Position numbers and translations under genes: made by a program | Assembly: GCA_948567375.1 (NCBI GenBank) | Contig: OX419758.1 | Span: 4,221,001-4,285,000, forward strand | From: Lunularia cruciata | Lineage: Eukaryota; Streptophyta; Marchantiopsida; Lunulariales; Lunulariaceae | Reading direction: 5' to 3' | Length of the DNA stretch: 64,000 bases | Shown here: positions 1 to 64,000 of the stretch, piece by piece | How positions within the stretch are numbered: position 1 is the stretch's first letter | How the letters are laid out: every line of letters begins with the position of its first letter | The notes under the pieces: generated by a model | Databases searched by the model: none | What the model was told of the DNA's origin: nothing | What the model saw: only the letters and a program-made list of their open reading frames with translations

Positions 1-51
1 GATCAAGTACTGATCTGATTTGAGTTAAGAACAAATTGATTATACATCACT

Positions 52-560
52 GTCAACATCCTACACTATAAAAGCACAACTCACACATACATCAACTCTA
101 AAGTACCACAATAAATCAGTTTGTTTACACAACTCAAACCACACTCAAACATATCAGTACTTGATCTGTCACTCTATAATCTCCCAACAATTGAGCATTG
201 ATCATAATCAAGCCACACCCTCTCTAGCTAAGAGAATCTAGGTGATGCTCGTCGGCCTCTATCCCCCATAGCCAAGAACTTGAAGGCTCAACATTAGAGA
301 AGTGAGCTCTCTGGAGCTGCACTTTGAAAGTATATCCCTTGGACTTGAGCTAGGTCTCAAACCATAACGGTCCCATTGATAGCATACCCAATGGTGAAAA
401 GTGACAGTGGGCCCCACCATGAAGTCAGTACCATAAATACAAAATTTGACCGTTAGAAAGTAATCTATGAGTAACTACTAAAATACCTCTAACTACTATC
501 ATTGCAACTCTAGTGTTTGAGCAATCTAGATGTGATGCTACAAATGGCATGACAAAGGAT
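52..560. repeat. Dispersed non-coding repeat, left copy
   Basis: Positions about 149-560 match 7695-8110 in the same orientation with scattered substitutions, and 52-110 match 8150-8220. The two blocks occur in opposite order in the two places, so the left copy reads as the end of one repeat unit followed by the start of another. On the minus strand the short block begins TGTGG, as an LTR would. No coding potential is visible. It may be LTR sequence of an unidentified element, but no primer-binding site or internal region could be tied to it. Confidence 0.5.
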
Positions 561-777
561 TGCACCCTAAGGTTTAATGATGTAGCCTTCTACCATACAA
601 TGTCTCCCCATCTTACACAAGGAAACATCATCACACTATTGTGACTAGCCCTCATTTTATATCAAAGGATGACATTTTTTGTCAAGATAAAGATTTGGAT
701 GAAGAACACCTCCATCTCAATAGACCTCTCCATGATGATATTATCATCCCTGAAGAAGAAGAAAGGAAGCCCACTAA

Positions 778-1367
778 TGTAATACTCCGGGGATAAGAGA
801 ACTCTCCAAGAGAGAAGACACAAGTTTCACATTCAATACTCCGTTGCCCCAAAGGAGCACCTTCTCTTTATAATATAGCAAAGAGGATCCCCTCGATGGA
901 AGCTCTACCTTTGGATCAGATACATGGATTGGTGACCTATCAATGAGCTCCATCCTTAGATTCATTGTTTGGATGGCTGACATGTCAATCCTTGTCCTAT
1001 CTAGTTGGTCAAATGGGTTTGACCAACGGGAATCTTTATGGAATCTTTTGTAAGGAGCTCAAAATCATGTGGACGAGGTACAATTGGAAAGCTATCAAAT
1101 GAGAAAAGTCATAGGGAAGAGAAGGAAAGCCTTTCTCTATCCTCACTAGGAGAAATCTTTCCATTTTCAAGGCCTAATTTATCCATTGAGGCCTCCAAAA
1201 TTGGCTCTAAAGTTTCTTGGCTATTTTTTATTTCTGCACTATTAGTAGAGGTACTCTTTTGGTGACATTTATATCTGATCTTCCTAGCCCATTGTGCACA
1301 ATAACCTTCTAGATATTACCAAACCAATTTTCATTTCTAGATGATATGTCTAACTACTAGTATTACA
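778..1367 (-). mobile_element. Solo LTR, element E family (minus strand)
   Basis: The reverse complement aligns along its whole length with the 738-bp LTRs of element E (47201-47938 and 53051-53788). It starts and ends with the same TGTAATAC / TATTACA termini and keeps the TATA-like tract and the segment before the LTR end. It is shorter because it has only one copy of a roughly 155-bp block that is tandemly duplicated in E. The flanks are ACTAA (773-777) and ACTAC (1368-1372), a five-base target-site duplication with one mismatch. No PBS or coding region adjoins it, so it is a solo LTR and an older insertion than E. Confidence 0.8.
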
Positions 1368-1659
1368 ACTACATGCAACAAAGATGTTCTAGTTACTACT
1401 ATTGATGACAATTCTCTATCTCAATAGCTCAAGCCATTTTTGGAGGAAGTTCTTACCATCATTGATGATCATATGGGGAAGCCCACAAAGTGGGTTGAAA
1501 AGGAACAAGAAGTCCCTCAAACAATACTTGAGGACAAGTTGCAATAATGCTTTTTGGAGAAACTTCCAAAGTAGTTGTCAAAACATTTCCTCTCCACTTG
1601 CAAGTTGTGTACTAGTTTTGAGATCTCAATATCTCACAAACAAAAGAAACACCTAAATA

Positions 1660-3020
1660 TGTCAAGATCAGCACCAACATGTTGGTCAAAGATCAATCTA
1701 CCCATAAAGACCTCTTTCAAGATTTTCAAGATGCTTTTGCCTATGATTACATAGAAGTCATGGATGTTGATCCCATAGATATGCCCACATCAAATCTTAC
1801 TCCATTGAGAGGCTCTTTAAGTCTAAACCCCACATACTCTTAGAAAGTGTATGATGAATTAAAAAAATTACTAAAATGTGGGCTCATCTGACTCATACAA
1901 GAGATAGAATAGGCCTCCCCAATCTTGGTGGTCCTTAAAAAGGATATGGGAAAGTTGCAAATCTATGTAGACTTTTGCAAGTTGAATTTGAAAACTATCA
2001 CAAATCCCTTTTCAATCATATTCATAAATATGCTACTAGACAAAGTAGCTGGTAGCCAATGATCCTTGTTTGTGGATGGATATTCTGACTTGGCTTTTGC
2101 TCTAAATGACCAATACAAGATATTGTTTGTCCTAAAATAGGGCACCTATGCTTATTGAGTGATGCTCCTTAGTGGTTCAATGCTACATGATGAACTCATT
2201 TGGCATAGTAAGAAAAGACAGAGAGTTATACCTTGATGATATGTGCATGCATAGTTCCCACACTAATCATATCAATTTTGCATGTTTATAGGCAAGTTAG
2301 GATTTCTTAAAATCCCCAAAAGTGTCTATTTACCATTTCTTGTGGACCTTTCCTTGGTCACCTAGTTTGTGAAAATGCCATAATGGTGGACCCCAAGAAG
2401 ATCCAGACCATTCTTGAGTTGCCCCTACTAGAGACTAAGTGTGAGCCTAGAAGTTTCTTAGGTTTTATGGGATATTATAGGTGATATGTTTACATGTATG
2501 CTAAGATTTCTTCTACATTGATTGACCTCCTACACACCACTATTAAATTCATGTAGACCAAAACATGCACCGATATATTCAAAACTTTGAAACAAAATGT
2601 AGCCATGGCTCCAATTCTAGCATCACCTAGTTGGAAGCTGGTTTCATGTTCATGTAAACACCTCTAACATGGCCATGAGTGTTGTCCTAGCCCAATATCA
2701 TGATGAACAATGGAAACATCCACTCTATTATGCTAGTTGGTAACTCAGAAGAACTGCTTGACAACAAAGTGAGAGTGCTTCAGGATGATCTCCACTATCC
2801 AAAAGCTTCACCACTTCCTTATGGCAAACAGTTGTGTGTTCCATGTAGATCATAGAGAACTCAAATATCTGATGAACAAAAAATGTCATGCAAGAAGACT
2901 GGCCCATTGGATGTTACTCCTACAAGAGTTTTCTTTTATGGTGGAATACCGTCCTAGCAAGTCTCATGATAACATAGATTGTTGTCTTGTATCCTTGGAT
3001 GTCTCATATATTGCTCCTTG
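1660..3020 (+). pseudogene. Decayed Ty3/gypsy reverse transcriptase-RNase H
   Basis: With several in-frame stops and frame changes, this stretch reads as the RT and RNase H part of a gypsy polyprotein. Visible pieces in order are a basic KKDMGKLQI segment, a VDFCKLN segment equivalent to the usual VDYRxLN, a degraded motif A (VDGYSD), a SFLGFMGYYR thumb/connection motif near 2450, and an RNase H tail near 2784-3020 (VDHRELKYL, then LLLQEFSF). Gag and protease upstream are not recognisable. The solo LTR at 778-1367 interrupts sequence just upstream. Integrase is not seen downstream, where the family-A'-type LTR end at 3267 begins. It is non-functional; lineage within Ty3/gypsy is not resolved. 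Confidence 0.75.
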
Positions 3021-4052
3021 AACATGGATCCCATAGACTTCAATTCTTTTATGCAAGGGAAAACATGACTCCTCAATCATCTTGGATGATATGAAATCAA
3101 GCAATATCTCTTTATGGATAACATGCAATTTGATTTATGCTGGGCCCTACAATTCTTGCACAACAAGTGGGGATCTTATATGCGAGCGGTCTTAGGAATT
3201 TTGGACAACTCAATGTATAGTGTCAAACTGCTCCACAATTATAGCACATGCTTACAAGTGTATTTTTGTGACAACCTAATGTTGATGTATTATTAGTACA
3301 TCATCCCCCTAGGATATGCATTGACATATGAAATGACTAGAAATGGAAATTAAGTGTCACAATGTCAGAAGTGGTTTATTCTTATGTGTTAAACCTCTTG
3401 GGCAAAACCCACTGTGGCATCCTTCAAAAGAGAAATTAACAACCATTCTCACAAAAGATCTAATCTAATAAGCCCTTGATTGTGGTAGTTCACTTCACTC
3501 CAAAAGACTCTCCTTGAAGAGCTTCTTTTACCCCAGCAGCTAGTCCTTCCTCGTAGGTTCATTTCACCGCAAAGGTTGGTTTTAGTCTAAAGGTTGGTTT
3601 TTAGGCCAAAGGTTCTTTCTTTGTGATGCCATCATTGATTGCATGCATCTCTTCCCAAAAATTGCAATCCCAATGAAATCCAAAATTGATTTTCCACTTG
3701 GCTTTTCTATCATATGGTACTCTCAATGCTTCATTGTTCCCAAAACCATTCCTCACATTGACTTGCTCATTTCGAATGTCAAGGGTAACTTACTTGAAAA
3801 TATGTGAATTTCTTAAGTGGATATTCAAGCACTCATTCCCACTGTATGTCAAGGGTAACTTCCTTGGTTTAGTGTAAATTTCAAAGCAAGTTCTCCAACA
3901 TACACTCCTATTGCAAGATTTCTCACTTCTACTTGAACAAGTACACAATAAAAGGTGTAAGGAAAAGCAATCCAATGCAAAGAACTCATAGAAATCTTTA
4001 GGCTAAATACTTTGATTATGAAGGAAGTGGACACAACTTCTATAGGTCATAA

Positions 4053-4055
<3 letters not shown>

Positions 4056-4133
<78 letters not shown>
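4056..4133. repeat. (AT)n microsatellite
   Basis: An uninterrupted alternating AT tract of about 77 bases. It creates a spurious Tyr-Ile reading frame on the minus strand. It lies in AT-rich non-coding sequence between the LTR terminus at 3267 and the coiled-coil remnant. Confidence 0.97.
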
Positions 4134-4137
<4 letters not shown>

Positions 4138-4559
4138 CAAATTTCCTAACTGTTTGATGAAGATGATAATTGACTAAGAGTGTTGCAAATCTTCTAATTC
4201 CACCTACTCCACTTTTTGCTATCCTACATGCTGATCTTATCCTAAACATAATTAAGAAGTGATGATGCAACCACTGCCAATCACAACTACTACTTGTTGT
4301 TTACTTTGTGCATAATTACAATTCTGAAATCTTTGGCTACAGAATTATCATGTGGTCTAAATTATGTCAAAGGTCTTCCAAAATGAAGACCCTTCCAAGT
4401 CAAAGATGATTACTAGGCCAAAAATACATTCGATACTTAATAGATTCTACTTATTTCCCTTTGGCTAGAATCTCTTCATTCTCAAATCTTTTACAAGTAA
4501 CTACCTTCACCCTTACAAACCTTAACTAATAGATCTACACAATCTTAGTACTCTATGAT

Positions 4560-5460
4560 CTCCTTCAGCAATGCCTTTGTGGATTCCTCAAAATTCTTTG
4601 AGGGGTGTTCAAATAGCTTATTGGCTACCTACTACAAGCACTAGTCCATGTATACCGTCATTGTGAGAGCATGCACTTGAGTTATGGAATGACAAGCCTT
4701 CAATTTCTCCAAGGATGCCTCCTCCATTAACTCCTTTGCAATTTCTTCAAGATGGTCATGTGCCATCTCCATACTTGCTAAAATCATAGTCTTCTCCACA
4801 TTGAACAAGGTCCGACTCTCATCCATCTCAACCAAGATCTCTTCTCAAATGGTTGCCTAATCATTTTTGCATTCCTCTTCCTTTTGCTTGATACTTTTTA
4901 TGAATTTCTTCACTTGTATATTGGCTGCTCATAGGTTCTCTTAATGAAAGTTTTTGATGCAACAAGGGCAACCTTCACCTTTTGTATTTCTCCCTTAAAT
5001 GCCTCAACTTCTTCCACTCGCACTTTACTATTTCCTTAAGCTGGGTTTGTTGATGTGCTTCTTTGTCCTTGGACTTCATCGCTTCTTGCCTCATCATTCT
5101 CTCTTCTTGGATCTTCTTCTCCAAAGCTACTCCTTCTTCAGAAATTTTAGCTACCTTCTATGAAAATTGTTATTTTGCTTACCCATTTCCAAATGTTGTG
5201 CATGAACCTCTAACAGTTCATCCCGCACCTTCATCTTCTCTTGTGTTACTTCTTGCACAACTTGCACAAATTGATGAAGATGTTGATGAGCATGATATAA
5301 TCCATAATGGCTCCATGGGATTTTGCATATGGGGAGGGGTAGCTCCATCAACTCTAGAGCCGGGCCGACCCTATACATCACTAATTGGGAATTCTTCTCT
5401 AAATGACATTACTCTAAATAGTACTTGGATTCACCTTGACTTGACTATCAAAGCAAATTT
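4560..5460 (-). pseudogene. Coiled-coil remnant, LTR-protein-like C-terminus
   Basis: The minus strand encodes fragments rich in Glu, Lys, Gln and Leu, with heptad-like spacing, split by stops and frameshifts: for example 4835-4641 and 5381-5151. Composition and position, about 1.3 kb inside the LTR terminus at 3267, resemble the C-terminal coiled-coil half of the family-A LTR protein (compare 12623-13570). I could not align it residue by residue, so homology is inferred from composition and location. It could also be an unrelated gag-like coiled coil. It is clearly not translatable as one protein. Confidence 0.4.
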
Positions 5461-5524
5461 TTAGGCCATTTTCAAAGATAATATGACCAAACATTGGTTG
5501 TTTTATTCCTAGTATCAAAAATCA

Positions 5525-6060
5525 TGCAATGAGAATCTTGGTAGAGGCACTCATGAAGTTGTTCAAGTCTAAATGAACAACTTACCTTGACAATAATTAG
5601 GCAATCTTTTTTGAGTTTTTACCAAGGAAAACCTATCACTTGGGCAGTGATGTTTTGGGCAAGGGTAAGAGAGCTTGTAGGAACTATGAACAAGGAAGGA
5701 GTGACTTTGATGTCACCCTTCTTTTTGCATTTCTACTTGGGATGGATTTTTTAATCGCAAAAGAGAAGAAAAGTATCTTGGCCACTTATTCCCTATAGGA
5801 CAATTTGCAAGCCAAAAGGAAGAGTACTAATGGTGCAGAAGTATGTTAAAGTGGGCAAAAAATGTGCCCACATAGGGAAATACATGGAGGTGAAAGAATC
5901 ATATAATACTATGGACTTCAAGAAGTAGAGTCAATAGCCAATCACCATAGAGCCAATGATTAAGAAATGATCCACTCCGAGGCTAAAGGCAAAAGCTACT
6001 AAGGGGATGAGGAGGATCCTCATGGACAACAAGGAAGAAGAAGAAGAATTTTAGGATGAA
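5525..6060 (+). pseudogene. Distant relative of the LTR-encoded protein, N-terminal block
   Basis: Reading the plus strand through stops, this matches the conserved N-terminal block of the family-A LTR protein. An ALMKLF..TTY segment corresponds to ALMAIL..TTYVMKHQ. A YQGKPITWA segment corresponds to AREPINWA. An ARVRELV segment corresponds to GRTRQMV. PFFLHFYLGW corresponds to PFAAHFYLGL. Spacing between blocks is preserved, and an acidic/basic stretch follows (about 5980-6060), as in the family-A protein. Several stops and at least one frameshift break it. Its orientation is opposite to the coiled-coil remnant at 4560-5460, so the two are separate fragments. It shows that the protein family extends beyond the family-A LTRs. 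Confidence 0.6.
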
Positions 6061-6099
6061 GGTAGCAATGGCTCTTTAGTGGTAAGTACTTCTTTCCCC

Positions 6100-7690
6100 T
6101 TGATCCTCTCATCATTCTCAATGTCTCTCATAATCTCCCTTGCACATGTACGTTGTCATACTTTGCTTTTCTCTCTCTGGGAACAAAAAGGATGCCTAGC
6201 TGTGGAGATTATGGATTAGAGGTTGTGCATAGACTTGTTACTATTAATCTGAGTGCATAGGGTAGCCAACCAGTAGAATTCTTCATTCTTGGTTCTAAGA
6301 TTTCTTCTATCGGGTATGGAGTAACGGGCAACTTAACTTGTCATCATAACACACACTCTTTGTCTATTGGTCATCACTTCCAACATTACCAAGGAGAAAT
6401 GCACAACACTCTTAAAAAGAAAGAACCTAAGCACAATGCATGCACACCAACCCAAACCAATAGGGCATACAAATAGGCATGCAAGCATAGAGAGGATCCA
6501 ATCACAAAAATTTGACAATAAATTTGTGTGCTTTTTGTTGGAAAAGGGCTTCAAGCCTTCTTGCTTTGTCATCAAACTATTTTCAATTTGTACTTCAAGC
6601 CTCCTCTAATTTGTGTTTCTGATTTCAACCAATTTCTACTTCAAATGGGGAATCCCTATGTCTTCTCGATCTAGAAAACCCTACATAACTCATATAAACA
6701 TAACTTTTTTTATGACTTGGATTCTAGTGTTCTAGGTTTCAATGGAAAGCCTATAAGATCAGCTTTCCAATGACATGAAATGAGTCTCAATCTGATTATT
6801 ATAGCTCCCCTGACAAGCTCTCAAATTTGGCCAGTTTTTTGTAGCTTTCACCCTAATTTTGAAATCCCTAATTTTAGAGTTTGCTCTTGATTCTTGGCAA
6901 TTTTCTCCAGATCTCTAGATTGGAGGTGCACAAAATCCTCACAGTTCCTCTACAAACCTAAAATCTTCAATCATAACCATAAATTTGGGAGAATTGACAT
7001 TCAATCATGATTGAAGATAAAAATGCTCTATTGAGCTTACAATAGTTTTTTCAATAGAACTTGTTACGTCAACTCTCATAGTTCTCTCTCCATAAACCCA
7101 AAGCCAACCAAATTTTCCATAGTAGTTGGTTGTTCACTTTCCTAAATCTCTATAGATTTTGATTGCCTTATCCAACCCCAATCGCTAGATATGGATTAAT
7201 TCTTGAGTTGGGCTAACTTGTGAGCTCTACATACCCAAGTATACTTGATTGAAGATCTTAAATTGTCATTTTGAGGAATTCACACTAAATCTTTGCACCA
7301 ACAACAATAGAAATTTTTAGAAGGAAAATCAAACCACAACTTGGGGAGTGACCAAAACTCCAAAACTGATCATTAGCTCTTCTTAACACCTTGCATCTCA
7401 AAAGCTTCAACTTCAATCACTCAATCTGATTTGAGATTGATCTAAAACTTAAATTTCTTGTGCTTAGTGCTATAAGCACTTTGTTTACTCTTGAAAATCA
7501 CTAATAGATCTAAAAAATGACACATCAAGCTCTCTAAATAGCCTATTTTGTGCTCCTGGGTATGAATTCTATTCTCATTGATTCAATCAATGATATCTCC
7601 CCAAAATATGCTCAAATTGTCTATTTTCTATCTCCAAATTATAGCATGTTTGCTCTTTACTTCAACTTTTGTCTTCCCTTCTCACAACTC
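6100..7690. other. AT-rich stretch with no recognisable gene
   Basis: I see no frame longer than about 80 codons, no retroelement motif and no RNA gene. The short opposing frames at 6333-6609 overlap on both strands and have no family features. The sequence is AT-rich with many short homopolymer runs and could be untranslated retroelement sequence. Confidence 0.6.
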
Positions 7691-7694
7691 AACT

Positions 7695-8220
7695 TAAATC
7701 AGATCAATACTTGATCTGCCACTTTATAAATTGCTAACAATTGGGCACTGATTACAATCAAGCCACACCCACTCTAGCTAAAAGAATCCAAGTGATGCTT
7801 GCCGGCCTCTGTCCACCATAGCCTGAACTCAAAGGCTCAACATCAAAGAAGTGAGCTCTTTGGAGCTGCACGTCAAAAGTATACCTCCTGGACTTGAGCT
7901 AGGTCTGAAACTCTAATGGTCTTGCTGACAACACACTCAACAATGTGAGCAATGCAAAGTGACGATGGGCTCCACCGTGAAGTCAGTACCCTGAACACAA
8001 AATCTGACCGTCGGAAAATAGTCTTTGAGAAATTGATGAAATAACTCTAACTACTATCACTACAACTCTAGTGTCCAAGCAATCTAGATGTGACACTACA
8101 AATGGCATGATAGTTGTCGTGCGTATAAACATTGCTACACAACATACATTGGTATCAACATCATACACTATAGAAGCACAACTCACACATAAGTCATACA
8201 TAGGCTCTAAAGTGCCACAA
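7695..8220. repeat. Dispersed non-coding repeat, right copy
   Basis: Direct-orientation partner of the repeat at 52-560: 7695-8110 match 149-560, and 8150-8220 match 52-110. Its minus strand begins TGTGGCACTTTAG at about 8219, an LTR-like start. It lies immediately downstream (in minus sense) of the PHD-finger frame. Confidence 0.5.
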
Positions 8221-8388
8221 TTGCTCCCCTAGCTGGCGGTTAGGTCCCTCTAACTCCAGATAGCCATCTACTCCAAGTATATGGTATACCCTATGATGGG
8301 CAAAGATCAAGAAGCCGGGCGCTATAGAGCCCCATTGTTAGTTGTCTGTTTGCAATCTATACCATACAAAGAATGAACTAGCTATAGG

Positions 8389-9114
8389 TCAAATACATCT
8401 AGGACATAACCACTGTCCTTGAGGAACCACCGTGAGGGGAGGAGTCATGCATGCCATATGCCATCCTCTCAAACAACTATCACACACTAACATAGTAGTA
8501 GCTCCACCAAAAGAGCCACATAACATACACCTCAAGGCTGCAAGTACAAGTGCTAAGCTTAGGTCCATAGTACCATCAATGTTTGGGAGGTGGCATGGTG
8601 CACAATTGTGCACATGATTGTTCTAAACAACACCATCATGTCCTTCCAACACAAGGACTCCAGATGGCAAAACCTCACACACTCTCAAGATAGTGCGGCT
8701 TGTCAAAACATCAAGTGATACCATCTCTAAACTCCCTTGATGGTCAAAAAACTCCAAACTCTTCCTCTTGGGATCCAATCTCTTGCAAATTTGTCTCATA
8801 GTCTCTTCACTTCTTGACAAATAGAGTCCACAACTCCACCTTGAAGCTAATGAGCAAAAATTAAGGCATTCTCCATCTATAAGAGCACACAGATTTTCAA
8901 GTCCTAGACTTGCTTGTAAGTAAGCATTGGAAGGATGATAGGATCCGGGTTTCTCATCACTGACTCCATAAATGTCCAAAACATGCCACCATCCAATCTT
9001 GTAAGCCGTCATAGTGTAAATCTGGAGTTTGATGAGAAAAGGATTTGGGAGTGGCAGATTGGGAGCATGGGACATCTCATGCTCAAATGCTACCTCCGAT
9101 GCTCTAACACTCAT
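8389..9114 (-). pseudogene. PHD-finger protein, broken by one stop codon
   Basis: One minus-strand frame runs from ATG at 9112-9114 to a stop near 8389 (about 240 codons), interrupted only by a TAG near 8623. After that stop the frame ends in a complete C4HC3 zinc finger of PHD type: CMLC, then CDSC, then WHMAC and CPRC with normal spacing, at the very C-terminus. PHD fingers typically bind histone H3 tails, so a chromatin role would be the family expectation. The roughly 160 residues before the TAG match nothing I recognise; a PNPF.IKLQIY segment near the N-terminus faintly resembles the leader ORFs of elements E and B. The TAG may replace a Trp codon. A TATA-like box lies about 90 bases upstream. 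It sits about 0.9 kb inside a putative LTR in the same orientation, so it could be element cargo rather than a host gene. Confidence 0.65.
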
Positions 9115-9201
9115 GCTCTGCTACAACTCTCACTCCTAACATCCTCCTTCCGCTCAAGACTCCTCAACTAAAACACACATATCTCTCCACTCTCTCTCTC
9201 C

Positions 9202-9210
9202 TATATATAT
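9202..9210 (-). promoter_or_regulatory. TATA-like box upstream of the PHD frame
   Basis: The minus strand reads ATATATATAG here, about 90 bases before the ATG at 9114 and followed by a purine-rich leader. Position and context fit a core promoter or an LTR TATA box. No transcript evidence is available. Confidence 0.4.
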
Positions 9211-9229
9211 CAAAGCCCTTGAACAAGAT

Positions 9230-10021
9230 AAGATTGTAACCCACGTGACCAATTATATGCATGCATATAGATTGCTCACAAGGGAACATCTCATTTGTGG
9301 GATCATACAACCTATTCCACTAATGTGGAGATAAACCATGATAATTTACTTTTTTACAGGCTATGCAAACCACAACACGACAACACACTCTCACAATTCA
9401 AATGTCTAAGTGATGAAACTTACCATTAAGAGTGAGGAAAGTCTTAATAGGTCTTGCTCTAGTTAGCTCTAGAAAAAGTGTAAAGAATCCAACCCTTAGG
9501 TGTATTTTTAAGGTGACGCCCCATTGTTACAAACTTTTAGTAAGCGTGTCCTTTGGTGAGCAAATGCTGCTTGCACATGTGAGTTGTTAGTATAATCAAA
9601 TGGTCATCAATTGTAGTTCTTGATTTGTTAGTGCCACATTTACTCATGAAATTTCAGGCCAAGAGACTTCCTAGCCAAATGGTTTTTCTACCCAAAGGTC
9701 ACCCAAGGCAAATTTCTCCTTTTAGGACAAAGACCTCTTAGGACAAAGGGTTTCCTAACCACAGGTTTTTTTATTTAACAACCTTCTTTATTGTAGAGCC
9801 ACACTCCATGCTCCTTATCTGGATCTATTTTTGTTGGTTCTTTTGTGGTACATTCCTTCTATGTCATCTTTCCCCTTGAAGGTGTAGTTCTTCTTGGGGT
9901 GGAAGGCAGTCAATCATAAACCTCCCTTCTTCCATGTTAATTGACTATTTCTATACTCTTCCTAGTTAAGCTTTGCAAGTTGAAAGAAAAAGGTGCACTT
10001 TAGAAAGTAGTGAGGCATCAC
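9230..10021 (-). other. Gene-free start of the putative A' LTR
   Basis: This stretch follows the TGTGATGCC terminus at 10022 in minus sense and contains no supported gene. It holds runs such as CCTAAGAGGTCTTTGTCCTA (9739-9758 region, minus), which only weakly resemble the first few hundred bases of family-A LTRs. Confidence 0.35.
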
Positions 10022-10054
10022 ATACCTCCTCTCCCCTCTCCCTACCTCAAATGT
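10022..10054 (-). other. Polypurine tract of element A'
   Basis: The minus strand reads GCTCACATTTGAGG followed by a G/A-rich run and then TGTGATGCC. Element A has the same arrangement at 28312-28340 (GCTCACATTTGAGGGAGGG, then TGTGGTACC), including the TGA that ends pol. This is the standard plus-strand priming site next to a 3' LTR and marks A' as a relative of A in opposite orientation. Confidence 0.7.
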
Positions 10055-10187
10055 GAGCATCCCCATGAACATCAAGGTAACTCCTTTTTCTCTCAATTGT
10101 AGTATTTTTGGACATACCATCCGTTGACTCAAGTGGTGAGTAGATTCCTCTCTAGATTAGCGAGCTACAAGGACCTAATTTTGTAAA

Positions 10188-10925
10188 GCTTCTCTACTTG
10201 ATATGGTCCCATCCACCAAAGATGACACTTCCCAAGGAGGAACTTGTGTCAATTGTCATACGAAAACACATACTCTCCTTTTGCAATCTGCACAAGTCAA
10301 AGATTTTGATCATGAACTTCCCTCCTTCTCCCTTGAACCTCCCTTGTGCAATTATGAGATCATCTCTCTTCTCTTCCAGAAACATCAACTGCTACGATAT
10401 GCCCACAAGGCTATTGGCAACTTGGTATCCTAGTTGTATGCATAATTCACCTTTACCTTGTTTTGGATTTTGCACAACAACCCATTGGCTTTTGGATTGT
10501 AGGGAGTAGTTTTCCTATGTGTAATCTTAAAGTGCTCAATGAGAGACTCCATTAGTTTGTTCAAGATATTAGCTCTCCTATCACCCACTAATTAGAAAGT
10601 GCAACCATATCAAGAGATGTCATTCTATAAGAAGGATTTTCCTATTGTATTCATATCATCCTCTTTGATAGCTTTCACTTCTACTATTTTTGTGGCAAGC
10701 CAAATATATCTCTTTTGTGTGGTTTAATGGTAGGTTGTGTTGGACCTACAAAATCAATTCTCCATTTCTCAAATGGAGCTAGGGGTAGAATAGATCAAAG
10801 GGACCATTGGGATGAAGACACAGGTCATCTTGTTTGTTGATGCACATCACATTGTTTGATGAATCATGGACATTCTTGTACATGATTGGCCATCAATATC
10901 TTGTTACTAAATTTTTTTTACCAAA
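10188..10925 (-). pseudogene. Decayed integrase C-terminal half of element A'
   Basis: Across stops and frame changes the minus strand gives CDVHQQT, PLAPFEKW.IDFVGP.QP, a LEEKRDD segment and a final WWMGPYQV. These match, in order, the element-A integrase (CDACQQI, PLAPFEKWGIDFVGPIQP, WLEEKRDD, RWMGPYHV). The first is the zinc-binding end, the second the start of the catalytic core, and the last the GPY/F module. The catalytic D,D,E residues cannot be read reliably. It ends just before the polypurine tract at 10054. From 10926 to 11385 I see nothing recognisable, so most of the A' interior is deleted. Confidence 0.7.
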
Positions 10926-11385
10926 TTCTTTAGGGTGAAGTTCCAAGTGTAGAACATGTATCACTTCTACTTCATAAGACTCTAAAAAAAATAAAGAACT
11001 TCATTGGCCCCTAATTTGAATAGGATATTCCCCTTCAATTAGTACATATCTATTTTGTGGGTTAATGGGCTAAATGTCTAACCCTTTACCCCATATTTAA
11101 TCCTTCAAAACACACCCACATGTGGATTTATTATAGCTCAAAAGAGAAATGTGTCTTGATTTGTCAAAATTTCAATCTTCATATAAGGGCACGTCTTCTC
11201 TAGTTTTGCCTATCTTTGGCTTCAAATTTATTATAACCTATAGTCTCAAGATATCAAAGTCTTACATTGAGATATTGAGAGTTTGATAGTGATATATTTG
11301 GAAGACTTTTTCATTGAAAACATGCCATTCAAATCTTTGGCTTGATCACTAGCTTTTAGTCTTGACTAGAAATCAGCATTATTGT

Positions 11386-11826
11386 GTTGTATTACAACCT
11401 AGTGTTGATGTACTAATAGTTTGAATGGTAAGAATAGGTTTTTCCCCTGAGGATATGGATTGGTGACGATCAAAAATGAAAATAAAGTGTCACAATGACA
11501 CTAGCTATTTATTCTTGCATGTTTAACCTCTTGGGTAGAAACCACTCTAACAAGAGGGTAGGTGTAGTAGCCCACTTTGTGTCTCCTAATGGAAAATTTT
11601 TCTTTTATTTTTTGTGTTCTTTGGAACTATGTTACATGTTTCTAGATTAGAATGTTAATAATATATAGGATTTTTGGTTGGTACCTCATGTATCACCATC
11701 ATCTATCCACAAGACTACCAAATTGTGCATAAGAAATGGTCAAATCCATGGCAACCAAAGACCATCCCAAGATCACAATTAATATCATGGGTTGCCATGT
11801 CAGCATCAATCACTTGGTTGTCCATG
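11386..11826 (-). mobile_element. Probable 3' end of the A' 5' LTR
   Basis: Positions 11395-11560 resemble 3275-3420, which lie just inside the LTR terminus at 3267. The minus strand ends near 11386 in AGGTTGTAATACA, a variant of AGGTTGTCACA. If correct, this is the 5' LTR of A', whose interior runs left to 10055. The LTR is interrupted at 11827-11831 by the solo LTR described next. No clear PBS follows it. Confidence 0.35.
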
Positions 11827-12622
11827 TTGGTTGTGACAACCCTGCAAATATCACTTTTGCGGTAATCGGGTAAGTAAAGTTTGTTCCCGCAGAGATACGA
11901 GTCAGAATTGGTCAAATACGAAGTCAAACAATAACATGTAGTTTTTCTTGGTTGCATCTTTAATCTCTCAGGTAGAAACCACACCCAGAAGAGAGTAACA
12001 AGCACTGACTTGCAATCTTGTCACAAATTCACACTCCTTAATCACAACTCCATCAAATCTTTCCAAACAATCTTGATTATGATGATTCAGGCTCTCCCAA
12101 AAATGGCACTTCATTGCAAAACAACTTTGCCTCAGAATTGTGTTCCACCCCTCCACTGAAGGCACAACTTCCTCGATCTAAATTGCTTCACATCAACCTC
12201 GCACTGCACTCACAAATGCAGAATACTACCAACACTACAATTCCTCTCAAATCTGTCAAGGCATTGCTTCAATTGCACTTCACTCAGGATCAAACACACA
12301 GAATGAAGATCAAGGCTATGGAATCCAACATCCAACAAACACACTGACTTGCACTTTGAATTTCTCCACACACTCACAAACATAGACACAAAGTTAATAC
12401 TCGGAATCAAGCTCAAGCAACGAGCACTGCTTCACAACACTTCGCTTTATCTATTCTCAGAAATTATGAGCACTGAACAACATAAGACTGCAAAGGCCAC
12501 TCTTAAATAGTGAACAAATTGACAGTTCTAACAAGTATACCGTTTTACAACAACTTTTCTAACCTGTAGATCCAAAATGACAATGCACCTCTTCATATCT
12601 GCCTCTTCAAATCTCAAATCTG

Positions 12623-15196
12623 TTACAAATCCAATCCGATGTCTACTTCGTCATTGGCTTTCAATACCAAACCCGAAGTAACTTTACTTCCTACTACTCT
12701 ATCTTCGGGTTTTGTATTTTCTTCTTCTTCTACCAGATCCAACAATTCTCTTTCCTGATCTGAAATTCCACTAGTGGGTAATCTATCTAACTCCTTATCT
12801 CCCAACCCACTCTTCTCTAATGTCTCCAATGGTAACTCCGAAGACATTTGTACTCCTATGTTATCTACTTTGGGTTTTGCTCTAACATCCTTCCGAAGCT
12901 TTTCTATCTCTATTTTCACTAATTCTAATCTTATCGCAATATTGTCTTCTACTTCTAAGATCTTCCTGTCCACACGAGTCCAAAGACTTATCAACAACGT
13001 GTTCAAATCTGTATCTTTTGCCTGTCTTTGCCTCGTCTCCTGCACCAACAATTTCAACTCGTGCAACCTCGTTTCTTCAATCCGAACGCTAGCCTCTGTA
13101 CTCAACATTGCGTTCATCCTTAGGACAATCTCCTTCAATGGCTCCAATCTCATCTTCCTCTCTCGCTCTCGATCTGCAAGCCAATCCTCCCTGTACATCG
13201 CCAACTCCGCTTTGAACTCGGCTTTCACCGTCTCCTTCTCCTTCTCCTTCTGTACAACCTTCTCCTCCTGATTACAAAGTAATTCTCGTAATCGGTCTTC
13301 TTCTTGGTATCGTGCCGCCAACTCTCGTTGCCAGAGTTGCTTCTTCTCCTCAACACTCTCCATCACCCTATGGAGCTCTTGATCCTTTGCTGCTACTCTT
13401 GCCATAGCATGAATTACTTCTACTCTTGAATCAACAAATTGATGCTTCAAGATTTCATACTCCGCTACTTGTCTCTCCCTTGCTGTGTCACTCTTCTTCA
13501 CAAGATCCTCTTGATAACTTACTTCCCTCTTCAAGTCTTCAATTACCTGACCTCTCACCATTGCCTCCACTCATAGCACTTCCCTTTCCTCCTCACCTCG
13601 AGTTATACTCTTCTTCAACTCCGAGTTTTCTTCTTCTAATCTCGCCAACACCTGCAATACAGTCTTTACCTCCGGACATGTTGACTGCATTTCCTTCTTC
13701 TTGTACTCCATCTTTATCAGTAGAGGACATACCACATCCCACAAGTACTCCACTCCATCGCTCGGGGTTACCTCTTCTTGTGTGGCTACTTCTCTTCGTA
13801 CTTCCTGTTCATCCGATACTCGCCTTCTTCTCTGCAGTCTTCGTATTGGAATCGACGCCTGACTTCCCGAGCTTTCACTTACCTCTTCCTTTGCCTTACT
13901 CAGCCCTGCTTTGCACTTTGCTTTACATCTTGAGCAAACTCCTTGCTGTACAGCGATCTTCTTCTCTTTGGGCACAGTTACTTTGTCTTCCAATTGTGTG
14001 TTGTCTTTGTCATCCATCTCGGCTTGCACTTCTTCTTTGTATTCTTCAGCCACTGGCGCCGATGTCATTTCTCCACCTTCATCACTATCGCTACTTGTAT
14101 CTCCACTCTGCAGCATTAGCTTAGGCTCCTCCTAGTGTTCCGAGTCTTCAGTTTTGAGCTTGGCATCTCCTTCTGAGTCTTTGTCCTCCGAGTCAATTAC
14201 CACCATACCTCGCCTCGGGTTGCCTCTTTGCGTCTTCCAAGGTTTCTTTATGTCCTCGGCGTCACCTTGCCGACCCCTCTTCTTTGTGGTTGGGGTACTC
14301 ACTGCGACCTCCACATTCTTCCCCATCTTCGCATAGTAGTCGTCAGTGCTCCTGATCTGCAGGATGTATTGCTACTCCTCAACGTCGACCTCCTTTCGCA
14401 CATCAGGATGGAAGTGCAACACAATCCGAGTCCGCTCTGCCAAGTTCAGCAAGTTGAGCCCAAGATAGAAGTGTGCTGCAAATGGCACAATGTAGTGTGG
14501 AGGCGACTTATCCCGCAAATTCCACACCATCTGCCTCGTTCTCCTGTGAAAACACCGCGCCCAATTGATTGGTTCTCCTGCGAAAAGCTTGTGAAAGAAC
14601 ACCGCTTGGTGTTTCATCACATAAGTGGTTTGCTTCGGATTTAGGATAGCCATTAGTGCACTCATGATCCCTCTCTTCACAGGGTCTTTGTAGCTCTCAA
14701 CCTTATACCCGTTCTTTGTCCTCTTTGACGAGAAGGCATCTCTCACCTCTTGGGTCTCTTGAGCTATCTCTCCCTTCCCCAAGAACGTGGCTCCCTGCTC
14801 CAAGCCTGCTTCCTTCCCGAGTACAAGTCTCCAATATGACTCTGTCCAGCGAGCCAGATTTCCTCTCTTCCCTTCTTCCTTGGGTCCATCGATACACTTG
14901 CTCTCGATGATTTCTATCATGAATCCTGGAAAGCTTACATTCCATGCCAGAAATGTGATCCAAAGTCGGCTCAAGACTTTGATCCTTGCTATTACATCTA
15001 GCCTCCAAATCGCATGATTTCTCACTGTGAATTCAGAGTTCTTCTTTCCTCCTCCCATCTCTCTTGCCTTCTTACTCTCTCTCGATTTCACTCTTGCGAC
15101 TTCTCCCTTGCGCACTAACACGATTCCAACTCTATTTCCCTTCCCACAATCACCTGCAAGATGACTTCTCAACGGCGAAGGAAAATTACTTGACAT
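12623..15196 (-). pseudogene. LTR-encoded coiled-coil protein, near-intact copy
   Basis: One minus-strand frame of about 858 codons from ATG 15196 to a stop at 12623, broken only by three in-frame stops (14374-14372, 14134-14132, 13573-13571) with no frameshift. Residues about 1-290 form a conserved block (LARWTES.WRLVLG, TTYVMKHQAVFFHK, EPINWARCFH, PFAAHFYLGLNL) shared by all family-A LTR copies. A basic then strongly acidic middle follows (Ser/Asp/Glu runs), with a CSRCKAKCKAG segment. From about residue 520 on, a long Glu/Lys/Arg-rich coiled coil is expected. There is no signal peptide, membrane segment, protease, RT or nuclease motif. Function is unknown; a structural or nucleic-acid-binding role would be speculation. 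The start is chosen because copy 3 opens with the same MSSNFPSPLRS and a TATA-like box lies 21-27 bases upstream. Confidence 0.75.
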
Positions 15197-15216
15197 TTTG
15201 TCGTTGCAAGTTTGAT

Positions 15217-15223
15217 CTTTATA
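15217..15223 (-). promoter_or_regulatory. TATA-like box just upstream of the LTR ORF
   Basis: The minus strand reads TATAAAG about 27 bases before the ATG at 15196. Equivalent boxes precede the ORF at 16238-16245, 28730-28737 and 61936-61943, so placement is conserved across the family. If this is the LTR promoter, the genomic RNA would start at or very near the ORF. Confidence 0.55.
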
Positions 15224-15609
15224 GAGTTGTGCTTCTTTGTCTTTCGTCACTTCAAGTTTCTACCGAGAAATCACACCTCCGGCATGCACCTGTCACTATC
15301 AATCAACCTTCACGTGTATGGGCCGCCGGTTTTTGAACGGTCCCTTCTTGAATTTCTCGCCCCGACAAAAGGTTGTTAGACTGTCTTCGCCTTGGGTTGA
15401 GCTCCCCTTGATACAAAGACAATTTACTTCGGGTTGTATGTTGACAGGGCATTTCCGAGTACTTCACTTTATGACCCAAAGTCACTTTACTTTAGGTCCA
15501 TCCCGAAGACTCTTTTCTTTGCCTTCTTTGGCCATACAGGCACAATGCGACTTCTCTATACACTTCTTCTCCTTTATTTTGGAAAAAAACAAAAAATGTA
15601 GGCACCACA

Positions 15610-15843
15610 TTGGCACTCACACAAACAAGAAATTGCCATGTGGGACAAAGAGTTGATAACCATAACTTTTAGTCCTTGTGATGCTTCACACATATTAGAA
15701 CAATCACATTTTCCCACTAATGCCGCTAAAATTTGGAACCAAGTCATTGATATGTATAGATACTCCACCTCAAGATGGAGTAAGATATAATTAAAATGAG
15801 GTCATGTTGCCTCCAAGAATTCATTGTTGTAGGAATTGCAAAA
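15610..15843. other. Host sequence between copy 1 and element A
   Basis: A 234-base spacer with no recognised gene. It begins with the copy-1 target-site duplicate and ends CAAAA, the presumed left target-site duplicate of element A. It may belong to the LTR interrupted at 11831. Confidence 0.5.
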
Positions 15844-16237
15844 TGTGGTACCCAAATTTTTTTATTTTTTTTTATAGTTTCTATGCAATTTTGAAAAAGA
15901 AGTGTACAAACAAAGTCAAATTGAACTCAAATGGCATTGGAAGGAGAAGAATTGTGTCTTCGGGTTGAAACCTAAAGTGACATGACCAAGTTAGAAGCAA
16001 AGTACTTGGATTAGAACCGGCCAAGAGAATTGAAGTAAGGGAACTTTGTCTTGGGGTGATCAACCCGATGCAAAGATGGCGTAACAACTTCCCTTTGGAG
16101 GGGCAAATCAAGAAAGTACACGCAAAGAAATGGCAAAGAAGGCACAAACCACTTACCTGGATAGGCCAAGAGGAAGTCATGCAGAAAGGGTGTGTTTCAC
16201 TGACAAGCAATGGAGGAATGGCTGATGAATGAGGAAC

Positions 16238-16245
16238 TATAAAAT
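16238..16245 (+). promoter_or_regulatory. TATA box of the element A 5' LTR
   Basis: TATAAAAT, 33 bases before the ATG of the LTR ORF at 16271. The same box occurs in the 3' LTR at 28730-28737, also 33 bases before its ATG at 28763. Confidence 0.6.
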
Positions 16246-16270
16246 CAAGACTTTGTTGAGGGATTTTGAA

Positions 16271-17037
16271 ATGTCTTGCAAGTATCCTAAGCCACTCAGT
16301 AGTCAACCTAAAGGACTGTCTGTAGAAAAGCTGGTCGAGTGTTTGATGTTTAACAAGTCTGAAGAAGTTAGGATATCGAGACCAAGAGCCGGTAGTCACA
16401 CAATGCCAAAGAAGGGTGAGAAGAAGAGTCCGTTGCTTGCAATGCAAAATCCAGTGATTCAAAGATTAAATATGATAGCTCAAATTGAAGTCCTAAATAG
16501 ATTTTGGATCACTTTTGTAGCATGGAACTGGAATTTGAGTTTTCCAAGGTTCATGGCAGAAGTAGCATCAAGTGATTGTGAGGAGGTACCTGAGAATGAA
16601 GGGAAGAGAGGCAATCTGGCTTGATGGACAAAGTCAAATTAGAGGTTGGTGCTGGGTAGAGAAGCCGGTGAAAAAACTAGGGCAACATTTCTTGGGAAAG
16701 GAGAGTCTATGGAGGAGATAGATAAGATTCAAAAAAATTTTATGGCGCCACACACAAAGAACAAATACAAGGTGGATACCTATCGAGACCCAGTCAAGCA
16801 AAGCATCATTGGGGCAATGATGGCTTTCTTCAAGCCCAATCGCATGACTTATGTAATGAAGCATCAAGTGGTCTTCTTCCACTAGATGTTTGTAGGCATG
16901 CCAATTAATCGGGCAAAGTGCTTCCATCAAAGAATGCGGTAGATGGTGTGGTGGAGAAAGCGAGATACGCCTCACTATTTGGTGCCATTTGCTGCCCATT
17001 TTTACTTTGGATTGAATTTGATGAAGGAGTCTGAGCT
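16271..17037 (+). pseudogene. LTR-encoded protein, truncated copy in the A 5' LTR
   Basis: N-terminal third of the LTR protein, with in-frame stops (for example TGA at 16622-16624). Readable blocks are FVAWNWNLSFPRFMAEV, EGKRGNLA, LVLGREAG, NKYKVDTYRDPVKQS, MTYVMKHQVVFFH and PFAAHFYFGLNL. The frame ends where a reversed B-family LTR fragment begins, so the acidic middle and coiled coil are absent. Sequence resembles the 28763-30505 copy more than copies 1 or 2, as expected for two LTRs of one element. Confidence 0.8.
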
Positions 17038-17294
17038 ATGAGCCTGCCCGTCTCTCACTCAAGATGAACTTGTGATGGCTATTATGGTAGCACATCATCA
17101 TCCCTTGTTTATAAACTTGTGAAATAATTATGCATTAAAGTTACTAATTACCATAGTAACTCAAGTTACTAGACTAAAAGTCAAAAAGTAAAAAGGAATA
17201 TCCATTCACATGGGCATATTCCCCTAAGCATGTGGTTTTATCTTGACCCAACCACTAAGTCAAGGATTCCTTCACATGGGCTATCCTTGGACTA
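17038..17294 (-). mobile_element. B-family LTR fragment, reversed
   Basis: The minus strand matches the 3' part of the element-B LTR, from the region after the TTTAGTCCAAGGATAGCCCA motif to the LTR end, with an internal gap where about 120 bases are missing. Its left end corresponds to the LTR 3' terminus. No target-site duplication can be seen, because the other end is lost in the deletion that also removed the middle of the host LTR. Confidence 0.75.
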
Positions 17295-17779
17295 TCATTT
17301 TGTGTGTTTGATCTTGAGTGAAGTGCAATTGGAGCAATGCCTTGACAGATTTGAGATGAATTGTAGTGTTGGTAGTATTTTGCATTTATGAGTTCAGTGT
17401 TGAGTTGATGTGAAGCAATTTCAATCAAGGAAGTTGTGCCTTTAGTGGAGGGGTGGAACACAATTCTAAGCCAAAGTGGTCATATAGCAAAGTAGCCATT
17501 TTTGGGATGGACTGAATCATCACAATTAAGATCATTTTGGACATATTGAAGTATTGTGATTAATGAGTGACAAGTTGTGGTGATGAGATTGTGATCAGTG
17601 CTTATTACTCTCTTCTGGGTGTGGTTTCTACCCAAGAGGTGAAAGAAGAATTCAAGACAAACTATGCTTGTTACTGTTTGACTTTGTGTTTGACCAATTC
17701 TAACTTGTATCTCTGTGGGAACAAACTTTACTTATCTGATTACCACAAAAATGATATTTGCCAGGTTGTCACATGATTT

Positions 17780-17798
17780 TCGGCACTACTGTCGGGGA
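17780..17798 (+). other. Putative primer-binding site of element A
   Basis: TCGGCACTACTGTCGGGGA lies six bases after the LTR end at 17773. It partly matches the PBS class ending in TGCCGGGGA used by many plant gypsy elements (tRNA-Asp-like), with several mismatches as expected for an old copy. The match is tentative; the position is what makes it convincing. Confidence 0.5.
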
Positions 17799-17861
17799 TA
17801 CAAATCTCAGAAGTGGAAGAATACAAAGCAAAATTTCACACTAGGTTTTGAACCAATATGA

Positions 17862-19710
17862 ATGTCTGCATTAAGAGAACAATGGGAAGAGAGAGTTCAA
17901 AGATCAACTTTGCGCCATGAAGAAGAAGAACACTTGAAGATCCAATCTACTTTTGACAAAACCAAATAGGAGGCATTGGACTTTCAACTTCTTCATGAAG
18001 TTCAAGAAGCCTTGCAAGAACTTGAACAAAAGAAACATGAAGGCGGGTGGCAAAGATACTTCTCATCTATAGCTTCCAAGAAGAAGAAACACTCCGGCGG
18101 GCAAACATACTCATTGTAACCAAGTACACTGACTTCCCCTAAAGTTGTAAAGGAGGTCAAGTTATAAAGAAATTCATTCATGAAAAGACATCATGAATTT
18201 TAAGAGAAGAAGAGTGCCAACATCTTCTACAAACAATCCCTCCATTGGCTCAAGGGAATTTTTGAGACCACTCTGAAAGTGTTGAACCTCTTACTTTGTT
18301 TCCAATCAAAATTGACACCATCAGAGAAGAAGAATCTATTGATGAAGACTCCACTTTGAACTTGACTAATTGGAACCCTGGGCTGTCAATACAGTGTCAA
18401 TACGAGCTAGTGCCTTGGGTCCATCAAGTTCAACCTTACCACAGCCAATTCCTTAGAGCCCAAGAATGACTTTGTTACTTGTTACCCAACACGCTACCAA
18501 AAGTACAAGGAGACAGAATAGGACAAAGACCCTGATGAATTCATCAAAGAATTCAAAGTCATTTCCTTTGCCAACAAGGAACATGACTCTATGGATTGCT
18601 TGCAGATTTTCTTGAGTCTACTTTGAAAGAAAGCTTGGAGTTGGTATACTCATGTAACCCAAAAGGGGTTCATGCCAACAGACTAGGCAGACTTGAGAAA
18701 CAATTTCATGGAATGATTTTGGGAAGTTGATTACGACACAAGTGTCTTCACAACACTCAATGATTTGGACAAAGGAAAGAAGGAGAAGTTGAGAGACTAC
18801 TCTGAGTGGTTCATGGCCCCTTTGAACCGTGTCTTGAAGCAATCTGGTGTGGTGGGTTACTCCGATGCCCAAGCCATTACTTGGTTCATCTGAGGATTGT
18901 CACCAAAGATTTGCATCTTTGCCAGGGAGACGAATGTAACTTCCCTAGACAAAGTCCTCAAACATGTTGCCCGATACGAGGTGACTCACTCTCATTCTTC
19001 CAATAACCAATGGAATCAAGAGAAGAAAGGCAAGAAGCCTAGATGAAGAGCTTCTTGCAATACATCCCCTTCTTTGGAGGAATCCTCCACATCTTCAAGT
19101 TCTTCTTTGGAATCCAAAGAAGAGTCAAAGCCAAGAAGAATATGAAGACACAAAGGAAACAAACCATTGACACCGCTAGCAAAGAGTGTACATAAGGTAG
19201 ACAATAAGCTGGATATTCTTATAAAAGAGTTTGCGGATTTTAAGATCCAGATGATTGGGCCAAGGACCAAAGAAAGCCTCCTTCATTTGGCAGATCAAAC
19301 ATATGGTGCATTGCATTTGGCAAGTGAGGCCATGCAAATATAGAATGCAATACTTGTAATGCATTTTTGGTGCAGTAGATTGATTGGGTTCCAAGATGGA
19401 ACAAGAAGAGGAAGAAGAGGCAGTGTACCAAACTCAAGAAGTACAACCTCAGGTGAGCACATTGTTCCAAGGTCTGAGGTATGGCCCAAGGGAGTATAAA
19501 CCCAATGCTCCTCCACAAAGACCATTGATGGGCAACCAAAATTGACCCTAAAATGTTGCACCAAGGGCATGTTACAATTGTGGCTTGATGGGATATTGGT
19601 CTCCAAATTGTCTGTTGCCAAGATAGCAAATTGGGTATGTCCTCTTATGTAGGATCAGGTCATATGGGCAACCAGTGCCCTCATCCACCCAACCCAAAGT
19701 CGCTTATAAA
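17862..19710 (+). pseudogene. Element A gag, decayed
   Basis: ATG at 17862 opens a charged N-terminus (MSALREQWEERVQR) that soon hits a stop. A recognisable Gag core lies at about 18530-19010: DEFIKEFK, WSWYTHV, LRNNFME, KLRDYSEWF and VTSLDKVLKHVARYE, the usual retrotransposon gag helices. A zinc knuckle follows at about 19567-19612, CYNCGLMGYWSPNC, where the expected His is Tyr, probably from one base change. At least six stops break the frame. Gag would form the virus-like particle; this copy cannot. Confidence 0.8.
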
Positions 19711-19739
19711 ATATGTACAGACCCCAGCTGAACATGTTG

Positions 19740-20700
19740 TGCTTTAGGAAAAAGGGGATACTAATGTAAATTGCATAATCCTTGAGGAAGAGAGACCTCA
19801 AGAAGGAGTCCGGCTCTGGAAGGAGAGTGGCCGGACCTCAAAGTTTTGAAAGTTGAGACATGTGAGTGCAAGAAGAAGCGTGACCCCGATGAACTAAATA
19901 CTACTTCCTTGTCTTCACAAAAGGCAAAGAGGTTGCACCCAAAAGCAATTCCCTCTGCAAAGGAGGGGAAGATTCTTGTGAAAGCCAAAGCTAAAGCTTT
20001 GCAGAAAGATATCCAAGAAGCAATGCAATGGACTTGGGAGATGAATTTGGAGGAGGGGATGAAGACAAAGCCTCTAGTTTTTTTGGTGGACATTAGATAC
20101 CAAATTAAAGGACCTGATACAAGCAGAGGTGGGTTAGCCCAAAGAACCTTGGGTCAAGGCCACCAATACTCCGGTCATGATCTTGAAGCTACCTAAAGTC
20201 CAACTCAAACAAGGTGAATCTTCTAATACAAAGGTAAAAGTGAAGAAAGTAAAGTTAGGAGGAGTACCGCAATATGATATTGTAGCAAATTTGGCATCCA
20301 TGAGTCCAAATGTCACATTCAAGCAATTACGGAAGACAATAAGCTGTACAAGAAATAGCTACATTTGACCCTCAAGAAAGTAAGGGCGATGTCCAAAAAT
20401 GACCTGCTTGCCATTTATCATATTGAGCAGGAGGATCTAGGATCTCCCAAAGTTGATGCATAGATTGCAAGGTGCATGATAACATTGATACCCATTGATT
20501 TGGGTTTTGGTGTTAACATCATGACCAAAGACACTGCAAATCGGTTGGGGTACCATACATTCAAGCCAACACCTCAAATTTTGAAGTTTGTAGATCAAAC
20601 CAAGAGACGGCCTTTGGGCATGTTGCCAAATATAACAACAATCATTGGAGGGATGCACTTCAAATTAATTACATTGTGTTGAGGCCAGTGACCAAAAACA
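19740..20700 (+). pseudogene. Element A protease region and linker, decayed
   Basis: A Lys/Glu-rich linker (19846-20196) leads into an aspartic protease remnant at 20476-20682. The active-site segment reads IDLGFGVNIM, with Leu in the place of the Ser/Thr of the usual D(S/T)G; DLG variants are seen in plant gypsy elements. A later GMLPNITTIIGGM segment fits the flap/C-terminal half. Stops flank it. From 20700 to 21150 a strongly acidic connector continues toward RT. Confidence 0.6.
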
Positions 20701-21149
20701 AGCTACCATTGTTGATCAAAAGACCTTGGTTGTATAATGCCCAATTGTTGTGGATTGGGACTAGCAAAAGTTGTGGTTTAAGGACATCTCGTCATGTGAC
20801 CAGAAGCTGGTGATAGTGAGTTGGATGAAGGTTCTCCATCTCGGGGAGACAACTTTGTCAGAAGATGAAGAGGAACCCAAAGACTCATCATTCTTGTCTT
20901 TAGAGGATTTTGAAGATGAGGTCCAGGTCAATTACTTGGAATGCTACGAGGTGGATGTAGAAGACAAAGATCTATATGACAGTGCCTTGGGTGAAAACGA
21001 CTTGGAGGAAGGAGGTTTGACTGCAGTTCAACTCAGGTAAAGCTTAGTCAATCACGTTGAAGGAGTCATTAACCCTGATGATTGTCAAGATGTCATTTGA
21101 TTGAAGGCAAAAATTTACTGATTTCAAAGATAGTCACTTCGAAGGAGTT

Positions 21150-23249
21150 GGCAGGATATGCTGCCCTATTCATAGAGTACTAGGATCTATTTGCCTGGTC
21201 TATTGATCAAATGTTGGGTATTCCACAAGAATTTGGAGAACACCAAATTGATCTGGTGGAAGGTGTAGTTCCAATTTGGCAAAGATAGTACTGTAACACC
21301 CATTTGCACATGTGTGTGATATTGTGATATTTAGCTTAGTATTACAAATACTTGAGAGATATTATTTATATAAATAAAGGATGGTTCGACATTAGTCATG
21401 ACTAGCTAAATTTAGTCATATCTAAGATAGTGGGGACCTTACTTTAGAGGAATTGGAAAAGATGAGCATCAGTATTTTGGATGCTAGTGTGTGGACTTGG
21501 TATTATTCTTAGGTGTTTGGCTTTGAGGACAAAGTTGAGAACTCTTGGGCCCGCAAGACTTTTTATTTTGGATTCTTCTTTAGTCCAAGGATAGCCCATG
21601 TGAAGGAATCCTTGACTTAGTGGTTGGGTCAAGATAAGATCACATGCTTAGTGGAATATACCCATGTGGATAGATAGTCTTTTATACTTTTTGACTTTAC
21701 TTGACTTTTAGCCTAGTAACTTGAGTTACTATGGTAAATAGTAACTATAGTATGTAACTATTTCAAAAGTATATAAACAAGGGGTGAGGAGGTACTCATC
21801 ATCCTTTCATTTACAATTATCTCTCTCTCATTGAGTTCTCTAGTGAGCAATGTCTTGAGTAATGGAGTATTAGCCTTGGAGGAGTATGATGGAGTTGGGG
21901 TTCTTTGACTTCTTAGTCCATGATACGCTACCTTAATAGTCATCAGAGGTTCATCCTGAGTGAGAGATAGGCTGGCTCACAATACCATCTATACCCAAAG
22001 TACTCATTCATGAAAGATGAAATTGACAAGTATTTAGGGGTCAGAATAATCTTTCTTGTCTTGAGCAATGAGTGGGTCTCCCCCATTGTCATTATTCCAA
22101 AGAAGAAGACTAGGAAAATTTGAGTGTGCCAAGATTTTTGCAAGTTGAATGCACTCACAAGGAAGGATTATCATCCGTTGCCTTTTATCAATACAATTTT
22201 GGACCAAGTAGTTGGGCATCCCTGTTATAGTTTTCTTGATGGATTTTCAATGTATAATCAAGTATCAAATTGAGAAGAAGACAAGGAAAAAACTACATTT
22301 ACTACCAATTGGGGCACTTTTACTTACAAAATGCCCTTTGGATTGTGTAATGCTCCGACTACTTTCTAGTAGATGATGAATGCAATCTTCAAAGATTTTT
22401 TATGCAAATTTGTGGAATTCTTCATCGATGATTTTTGTGGTTTGGGCAAAAAGAAGTACATTTGGATTACCTTTGCCAAACTTTTGAGAGGTCTTGTTTT
22501 GCCGGTTTGTCATTACACCCGGAGAAATGCTTCTTCATAATGAAGGAGGGAATTTTTCTGGGGCATCGGGTGTCAAGCCAAGGTATTGAAGTTGATGTCA
22601 AGAAGGTTAAAGTCATCTCAGCTTTAGAATCTCCTAAAAACATTTGGGAGGTGAGAGCCTTCTTGTGAAATATCGGATACTACAAATGCTTCATATCAAA
22701 TTGAATGGTGCTTGTTGCACCCCTCACAAATCTTTTGAAGAAGTCCAAAGACTACTTGTGGGAAGTAGAACAAGAAGAAGCTTTCCAAATATTGAAGAAG
22801 AAACTGGTTGAAGCACCAATTATGAGGGCCCCGAATTGGGATGTCCCTTTTCATGTGTACGTGGACACTTCATCTATGGCAATTGGAGTCATCTTAAGTT
22901 AGAAGGATGTGAAGAAGAATGACTACCCAATTTATTTTGCCAACTGACAGCTGTCCATTTTAGAATAAAATTATTTGACGATTAAAAGAGAAGCACTTGG
23001 AATAGTGTATGCATGCAAGAAGTTTGACCACTATCTATTGGGATACAAGTTTGTCTTCCATTTTGACCATTACATGTTGCAATATCTGGTCAAGAAGGTG
23101 GATTTGTCCAAGCAAATTGCAAGATGGATCTTGTTATCACAAGAATTCACATACATTGTACAAGTAAGGAAGGGAGCTTTGCATTTGAAGCAGACTTCCT
23201 ATCCAGGTTAGAAACTCAAGACCAGGAGTGGGAGGTCAATGATTGGTTT
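21150..23249 (+). pseudogene. Element A reverse transcriptase-RNase H, decayed
   Basis: RT resumes at 21986 after the solo LTR: SPIVIIPKKK, a degraded CQDFCKLNALTRKDYHPLPF, motif A FLDGFSMYNQ, MPFGLCNAPTTF and motif C FIDDF (about 22420), so both catalytic motifs are present but separated by stops. The thumb/connection reads EKCFFIMKEGIFLGH. RNase H spans about 22790-23210 (VYVDTSSMAIG, KREALGIVYACKKFDHYLLG, LLSQEFTY). The frame stops where the family-A solo LTR inserted at 23250. It is one polyprotein with the gag and integrase on either side. Confidence 0.85.
21292..21980 (+). mobile_element. Solo LTR of the element B family
   Basis: Matches the 692-bp LTRs of element B along its whole length, starting TGTAACACCC and ending GGCTCAC(A), with the same TATATAAA box (21770-21777). 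The flanks are AGTAC (21287-21291) and AATAC (21981-21985), a five-base duplication with one mismatch. It splits the element-A pol just before RT: ...WQR.Y on the left and ...YHLYP on the right rejoin in frame when it is removed. No internal region is present. Confidence 0.88.
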
Positions 23250-26200
23250 TGTGACAACCCGGCAAATATTACTTTTGCGGTAATTGGGTCAGTAAAGTTT
23301 GTTCCTGCAGAGATACTATCCAGAATTGGTCAAATACAAAGTCAAAAGTCACAATGGCAGTTCTTCTTGATGGCTTCTTTAATCTCTCAGGTAGAAACTA
23401 CACCCAGAAGAGAGTAACAAGCTCACAATCTTGATAACTTGTCACAAACACACACACATAATCACAACATAGCAAAGTCTGTCCAAACAACTCTTGATTG
23501 TGATGATTCAGATTCTCCCAAAGACGGCACTTCATTGCGAAGACCGATTTCACCTCAGAATTGTGTTCCACCCCTCCACTGAAGGCACAACTTCCTTGAT
23601 CAAAATTTCTTCACATCAACTTTGTGTTGCACTCACAAATGCAGAATACTAACAACACTACAATTCCTCTCAGATCTGTCAAGGCATTGCTCCGATGCAC
23701 TTCACTCAAGATCAAACACACAGAATGAAGATCAAGGCTGCAGATTCCAACATCCACAAACACACTGACTTGCTCTTTGGAATTCTCCACACACTCACAA
23801 GCACAAACACAAAATTGACAATCGGAATTAAGCTTAAGCAACAAGTACTGAGAACAACACTTCGCTTTATCTATCTTCAGAATTATGAATACTGAATAAC
23901 ATCATACTGCAAATGCTCCACTTAAATACTGAAGCAAATGGCAGACTCGCCTACCTAGGCACCGCTTCCTAACATCCTTTCCTACCTACAGATCCCAAGG
24001 GACAATCTATCTCTTCATATCTGCCCTTTCCTATCTCAAAATTGACTTCTATCCCGATCCGATGACTACCTCATCATCGGCTTCCAAACCCGATGATCTT
24101 CCTACTATTTCACCTTCTTTGGGTATGATGGATTCTACTAATTTCTTTACTAATTCTACGAATTCTTCACTACAATCTACAATTGAGCTCATGGGTAATC
24201 GATTTACATTCTTATCTCCCGACCCACTCTTCTCTAATGTGTCAATTCTCAAGTCCGATGACACTTGTATTCCTACTTCTGCAACATCGGATTTCTTCTC
24301 CACTGTCACACTATTCGGAATTTTCTCTAACTTCAAATTTACCAAATCCAGTCTAAGACTAACATTATTCTCTACCTCCAACATTTTCCTATCTACACGT
24401 TCTCTCAATTGAATCAGCAATGTGTTCATATCCACATCCTTGGCTTTTTGCTTCCGAGTTTCCTGCACAAGTAATTTCAACTCATGTAGGCGGGCTTCCT
24501 CCAATCTCCCTTCAGCTCCGTGCTTAAGATCGCTCTTAACCTGCTTGCAACTTCTCCTACTGATTCCGACTCATATCCTCAAGAGCGTTCTACTTTCAAC
24601 TCCTCGCGATACATCTTCAACTCGTCTTCGTATTCTGCAGCGAGCATCTTCTTCTCCTCTGCATATTGCATACTCTGCTGTTCTATGCTCTTGACAAGTT
24701 CTCGCAATTGCTCTTCTTCTTCTTGTTTGGTCGCCAACTCTCTCTACTATGCTTGATCTTTTGCTATGGCACTCTTCTTCAAGCTGTCCAACTCCTGCTC
24801 CATCACAATGTTCATTGCCTTAAAATGGACATTCTCGATGTGCACATCACTCACTTCCTCCTTCATTTTGCTCAACCACATTGCCTGCTCCTTCAATTCT
24901 CTGGCTTGCCTCTGCAATTCCCTCTCCTTCTCGGCGCAACTCCCTTGTAGCATGCTCAACGTTTTCTTCCTTGAGCTTTCCTCCCTCCGAAGTTCTTCCA
25001 CTTCCGTGCTTCTTCGGACTTGTTGTTCTTGCAACTCCTTCACTTCACTCACCAGATACTTCACCATCTACAATTTGTTCATCCCTTTTCCAACGATCTT
25101 GGGGAATTACACTTTGATTCTCCGTCAACAGCTCCAGCAATGGTGTGACTACCTTTGTCAAATATGATATCCCAACAAAGTTTTCTTCTTCCTCCTTGCC
25201 ATCTTTTTCTGGAGTCTTCTCCTCCGTCATTGGCTCCTTCATCTGAAGTCGTGATCTTTGTATCTTCATTGTATCAGCATTGTCTTTGTTTTGGCCTCTT
25301 GAACTCGGCCCCGTGGGATTCTCTACCTCCTCCTCTGGTTTTGACGTGTTCTCCACCATTGCCTGACCAGCCTCACTTACTACCACCAATTGCTGGACTT
25401 CGGGTTCTCCCTCACTGTCGCTCCCAGACTCCTCACTTTTCAAGGTGAGCTCTTCTTCTTCCGAGTCCTCTTCTTGTGACTCAGTTTCCTCCTCAGACTC
25501 CGATCCTGATGATGCCCTTCTTACAACTTTAGCGGTCTTCAACATCAGCCGCTGAGTCTTTCTTTGCATGGGAGATGTCTTGGCTTCTTCGGGTTTACTT
25601 TGCTTCTTCGTCTTTGGACTGGTAACATCTTTGATTTTCCATTGTCTCGTCCTTGCAAAGTACTCGTCATTTGCTCACAGATGAAGCATATATTGGCGCT
25701 CCTCATCGTCTACTTCTCGTCTCAAATCGGGGTGCATGTGCAACACCATACAATGATGCTTGTCTTTGAACAGCAAGTTCAGCCCGAAGTAGAAATGAGC
25801 CGTGAACGGTGCAAAATAATGCGGTGGCGAGCCTGTTCTCCAATTCACCACCATCCGCCTTGTTTGGTGATGGAAGCACTTCGCCCAATTCACTGGAACT
25901 CTTCCAAACATCTGATGGAAGAAGACCGCTTGCTGCATGGTCACGTAGGTTGTTTGTTCTTGCTTGAACATGGCCATCATCGCCCCCACGATACTTCTTT
26001 GGATCGGGTCCCGATATGATTCCACCTTGTAACCATTCGTGGTTCTTGGAGCAAAAAATGAGTTACGGATCTCCGCCGTCTCTTCTGCAACATCACACTT
26101 CCGATAGAAGGTGATTCCTATTGGCTCTCTTGCTTCTCTCCCCAGGACTAAATTCCAATCCGACTCAATCCATCGAGCCGGATTGCCTCTCTTCCCTTCT

Positions 26201-26957
26201 ACCTTGGGACCCTCCTCACAATTACTGGCAGCAATCTCTAGCATTACCCCCGGGAAACTGAAATTCCAGTTCCATGCTAAAAATGTAATACGAAGTCTAA
26301 CCAAGACTTTGATTCTAGCTACTACATCTACTCTTCGGATTGCAAAACCTCTCACTGCTAGCGCGTTGGCCACCTTCTTTGCCATGATTTGTTCTCTCAT
26401 TCTACGCTGTTGGAAAATCAGACCCTCTCCTAGATGAGACACTCTAACTCCCTCAGGGTTCCGGAAAATCTCACTCTAGACGGGCTTCCGGACACACATT
26501 ACTGCAGGACGACTACTCAAAGGAATTGGAAATTTACTCAAAGGTTTCAACTTCCCCTGCGCAGTCGCAATTTTATATTGCCCCGAATTGTAGTCATTCT
26601 TCAGTCAATTTTAGTCTGTGAATTTCTCTCTTCTGCGTGCACTCCTGGTCACTGTCAAGACATGCTTATTCTGCCCCCGCCATTTCTTGAAATGTACTTT
26701 CTTGCCACGTATAGAGGTTGTTAAACGGTCTTCATCTTTCCGGCGTCTTCCAACCCAAAGACGATGATCTTTGGCCTTTTTCTGGCGTACTCCTCTTTCG
26801 AGTACCTCCGTCATCGGATCCGATGTCAGCTTCTTCGGCTTCCCTCCAAAGTCACTTTTGCCCCTTCTTTGTCTGCAATTTGACTTTTCCGTGCTTACTT
26901 CCGTGCTTACTCTTAATCACTACTAACCATAGAAAAACAAAAAATGTGGGTACCACA
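23250..26957 (-). mobile_element. Family-A solo LTR carrying a long ORF (copy 2)
   Basis: A complete 3708-bp unit in minus orientation, starting TGTGGTACCCACATTTTTT (26957) and ending GGTTGTCACA (23250). It is flanked by perfect GGTTT duplications at 23245-23249 and 26958-26962. It sits between RNase H and integrase of element A, which is in the opposite orientation. Its ORF sequence is clearly different from copy 1 and copy 3, so it represents a separate subfamily. A TATAAAAT lies at 26570-26577 (minus). Confidence 0.9.
24049..26442 (-). pseudogene. LTR-encoded coiled-coil protein, copy 2
   Basis: The minus strand from about 26442 (MSHLGEG...) to 24049 encodes the same protein as 12623-15196 in a more divergent version. 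The N-terminal block is open for 255 codons (FLAWNWNFSFPGVM, GNPARWIESDWNLVLG, TTYVTMQQAVFFHQ, VPVNWAKCFH, PFTAHFYFGLNL). One stop follows at 25675, then an open acidic middle (25569-25045) dominated by Glu/Asp/Ser, a frameshift, and coiled-coil segments 25067-24747 and 24504-24049 (ARLHELKLLVQET, VDRKMLEVENNV). The family ATG seen in copies 1 and 3 is not obvious, so the true start is uncertain. Substitutions between copies leave the block structure intact, which hints at past selection on the protein. Confidence 0.75.
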
Positions 26958-26962
26958 GGTTT

Positions 26963-28320
26963 CTTGATGAAGAGTTATATCATTTAATGGCAATGCAAAG
27001 TATGAGGTATGCTATAGAATATCATTATCTACATACTTGTCATTGTCTTGAGGGGCTGGACCCAAAGTAGAGGGCAGTCTTCCTCAGGAGGATGGGACCG
27101 TACCAACTAAAACACAACTTTTTATTTAAGATGTGGAAAGACAAAGTACTTCGGATATGCTTGGAGGCATAAAAAGTTGGAGGAGTAATTGAGTCCTTAC
27201 ACTCTAAAGCATCATGAGGACACTATGCCCTGAAGAATAATGTAAAGAAAATTCTTTCATTGGGGTATTGGTGGCCTATGATGTATAAAGATACTCACGC
27301 CTACATACGGAGTTGTGATGCCTGCCAACAAATAGGAAAGTTGATGGCTACTTCTCAATGGCCTTTCAGAACAATTTTTCCATTGGCTCCATTTGAGAAA
27401 TGGGGTATTGATTTTGTGGGTCCAATTCAACCAATTACCCATGTCACGAGGAAAAGATACATCTTGGTGTGCCTTGATTATGCTACCAAGATGGTAGAAG
27501 CAAAGGCAACTTGGAGCGATGATGCAAAAACAATTGCAAAATTTTTCTTCTAAAACATCATTTCATAGAGGACATTCACGTTATAGATGTCCTCTAGAAT
27601 TGGGTCGTGACAAGGGAACTCATTTCTTGAACTCAATGGTGGAAGCGTTAACCAAGTACTTCCAGATTAAACATCAGAAGATGACTCCTTATTATCCAAA
27701 AGTGAATGGACTAATGGAGAAGGACAATGGATTGTTATGTAAAATTTTGAACAAGGTGATAGTCAATTATGGCTACGATTGGGACACAAAGTTACCTACA
27801 GCTTTGTGGGCATATAGAATGACAAAGAAGATTACAACCAAACAAAATCCTTATTTCTTGACATATGGATTGCATCCCATACTACCAATTGAATTTAAAG
27901 TACTGATTTATCAGATTTTGTGCGAGGAACGATTGTATGAGGAAGAAAGTCAGGATCTTCAGATCCATCAACTGATGTGGTTAGAAGAGAAAAGGGATGA
28001 TGCAATGCAAACCACAAAGGAGGTACAAGAATAGAGGAAAGTCAAGCACAATAAGAGACTCAAGCCTATGGCTGTTCAGGAGGGTGGTTTGATGTTGTTA
28101 TATGACAATCACCAAATATTTTTTCCAAGCAAACTGCATTTAAGGTGGATGGGGCCATATCATGTTATGCACATTTATGCTCTTGCTCTATTCAATTTGA
28201 AGACCTAGACTGCATCCTTTTGCCACTCGAGTGAACGAGTGGAGAGTTAGAAAATATTGGACCACGGACCCGGCTTTGTATAAAGACCCTACTATCGGTG
28301 TTTGCAAGAACGCTCACATT
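26963..28320 (+). pseudogene. Element A integrase, decayed
   Basis: The pol frame resumes after copy 2. The zinc-binding region reads WGYWWPMMYKDTHAYIR then CDACQQ (about 27260-27330). The catalytic core follows with PFEKWGIDFVGP, YILVCLDYATK, ELGRDKGTHF and a YYPKVNGLMEKDNG segment; the last holds the usual E position. A frameshift near 27550 separates the first and second Asp. The C-terminal module reads RWMGPYHV at about 28150. The frame ends ...NAHI-stop at 28325, directly before the polypurine tract. There is no chromodomain. Integrase would insert the cDNA; this copy is disabled. Confidence 0.88.
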
Positions 28321-28321
28321 T

Positions 28322-28334
28322 GAGGGAGGGTATA
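28322..28334 (+). other. Polypurine tract of element A
   Basis: GAGGGAGGGTATA immediately before the TGTGGTACC start of the 3' LTR. It is the plus-strand priming site and fixes 28335 as the start of the LTR. Confidence 0.85.
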
Positions 28335-28762
28335 TGTGGTACCCACATTTTTTTTTTAAAAAGTTTTTGTGTTATTTTGAAGAAGAAATATACAGACAAA
28401 GTTGGATTGAACTCAAATAGCATTGGAAGGAGAAGAATTGTGTCTTTGGGTTAAAACCCAAAGTAACATGACTCCAAGTCGGAAGCGCAGTACTCGGATC
28501 AAAACTGGCCAAGAGAAACCCAAAGTAAGGGGACTTCGTCTTGGGGTGATCAATCCAATGCAAAGATGATATAACAACTTCCCCTTTAGAGGGGCAAATC
28601 AAGAAAGTATAGGCAAAGAAATGGTAGACAAGGCACAAATCACTAACCTAGATGATGCCAAGAGGAAGTCATGCAGAAAGGGTGCATTTCAGTGACGAGC
28701 AACAGAGGAATGGCTGATCAACAAGGAACTATAAAATCAGGACTTCATCAAGGGGATTCTGG

Positions 28763-30505
28763 AATGTCCCGCAAGTATCCTAAGCCACTCAATAGTTGAC
28801 CCAAAGGAGTGCATGTAGAGAAGCCGATTGAGTGTTTGATGTTTAACAAGTCTGAAGGAGTTAGGATCTCAAGACCAAGAGATGGTATAATTATTTTTCA
28901 AGTACCATGCACTAGAGATTGCACAATGTCAAAGAAGGGTGAGAAGAAGAGTCAGTTGCTTGCAGTGTGAAATCCATTGATTCAAAGATTAGATATGATA
29001 GCTTGAATTGAAGTCCTAAGTAGACTTTGAATCACTTTTCTAGCATGGAATTGGAATTTGAGTTTTCCAGGGTTCATGGCAGAAGTAGCATCAAGTGATT
29101 GTGAGGAGGGACTTGAGAATGAAGGGAAGAGAGGCAATCCGGCTCGATGGATAGAGTTTGATTGGAGGTTGGTGTTAGGTAGAGAAGCTAGTGAGGAAAT
29201 TGGGGCAACATTTCTCGGGAAAGGAGAGTTTGTGGAGGAGACGGATGAGATTCAAAATACTTTTACTACACCATGCACAAAGAATAAATACAAGGTGGAT
29301 ACCTATTGAGACCTAGTCAAGCAAAGCATTGTTGGGGTGATGATGGCACTCTTCAAGCTCAATCGCATGACTTATGTAATGAAGCATTAGGCGGTCTTCT
29401 TCCACCAAATGTTTGCAAGCATGCTAGTAAATAGGGCAAAGTGCTTCCATGAAAGACCATGGGAAATCGTGTGGTGTTGGGGAAATGTGAGATGCGCCTC
29501 ACTATTTGGTGCCATTCATTGCCCATTTCTAATTCAGATTGAATTTGATAAGGAGTCTGAGTGAAGAAAGACGGTGTCACATTTTCATCCAGACTGATGA
29601 AAGACTACAAATGACAAGGAATAGCAGTATATTCAACAGATCCAAAGTAGTGATGAGCACTATAAGTGCACAAGGTAGTATTTAAGAGTAGCATTGACCA
29701 TTCCAAAGATGAGGAAGCAAAGTCATCCAGAGGAGAGTTTGTCGCCAGTTAAGTCAAAGAAGGTGAGGAAGGTGAACCTGAGGCAAGAAGTCGTAATGCT
29801 TGATGAGTCATTGGGAGCAGAAGAGTTGGAAGGCAAAGTTGAATACAAAATAGAAGACTTGGAAGAAGAAGAAGAACCGGAGTTTATGATGCAAAGTGAA
29901 GAGTAGAGCAATGGAAGCAAAAAGGAGATGGAAGTTCAGCAACACGGAGGAGATGATACTTATAAAGAAGAACACAAGTTCCATGCGATGATTGATCAAA
30001 TGGAAGGAGGAGGAAACCTGTGTCATGAATTACCCACCATGGAGATAGAAGAAACTCTGGAGGCTAAGCCAAAGGTGGAAGTTCAGTAGGGTAGAAGATG
30101 AAGAAGAAGTGTTGCTACTGCACGGGCAGAAGTGAGCAATGTAAGTCCGGTAGTAGAAGGTCAGATGAAGAACCTCTGAGAGTTAGAAGATTAAGACTTT
30201 GGAGTAAAGCTCCAGTAGAAGAAGTAAGAAGCAAAGAGCCAAAGCAAGCTGAGAGCTTGTGAGTCTTTGATGGGGTAGAATACTTGGCGTGAGTAGTTTG
30301 TCCCTTGCTGTTGCAATTGCAAAAGAAGAGGGAAGACTTGAAGAGGGATTACTCAAGAGTGAAAGATGAATTGGCAGTAGTGCAATACATGAATGATGAA
30401 AATTTGGAGTTGAGAAGAAAGTTGAGTTTGGGAGAGCATGAGTTAGTAGAATTTTGGACTGATCTAGAGTTGAGGAGGAAGGAAATGGAGAGTCTAATGA
30501 AGGAC
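28763..30505 (+). pseudogene. LTR-encoded protein, N-terminal and middle part (A 3' LTR)
   Basis: ATG 28763 lies 33 bases after TATAAAAT (28730-28737). Blocks readable through stops are NWNLSFPGFMAEV, GNPARWIEFDWRLVLG, NKYKVDTY, MTYVMKH, then a Lys-rich and strongly acidic middle open at 29694-29906 (LEEEEEPEF), and a coiled-coil stretch at 30305-30505. Element B then interrupts it after ...KEMESLMKD, and the frame resumes at 38196. The ORF has the same strand as gag-pol, showing it is a sense-strand LTR gene. Confidence 0.75.
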
Positions 30506-31197
30506 TGTAACACCCGTTTGTGCATGTGTGTGGTATTGTGATATTTAGCTTGGTATTACAAGTACTTAAGAAATATTGTTTATATAGAGATAAAGGATGG
30601 TTCTATATTAGTCATGGTTAGCTAAAGCTAGTCATAGCTAAGATAGAGGGGACCTTACTTTAGAGGAAGTAGAAAAGATGAGCACCACTATTTTGGACTT
30701 TAGTGTGTTGACTTGGTATTATTCCTAGGTGTTTGGCTTTGAGGAAAGAGTTGAGAACTCTTGGGCCCGCAAGCCTTTTTGTTTTGGATTCTTCTTTAGT
30801 CCAAGGATAGCCCATGTGAAGGAATCCTTGACTTAGTGGTTGGGTCAAGATAAGACCACATGCTTAGGGGAATATGCCCATGTGAATGGATATTCCTTTC
30901 TACTTTTTGACTTTACTTGACTTTTAGTCTAGTAACTTGAGTTATTACGGTAATTAGTAACTTTGGTACGTAACTATTTCACAAGTATATAAACAAGGGG
31001 TGAGGAGGTACTCATCATCCTTTCATTTGCAACTATCTCTCTCTCATTGAGTTCTCTAGTGAGCAATGTCTTGAGTCTTGGAGTGTTGGCCTTGGAGGAG
31101 TATGATGGAGTTGGGGTTCCTTGCCTTCTTAGTCCATGGTGCGCTACCATAATAGCCATCAGAGGTTCATCCTGAGTGAGAGACAGGCCGGCTCACA
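30506..31197 (+). mobile_element. Element B 5' LTR
   Basis: Starts TGTAACACCC and ends GGCTCACA. TATATAAA at 30986-30993 is the likely promoter, about 200 bases before the LTR end. A PBS-like TTGGTTCTGTTGCCGGGA follows at 31201-31218 and resembles the tRNA-Asp-type class ending GTTGCCGGGGA. Confidence 0.92.
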
Positions 31198-31238
31198 TTT
31201 TTGGTTCTGTTGCCGGGACCTCTCTAAAAGGCAAGATA

Positions 31239-31409
31239 ATGTTCCGCGTTCAATTTTGTATTAGGCAGAAGGAGGCTATGAGAGCTCACTTGGAAAGAAC
31301 ATTAGGAGAGGAGAGGGCTGAACTTATGTTAGAGAACCAAGATCCATTTGTATACCCTGTAGTTCATTATGATGTTTTTGAGGTGATTTTATACATCTTG
31401 TACACATGA
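31239..31409 (+). CDS. Small leader ORF of element B
   Basis: A 56-codon frame starting MFRVQFCIRQKEAMR, only about 20 bases after the PBS and well upstream of gag. It aligns with the first leader ORF of element E (48070-48300): FRVQFCIRQKEAMRAHL against FHIKVMYIQREQMRVSL, then PVVHYD...VILYILY against PVVIYD...LTIYILL. B and E belong to different gypsy lineages, so the similarity is unexpected. Function is unknown. The frame is short, and whether it is translated cannot be judged from sequence alone; upstream in-frame codons extend to 31176 inside the LTR. Confidence 0.45.
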   Translation: MFRVQFCIRQKEAMRAHLERTLGEERAELMLENQDPFVYPVVHYDVFEVILYILYT

Positions 31410-32094
31410 GAGGAATTGGAGAGATTGTGTGAGGTGGATTGCAAATTTTGGGGTGCAAATTTTGGGGATTAAGGTGATTTTAGGCAAAATCTCAAGTTTG
31501 AGATCTGGACTTGAAATTTCTACACATGATAGCTTGGGTTATTTTTCAGTTAGCACACTTGAAATTATTGTGAGATCTTCTATGCACACTGGGCTAGAAT
31601 TTTTGAAAGTTGATAGGGTAAAGTGCTCCCGCAACTGCATGCTCTTTGGAAAATTGTACAGAGTCTGCCATTTCTTCAATTTTCAGTGAATTTTTCTGAA
31701 AATTTACAAAACAATTCAGTGCATTGTATCCTACCTGCTGCCACAAAAATTAGAGAGAGGTCGTTCTTGCGCACTGAGTTATGAGTTTTTGAAGTGAGAG
31801 GGGTGGTTTTCAGACCAAATCTGAAATATATGTGCTGAATAGAAAAGTGTCTAGGCCAAATGACTCAATGAAAAGATCTGAAATTTTGCAGAGAGGGACA
31901 CCCTAGAGTTGAGATCAAGTGTGAAAAATTTCAAAGGACTGTGACATAGTGGTTGGAAGATTTGAGTGACATTGTGAGGAAGGGTCAATTCTGCAGAGTG
32001 GAGATCTCATGCATGAGAAGTTTGAGATCAACAAAAAGCATGTTTGAGTGTTTAGATTCATCTTGGGAACATAGAGGGTCATCAAGAGTAGAAA
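31410..32094 (+). other. Long untranslated leader of element B
   Basis: About 680 bases between the small leader ORF and the zinc-knuckle ORF. Frames are short (the longest about 86 codons, 31429-31689) with no recognisable motif. It may contain packaging signals or splice sites, but none can be named from sequence. Confidence 0.5.
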
Positions 32095-32544
32095 TTGAGA
32101 TTATGCAAGGTTCCCCAAGGGTTTGAGGTGATTGTAGGGGTTGATTTGAGGAAAAGAGAATTTACAATAGAATTTGAAGAGAGTATTGAGAGGATACAAA
32201 AACCTACACCACTTGGAGGAAAGAGTGAGTCTAAGTGTTTTCTATGTGGAGAGAAGGGACATAAGGCAAGTTCATGTCCATTGACCTTTGAGAGCAAGAA
32301 ATTGAGGGAAAGGAGAGGCTTACTTAACTTGGGTTTGCATGTTGGACCTTCTTCACCAAGATTGGGAGGGAGAAGATCTAAGACCAAGGAGTTGTGTGAG
32401 GTTTGTGAAGTTGAAGGACTTCCAAAAGGACATGAGTGTAGTGAAGAAAAATCACTTTTGGAGACTTTGGTGAAGGATCTTGGAGAGAGTCTTAGTACAG
32501 CTACAGAAATACTACCACCTTCATCAGCTAGTTTTCAAGATTAG
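32095..32544 (+). CDS. Zinc-knuckle ORF upstream of gag (element B)
   Basis: An open frame of about 149 codons between leader and gag, without an ATG in the open stretch; the nearest upstream in-frame codon is a stop at 32089-32091. It contains a classic CCHC knuckle, CFLCGEKGHKASSC, at about 32235-32280, and a second Cys/His cluster, CEVC...GHEC, at about 32395-32435, flanked by basic residues. It is distinct from the gag knuckle at 33618-33660. It could be an extra nucleic-acid-binding ORF, as some large plant gypsy elements carry ahead of gag, or the remnant of an acquired gag. Lack of an ATG suggests splicing, readthrough or decay. Confidence 0.5.
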   Translation: MRLCKVPQGFEVIVGVDLRKREFTIEFEESIERIQKPTPLGGKSESKCFLCGEKGHKASSCPLTFESKKLRERRGLLNLGLHVGPSSPRLGGRRSKTKELCEVCEVEGLPKGHECSEEKSLLETLVKDLGESLSTATEILPPSSASFQD

Positions 32545-32777
32545 TGATGGAGATAATCTTTCAACTTATGGATAAACTATCCATGAGAGTTAGATTAATA
32601 TGCACTCTAGGATTTGTTGTTACTATAGAAATCTTGGAGCGACCTGAATCTTTTGTGTTCCCTAGAGTGGATTATTCTCAGATGGTGTTAGTCATGTATA
32701 TACTCTATTAGTAATAGAGTGAGAGAAAAGAAAAGAAAAAAAGATTTGAGAGAAAAGAAAGATAGTGAGGGGTTAAG

Positions 32778-34694
32778 ATGGGGAAACTTCCGGTTTTCTT
32801 TGGCAAGGATGGAGAAGATGTGGAGGCCTTTGTGAGAGACTTCAAGAGAGCTTGCATAGGAAACAATGAGAGGAGGAAGAATGAGTGAGCCTCATTATTA
32901 CCAGATTTCTTTGAGGATGTAGCACTTACATGGTATGAGTCAGAATACCAAAAGAGACAGAGGAGAGATGGGGAAGAGGAGTCTTGGGAGACTTTGACTT
33001 CAGCACTCATTGAGAACTTTCTTCCTGATGGGAGTTATGAGAGATTGATGAGTGAGGTTACATTTCTCAAGCAAGGAGATGGAGAGAAAGTGAGAGTCTA
33101 TGTGGAAAGAGTGGAAAAGTTGGAGTCCAGATTTTGCATAGTGTTGAGGAAGGGTGGGGATGATGTGGAGACTACAATGATTGGCATAGGGGCCATGCTC
33201 ACCAAAAATTTTGTGGGAGGTTTGAGATCACAAATTAGAAGCAAGGTGAGATATGAGAAACCTTCTTCCAAGGTTGAAGCTATCAAGATCGCAATTCGTA
33301 TGGAGGAGAGTTTGGAAGGGGATGAGAGTGATTTGGTGGTGAAGGAGGTTGTGCATCCTCCTCAAGGCTAGAATTATGGTGGAACTTCTGATACTTTGGT
33401 GACAAGGGTTGCACCACAAGTAGTAGTTGCTCTAGTTCTTGCACCTCCACCAAAAGATCCACTCCAAACCATCACATAACAACTTGCGGATCTCAAGATC
33501 AATGTGGTGCAACTATGGGAGAAGAGAGAGGTGGATCAGAGTGTAGGGAGAGGGCCTAGGAGTTATGGAAACTATTCATATAGAGGAGGCCAACCAGCCA
33601 ACAATTTCAATGATAGAAATTGTTTTGGTTGTGGAGGAAGAGGCCATATCCAAAGGAATTGCCCAAATTCCACTTACCATGAAGGAAGGGGTTATGAGGG
33701 AGCCAATAGAGGGAAAGAGGGAGGTAGTGAAACCCAAGTTGCTCCTAATCCTAACAGAGGTAAGGGGATAGCATCCATAGATGTGGTTGAGAGCAAGTAT
33801 GAGAAGGGAGAGTGCTCAAACTCCAAGGGTCTTAATTTGGAGCTTTTGGCACAAGAGAAGAAGAGAGCTTGTTTTGCAGAGGATGTTCACTCTTCTCAAG
33901 GATTTACTTCAAGCAAGGATACTCCTATGTCTACTAGGAGCACTTGCACCTCAACACCATCAACAACAAAGACTCCAAGGAAGAAGTTGGGGATGGAGGA
34001 CTTCTTGATCTCAAAGCAACAATGGAACTACAATGTGTTGGAGGATGTTGGTAGTCACAAGGCTAACATCACAGCAGGCCAATTAATTGCTTTGAACCCT
34101 ACCTTGAGAAAGGAACTGAGAGGTGGTTTGAGTTCTACAAGGAGCAAGAAGAAGAAGAAGGCAAAAGTTCTAGTATCAATGGGGGTGGTGGATGCCAAGC
34201 TAGCACCATAGGAGGCTTGTGAATATGCCTCCAAGGTTGATGTGAGAGTGAATGGTCACAACATCAAGGATGCATTGGTTGATGGAGGATCAGTAGTGAA
34301 TGCCATGTCATTAGGGTTGATGAAGAAGTTGGGTATGATACCCTCAAGACCTTCAACATTTGTGGTGAGCATGGCAAACAAGCAACAAGTTCGACCAGTA
34401 GGGGTGATGGATAAGGTGGTAGTTTCAGTTATGGGAGTTCAAAATCTCATGACTTTCCAAGTCTTGAAGGATTCAAGCTATGACTTACTTCTTAGGAGGC
34501 AATGGTTGAGAGCAGCACGCACAACTGATCGATGGCACAAAGGGTACTTGAGGATTGGGCCATCAAACCATAGAGTCACAATTCCTGTGACTAACACCAC
34601 CAACACTTCACATTCAGATACACCATCTTCTGATTATTGGGAATCAGATTCTGAAGAAGGAGCTTCAGGTGTGGACACAAGCATGGAAGAGTAG
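32778..34694 (+). pseudogene. Element B gag-protease, stops only
   Basis: ATG 32778 opens MGKLPVFFGKDG. One frame continues to 34694 with four in-frame stops (32886, 33369, 33477, 34209) and no frameshift. The gag core reads VRDFKRACIG, ALTWYESEYQ and LTSALIENFLPDG; the zinc knuckle CFGCGGRGHIQRNC is at 33618-33660; a Ser/Thr-rich linker follows. The aspartic protease at 34242-34694 has VDGGSVVNAMS at its active site (DGG rather than DSG/DTG) and a LLLRRQWLR segment in the place of the usual LGxPWL. Gag assembles particles and protease cleaves the polyprotein. The single frame with only nonsense changes fits a young copy inactivated mainly by point mutation. Confidence 0.85.
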
Positions 34695-34732
34695 ACTTCC
34701 ACGAGGAGGATGAATCTGAATCTGATTTAGAT

Positions 34733-37451
34733 GTGTATCCCTTGTGTGCTATGGATTTTGCACCTAAGCCAGAGGTTTTGAAGGACCCCGACAAATCACC
34801 ATTGACACTTGAGGAGGTAGAGAGAAGGTTAGCTACCCTCAAGTATGACCCAAATGTTACCAAGGAGGAGAAGGTGAGATTTGAGGAGATTTTCCGCAAG
34901 TTCATCCATGCGTTTGCTTTTAGTTACAGGGATTTGAAGGAAGTCACCTTGGAGGAGCACAAGATAGAGGTGGAGTCACATGCAAGACCAATCCGCCAAA
35001 AGCAACGTCGCATTAGCCCACCAATATCTTTGGTTGTGAAGGAGGAGATTGATAAGCTCAAGGAGGCTGGATTTATCTTTGAGGAAGAGAATTCAGAATG
35101 GGTGTCTCCAATTGTCATTGTGAAGAAAAAGAATGGCAAGCTTCAGGTATGTGTGGATTACAAGAAGCTCAATGTTGTTACCAAGAAGGACTACTACTCA
35201 TTGCCATTCATTTGGGCTTTGCAATGCTCCAGCCACATTCCAACGGTTCATGAACAAGGTATTTGAACCTTTCATTGGGAAATTTATGAGAGACTTCATT
35301 GATGACTTTTGTGTCTATGGGAGCAAGGAGGAGCACTTTGAGCACCTAATCAAAGTCTTGCAACTCTTGGATGAGGCAAATGCATCACTCAACCTAGAGA
35401 AGTGCATGTTTGGATGTGAAGAAGGTCTACTTTTGGGGCACATCATCTCCAAGGATGGAATAGCAGTTGATCCGGAGAAGGTGAGGAAAATCTCAGACCT
35501 TCCATTCCCTTCAAGCTTGACAAAGTTATGCCAATTCTTGGGGATGGTTGGATACTATAGGAGGTTCATCTTCTCATTTTCCAACAAGGCTTATGCATTG
35601 ACCATCTACATGAAGAAGGGTGTAGATTACATGGTGATTTTGGAGGACAAGGAGGCTCTCAAAGCTTTTGAGGAGCTCAAGCAATCCCTTGTTGTAGCTC
35701 CAATTCTTGCTAAACCTGATTGGAGTAAGCCTTTCATCCTCTACACTGATGCTTCTAATGTAGCTATAGGATGCACTCTTAGTCAATTAGACCAAGATGG
35801 GCATGATCATCCAATAGCTTATGCTAGTAGGCAAATGGTTTCAACAAAGAAGAACTACTCTGTCACGGAGAGAGAAGGGTTGGCAGTGATCTTTGGTCTC
35901 AAGAAGTTTAGACACTACTTGATTGGAGGGAAAGCCACCATTGTCACGGATCACAAGGCTTTGAAGTACATCTTCAACAAGCCTAATGTTGAAGGGAGAC
36001 TAGCAAGGTGGATGATACTCTTGTCTGAGTATGACTACACCATTGAGGATAGGCCAGGAAAGAAACATGCAAATGCTGATTTGCTATCTAGAGCCTATGA
36101 TCATGATGGAGATGAGCCAGTGGATGATTCCTTCCTAGATGAGGAGCTCATGACAATCTCAATCACTCAAGAGGTTCCAGTGGAGTACAAGGAGATTCTA
36201 GATTTTGTGACAAGAGGTAACTATCCAGAAGGGATGCATGCTAGGGAGAGGAAGGCCCTTGTAGCAAGATCTAGACCTTACACAATGGTGGAGGATATTC
36301 TTTTTCACCAAGGAGCAGATGGTCTACTTTGGAGAGCAGTGGGTAAGGAAGAGTCTATCCTACTCATAAAGGAGTTTCATGAAGGTTTAGTATGTGGAGG
36401 ACACTTTGCAGGAAAGGTGACTGCTTTCAAGATTCTAGATGTAGGGTACCATTGGAGAGGGATTTTCAAGGATTGTCTTGATTATTGCAAAACTTGTCAT
36501 GTTTGTCAAGCTTTTGCTAGAAAGTCTACATCCACTCCACCACTTAGATCAATTCCATTGTTAGGACCTTTTGAGAAGTGGGGAATTGATTTTGTAGGTC
36601 CTCTCAATAGAACCCCAAGGAACAATCGGTACATTGTGGTAGTTATTGATTGCCTTACCAAGTGGGTTGAGGCTAGACCATTGAGGGACAAGAATGAAGA
36701 TGAAGTAGGTAGATTTCTTTATGAACGCATTATCACTAGGTTTGGATGCCCTTTGGAGTTGGTTTCTGATAGAGGAGGAGAGTTTACAGGAAGCATTACT
36801 ACAGCCATGCTACGACATTTCTCTATCACACATAGAGTAACTACATCCTATAAGCCAAATTCCAATGGCTTGGCAGAGAGAACCAATCAGACCTTGTGCA
36901 TGATGTTAGCCAAAGATGCAGAAATGGAGGGCGCTAAACATCATTGGGACAAGAGGATTCATGCAATTTTGTGGGAGTATAGGACAACCATGAAGACTTC
37001 CACCGGATATTCTCCATTTCAATTGGTATATGGTATTGAGTCTACCTTACCTATTCACTTTGATCTTCCTACCTTCCAAAGCATTCATAGGAGATTGAAG
37101 AAAGCACAAGGAGGTGATGCAGAGAAGTCAAGGAAGGATCAACTCATGGAGTTGGAAGAGGCAAGAGCTGTTGCTATGGTTCGAGTGGAGCAAGCCCAAA
37201 GGAAACAAAAGGAGAGCTATGACAAGAGGCAAGGCAAGAAGAAGGTGGAGAGTTTCAAAGAAGGTGATTGGGTAATGTTGTTTGATTCCATTCGATTCAA
37301 GAGAGTGCAAAAGAAGTTTTTGCCTAAGTACTTTGGACCTTTCATAGTGGAGAAGGTGTGGGGCAATTACACCTATGATCTCAAGGAGTTGGGAGGAAGA
37401 CACTTTGATAGGATTAACCATGATAAGTTGATGATGTACCATAGAAGGTAG
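34733..37451 (+). pseudogene. Element B pol with RT catalytic deletion
   Basis: RT begins near 34733 (KEAGFIFEEENSEWVSPIV, VKKKNGKLQVCVDYKKLN). At 35205-35215 the frame jumps from KKDYYSLPF straight to FGLCNAPATFQRFM, with a frame change. The 45-55 residues that normally lie between, including motif A with the first catalytic Asp, are missing. From 35210 a 770-residue open frame continues: motif C FIDDF, RNase H (YTDASNVAIG, TEREGLAVIFGLKKF, HANADLL), the integrase zinc finger (HEGLVCGGH, CKTCHVC), and the catalytic core WGIDFVGP...SDRGGEF...SNGLAERTN. The C-terminus has FGPFIVEKVW and no chromodomain. The stop at 37449-37451 is about 36 bases before the polypurine tract (about 37488-37499). 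Confidence 0.92.
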
Positions 37452-37499
37452 AGAGACCTTCACTTTGAGGACAGAGTGAAAACTTAGTCCGGGGGTAAA

Positions 37500-38191
37500 T
37501 GTAACACCCGTTTGTGCATGTGTGTGGTATTGTGATATTTAGCTTGGTATTACAAGTACTTAAGAAATATTATTTATATAGAGATAAAGGATGGTTCTAT
37601 ATTAGTCATGGTTAGCTAAAGTTAGTCATAGCTAAGATAGAGGGGACCTTACTTTAGAGGAAGTAGAAAAGATGAGCACCACTATTTTGGACTTTAGTGT
37701 GTTGACTTGGTATTATTCCTAGGTGTTTGGCTTTGAGGAAAGAGTTGAGAACTCTTGGGCCCGCAAGCCTTTTTGTTTTGGATTCTTCTTTAGTCCAAGG
37801 AAAGCCCATGTGAATGAATCCTTGACTTAGTGGTTGGGTCAAGATAAGACCACATGCTTAGGGGAATATGCCCATGTGAATGGATATTCCTTTCTACTTT
37901 TTGACTTTACTTGACTTTTAGTCTAGTAACTTGAGTTATTACGGTAATTAGTAACTTTGGTACGTAACTATTTCACAAGTATATAAACAAGGGGTGAGGA
38001 GGTACTCATCATCCTTTCATTTGCAACTATCTTTCTCTCATTGAGTTCTCTAGTGAGCAATGTCTTGAGTCTTGGAGTGTTAGCCTTGGAGGAGTATGAT
38101 GGAGTTGGGGTTCCTTGCCTTCTTAGTCCATGGTGCGCTACCATAATAGCCATCAGAGGTTCATCTTGAGTGAGAGACAGGCCGGCTCACA
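37500..38191 (+). mobile_element. Element B 3' LTR
   Basis: 692 bases, same length as the 5' LTR, preceded by CCGGGGGTAAA and followed by the AGGAC duplicate. TATATAAA at 37980-37987. Differences from the 5' LTR are about seven substitutions, for example AAGGATAGCC against AAGGAAAGCC and GAAGGAATCC against GAATGAATCC. Confidence 0.93.
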
Positions 38192-38195
38192 GGAC

Positions 38196-39090
38196 ATTGT
38201 GAAGAGAGGCAAAGCCATGGCAAAGCAACAAGAAGATCAGAAGGAGCAGTTGGTGAAGTCTGAGGCCTTGCGGGTAGAAGTGCATGATATGCGAGTAGAC
38301 GTTATACATTTGAAGGCAATGGCTACTGTCACAAGACAAGAATTGGAGAGTTTGAAGGCGAGTGCAGCTGAGAAAGATCAGGCTTAGCAACGGGAGTTAG
38401 CCCTGCATGATAGGGAAGAAGAGGGATTGTACGAATTAGTAAGAGGAATGGAAGAATAGCTTTGGTAGGGTGTGAAGGAGAAAGAAGCATTGAAGGCCGA
38501 GTTAGAAGATGAGGTGAAGATGTATAGTGAGGAGTTATTAGCAAAGAGAGAAGCTGCAGATGCCAAGGCAAGAGGCAATCAAAGAAGTCACTGTGAGAAT
38601 GAAGGCAATGCTAGGGAGGATGTTTGAAGTTCAGTTGGAGGAAGTAAGACTGCACAAATTGAAGTTGTTAGTGTAGGAAACTAGAAAGAAGAAAGCAAAG
38701 GACATTGAATTAAACAAGTTTTTGATTTGCTTGAGAGATCAAGTAGATAGGAAGATATTAGAAGTAGGAGACAATGTGTGTCTCAGGTTGGACTTAGTAC
38801 ATTTGGAGTTAGAGAGACTTTATAGTACCATGAAATTAGAGATGAAGTCCAAAGTAAGAGAAGTAGGGGTAGAAGTGTCTTCAGGTGAGTTACCTGAGAT
38901 AGTAGAAAAGAATAAGTCAGCAAATAATGATGTAGATAGTGTACCCATGACCTCAATTGTAGTGAGGAGTGAAGAAGTAGTGAAATTGGTAGAAGATTTA
39001 GTGATAGTGAATAAATCCAAAGATAGAGAAGTGGAGGAAGTTACTTCAGGTTCAGAAGCCAAAGTCAAGGTAGATATTAGATTAGATTAG
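38196..39090 (+). pseudogene. LTR-encoded protein, coiled-coil C-terminus (A 3' LTR)
   Basis: Continuation of the 28763-30505 frame after element B. Open pieces at 38196-38387 (MAKQQEDQKEQLVKSEAL) and 38722-39090 (LRDQVDRKILEVGDNVCLRLDL), with stops and frame changes between. These match the coiled-coil tail of copy 1 (RVDRKILEVEDNIAIRLEL). It ends with an acidic tail at 39090. The remaining 39091-39709 is LTR sequence after the ORF, without coding potential, and is broken by insertion of solo LTR C at 39710. Confidence 0.75.
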
Positions 39091-40123
39091 GACCAATTTT
39101 GAGATAGGACGAGGCAAATATGAAGAGGTGCATTGTCATTTCAGATCTACAGGTCGGTAAAACTGTTAGGAGGTAGTTTAAGAAGTTAGATAACTATCAA
39201 GAGCTCTACCTATTTAAAGGAGGCCTTTGTAGTAAAATGTTGTTTAGTGTTCATTATTCCTGAGAATAGATAAAGTGAAGTGTTGTGAAGTAGTGCTCGT
39301 CGCTTGAGCTTAATTTCAAGTATCAATTTTGTGTGTGTGCTTGTGAGTGTTGAGAGAAATTTAAAGTGCAAGTTAATGTGCCTGTTGGATGTTGGATTCC
39401 ATAGCGTTGGTCTTCATTTTGTGTGTTTGATCCTAAGTGAAGTGCAATTGGAGCAATGCCTTGACAGATCTGAGAGGAATTGTAGTGTTGGTAGTATTTT
39501 GCATTTTTGAGTGCAACGTTGTGCTAATGTGAAGCAATTTCAATTGAGGAAGTTGTGCCTCCAAAGAGGGATGGAACACAATTCTAAGGTAAAGTGGTCT
39601 TACAATGAAGTAGCCATTTTTGAGATGGATTAATCATCACAATTAAGATTGTTTTGGACATATTTGAAATATTGTGATTAGTGAGTGATAAATTATGGTG
39701 ACGAGAGTGTGTGGTACCCACATTTTTTATTTTTTTTTGAAATGGAGAAGAAGAAGTGTATAGAGAAGTCAGATTGTGCCTGTATGGCCGAAGAAGGCAA
39801 AGAAAAGAGTCTTCGGGATAAAACCCGAGGTAACGTGGCTTCGGGTCATAAGGCAAAGTACTCGGACTTGCCCTATCAACATACAACCCAAAGTAAGAAG
39901 TCTTTGTATTGGGGGGTGCTCAACCCAAGGCAAAGACAGTGTAACAACTTTTCTTCGGGGCAAGAAATTCAAGAAGGGACCGTTCAAAAACCGGCGGTCA
40001 TACGCATGAAGTACACTTGACAGTGATAGGCGCATGCAAGAGGTGTGATTTCTTGGTAGAAACTTGAATTGAAGAGAGACAAAGAAGGCATGACTCTTTA
40101 AAAATCAAGCTAACAATGAAGCA

Positions 40124-41017
40124 ATGTCGAGCAATTTTCCTTCACCTTTGAGGAGTCGTTCTGCAAGAGATCATGGGAAGGGAAGTAGAGTTGAAGATGC
40201 GCTAGTGTATAGAGGAGAATTTGAGAGAGTTAACCTGAGAAACAGTGAGGAAGAAAGAAAGATTGGAGGAGGAAAGAAGAACTCCAAATTTGCAGTGAGA
40301 AATCATGCAATTTGGAGGTTAGATGTGATCGCAAAAATCAAAGTCTTGAGCCAACTTCGGATTACATTCTTGGCGTGGAACTAGAATGTGAGTTTTCCAG
40401 GATTCATGACCAAGATAATCGAGAGTAAATGTCTCGATGGCCCCAAGGAAGAGGAGAAGAGAGGAAATCTGGCTCATTGGACAGAGTCGGATTGGAGATT
40501 AATACTCAGAAGAGAGGTATGCATGGAGTCGGGAGCCAAGTTCTTGAGGAAGGGAGAGGTAGCCGAAGAAACCCAAGAAGTGAGGGATGCCTTCTCTTCG
40601 AAGATGACAAAGAATGGGTACAAAGTAGAGAGTTACAAAGATCCGTTCAAGAGAGGGATTGTGAGTGCTCTCATGGCAATCCTAAAGCCGGAGAGAACGA
40701 CTTATGTGATGAAACACCAAGCGGTGTTCTTCCATAAGATGTTTGCAAGAGAACCCATCAATTGGGCGAGGTGCTTCCATGGGAGAACGAGGCAGATGGT
40801 GTGGAATTTGTGGGATAAGTCGCTTCTACATTACATCGTGCCGTTTGCAGCACATTTCTACCTTGGGTTAAATTTGCTCAATGCAGCGGAGCGCAACAGA
40901 ATGGTGTCACACTTTCATCCCGACTTAAGTAAGGAGGTCGATGCGGAAGAGCAGTAGTATATTCTTCAAATCCAAAGTAGTGATGAGTACTACACGCAAA
41001 CGGGGAAGAGTGGGCGG
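40124..41017 (+). pseudogene. LTR-encoded protein, N-terminal part (solo LTR C)
   Basis: ATG 40124 opens MSSNFPSPLRSRSARDHG, matching copy 1. One stop (TAG at 40385) and another at 40955-40957 interrupt an otherwise open frame; stop-free pieces are 40124-40384 and 40388-40957. The conserved block is complete: SFPGFMTKI, TESDWRLIL, NGYKVESYKDPFKRG, TTYVMKHQAVFFHK, EPINWARCFHGRTRQMV and PFAAHFYLGLNL. Element D interrupts it just after QSSDEYYTQTGK. The TATA-like box is weak here (TTTAAAAATC near 40097). Confidence 0.8.
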
Positions 41018-44000
41018 TGTTGTCGGGAAAATAGCCCAGTGTACCCTTGAGGCTTTTGGTGTGATAGATTTTCTTTTTTTCTTCAAGTAGTTGTAAGGAA
41101 CACGTATTTATGATAATATGTCTCGGGGTGTGGTTTTGCTACCTTGTTTTGGGAGAAAGTGAAGGGCTGAGGGTTTTTCAGAAAATGCCAAAAGATTTCG
41201 AGAAAAAGGTTTGCAAAGGATTTTGAGAGAAGTGGCAGAAATTTTTGGGAGAAGAGAGGAGTAGGGCTTTTGGAAAGCCAGGGGAGCGGGAGAAAAATTC
41301 GAGTTGGACAGGGGAAGGGTTTTGGATAGAGAAACAATCAGGGGAAGGATTTTTTGAATTGGACAGGAGTGCTTGAGAGTGCAGGGAAGAGAAATTCTCG
41401 AGAACTGAAGGGTTTGGACAGAGAAACAATCAGGGGAAGGAATTTTTGAGTTGGACAGGAGTGCTTGAGAGTGCAAGGGAGAGAAATTCTCGGGAACTGA
41501 AGGGTTTGGACAGAGGAACAATCAGGAGAAGAAAGTTTTTGAGTTGGACAGGAGTGTGAGAGTGCAGGGCTGTGCTTAGACCAGGAGAGGAATTTCGAAA
41601 TGTGAAGGGTGCAGGGTTGTGCTTGGACCAGGAGAGGGATTTCAAAATGTGAGAGTGCAGGGTTGTGCTTGGATCAGGAGAGGAATTTCGAAATATGAGA
41701 GTGCAGGGCTGTGCTTGGACCAGGAGAGGGCTTTCGAAATGTGAGAGTGCAGGGCTGTGCTTGGACCAGGAGAAGAAATTTTCGAAATGTGAAGGGAGTC
41801 TTGAAGGGCTGAAGGCTTTTGGAGATGCATGAGGGCTGTGTTTTGGACCAGGACAGAAATTTTTGAAATGTGAAAGGAGTCTTGAAGGGCTGAAGGCTTT
41901 CGGAGATGTATGAGGGCTGTGTTTTGGACCAGGACAGAATTTTTTCAAATGTGAAAGGAGTCTTGAAGGGCTGAAGGCTTTTGGAGATGCATGAGGGCTG
42001 TGTTTTGGACCAGGACAGAAATTTTCAAAATGTGAAGGGAGTCTTGAAGGGCTGAAGGCTTTTGGAGATGCATGAGGGCTGTGTTTTGGACCAGGACAGG
42101 AATTTTCGAAATGTGAAAGGAGTCTTGAAGGGCTGAAGGCTTTTGGAGATGCATGAGGGCTGTGTTTTGGACCAGGACAGAAATTTTTGAAATGTGAAGG
42201 GAGTCTTGAAGGGCTGAAGGCTTTTGGAGATGCATGAGGGCTGTGTTTTGGACCAGGACAGAATTTTTCGAAATGTGAAGGGAGTCTTGAAGGGCTGAAG
42301 GCTTTTGGAGATGCATGAGGGCTGTGTTTTGGACCAGGACAGAAATTTTCGAAATGTGAAGGGAGTCTTGAAGGGCTGAAGGCTTTTGGAGATGCATGAG
42401 GGCTGTGGTTTGGACCAGGACATAAATTTTCGAAATGTGAAGGGAGTCTTGAAGGGCTGAAGGCTTTTGGAGATGCATGAGGGCTGTGTTTTGGACCAGG
42501 ACAGGAATTTTCGAAATGTGAAAGGAGTCTTGAAGGGCTGAAGGCTTTTGGAGATGCATGAGGGCTGTGTTTTGGACCAAGACAGAAATTTTAGAAAGGT
42601 GAAGGGAGTCTTGAAGGGCTGAAGGCTTTTGGAGATTCATGAGGGCTGTGTTTTGGACCAGGACAGAAATTTTTGAAATGTGAAAGGAGTCTTGAAGGGC
42701 TGAAGGCTTTTGGAGATGCATGAGGGCTGTGTTTTGGACCAGGACAGGAATTTTCGAAATGTGAAAGGAGTCTTGAAGGGCTGAAGGCTTTTGGAGATGC
42801 ATGAGGGCTGTGTTTTGGACCAGGACAGAAATTTTCAAAATGTGAAGGGAGTCTTGAAGGGCTGAAGGCTTTTGGAGATGCATGAGGGCTGTGTTTTGGA
42901 CCAGGACAGAAATTTTCGAAATGTGAAGGGAGTCTTGAAGGGCTGAAGGCTTTTGGAGATGCATGAGGGTCGTGTTTTGGACCAGGACAGGAATTTTCGA
43001 AATGTGAAAGGAGTCTTGAAGGGCTGAAGGCTTTTGGAGATGCATGAGGGCTGTGTTTTGGACCAGGACAGAAATTTTCGAAATGTGAAGGGAGTCTTGA
43101 AGGGCTGAAGGCTTTTGGAGGTGCATGAAGGCAATTTTCGCAGGTCTGTTGGGGCTTGAGATTTCAGGGCAGAAGGTGTTCATGAAGGAAATTTTGCAGG
43201 AAATGTAAAGGCCTGAAGAGAGAGAGAAGAAACTCTAGAGGGATTTGGACAGGAAAAGGAGAGGAATGAAGGAGTGCTAGCTTGGACAGGAGGAGTGAAA
43301 TTTTGAGTTGGACAATAGACCTGGCTGTACAGAAGCTGGAGAGTATGGGCAGAGGAAATTGAAAGGAAGGACGTTGAGAGAAGGGCTGAAAAGGAGAAAT
43401 TTCGAAGGAAGAGACCTGGCTGTACAGTAGCTGGACAGAGAAGTGAGAAGTGAAGGAAATTTCGAGAGATTTTGCACTGGGACAGAGGGAAAGGAGTTTG
43501 GGTTTCAGAAGTTTAGTCAGGAGAGAATGAGATGAACTTTCAGAGAATATAGGATTGTCAAGACAAGGACTGTGCTTCGAAGGAAGAACTGTGACTGATC
43601 AGGAGACACCCAGGAGAAACTCTCGAGTTGTTGTGAAGGTTTGAGAGTGAACCAAGAGAGACAGAAAAGAGGAGTTTCAAAATTTATTTGTGAAGATTTG
43701 AGAGTGGACTACGAGAGACAGACAGAGAGGAATTTTTGAGCTTTACACTGAGGGCCAAGAGAGCTGGAGACAACATAGCAGTTCTCAAAGGTTGGGGAAT
43801 GGCTGATGCTAGGCAGAAGATAGAGAGGCCATTTTCTCAAAGGAGATTTGGAGGTCTGATGCTGAAGTGACAAGCAAAGAGAAGAGAAGGAGAGGCTTTG
43901 AATGCTGAGCGGTGAGTGACAGTTTGATAAAAGAGAAGGAGTTGAGAAGATTGTCTGCATGTGATTGGGCGAGTTTGGATGTTCATCTGGAATGACTTGG

Positions 44001-44602
44001 TTGCCCATGTGTTAAAGTAGGAATGGACACTCCATAGGGAAGAATTGTTTGTGTTGTTTGACTTACAGCTGTATGACTGGTTGAAGAGGATGATTCATGA
44101 ATGGATAAATGTACTCTGAATTGTGGATGTTGTCAAGGGAAGGGCTGCATTTAGGAGCTCTTGGTCCAGTCTATATGATTGCCCAGTTCAGTGATCAATA
44201 CAGCCGGGTTTGACCACCATTAGTTGCTTGCGGTTATTTCATAAAGTCTCACCAGAGCCATTTTAGGAATCTGTCTGAGCCAAGAGCCAAACTCACAGAC
44301 CCGAACATAAAAGCAAACTGGAAGCGATACTATATACGAATAGAGCTACAAGGCCAAACACAGTCAAACACAATTGAATGCTATAGATCAACTTTAGGTT
44401 ACAATTTCCAACATACAAACCTTGGGAGAAACCTGCCCTGGGGACAATCAGAACAACCTGACCTATTGGGAAGAGCTGCCAGCCATACCGAACAAGGAAG
44501 AGAATGACAAACCTCAGGAAGACTTAAGACATTTGCACCAATCGCAACTAAGCACTAGCAGCCAGGTGCCTGGTGCACTCTCGAGGACAAAACCCCGTGA
44601 CA
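41018..44602 (+). mobile_element. Element D 5' LTR with tandem arrays
   Basis: About 3.6 kb from TGTTGTCGGG to CCCCGTGACA, ending four bases before the PBS. It carries three kinds of tandem repeat between about 41310 and 43140, then 1.4 kb of unique sequence (43141-44602) that is purine-rich on this strand. The LTR end is set by the PBS and the CA terminus; the matched part of the right LTR ends at 44568. Confidence 0.85.
41310..43140 (+). repeat. Compound tandem repeats in the D 5' LTR (92, 46 and 81 bp)
   Basis: In order: two to three copies of a ~92-bp unit (GGACAGAGAAACAATCAGGG...), about five copies of a ~46-bp unit (GAGAGTGCAGGGCTGTGCTT...), and about 17 copies of an 81-bp unit (from about 41800 to 43140; key segment GGGCTGAAGGCTTTTGGAGA). 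The units share short pieces (GGACCAGGA, CGAAATGTGA), so the longer ones probably grew from the shorter. Because 81 is divisible by three and the minus strand lacks stops, long artificial frames arise there. Confidence 0.95.
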
Positions 44603-44606
44603 TATG

Positions 44607-44624
44607 TGGCGACCATGCTGGGGA
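44607..44624 (+). other. Primer-binding site of element D (Arg-type)
   Basis: TGGCGACCATGCTGGGGA lies four bases after the LTR end. It matches the 3' end complement of plant tRNA-Arg (TGGCGACTCCGCTGGGGA) except in the middle. Tat/Ogre-type plant elements use the same tRNA class. Confidence 0.75.
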
Positions 44625-44719
44625 ATCTGGAGGCTTGTGCTTAGAGGTTGCGACTAGTTGGAGTTGGGGACAGATCGGACTGATCTAAGTGGACAGTAGT
44701 GAGCTGTGCTGAGGTAGAG

Positions 44720-46963
44720 ATGGGCCCAGAGGCTTCATCTTCAGCTATGACAAGGGAACAGGAGATCTCACTGATTGTCATAGCTACCATGAGAGCCATG
44801 AAGGATCAAGAGGAAGAAAGAGACAAGGTGAGAGCGCAGTCTTCACAAGTCACGAAGTGTCTGCGCGCTGTGGTAGATCAGCAAGGGGAATTTGATGGTA
44901 AGGACGTGACCAAGTACCTGAAGGTCTACTGGAGAGAGGCCAAGCTTCATGATCTGGATGAGAAAATTGCCATTGCTAGGTTTCCTACATTGGCTGAGCT
45001 CAAAATCAGGAGGGTGGTTGAGGGCTTGGTGCGAGGGGCGGAGACATGGGAGGAGTTCTCCCAGATGATGAAAGAGGAATTCTTGCTGCAGGATGCAGAT
45101 CGGGTCACCCAGGCCATGTTCTTGGATTGGGTGAACAATAGGAGTAAAAACTTGGGCCCTCAAGATCTCCTAAGAGAGTTTAACAAGAGACTGGGGCATC
45201 TATCAGCTTGTGAAGCTGAGGCCATTAGACTACAGAGGTCTAACTACCTTCTGCGAGCTGCGGATAGTCGTTTGCGGGATGAGTTGGAGTATGCACTCGA
45301 TTTGCTCCAACCTGATCGGTTGGGAGCGGTAGAGTGGGGAAAGATTGAGGAGGCGGTTGTCTGGGTAAGCCGCAAGCGGAGGCAGAGAGAGCTGGATGAA
45401 GAAGCAATAGCCAAAGCGCCTATTTGGAGTAACGTGGTTGGGTCCGGGAGAGGGAAGGAGGGACAGCGAGTGAGTGAGATGCCCAAAGAAGGAGCAATGG
45501 ATGAGATCTCGCAACTGATGGAGGGGTTGAAGATTCTGACCACCAAGGTCGACCAGTTGCAGAGTGGGAGTAGCACTGCGAGGACGGATGGAGAGAGGGG
45601 GCAACCCTATGGGTGCATGTGGTGTGACAGTAAGAGTCATGCCAAAAGGGACTGCCAAGAACTATCAGAAGCAGTATGCAAACAGTGGGTGAAGTTTGTT
45701 GGAGAACACGGGATGAAGAAGATAGCCTTCTATGATACTGGGGAGCCAATACCGTTGAACGGTAACATGGGAGGGATGAAGGCTCTGCTGGAAAGACACA
45801 TGGGCAAGCGTGAAGTAAGTATGGCAGTCGCTGCATTTGAGCCTAGTGTGTATAGTGCAATGAGTGAAGTGAAGCAATGTGCAGACCTAGGAGAAGTTGA
45901 GAAGAAGAGACTAGCAGAGCAGGTCCGGAGGAAATCAGGGTGGGATGTGCCGGTGGTAATAACTGCCATCACTGCGGAAGTTGGTGCCACTTGGGATGCT
46001 ATGGTGGAAGAGAAACAAAAATCTGATCAACAAGCAGATAGTGAAGGGCAGCCAAGGGAAAAGCAACAGCGAGTGGAACCGGAGAGGAGGCAGGTTAGAA
46101 GGAAAGAGGTGCAGTTCAGCGATGCGCAAAAGAGCAGGGATCAAAATTTGGGCGTTGGAGAAGAGTCACGAATGGACAGAGAAGGGGCAGCGAACCAAAA
46201 GTCGGGAGAGGGATCTCCTAGGAAGGGGCCGGGTTGGCTGTTGAGCCGGGACATAGAAATGGAACTGGATCCGCAAGAGATTGCCAAAAAGTTTTGGAAG
46301 CAAGAGGTGAGGGGTTTCTCAAACGAAGAGTTCTTTGGTAGCTTGAGGAAGGATGTGCAGGACCTTATCCTTGTCAAGGCAAAGAAGAAACAATTCTACA
46401 AGGAAGGACCGCACACATCCTTGCTGTACGAGGACGGGAGTGAGACTGAAGGAGAGGTGGGAACTTTTGGGCTTGAGCTTGAACAGGAAAAACCAGAGGA
46501 TGAGACCCGAGAAGCACGTGTCTATGATGCTGCTCTTGAGGATGAGAAGTCATTTGTGCCCTTTTCAGAGGAGGTTCAAGACTCTTTTTGGGCGAGAAGT
46601 TGCAGCGAGTGCGAGATCAAGATGCAAGGAGTGAAAGCACCGGTGAGAGCGCTAATTGATTCAGGATCTGGGGTCAATCTCGTGTCAAAGGCGGTCTACA
46701 ATGAAGGGTGATGGAAGGTGGACCGTGACATCGATTGGAAGGTAAACTCAGTGAATAGGACCAGAAATGCATTGTGGGGAGCTTGTTCGGATGTCAAAAT
46801 CAAGATAGGGAATGTGGTAGAGCCTATTAATGTGTTCGTGCATGATACCTTGCCCTACCCGGTGATCCTAGGACAGCCCTTCATTACTCAGTTTAGAATG
46901 GAGAGCAAAGTTCTGAATGATGGGACTCATGTGGCAAAGGTTAGAAGTCAGAACGGGACCTGA
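44720..46963 (+). pseudogene. Element D gag-protease, one stop codon
   Basis: ATG 44720 (MGPEASSS) opens a frame of about 660 codons up to TGA 46709-46711, then continues in the same frame to 46963. Gag-like helices occur at residues about 20-230 (VTKYLKVYWREAK, WEEFSQMMKEEFLLQD, DLLREFNKRLG). A CCHC zinc knuckle CMWCDSKSHAKRDC lies near 45630-45672. A long charged linker follows, and then an aspartic protease: ALIDSGSGVNLVS just before the TGA and PVILGQPFI after it. The TGA, possibly from CGA, is the only break, so the gag part is the most intact coding region in D. The stretch 46964-47200 is a connector to RT with no further motif. Element E then interrupts at 47201. Confidence 0.85.
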
Positions 46964-47200
46964 ACAGTGCAATTCCCTACTGTGTTGCCGGGCAGAGACA
47001 GGAACAAGAGAGAATTAAGGGATCCAGAAAAGCCTACTGGAAGGTGGGGTTTCCACTAGGCGTCTTGTCAGGGAAGGTGGGGGGACAAGGCGCCCTATGC
47101 TACATTCCACCGCAAGAGATCAGTGAGGAGGACTGTTTTGATAGGACCTATATGGGAATCCAGAGTGGTAGAACTGTTTGCTTTGCACATGTAGGGAGTA

Positions 47201-47938
47201 TGTAATACCAAGGGTTAGCCATATGATCTAGATGTGAAATTTGTTTTGGTAACATCTAGAATGATGTTATACATGATGGTCAAAATAGATCAGATAGAAG
47301 TATCACCAAAAGAGTACTTCTACTAATAGGGCAGAAACCGAAATAGACTTGAGAACCTTAGAACCAATAGCTAGACATATGATTTAAAGGTGAGAATTGG
47401 TTTGGTAACATCTAGAAGGATGTTACACATGATGGACTAAACAGATCAGAAAGAGGTATCACCAAAAGGGGACTTCTACTAATAGAGTAGGAACCGAAAT
47501 ATGCCTGAAATCTTTGAAGGCAATTTCGGAGGCCTAAACGGATGAATTAGGCCTCGAAAATGTGCCGAATCGCCCCCCAACGGAGGATACTCTGGCCTTC
47601 CCTCCCCCTGGGTTGTCTCATCAAGAGCTTTCCAACGGTACCTTACTCATGTGATTCTGAGATTCCTACAGGAAGATTCCCTAAAAGATTCCCTCCGGTC
47701 AAAGCTTGTTTGACCAACCAGATAGGACCTAGACCAGACAGGTCACCCATCCAAGTAAGTAATCCAAGGGTGGAGCTTGCTGACATGTCACCTATCTGTG
47801 TCCCTAATCCTATGGTGGAGCTTCCTTGGAGGAGATCCTCTTTGTCTATATAATAAAGAGAAGGTGCTCCCTTGGGGCATCGAATGTTTGAGTGTGCAAT
47901 CTGTGTTTTTTCTCTTCTCTTGTCCTCGGAGTATTACA
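47201..47938 (+). mobile_element. Element E 5' LTR
   Basis: Starts TGTAATACCAAGGG and ends GGAGTATTACA. It contains a tandem duplication of about 155 bases (about 47219-47375 and 47376-47530). TATATAATAAAG at 47847-47858 is the probable promoter, about 90 bases before the LTR end. The PBS TGGTATCAGAGC at 47940-47951 matches the initiator-Met tRNA end. Confidence 0.96.
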
Positions 47939-48069
47939 ATGGTATCAGAGCTAGTGTTCTAGTCCACGAGAGTGGATCACCCCTCTTGGAATAGCACGAA
48001 CTACTGAAACTGAGTAATTTGAGGTGGAGAACATAGAGTAATCGCTAGACTTAGGAAGGACTTTAGAGA

Positions 48070-48300
48070 GTGGATGGGATGGATGCGCCGGGGGGACAAT
48101 TTCCCGCACCTAGCTTTCCATTCTCAAACCCATTCCACATCAAGGTTATGTACATCCAGCGTGAGCAGATGAGAGTATCGCTAGTTTATCACTTTGGTGC
48201 GGAATTCATGGACAAAGTGATGAACTCACCAAACCCGGTGATTCTACCTGTGGTGATATATGACAGAGAGTGGGATTTGACGATCTACATTCTATTATGA
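48070..48300 (+). CDS. Small leader ORF 1 of element E
   Basis: A 76-codon frame (MDGMDAPGGQFPAPSF...) between PBS and gag. Its core (NPFHIKVMYIQREQMR, FGAEF, PVILPVVIYD, YILL) aligns with the leader ORF of element B (31239-31409) and, less well, with the next ORF. No known domain is recognised. Presence of the module in two elements suggests a leader-encoded small protein or a conserved RNA leader that happens to be open. It is outside gag, whose ATG is at 48542. Confidence 0.5.
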   Translation: MDGMDAPGGQFPAPSFPFSNPFHIKVMYIQREQMRVSLVYHFGAEFMDKVMNSPNPVILPVVIYDREWDLTIYILL

Positions 48301-48304
48301 TAAT

Positions 48305-48508
48305 ATGGATATGAATGTCCCAAATCCTCTCCCTTTCAACACTCAAGTAGAAATCCGTTATGTAGTGAGGCCTAAATTGATATTTAGAGATTTTGTGGTT
48401 AGGAATTTTGGTGAGGAGTATTATCAACGAGTGATAGCCTCTGAGGTCCCAATAGTAGTTCCAATAGTTCGTGCGCCTTCCAGAGTGATTATATTGACTC
48501 TGTATTGA
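48305..48508 (+). CDS. Small leader ORF 2 of element E
   Basis: A 67-codon frame (MDMNVPNPLPFNTQVEIR) starting five bases after leader ORF 1. It looks like a diverged repeat of ORF 1: PFNTQVEIRYVV against PFHIKVMYIQ, NFGEEYYQRVI against HFGAEFMDKVM, and PIVVPIV against PVILPVV. So the leader seems to hold two copies of one module, possibly a single longer ORF before a break. Function unknown. Confidence 0.4.
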   Translation: MDMNVPNPLPFNTQVEIRYVVRPKLIFRDFVVRNFGEEYYQRVIASEVPIVVPIVRAPSRVIILTLY

Positions 48509-48541
48509 AGTAGACGTTAGCAATTGGGTGTTGCAGGAACC

Positions 48542-49627
48542 ATGGATCCGTAGTTGCAAGAGCTGGCGCAAGGAATGCAAGGGATGTTGAATGAATTTCA
48601 AGAGATTAAGATGACCATGGAGACATTGCAAAGTCAAGTGCAGATCCTCAAGAACGATCAAGCCATGCAAGAAGAAGAGCCTCAAAACCCAGTACTTGCA
48701 ACTAAAGTACTTGGAGAGGCACCCGTGCCTACGAACCCTATCAACGATGAAGCCACATTGCTACTCCGGATGAAGAAGACCTGCAACATCGAGCCTTACA
48801 AGGGGCAACGTACGATGGGAGTAGTGGAGAATTGGATCTCGAGAATGAATCAATGTTTTTGATTGTTCTCAACAGAGATCACAGAGCATGCTGCAGGCGT
48901 GTTTGCATGTGGGTACTTGACTGATAAAGCCCTCACATGGTATGATGCTTGGGAACAATCCATGCTGGCAGAGAGAAGGGAGGTCACATGGACAGCAATG
49001 CAAGAAGGACTGCTCAAGAATTTCCAATCGGTGGATTCTGTGCAGATGGCTCGAACCCGACTATGGGGATTGAGACAGAAGAATAGCATACAAGAGTATG
49101 TGGAGGCATTTCTAGATCTACAAGTTGCAATTACCGACATGAGTCCAGCAGAGGCTCTTGACAATTTCAAACGAGGGTTGAAAGAGTGGATTCGCCAAGA
49201 AGTCATGGTGCAAAACCCTCGCACGGTATTTGAAGCTATTGCTTGTATGCAGAGAATAGCTGGAGCATTAGGTGGAGGTGAAGGAGTAGTTCCACCTCAA
49301 CATTATTAGGCAGAAATGCCACACATGGGTGGACCAGTACCGATGGAATTGGGCAACCTTCGATTCCGGGATCGAGGAGCACGGCCGCTTCAAGGAGAGC
49401 GAGGACGGGTAGAAGAACAAAGAGATGGAGTCCCACGCGGAGAAGGGACTCGAGGAGAACAACGCCGTTGTTACAATTGTGGCCGTATTGGGCACATATC
49501 TACCAATTGTTGCACTTGTTTCCCTAGAGGCCCTCGGCCTTCGTACAGGCGATCTTTGAACAACATGGAGAGGCACATTGAAGAGGAGGAGATAGAAACC
49601 ACTTTAGAAAATGAAGATCGCCAGTAA
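48542..49627 (+). pseudogene. Element E gag, stops only
   Basis: ATG 48542 opens one frame to 49627 with stops at 48551, 48860 and 49307 and no frameshift. It includes a coiled-coil start (ELAQGMQGMLNEFQEIKM), a retrotransposon gag core (VENWISRMNQCF, YLTDKALTWYDAWEQ, WTAMQEGLLKNFQ, QEYVEAFLDLQ) and a zinc knuckle CYNCGRIGHISTNC near 49470-49512, flanked by Arg-rich sequence. Gag packages the RNA; this one would be cut short at codon 4 without readthrough. Confidence 0.88.
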
Positions 49628-49726
49628 ATGTACCTTGCGGCCTTACTGGCTCAATAAAGAAGTAGAGAAGCGAGGGAAGGAAGAAGAATAATGCGTAAAG
49701 ATCCCAAAAGGCAACCTCACAATTGA

Positions 49727-50198
49727 TTGTCGTGAATGGAATCCTAGAAGGTAATCAAGTGAGAGTATTAATAGATCCGGGAGCAACACAGAATTTCTTG
49801 TCTTGCTTTGTTGCAATAAGCTTGGGAATGGATCTAGAGAGAGATGGAAGTGAAGAAGTAGGCAAATTGAGAGGATTGAACCATTACCTAGACAGGTAAC
49901 CCTCTCTGTAGGAGAATATCAAGAAGCAATTGAGTGGCGAGTGATACAGTTAGCCCGTTATGATGCAATTTTAGGCATGCCATGGATGGAGCAGTACAAC
50001 CCAATGGTGGATTGGAGGAAGAAAGTAGTGAGAACCCACCAATGGTCAATCATTGGGGTTAAAGAAAAATCACACAGGCAGAAACTGCCTCTATATGTCG
50101 TAGGGACGACAACTGTCTGTAAGACCGATAGATGTTTTCTGGGTCTAATAAGAGAAGTCCAGGTGCACAACTCGCTGGACAAATTCTTGAGAAATTGA
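49727..50198 (+). pseudogene. Element E protease and link to RT, frameshifted
   Basis: The active-site strand reads VRVLIDPGATQNFLS, with Pro where Ser/Thr is normal (DPGA rather than DSGA). After a frame change near 49900 come ARYDAILGMPWMEQYNP, the LGMPWL-like C-terminal motif, and VDWRKK. A further stop or frameshift near 50198-50275 separates it from RT ([19 protein letters not shown] lies in yet another frame). The protease would be inactive or impaired from the DPG change and the breaks. Confidence 0.8.
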
Positions 50199-50278
50199 AG
50201 GATGTGGTGGATGAGTTTCAAGATGTCTTTCCCGATGATCTACCCTTAGGATTACCACCAAAAAAAAGAGTAGATCAC

Positions 50279-53037
50279 AAATTGAGACACTCCCCGGGAA
50301 GACACCTCCTTGTAAGGCCCCATATCGCCTATCACCTCATGAGTTGGAGGAGTGTAAGACTCAAATTGAGGAGATGCTACAGAAAGGGTTCATCCAACCT
50401 AGCATATCACCATATGGGGCCCCTATCTTGTTTGTGAAGAAGAAGGATGGTACAATGCGCATGTGCATTGACTATCAGGGTCTCAATCAGCAAACAGTGA
50501 AGAACAAATACCCCTTACCTCGCATGGATGACTTGTTTGATCAACTCCATGGAGCGAGATACTTCACCAAACTGGACTTGCGGAGCGGCTACAATCAAAT
50601 CCGAATTGCAGAGGAGGATGTGTACAAAACTACCTTTCGAACCAGGTTTGGCCACTTTGAGTATCTTGTGATGCCTTTTGGCCTCACCAATGCGCTTGCC
50701 ACTTTCATGAGCCTAATGAATGACATATTTTGTCCATACTTGGATAAGTCTGTTATCATCTTCTTGGACGATATCTAAGTATATAGTAGCACGATGACAG
50801 AACACAAACAACATCTACGAGAGGTCCTCCAGATTCTAAGACAGAATCAGTTGTATGCCAAAATCTCAAAGTGTGAGTTTGGCAAGTCTGAAGTAGACTA
50901 CTTAGGGCATAGAGTAAGTGCAGAGGGCATTCAAGTATTGACAGATAAAATAGAGGTCATTCAAAAATGGAGTGCCCTAGAAGATCAGACTCAACTTAAG
51001 AGCTTCTTGGGGTTGACGGGATTCTATCGTAGATTTGTCAAGGACTTTGCCAAGGTTGCACAGCCTTTAACGGCACTACTTGGCAACGGGAAGAAGTGGA
51101 CATGGGGAACTGCACAAGAGTTGGCCTTTCAAGAATTGAAGGCCGCCTTGCTACATGCACCAATCTTGAAGTGGTATGACCCAAAATGTCCAATCAAGTT
51201 GGCTACGGATGCATCAGGCGTAGCAATAGGAGCAGTCCTACAACAAGAGTGGCATGACGGATGGCATCCAATTGCATATTTCTCTCAAAAGTTGTTACCG
51301 GCAAAGCGTAACTACCACACCACAGAACGAGAAGAGTTGGCCATCGTTCTAGCAACCAAGCATTGGAAGCACTACCTGGGCGAGAAGGCATTTGTAGTAG
51401 AGACAGACCACAAACCTCTAGTCTACCTCGAGACACAGAAGGATCTATCTCGTCGCCAAATTCGGTGGGCAGAGTGTCAACAACGCTTCAACATGACAAT
51501 CACCTACGTGGAAGGTAAGAAGCAACTTGCAGATGCATTCACCCGCATGCCAATGGCCAACAACTTGGCGACAGAGGTTAAGATTAACCCTAAATTCTGG
51601 CAAGAGAGTCTAGCTGCTACAAAAACTGATCCAAAGATTGTAGAAGCGCAATCGTCCAAAGGTGTCACCAACACCCAAGGACTCACCTTTTGGGAGGGCC
51701 GATTGTGGATCCCAAATGTCCGAGAATTACGCACCACCATTCTAGCGGAATGTCATGATTCGGCCATTGCAGCTCATGTCGGAGTGGACAAGACCTTGGA
51801 GGCAGTCAAGCGCCATTACTATTGGCCCAAGATGAGCAACGACGTGATGGACTATGTGCGTAGCTGTCTACTTTGTCAACAGAACAAAGCTTCTAATCAA
51901 GCTCCTACAGGGCTCCTTCAACCTCTTCCTACTCCTACCCAACGTTGGGAACAAGTGAGTATGGATCTCGTCTGTGAATTACCCAAGACCACCTCAGGGT
52001 TTGACTCCATTGTGGTCTTTGTGGACCGGCTCAGCAAAATGATTCATGTACGCCCTACCACCAAGGAGGTGACCGCTCCACAACTAGCTCAACTATACTT
52101 AGATGCAGTCTTTGCTCACCATGGCTTGTCTAGAGTACTCATCACCGATAGAGGCACCCAATTCACCAGTTTGTTTTGGCGAACACTCTTTGGGTTCTTC
52201 AAAACCAAGTTGGCCATGTCTACAGCTTACCACCCACAAACAGATGGCCAAACAGAGCGGGCTAATTGCACGATTGAAGACATGTTACGCGGCTTCACCT
52301 TAGAAGAGCAAGAGAGGTGGGACACCCTACTACCGTTGGTGGAATTCGCTTACAACAATTCAGTGAATGCCTCCACCCAAGTCACTCCGTTCTTCCTCAT
52401 GTATGGTGAGCATCCCTTCACACCTTCTAGCTTGATGAAGATCCGTCCAGTGACTACCAAGGTTGATGCAGTCAACACATTTGTTTCTAGAATCCAACAA
52501 GGTGTGGAGTGCGCCAAGCACAGGTTACAGATTGCGCAAAATTGACAAAAGCAGTATGCTGATGCACACCGTAGGCACATGGAGTTCAATGTTGGGGATC
52601 AAGTGTGGCTATTGACAACCAACCTCACATTAGTTGGATCTTGTAAGCTCAGACCTCGTTTTATTGGGCCTTTCTCGATTCTTCGTCGCATCGGCGCTGT
52701 GGCCTATCACCTTGAGCTACCACCACACATGAACATCCATCCAGTGTTCCATGTCTCCCTATTACGCAGATATGCTCCCCGATCAGGCCAAGGTACTTCC
52801 ACACAGGACATTTGACCTTGTCCGACAGTCATTGATGGCACAGAGGAATATGAAGTGGAGCGGATTCTCCAAAAGCGCATGCGTGGTACTCGCCATCCGC
52901 GGGTGGAATATCTAGTACAATGGAAAGGTTACCCCCTCTATGAAGCAACCTGGGAACCCGCTGCCAATTTGGCACATGCACCGGTGTTGGTGCAAGCATT
53001 TGAGCAACAATTGCACAACGAGGACGTTGCGTTTTAA
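50279..53037 (+). pseudogene. Element E RT-RNase H-integrase-chromodomain
   Basis: One frame with three in-frame stops (50776-50778, 52543-52545, 52813-52815). [22 protein letters not shown], motif [26 protein letters not shown], motif C IIFLDDI, with the first stop right after it. RNase [39 protein letters not shown]. Integrase: H...HVG then CLLCQQ zinc finger, [16 protein letters not shown] and [12 protein letters not shown] giving the D,D,E triad. The C-terminus has FIGPFSILRRIG (GPY/F) and a chromodomain at about 52840-52990 (EYEVERIL, YLVQWKGYP, ATWEPAANL). Chromodomains steer insertion toward marked chromatin. It is the most complete pol in the window, but not functional as read. Confidence 0.93.
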
Positions 53038-53050
53038 AAGGAGGGAGGTC

Positions 53051-53788
53051 TGTAATACCAAGGGTTAGCCATATGATCTAGATGTGAAATTCGGTTTGGT
53101 AACATCTAGAATGATTTTATACATGATGGTCAAAATAGATCAGATAGAAGTATCACCAAAAGAGTACTTCTACTAATAGGGCAGAAACTGAAATAGCCTT
53201 GAGAACCTTAGAACCAATAGCTAGACATATGATTTAAAGGTGAGAATTGGTTTGGTAACATCTAGAAGGATGTTACACATGATGGACTAAACAGATCAGA
53301 AAGAGGTATCGCCAAAAGGGGACTTCTACTAATAGAGTAGGAACCGAAATATGCCTGAAATCTTTGAAGGCAATTTCGGAGGCCTAAACGGATGAATTAG
53401 GCCTCGAAAATGTGCCGAATCGCCCCCCAACGGAGGATACTCTGGCCTTCCCTCCCCCTGGGTTGTCCCGTCGAGAGCTTTCCAACGGTACCTTACTCAT
53501 GTGATTCTGAGATTCCTACAGGAAGATTCCCTAAAAGATTCCCTCCGGTCAAAGCTTGTTTGACCAACCAGATAGGACCTAGACCAGACAGGTCACCCAT
53601 CCAAGTAAGTAATCCAAGGGTGGAGCTTGTTGACATGTCACCTATCTGTGTCCCTAATCCTATGGTGGAGCTTCCTTGGAGGAGATCCTCTTTGTCTATA
53701 TAATAAAGAGAAGGTGCTCCCTTGGGGCATCGAATGTTTGAGTGTGCAATCTGTGTTTTTTCTCTTCTCTTGTCCTCGGAGTATTACA
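53051..53788 (+). mobile_element. Element E 3' LTR
   Basis: 738 bases, preceded by the polypurine tract AAAAGGAGGGAGG (53036-53048) and followed by GAGTA. TATATAA box at 53699-53705. Differences from the 5' LTR include TTTGTTTTGG against TTCGGTTTGG and GTCTCATCAAG against GTCCCGTCGAG. Confidence 0.96.
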
Positions 53789-53793
53789 GAGTA

Positions 53794-56700
53794 CCACGGG
53801 AATTTTGCAGAAGAGAATGAAAAGGAAAGAGAGAGTTCTGAAAACAGCAAGGGAAATGGATGATGGCGAGACTATCATTGGATTATTGGAGGATTGGGGA
53901 GAAGGTAGGGCAGTCCAGAAGGTGATCAGGGCAATGGAGAAAGGAAAACACGTGATTGAAATAGGAAGGGAGCTTCATGAAACACTTTCAAAGTTGGTTC
54001 ATGAAGTGAGATGTGACACTAAGTAGAAAACAGTGGACAAAAAGGTCCGTCTTATTGCTGTCCCATTGCCGTTGGATGCTTCTGATTTGATGCGTAGGAC
54101 CAGAGAGGAACCAAGACTGAGACAGGAAAAGGATATTGGTCATTCGTTTACTAAAGAGACCTTGGATGAGCTTACAATCGGAGGGGATGGATTGCTCACA
54201 AAAGTTGAGCGCCGTGCATTTAAGGAAATGATTGGGAAGTGCGGGAAGGCTTTTGCTTTCAAGATCGAGGAGATTGGGTGTGTGAACCCGCAGGAAATCA
54301 CACCGATGATAATTTTCACGGTTCCGCATGTACCATGGGATCTGAGGCCAATACTAGTGCCAAAGGCGCTTCTGCCCCAGCTGACAGAACTACTGAAGGA
54401 GAAAGTTCAGGCAAAGATTTTAGAACCTTCAGAAGCGCCATACTCAAATCGTTGGTTTACCGTCCGGAAGAAGAATGGTAAGTTGCGGTTCATACAGGAT
54501 ATGCAACCACCAAATAAGGTAACAATCCGGAATTCTAGTGTTGGACCGGCTGTGGATGAGTTTGCTGAGGAGTTTGCAGGGAGGGCAATCTATTCTATAG
54601 GAGATTTGTATTCAGGTTATGATCAGTTTCAGCTTGCTGAAGGGAGCCGAGACATAACCACGATGCAAACACCGTTAGGGCTGATGCGTATGTGCACTCT
54701 CCCAATGGGGGCTACTAACTCTGTGGCGCATATGCAAAGCGCTATGAATTGAATTCTGCAGTCTTTTATCCTTGAGAAGACCCGTCCATTCTTGGACAAT
54801 ATACCTATCAAGGGCTGCACAGAGAGCGAGAAAGATGAAACTTTGGTGGATGGAGGTATTAGGAGGTTTGTCATAGATCATATTCAAGATGTGGAGGCGA
54901 TATTGAGAAGGTTGATGGAAGCGGGGGTGACTCTCTCTAGAGAGAAGTTGGCATTTGGACTTGGAGAAATCCTTGTGGTGAGACACCTGTGTGGCTCGTA
55001 TGGAAGGAAGCCGGATCCGGAAAAGGTGGACATAATAGGGAAGATCAAGGATTGTTCCTCAGTTCAGGAGGTAAGAAGGTTCTTAGGGGCATGTGTTTTC
55101 TACCGTATATGGATTCCGCACTTTGGTCATGTTGCAGAGCCGCTCTACCAGCTTTTGAGGAAAAGGATCAGGTTTGTTTGGAGACTGGAACATTCGGTTG
55201 CTATGGCAAAACTGAAGAAAGCGCTGCAGAACCCACCTGTGCTCCACCCGCTTGACTACCGCTGTGGACGACCAATTATAGTTATGGTTGACTCAAGTCC
55301 CTACGCTGCTGGTTGGGCTGTGGGCCAAGACGATGAGAATGGCAACAGATTTGTAGCAAGGTTTGGAGCAAGGATCTTCACGGAACGGCAACGGAGGTAC
55401 CCTCAGATCAAATGGGAATTGTGGGGTGCCAAGATAGCACTAAGACAGGATAGAAATTGCCTAATAGGGACCTATGTCATCCTAGAGACAGATTGCTTGC
55501 CGCTGCTTGGAATGGTTGCAAACTGTGACACTCCAGACATTGCCATGTTGCGTTGGATAGCGTTCATTCAGATGTTTAATCCAGAGCTAAGGTACATAGC
55601 TGGGAAGGACAATCCGGTAGCTGATATGTTGTCTAGAGCATGTTATGAAGGAGCTGAAAATGACTGTATGGTGGATGTGCATGAGCTGGACTTGAACTTA
55701 CCCTTTAGAGAAGAACTGTACAAGGATGATCTTCTGGCTGTTGGAAAGTATCTTAGTTCTCTAGAGAAGAACTCCAAATGGACCAGGGAGGAGTTTGAGA
55801 AGATTAGAAGGAGATCGGGAAAATTCTTGTTGAAGGACGGGTATCTCTGGCGAAGGCCCAAGGGCAGCTCTGGAGTTCCACTGAGAGTGTTGGGAGATGA
55901 GGAGACGAAGCAGAGAGTGCTACGGGAGTCGCATGACGCGGATGCTGCCGGACACCGTGGGGTTTAGGGTACATACAAGCGCATCCGGGGTTTGTACTGG
56001 TGGCCAGGTATTTATATAGAGGTACGACGGTATGTGGAAACCTGTGAAATCTGTCAGATCTACTCCAAGGTAAGGCACATAGATGGGTTGAAACCTACTT
56101 ATCCGCTGAATCTCCATTTTCAGTGGGTTTAGGACTTGGTTCATATGCCTTTAGGAGTCCGAGGAGCTAAATATCTAGTACTAGCTAGGGAAGACTTGTC
56201 TAATTATGTGGAAGGAAGAGCATTGTCATCTACACATACCCAACAGGTGTGTTGGTTTGTCTTAGAGGATATCATTGCCAGGCACGGATGTTTCTACCGG
56301 ATGAGGGCAGATCGAGGTGAATTGGATGCAAGGGAAGCAGCTGACTTCTTTGCTAAGTTCAATATCAAGCTGAACCTGACTACTGCCTACAATCCGGAAG
56401 CCAATGGTAAAGAGTGAACGAGGTCATCCGCCAATAGTGAATGCTTTGGTGAAGGCTTGCCAAGGTGAGACATACAGATGGCCTGATTTGCTGCCCTTAG
56501 CACTTATGGCTGATAGGTTAACTTGCAGCTCGGTAACTGGGATGCCACCTGCTGAGTTAGTATCAAGACACTTACCTATTATGCCTATGGAAGAGGACAT
56601 CATTAGTTGGAGAAATGTTCAGTGGGAGGATAATGTGTCCACAGAGGAATTGATAACGTGTAGGATCGAGCACTTTAACCTAACACCACAGAGAATACAA

Positions 56701-57060
56701 GTGGCATGCGAGAAGGTGAAGGAAGCGCGGCTGAGGAACAAAGTATACTTTGACAAGACTCACCGACTGCGACCGATACCTATCAATGAAGGGGATTGGG
56801 TGCTGGTTTCTGATAACAGCCTAGACGTACAACATTTGACCCTCAAAAAGTTTGCCCGCCGTTGGCATGGCCCATTTGTTGTTACCAAAGTGCACGGGAA
56901 TGCCACCTATAGTGTGCAAGAGCTTGATGGTACTGAACATCGTCTGCCATATGCAGGGAAAAGGGTTAAACTTTTCAAGAGGCAATCAGGAGCCGAGGAG
57001 GAAAGAGATAGTGACTTGGGCTGTGGAGGTGATTTGGAAGATGCCACTGAAGAACGCTGA
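53794..57060 (+). pseudogene. Element D RT-RNase H-integrase, divergent lineage
   Basis: Continues element D after E. One main frame with stops at 54024, 54750, about 55965 and about 56131, plus a one-base frameshift near 56408. RT: RWFTVRKKNGKLRFIQDMQ, motif A YSIGDLYSGYDQFQL, MCTLPMGATNSVAHMQ and motif C PFLDNIPIKG, where the second catalytic Asp is Asn. The FLDxIPIKG signature, with the QDMQ and TLPMGATNS wording, is unlike A, B or E and marks another gypsy-type clade. RNase H: VDSSPYAAGWAVGQ, ETDCLPLLGMV, NPVADMLSRA. Integrase: HDADAAGHRG, then CEICQ, RADRGELD and NPEANGKSERGH (across the frameshift). The C-terminus has WHGPFVVTKVHG and ends at 57060. A G-rich polypurine tract (57110-57121) precedes the 3' LTR. 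Confidence 0.88.
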
Positions 57061-57121
57061 TATTGATCACTCCGGACTTGCTGGTGCAGACCGGTGGCTG
57101 CACAGGATTGGTGGGGGTGGA

Positions 57122-60044
57122 TGTCGTCGGGAAAATAGCCCACGTGTACCCTTGAGGCTTTTGGTGTGATAGATTTTCTTTTTTTCTTCTAGTAGTTGTA
57201 AGGAACACAGATTTATGATAATATGTCTCGGGGTGTGGTTTTGCTACCTTGTTTTGGGAGAAAGTGAGGAGACAGAGAAAGGCTGAGGGTTTTTCAGAAA
57301 ATGCCAAAAGATTTCGAGAAAAAGGTTTGCAAAGGATTTTGAGAGAAGTGGCAGAAATTTTTGGGAGAAGAGAGGAGTAGGGTTTTTGGAAAGCCAGGGG
57401 AGCGGGAGAAAAATTCGAGTTGGACAGGGGAAGGGTTTTGGACAGAGAAACAATCAGGGGAAGGATTTTTTGAGTTGGACAGGAGTGCTTGAGAGTGCAG
57501 GGGAGAGAAATTCTCAAGAACTGAAGGGTTTGGACAAAGAAACAATCAAGGGAAGGAATTTTTGAGTTGGACAGGAGTGCTTGAGAGTGCAAGGGAGAGA
57601 AATTCTTGGGAACTAAAGGGTTTGGACAGAGGAACAATCAGGAGAAGAAAGTTTTCGAGTTGGATAGGAGTGTGAGAGTGCAGGGCTGTGCTTGGACCAG
57701 GAGAGGAATTTCAAAATGTGAGAGTGCAGGCCTGTGCTTGGACCAGGAGAGGGATTTTGAAATGTGAGAGTGCAGGGCTGTGCTTGGACCAGGAGAGGAA
57801 TTTCGAAATGTGAGAGTGCAGGGCTGTGCTTGGACCAGGAGAGTGATTTCGAAATGTGAAGAGTACAGGGTTGTGCTTGGACCAGGAGAGGGATTTCGAA
57901 ATGTGAGAGTGCAGGGCTGTGCTTGGATCAGGAGAGGAATTTCAAAATGTGAGAGTGCAGGGCTGTGCTTGGACCAGCAGAAGAAATTTTTGAAATGTGA
58001 AGGGAGTCTTGAAGGGCTGAAGGCTTTTGGAGATGCATGAGGGCTGTGTTTTGGACCAAGACAGAAATTTTCGAAATGTGAAGGGAGTCTTGAAGGGCTG
58101 AAGGCTTTTGGAGATGCATGAGGGCTGTGTTTTGGACCAGGATAGGAATTTCCAAAATGTGAAAGGAGTCTTGAAGGGCTGAAGGCTTTTGGAGATGCAT
58201 GAGGGCTGTGTTTTGGACCAGGACAGAAATTTTCAAAATGTGAAGGGAGTCTTGAAGGGCTGAAGGCTTTTGGAGATGCATGAGGGCTGTGTTTTGGACC
58301 AGGACAGAAATTTTCAAAATGTGAAGGGAGTCTTGAAGGGCTGAAGGCTTTTGGAGATGCATGAGGGCTGTGTTTTGGACCAGGACAGGAATTTTCGAAA
58401 TGTGAAAGGAGTCTTGAAGGGCTGAAGGCTTTTGGAGATGCATGAGGGCTGTGTTTTGAACCAGGACAGAAATTTTCGAAATGTGAAGGGAGTCTTGAAG
58501 GGCTGAAGGCTTTTGGAGATGCATGAGGGCTGTGTTTTGGACCAGGACATAAATTTTCGAAATGTGAAGGGAGTCTTGAAGGGCTGAAGGCTTTTGGAGG
58601 TGAATGAAGGCAAGTTTTGCAGGCTTGTTGGGGCTTGAGATTTCAGGGCAGAAGGTGTTCATGAAGGAAATTTTGCAGGAAATGTAAAGGCCTGAAGAGA
58701 GAGAGAAGAAACTCTAGAGGGATTTGGACAGGAAAAGGAGAGGAATGAAGGAGTGCTAGCTTGGACAGGAGGAGTGAAATTTTGAGTTGGACAATAGACC
58801 TGGCTGTACAGAAGCTGGAGAGTATGGGAAGAGGAAGTTGAAAGGAAGGACGTTGAGAGAAGGGCTGAAAAGGAGAAATTTCGAAGGAAGAGACCTGGCT
58901 GTACAGTAGCTGGATAGAGAAGTGAGAAGTGAAGGAAATTTCGAGAGATTTTGCACTGGGACAGAGGGAAAGGAGTTTGGGTTTCAGAAGTTTAGTCAGG
59001 AGAGAATGAGATGAACTTTCAGAGAATAGGATTGTACAAGACAAGGACTGTGCTTCGAAGGAAGAACTGTGACTGATCAGGAGACACCCAGGAGAAACTC
59101 TCGAGTTGTTGTGAAGGTTTGAGAGTGAACCAAGAGAGACTGAAAAGAGGAGTTTCAGAATTTATTTGTGAAGATTTGAGAGTGGACTACAAGAGACATA
59201 GAGAGGAATTTTCAAGCTTTACAGTGAGGGCCAGGAGAGCTGGAGACAACATAGCAGTTCTCAAAGGTTGGTGAATGGCTGATGCTAGGCAGAAGATAGA
59301 GAGGCCATTTTCTCAAAGGAGATTTGGAGGTCTGATGCTGAAGTGACAAGCAAAGAGAAGAGAAGGAGAGGCTTCGAATGCTGAGCGGTGAGTGACAGTT
59401 TGATAAAAGAGAAGGAGTTGAGAAGATTGTCTGCATGTGATTGGGCGAGTTTGGATGTTCATCTGGAATGACTTGGTTGCCCAGGTGTTAAAGTAGGAAT
59501 GGACACTCCATAGGGAAGAATTGTTTGTGTTGTTTGACTTACAGCTGTATGACTGGTTGAAGAGGATGATTCATGAACGGATAAATGTACTCTGAATTGT
59601 GGATGTTGTCAAGGGAAGGGCTGCATTTAGGAGCTCTTGGTCCAGTCTATATGATTGCCCAGTTCAGTGATCAATACAGCCAGGTTTGAGCACCATTAGT
59701 TGCTTGTGGTTATTTCATAAAGTCTCACCAGAGCCATTTTAGGAATCTGTCTGAGCCAAGAGCCAAACTCACAGACCCGAACATAAAAGAGAACTGGAAG
59801 TGATACTATATACGAATAGAGCTACAAGGCCAAACACAGTCAAACACAATTGAATGCTATAGATCAACTTTAGGTTACAATATCCAACATACAAACCTTG
59901 GGAGAAACCTGCCCTGGGGACAATCAGAACAACCTTACCTATTGGGAAGAGCTGCCAGCCATACCAAACAAGGAAGAGAATGACAAACCTCAGGAAGACT
60001 TAAGTCATTTGCACCAATCTCAACTAAGCACTAGCAGCCAGGTG
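57122..60044 (+). mobile_element. Element D 3' LTR, 3'-truncated
   Basis: Starts TGTCGTCGGGAAAATAGCC and matches the 5' LTR to 60044, lacking the final ~34 bases. It has about seven 46-bp units (57668-57990) and eight 81-bp units (57990-58620), against about five and 17 in the 5' LTR. The unique 3' part (58621-60044) matches 43141-44568 with few substitutions. At 60045 sequence switches to an inverted family-A LTR. Confidence 0.88.
57668..58620 (+). repeat. Compound tandem repeats in the D 3' LTR
   Basis: Same 46-bp and 81-bp units as in the 5' LTR but in different numbers (about seven and eight). The last 81-bp unit is degenerate in both LTRs (GAATGAAGGC / GCATGAAGGC). Also creates a spurious minus-strand frame (57928-58662). 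Confidence 0.95.
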
Positions 60045-62326
60045 TCCTGATTATGAAGTAACTCTTGTAATCTCTCTTCTTCCCTATATTGTGCTGCCAA
60101 CTCTCTTTGCCAGAGTTGCTTCTTCTCCTCGACACTCTCCATCACCCTATTGAGCTCTTGTTCCCTCTCTGCTACTCTTGCCCTAGCATGGATAACTTAT
60201 ACTCTTGAATCAGCAAATGCTGCTTCAAGATCTCATATTTTGCTACCTGCTTTTCCCTTGCTATGTTGCTCTTCTTAACAAGCTCTTCTCAATAACTTAC
60301 TTCTCTCTTCAGGTCTTCAATTATCTGAGTCCTCACTATTGCATCCGCTCGCAGTACTTCCCTTTCCTCCTCACCTCGGGTTATGACTTTCTTCACCTCT
60401 GGACAAGTCGACAGCATCTCCTTCTTCTTTTGCTCTAACTTCACCAGCAATGGACACACGACCTCTCGCAAATACTCGACCCCATCGCTTGCTACTACCT
60501 CTTCTTGCGTAGGAAATTCTTTGCGTACTTCGTGTTCGTCCAATACTCGCCTCCTTCTCTACAGTCTTTGTATCAGAATAGATGCCTCGCTTCCTGAGCT
60601 TTCTTTCGCTTCTTCTTTCACATTACTTGGACCTGCATTGCACTTTGTCTTACATCTCGAGCGGACTCCCCTCTGAACTGCAATCTTCTTCTCTTCGGGC
60701 TTGGGTACCTCATCTTCCAACTTTGTGTTGTCCTCGGCCTCGGTCTTTGCCTGCACTTCTTCTTCCTCCTCTGCAGCAGCTGGCCTCAATGTCATTTCTC
60801 CTTCGTCATCACTGTCGCTACTCGTATCTCCACTCTGCAGCGTTAGCTCGAGCTCCTCCTTGTGTTCTGAGTCTTCTGTCTTGCACTCAGCGTCACCTTC
60901 TGAGTCTTCATCTTCCGACTTGATCACCACCATGCCTCACCTTGGGTTTCCTCTTCTTGTCTTCCGAGGTTTCATTTTATCTTTGGCTTTGCCCTGCCGA
61001 CTTTGCTTCTTTGATTTTGGAGTACTCACTTTGATCTCCACATTCTTCCCCGTCTTCTTGTAGTACTCATCGGTGCTTCTGATTTGTAGGATGTACTGCT
61101 GCTTCTCTATGTTGACTTCCTTTCTCAAATCAGGATGGAAATGTGACACCATCCTACTACGCTTTGCCGAGTTCAGCAAATTCAACCCGAGGTAGAAATA
61201 AGCTGAAAATGGCACAATGTAGTGTGGAGGCGATTTATCTTGCAGATTCCACACCATTTGTCTTGTTCGCCCATGGAAACACCTTGCCCAATTAATTGGT
61301 TCTCCTGCAAACAATTTGTGAAAGAACACCACTTGGTGTTTCATCACATATGTTGTTCTCTCTGGCTTCAGGATTGCCATCAGAGCACTCACAATTCCTC
61401 TCTTGACGGGGTCTTTGTAACTCTCAACTTTGTACCCATTCTACATCCGCTTTGACATCCCTTACTTCTTGGGTTTCCTCAGCTATCTCTCCCTTCCCCA
61501 AGAACGTGGCCCCCTGCTCCGAGCTTGCTTCCTTCCCAAGTACGAGTCTCCAATCCGACTCTGTCCAGCGAGCCGGATTCCTCTCTTCCCTTCTTCCTTG
61601 AGTCCATCGAGACACTTGCTCTTGATGATCTTTGTCATGAAACATGGAAAACTCACATTCCATTTCCACGCCAAGAAGGTGATCTGAAGTCGGCTCAAGA
61701 CTTCAATCCTCGCAATCACATCTAACTTCCAAATCGCATGATTTCTCACTGCAAATTTGGAGTTCTTTCCTCCTCCCATCTCTCTGGCTTTCTCGCTGTC
61801 CTTCGGTTTCACTCTTGCGACTTCCCCTTTACACACTAGCGCGTCTCCAACTCTATTTCCCATCCCCCGATCACCTGCAAGATGACTCCTCAATGGCAAA
61901 GGAAAATCTTGACATTGCTTTGTCGTGAGCTCAATTTTTATAGAGTTGCACTTTCTTTGACTTTCTTCACTTTGAGTTTCTACCAAGAAATCATACCTCC
62001 TGCATGCGCCTATCATTGTCAATCAAACTTTGCGCATATGGGCCACCAGTTTTGAACGGTCCTTTCTTGAATTTCTCACCCCAACAGAAGGTTGTTAGAC
62101 TGACTTTGCCTCGCGTTGAGCTCCCCCCGATACAAAGACTCCTTACTTTGGGTTGTATGTTGACAAGGCATTTTCAAGTACTTCGTCTTATGACCCAAAG
62201 TCACTTTACTTCGGGTTTCATCCCAAAGACTCTTTTCTTTGCCTTCTTTGGCCATATAGGCGCAATCCAACTCCTCTATACACTTCTTCTTCTCTATTAA
62301 AAAAAACAAAAAATGTGGGCACCACA
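60045..62326 (-). mobile_element. Truncated inverted family-A LTR inside solo LTR C
   Basis: The minus strand starts TGTGGTGCCCACATTTTTTG at 62326 and follows a family-A LTR for 2.28 kb to 60045, where element D begins; the last ~1.4 kb of the LTR is missing. The sequence is close to copy 1. The right flank at 62327 is the coiled-coil part of LTR C. No target-site duplication can be checked, because the other end is deleted. Confidence 0.8.
60289..61915 (-). pseudogene. LTR-encoded protein in the inverted LTR, frameshifted
   Basis: The family ATG is at 61915 (minus), with TATAAAAA about 27 bases upstream (61943-61936). Two bases are missing just after the ATG compared with copy 1 (TCAAGATTTTCC against TCAAGTAATTTTCC), so the main frame is lost at once. 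The main frame otherwise reads QDFPLPLRSHLAGDRG and, after compensating shifts, 61392-60937 (TTYVMKHQVVFFHK, EPINWARCFHGRTRQMV), 60933-60559 (acidic) and 60543-60289 (REVATQEEV-like). The coiled coil is cut off at 60045. Confidence 0.75.
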
Positions 62327-63101
62327 CAAGGGTAGCAGAGAAGGAACAAGAGCTCAATAGAGTAATGGAGAGTGTTGAAGAGAAGAAGCAACTGTGGCAA
62401 CGGGAGTTGACAGTGAGATATAGGGAAGAAGAGAGATTACAAGAGTTACTTTGTAATCAGGAAGAGAAGGTTGTACAGAAGGAGAAGGAGAAGGAAATTG
62501 TGAAAGCCGAGTTCAAAGCAAAATTGGCAATGTACCGAGAAGATTGGCTTGCAGATCGGGAGCACAAAAGGAAGATGAGATTGGAGCTATTGAAGGAGAT
62601 CATAATTAGGATGAATGTGATGTTGAATATAGAGGCCAGTGTGCATATTGAAGAGACAAGGCTGCACGAGTTGAAGTTGTTGGTGCAGGAGACAAGGAGG
62701 AGACATGCAAAGGACATAGATTTGAATGCATTGTTGATTAGTCTCAGAACTTGTGTAGATAGGAAGATATTAGAAGTGGAAGATAATATCACGATTATAT
62801 TAGACTTGGTAAAGTTGGAGATAGATAAACTTCGGAAAGATGTTAGAGCAAAACCCAAAGTAGATGAATTAGGAGTGCAAATGTCTTTGAAGTTATCATG
62901 GAGGCATTAGAGAAGAGTGGGTCAAAAGATAAGGAGTTAGATAGATTACCCACTAGTGAAATGTCAGATCAGGAAAGAGAATTATTAGATTTGGTAGAAG
63001 ATGTAGGAATTATGAAACCCGAGGACAGAGTAGTAGGAAGTAAAGTTACTTTGGGATTGGGTTTGAAAGCCAAGGAAGAAGTAGACATCGGATTGGATTA
63101 G
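62327..63101 (+). pseudogene. LTR-encoded protein, coiled-coil C-terminus (solo LTR C)
   Basis: Open from 62327 to 62910 (RVMESVEEKKQLWQREL, NQEEKVVQKEKEKE, EETRLHELKLLVQET, DRKILEVEDNI), then one frameshift near 62895 and an acidic tail to 63101 ending KAKEEVDIGLD. It is the continuation of 40124-41017 after the inserted elements, with about 240 codons missing between. It closely matches copy 1. The remaining 63102-63889 is the non-coding LTR end, terminating GGGTTGTCACA. Confidence 0.8.
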
Positions 63102-64000
63102 TAAATGATTTGAGATTTGAATAGGCAGATATGAAGAGGTGCATTGTCATTTCGGATCTGCAGGTTTGTAATGTCATAAGGAAGAGGTACATTAGGAAGA
63201 TAAATGTCGATTGCTTCACTATTTAAGAGTGGCATTCGCAGTCAGATGTTATTCAATGCTCATTATTTCTGAGAATAGATAAAGCAAAGTCTTGTGAAGT
63301 AGTGCTCGTCGCTTGAGCTTGATTCCGAGTATCAGCTTTGCAATTGTGTTTGTGAGTGTGTGGAGAAATTCAAAGTGCAAGTCAGTGTGCTTGTTGGATG
63401 TTGGATTCCGCAGCCTTGATCTTCATTCTGTGTGTTTGATCTTGAGGGAAGTGCAATTGAAGCAATGCCTTGACAGATCTGAGAGGAATTGTATTGTTGG
63501 TAGTATTCTGCATTGTGAGTGTAGTGTGCAGTTGATGTGAAACAATTTTGATTGAGGAAGTTGTGCCTTCAATGGAGGGGTGGAACACAATTCTGAGGCA
63601 AAGTCATTTTATAATGAAGTGCCATTTTCGGGAAAGCCTGAATCATCACAATCAAGATTGTTTGGAAAGAGTTGAAGGTGTTGTGAGTAAGGAGTGTTAA
63701 CCTGTGCAAATCAATGCTTGTTACTCTCTTTTGGGTGTGGTTTCTACCTGAGAGATTAAAGACACAACCAAGAAGAACTGAAATTGTTACTATTTGACTT
63801 CGTATTTGGACATTTCTGACTCGTATCTCTGCGGGAATGAACTTTACTTACCCGATTACCACAAAAGTGATATTTGTCGGGTTGTCACAGAGTGTGATCA
63901 ATGCTTGTTACTCTCTTTTGGGTCTGGTTTCTACCCAAGAAGTGAAAGAATAATTCAAGACAAACCATATTTGTTACTGTTTGACTTTGTATTTGACCAA

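Follow-up and report, generated by a model that had tools for sequence, protein, structure and literature searches.

A reading frame maintained by purifying selection within the LTRs of a Ty3/gypsy family in Lunularia cruciata

Plant LTRs are usually regarded as regulatory, non-coding ends of retrotransposons. A protein gene at such a place is described for MMTV, where the sag (and naf) ORF lies in U3 and is served by the U3 promoter P2, according to the accessible text of PMC9412291. The accessory ORFs (aORFs) of plant elements are located in the internal region, often in antisense, as the accessible parts of PMC7264820 and of the Retand survey PMC11963269 present them. Here, we describe an ORF in Lunularia cruciata that lies wholly within the LTR, on the sense strand and in the direction of gag-pol. 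It resembles MMTV sag as a protein gene that appears to sit inside U3, but differs in belonging to a plant Ty3/gypsy family, in its length of 857 aa, in its possible coiled coil, and in that the U3 promoter is here a predicted one. With the plant aORFs (Grande gene23, RIRE2, the Retand TRP28 ORFs and env-like ORFs) it shares the character of an extra conserved protein of a gypsy family with no assigned function; unlike them, as far as these sources describe them, it is found in the LTR, in sense, and without a match to Transposase_28 PF04195 (none at E up to 10, with HMMER filters applied). The rice element Retrosat2 also combines long LTRs (>3.2 kb) with an extra ORF lacking an assigned function, ORF0, but the latter is placed upstream of gag-pol in the accessible text of PMC3485330. 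In C. elegans, the LTR retrotransposon Cer1 encodes CERV, an accessory protein for which coiled coils are predicted and which acts in nuclear export of genomic RNA (PMC10309623, accessible text); it illustrates what a protein of this type may do. No plant case of an LTR-located ORF was recognised in the literature searched, which covered titles and the openings of abstracts, with subscription journals mostly outside it; one of the searches brought up nothing but a review on MMTV.

The analysed window comprises 64,000 nt of Lunularia cruciata OX419758.1 (GCA_948567375.1), from 4,221,001 to 4,285,000, and all coordinates given below are window positions. A solo-type LTR of 3778 bp, beginning TGTGGTGCC and ending GGTTGTCACA, lies on the minus strand at 11832-15609 and was recognised by homology to the LTRs of full elements. 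A preliminary description of this DNA had reported a unit of about 3.7 kb with TG...CA ends and a 5-bp target-site duplication; the size and the ends stand, while the flanks GCCAA and ACCAA match at only four of five bases. The LTR carries an ORF of 858 codons including the final TAA (12623-15196, minus), and the earlier reading of this frame was accurate in each respect: it is interrupted by exactly three in-frame stops (14372-14374, 14132-14134 and 13571-13573) and by no frameshift. Its longest open piece is 315 codons, compared with a maximum of 275 among 500 single-base shuffles read in six frames, so that the window copy alone is modest evidence. The weight rests on intact copies and on the selection test rather than on this broken copy.

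Intact copies were found elsewhere in the genome, some with the ORF open over all 878 codons. Two solo LTRs (L045 and L046) are flanked by the perfect 5-bp duplications TGGTT and GTAGT, respectively, and are open at 878/878 codons, and a second-subfamily solo LTR has 865 open codons with AAGCA at both sides. Selection having kept the gene functional in this family, even a solitary remnant repeat may carry an entire copy. In a full element with the duplication CTGCA, the two LTRs are 97% identical and the primer binding site (PBS) and polypurine tract (PPT) are present, and the LTR pairs L041/L042 and L050/L051 likewise enclose gag-pol; in all three full elements read, the ORF occurs in both LTRs, around PBS, gag-pol and PPT. 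Exact PPT-LTR junctions numbered 868 genome-wide versus 1 in a reversed control, and LTR-PBS junctions 304 versus 0 in the control. The ORF therefore sits inside true LTRs, with TG...CA ends, 5-bp duplications, a PBS after one LTR and a PPT before the other.

Many of the units stand alone, and of the first 100 LTR starts listed just 9 have an exact PPT before them, as would be seen if the 3.78-kb unit were a separate non-LTR transposon with TG...CA ends. This reading is refuted by the PBS and PPT junctions, as 18 of the 39 PBS junctions listed on contig C1 pair with a PPT junction 5.65-6.45 kb onward, and consecutive LTRs around a single internal region are 92-99% identical, one pair having matching duplications; we give it almost no credence. 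The pol of one element (L059) shows the Pfam domain order RVT_1, RT_RNaseH, Integrase_H2C2, and for gag there was a Ty3_capsid match at E=1.3e-4, below the curated cut-off. We assign the family to the Ty3/gypsy LTR retrotransposons, which the ends, duplications, PBS, PPT and gag-pol order all fit.

The ORF is carried by three subfamilies, and two intact proteins are 42% identical over 832 aligned positions. Amino acid identity between subfamilies was 0.44, versus 0.26 in a neutral simulation at equal nucleotide distance. Twenty PPT-LTR junctions were sampled systematically from one contig and each was read in a 221-base window. The N-terminal block was at the expected place in 15; among the other five, two showed another part of the ORF, one an LTR sequence beyond the ORF (a shortened LTR), one pol, and one was unmatched. 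Full-length members whose LTRs lack the ORF had been named as evidence that would overturn the preliminary description, and no full-size LTR without the ORF occurred in this small sample of short windows.

Selection was assessed on 46 rows, from copies chosen because their protein resembled that of the window copy or because their frames were long. In the ORF frame, the ratio of nonsynonymous to synonymous variants was 305/482 for shared variants versus 369/171 for singletons (odds ratio 0.29, p=1.8e-26), and the drop persisted outside the N-terminal block, at codons 316-878 (221/314 versus 280/117, summed counts). Neither sense frames +1 and +2 nor any of the three 3′-flank frames showed a comparable drop. 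A mild one appeared in one of the three 5′-flank frames (odds ratio 0.44, p=0.02), and another drop in an antisense frame (0.38) whose synonymous positions coincide with those of the sense frame. Pairwise dN/dS was 0.15-0.26 in 10 of 14 comparisons, those in which dS was at least about 0.3 (range 0.3-0.6), values as low as the 0.22-0.45 obtained in eight comparisons of gag-pol pieces from the same family. The check proposed earlier, that dN/dS near 1 between all copies would speak against a functional gene, thus yielded values well below 1 between lineages. Constraint was little or weak at codons 1-67. These results show that purifying selection acted on the ORF in transposing lineages.

The codon signal might also be left over from an earlier location of the ORF, which would then be a passenger within the LTRs, and the finding that one or more stops interrupt the covered codons in 42 of the 46 rows, together with neutral-looking singleton variants, agrees with this. 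However, the variants that LTR copies share, which arose during spread as LTR, show constraint; inside one subfamily dN/dS stays low where dS is about 0.3-0.6; and the two intact lineages, only 42% identical, both reside in LTRs. A passenger is already disfavoured by these data, and we consider it improbable.

The architecture that had been outlined from the window, with a conserved block, an acidic middle and a coiled-coil tail, was broadly borne out as a conserved block, an acidic stretch in a charged middle and a heptad-like part. The conserved N-terminal block (14372-15058, minus) runs from a Met at frame codon 47, and a Met occurs nearby in two other subfamilies too. A heptad-like hydrophobic periodicity, a possible coiled coil, falls at approximately 13097-13846 (minus) when residues about 451-700 of an intact copy are transferred to the window; the periodicity yields a modest coiled-coil signal, which fades past about residue 650 in the second subfamily. 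Pfam searches of the ORF protein gave sub-threshold matches only, in keeping with the earlier remark that no catalytic domain could be recognised. Pfam contains a Sag model, and no sequence relation to MMTV Sag was detected through these searches. Resemblance of the motif TTYV...FFH..F.G.PINWA to the plant transposon domain PF20167, judged by eye, was unsupported in Pfam searches; PF20167 had no match in the Lunularia cruciata genome, and 14 of 14 control genomes gave none either. Protein searches with the N-terminal block alone returned nothing at E 1e-3 among 898 candidates, and an eight-row alignment including three intact copies returned nothing at E 10 among the 7998 candidates sharing most words. 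As a control, the family's own pol matched 4170 of 8000 scored proteins; among those with names, the top hits came from Riccia, Calypogeia and Marchantia, so liverwort proteins are represented in the searched database. A PDB sequence search gave none at E 1, and fold prediction for the N-terminal block from window sequences gave no usable fold (mean pLDDT 42.8, pTM 0.23).

An envelope-like or movement-like product that moved into the LTR, of the kind proposed for certain plant elements with accessory ORFs in sense, is another conceivable identity. Its sense orientation and its post-pol position in the 3′ LTR match the env-position ORFs in the accessible text of PMC7264820, but neither a Pfam match nor a clear membrane span was found, the highest 19-residue hydropathy in two intact copies being 1.31 and 1.47 (hydropathy only), and we hold this identity to be quite unlikely. 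As an origin, we considered an env-position ORF shifted into U3 through a move of the PPT. With its conserved N-terminal block and possible coiled coil, and with neither a clear membrane span nor a known enzyme domain, the protein is most likely a multimeric accessory factor for element RNA, particle or chromatin, and not an enzyme.

Two TATA-like boxes enclose the ORF. Box 1, TATAAAG (15217-15223, minus), stands about 28 bases ahead of the first ATG; it occurs in three subfamilies and reads TATAAAA in most other copies. In two subfamilies only about 28-34 bases separate it from the first ATG, so that a transcript starting there would have hardly any leader. Since codons 1-67 are weakly constrained as well, translation may start at the later Met. 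Box 2, CTATTTAAG (12502-12510, minus), lies about 110 bases past the ORF stop and has a TATTTAA core in three subfamilies; beyond it is a possible poly(A) signal, AATAGATAAAG (12445-12455, minus), tentatively assigned. We placed the U3/R boundary by these motifs, which gives a putative R-U5 part at 11832-12480 (minus) with approximate limits. Mean pairwise difference is minimal (0.05-0.08) at LTR 3000-3600, past the ORF, where fewer rows are available. In another copy (L060), the first codon of the open gag frame is an ATG about 88 bases beyond the LTR, which fits a genomic RNA starting downstream of the ORF.

From this layout, we propose that the ORF is probably a U3-encoded accessory-protein gene of about 857 codons in sense, organised like MMTV sag. 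With a promoter at box 1, any LTR would produce a short mRNA that encodes the ORF protein and terminates at a poly(A) site in R, and a second promoter at box 2 would give the genomic RNA. Being located in U3, the gene would pass into both LTRs with every transposition and could persist in solo LTRs. Alternatively, the ORF may lie in R-U5, with genomic RNA starting from box 1 and the ORF as its first cistron, followed by gag. By eye, the better TATA match of the two is box 1 (CTATAAAAAT), whose presence in three subfamilies is also in line with such a start; yet gag would then lie about 3.4 kb past the start, behind an 857-codon ORF, and box 2 and the poly(A)-like motif stand right behind the ORF, where the LTR stretch of lowest variability begins. 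An R-U5 location seems unlikely to us.

A U3 gene could further mean that every intact LTR, solo ones included, is a complete free-standing gene with promoter, ORF and poly(A) site for a helper acting in trans on the family, an extension we offer tentatively and rate as clearly less likely than not. Candidate roles of such a helper are to counter silencing, or to export or pack genomic RNA. If so, an element reduced to a solo LTR, which is usually the end of it, would still contribute a helper gene, and scattered LTR genes would partly run the family. The implications of a gene under selection in the LTR would be that protein genes can hide in LTR and solo-LTR annotations, that each element has two accessory-gene copies, and that solo LTRs possibly have effects in trans. 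Such a gene would offer a plant counterpart to the MMTV U3 gene and make help from solo LTRs to autonomous kin testable.

Further pieces of the family lie in the window. The LTRs of a longer element, element A, are the same unit as that at 11832-15609, with PBS and polypurine tract adjoining as previously noted, the PBS being degenerate. On the plus strand, its 5′ LTR (15844-17773) has an internal deletion and a broken N-terminal block, and is followed by the degenerate primer binding site (17774-17800; family form TGATTTTTGGCGCCGCTGCCGGGGA). An integrase-like ORF fragment (27519-28034, plus), named by eye, had no Pfam match at E 0.01, and part of it aligns with 10397-10820, itself matching the integrase part of another pol. 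The polypurine tract, TTTGAGGGAGGGTATA (28319-28334, plus), stands before TGTGG and precedes the first part of the 3′ LTR (28335-30505, plus), which is interrupted by another LTR element at 30506-38191 and continues at 38192-39709 (plus), where it holds the C-terminal part of the ORF, and then at 63890-64000. The N-terminal block in the two LTRs of element A shows 50% and 44% identity, and both are broken. A second-subfamily solo LTR (23250-26957, minus) has a perfect target duplication, AAACC, and a broken ORF. A further LTR (39710-63889, plus) is inserted into the 3′ LTR of element A with the perfect duplication GAGTG; a large element at about 41013-60044 splits it, and an inverted LTR piece lies inside. 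Finally, a distant relic of the N-terminal block (5496-5742, plus) is preserved as two short pieces with 38-39% identity and, together with 150 scored matches elsewhere among 4613 candidates, points to a wider and older group behind it.

The preliminary description had placed a long sense-strand protein frame inside the LTRs of a Ty3/gypsy family, and this was borne out by PBS and PPT junctions, by gag-pol frames and by the presence of the ORF in all six paired LTRs as well as in solo LTRs. The LTR unit of the window (11832-15609, minus strand) starts with TGTGGTGCC and ends with GGTTGTCACA, and its frame indeed comprises 858 codons including the stop (15196-12623, minus), with three stops and no frameshifts; the 5-bp target-site duplication is present in imperfect form, the flanks GCCAA and ACCAA being equal at four of five positions. 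Elsewhere in the genome, the copies L039 and L040 are the LTR pair of one element (outer duplication CTGCA, 97% identity between LTRs), with the PPT TTGAGGGAGGGGGTA immediately 5′ of the 3′ LTR and the PBS (CACA, then TGATTTTTGGCGCCGCTGCCGGGGA) downstream of the 5′ LTR. The pairs L042/L041 (98.8% identity) and L050/L051 (92-94%) surround internal regions that carry this PBS and gag-pol frames, and in all six LTRs of these three full elements the ORF covers 744-877 of 878 codons with 0-4 stops. Internal pieces of the family encode RT, RNase H, the zinc-binding domain of an integrase and a gag whose match to Ty3-capsid is weak. Two further candidate pairs, L048/L049 and L052/L053, were rejected, with no PBS or long frame between their members; L052 is a solo LTR with the target duplication AATAC.

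The PPT also lies 5′ of L042, so that this locus reads LTR-internal-LTR-internal in tandem. At this site (contig C1, ~81.05-81.06 Mb; L041, L042, L060), the PPT precedes each of two successive LTRs, an arrangement that looks like unequal recombination. In L039-L042, L059 and L060, two elements have similar gag-pol pieces (dS 0.05-0.09) and LTRs that are ~10-12% different across much of the ORF, suggesting that recombination has exchanged LTRs between lineages.

Genome-wide, we counted 868 exact PPT-LTR junctions (reversed control, 1), 304 LTR-PBS junctions (control, 0) and 3247 exact LTR starts (control, 0). On C1, 18 of the 39 PBS junctions listed were paired with a same-strand PPT junction 5.65-6.45 kb downstream, at a spacing of 6.15-6.17 kb in 10 of the 18. 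Only 9 of the 100 LTR starts that head the list have an exact PPT before them (counted from the lists); most LTRs therefore seem to be solo or truncated units, 5′ copies, or copies whose PPT has changed. The first 292 residues of the window-copy ORF, searched against the genome (566 Mb in 74 contigs), gave at least 134 scored matches among 23,383 first-look candidates, comprising the window copy itself and others at 85-90% identity; a second-subfamily query (the copy at 25675-26442) gave at least 149 among 22,491. A distant relic of the conserved N-terminal block was also seen at 5496-5742 (plus) of the window, adjoined by minus-strand coiled-coil-like frames at 4300-5400, and its relatives across the genome (150 scored matches among 4613 candidates) have open frames of at most 196 aa.

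Intact frames were found among 20 LTR regions, a non-random sample picked for long frames or for pairing ~10 kb apart. All 878 codons are open in L045, L046 and L047, and frames of 861 and 862 codons, ATG included by our reckoning, occur in L043 and L044. Perfect target duplications flank the solo LTRs L045 (TGGTT) and L046 (GTAGT); in the second subfamily, the solo LTR L073 (3.70 kb) has 865 codons open and is bordered by AAGCA on each side.

We then asked whether full-length members have LTRs lacking the ORF, using every fifth of the 96 C1 PPT-LTR junctions (n=20) and 221 bases at the expected N-block site. The block was found at 15 of the 20. Two others showed later ORF parts (codons 471-543 and 802-873) and one showed LTR sequence from past the ORF, indicating that the LTRs are shortened there; the remaining two gave pol sequence and no match, respectively. 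Six of the 20 junctions belong to PBS-PPT-paired elements, with the N block in five and the C-terminal part in one. Thus no full-size ORF-less LTR was met in this small sample, and deletion derivatives of the LTR exist, among them the 5′ LTR (15844-17773) of element A of the window.

Selection on the ORF was assessed in an alignment of 46 rows on one natural copy: the 50 copies L009-L058 minus five duplicates (L009, L020, L023, L030, L031), plus the window copy. At sites with at least 25 rows, single-row variants behave neutrally (N/S 346/160, nonsense 32; 207, 203 and 220 at the three codon positions), variants in at least six rows gave N/S 155/329 with three nonsense, and those in at least three rows fell 247, 189 and 538 at codon positions 1, 2 and 3. 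Over codons 22-878 (sites with at least 15 rows), N/S was 305/482 for shared variants (at least three rows) vs 369/171 for single ones (odds ratio 0.29, p=1.8e-26). In the same rows, sense frames +1 and +2 gave odds ratios of 1.27 and 1.23, and the antisense frames 1.10, 1.58 (p=6e-4, a shift the other way) and 0.38; in the last of these frames, synonymous positions fall together with those of the sense frame. The 3′-flank frames gave 0.78, 1.23 and 0.79 (p=0.59, 0.60, 0.59) and the 5′-flank frames 0.62, 0.75 and 0.44 (p=0.22, 0.42, 0.02), of which the last counts mildly against a clean flank. By segment, codons 201-315 were the most constrained (shared N/S 30/84), with weak constraint over codons 1-67 and over 316-420. 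Because the rows were chosen by N-block similarity, codons 316-878 were summed separately (shared 221/314, single 280/117).

Nei-Gojobori dN/dS was not near 1 but 0.15-0.42 over 14 ORF comparisons: 0.15-0.26 in ten (dS 0.296-0.605) and 0.30-0.42 in four (dS 0.058-0.117). Eight comparisons of gag-pol pieces gave 0.22-0.45. The intact proteins of two subfamilies share 42% identity over 832 aligned positions (dN 0.52, dS saturated), and cross-subfamily amino acid identity was 0.44; 100 neutral runs, simulated under uniform substitution to an equal nucleotide distance, gave a mean of 0.26 and a maximum of 0.295. Taken together, the frame is very probably a real, selected, LTR-resident accessory gene of a plant gypsy family.

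Two TATA-like boxes bracket the ORF, at LTR positions 387 and 3100 in the window copy. The first occurs in all three subfamilies, just upstream of the region of the first ATG in two; the second follows the ORF in the three subfamilies as TATTTAAG, or TATTTAAA in element A, and is followed by AATAGATAAAG or GATAGATAAAG. The 5′ LTR of element A has lost the box-2 region by deletion. Mean pairwise difference was 0.05-0.08 at LTR 3001-3600 (fewer rows in this 3′ part) vs 0.09-0.22 at 1-3000, and shared variants per site were 0.07-0.13 at 3001-3600 (again fewer rows), and 0.20-0.51 in the ORF, but the first 150 bases were low as well, at 0.12. In L060, gag is open from an ATG ~88 bases past the LTR. 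The LTR would thus consist of a U3 of ~3.1 kb containing the ORF, a short R and a U5 of ~0.6 kb, and on these motifs we lean towards an account with two promoters in U3. The second subfamily lacks the first ATG. The Met at codon 47 of the window frame is matched, at about the same position, by a Met in each of the other two subfamilies, so that translation may really begin there.

In the protein, a moderately hydrophobic N block is followed by a highly charged stretch (residues 301-360) and a net acidic one (361-420, -7), in agreement with the acidic middle described earlier. The coiled-coil tail described with it is suggestive, short of proof: 3.5-residue periodicity from residue 451 reached z 1.9-2.6 in four overlapping windows to residue 700 in L045, and z 2.0, 5.8 and 1.5 to residue 650 in L073, with ~0 in the next three windows; prolines in the periodic part number at most 4 per 100 residues. 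The protein has no clear membrane span and does not resemble the gag and pol pieces of its own family (best E 3.8). No homologue appeared in Pfam, PDB or the protein database searched, the Pfam result agreeing with the earlier statement that no catalytic domain was recognised. The AlphaFold model of the N block was of too poor quality for use, and any particular molecular role for the protein is doubtful.

A control search with pol had among its best matches Riccia sorocarpa (70%, with 98% of the query aligned), Calypogeia fissa and Marchantia polymorpha (77%, with 58% aligned), which points to a probable liverwort host, perhaps of the complex thalloid group. The ORF, without a match in a database that holds liverwort pol, may be missing, diverged or unannotated there, which does not imply absence from those genomes. 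Mouse mammary tumour virus (MMTV), whose U3 is described as containing the Sag ORF together with its promoter (PMC9412291), appears nearest in organisation, the ORF here likewise lying within the putative U3. In contrast, the extra ORFs of plant elements in the papers cited are placed in the internal region (PMC7264820; PMC11963269; PMC3485330), and among the titles and abstract openings listed from one open-access library we recognised no LTR-located ORF in plants.

The genome has eight contigs of 60-85 Mb, summing to ~558 of 566 Mb, which fits eight chromosomes; R. sorocarpa is reported to have eight chromosomes and a smaller assembly of 377 Mb (PMC11735767). On contig C2, four match pairs at near-regular offsets (~10.05-10.60 Mb) are indicative of a large duplication, tandem or segmental, of recent date. 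In the window, a younger gypsy element (30506-38191; 0.69-kb LTRs 99% identical, 772-aa pol frame) sits inside the 3′ LTR of element A. The LTRs (~3-3.5 kb) of another element, at 41018-44572 and 57122-60049, are full of an 81-bp tandem repeat, and their long open antisense frames (412 and 244 aa) are probably kept open by the period alone. Finally, an LTR at 39710-63889 with the perfect duplication GAGTG holds, in inverted orientation, an LTR piece (60045-62326) that at its end abuts 62327, within the direct piece; this is a local inversion or an inverted nested insertion.
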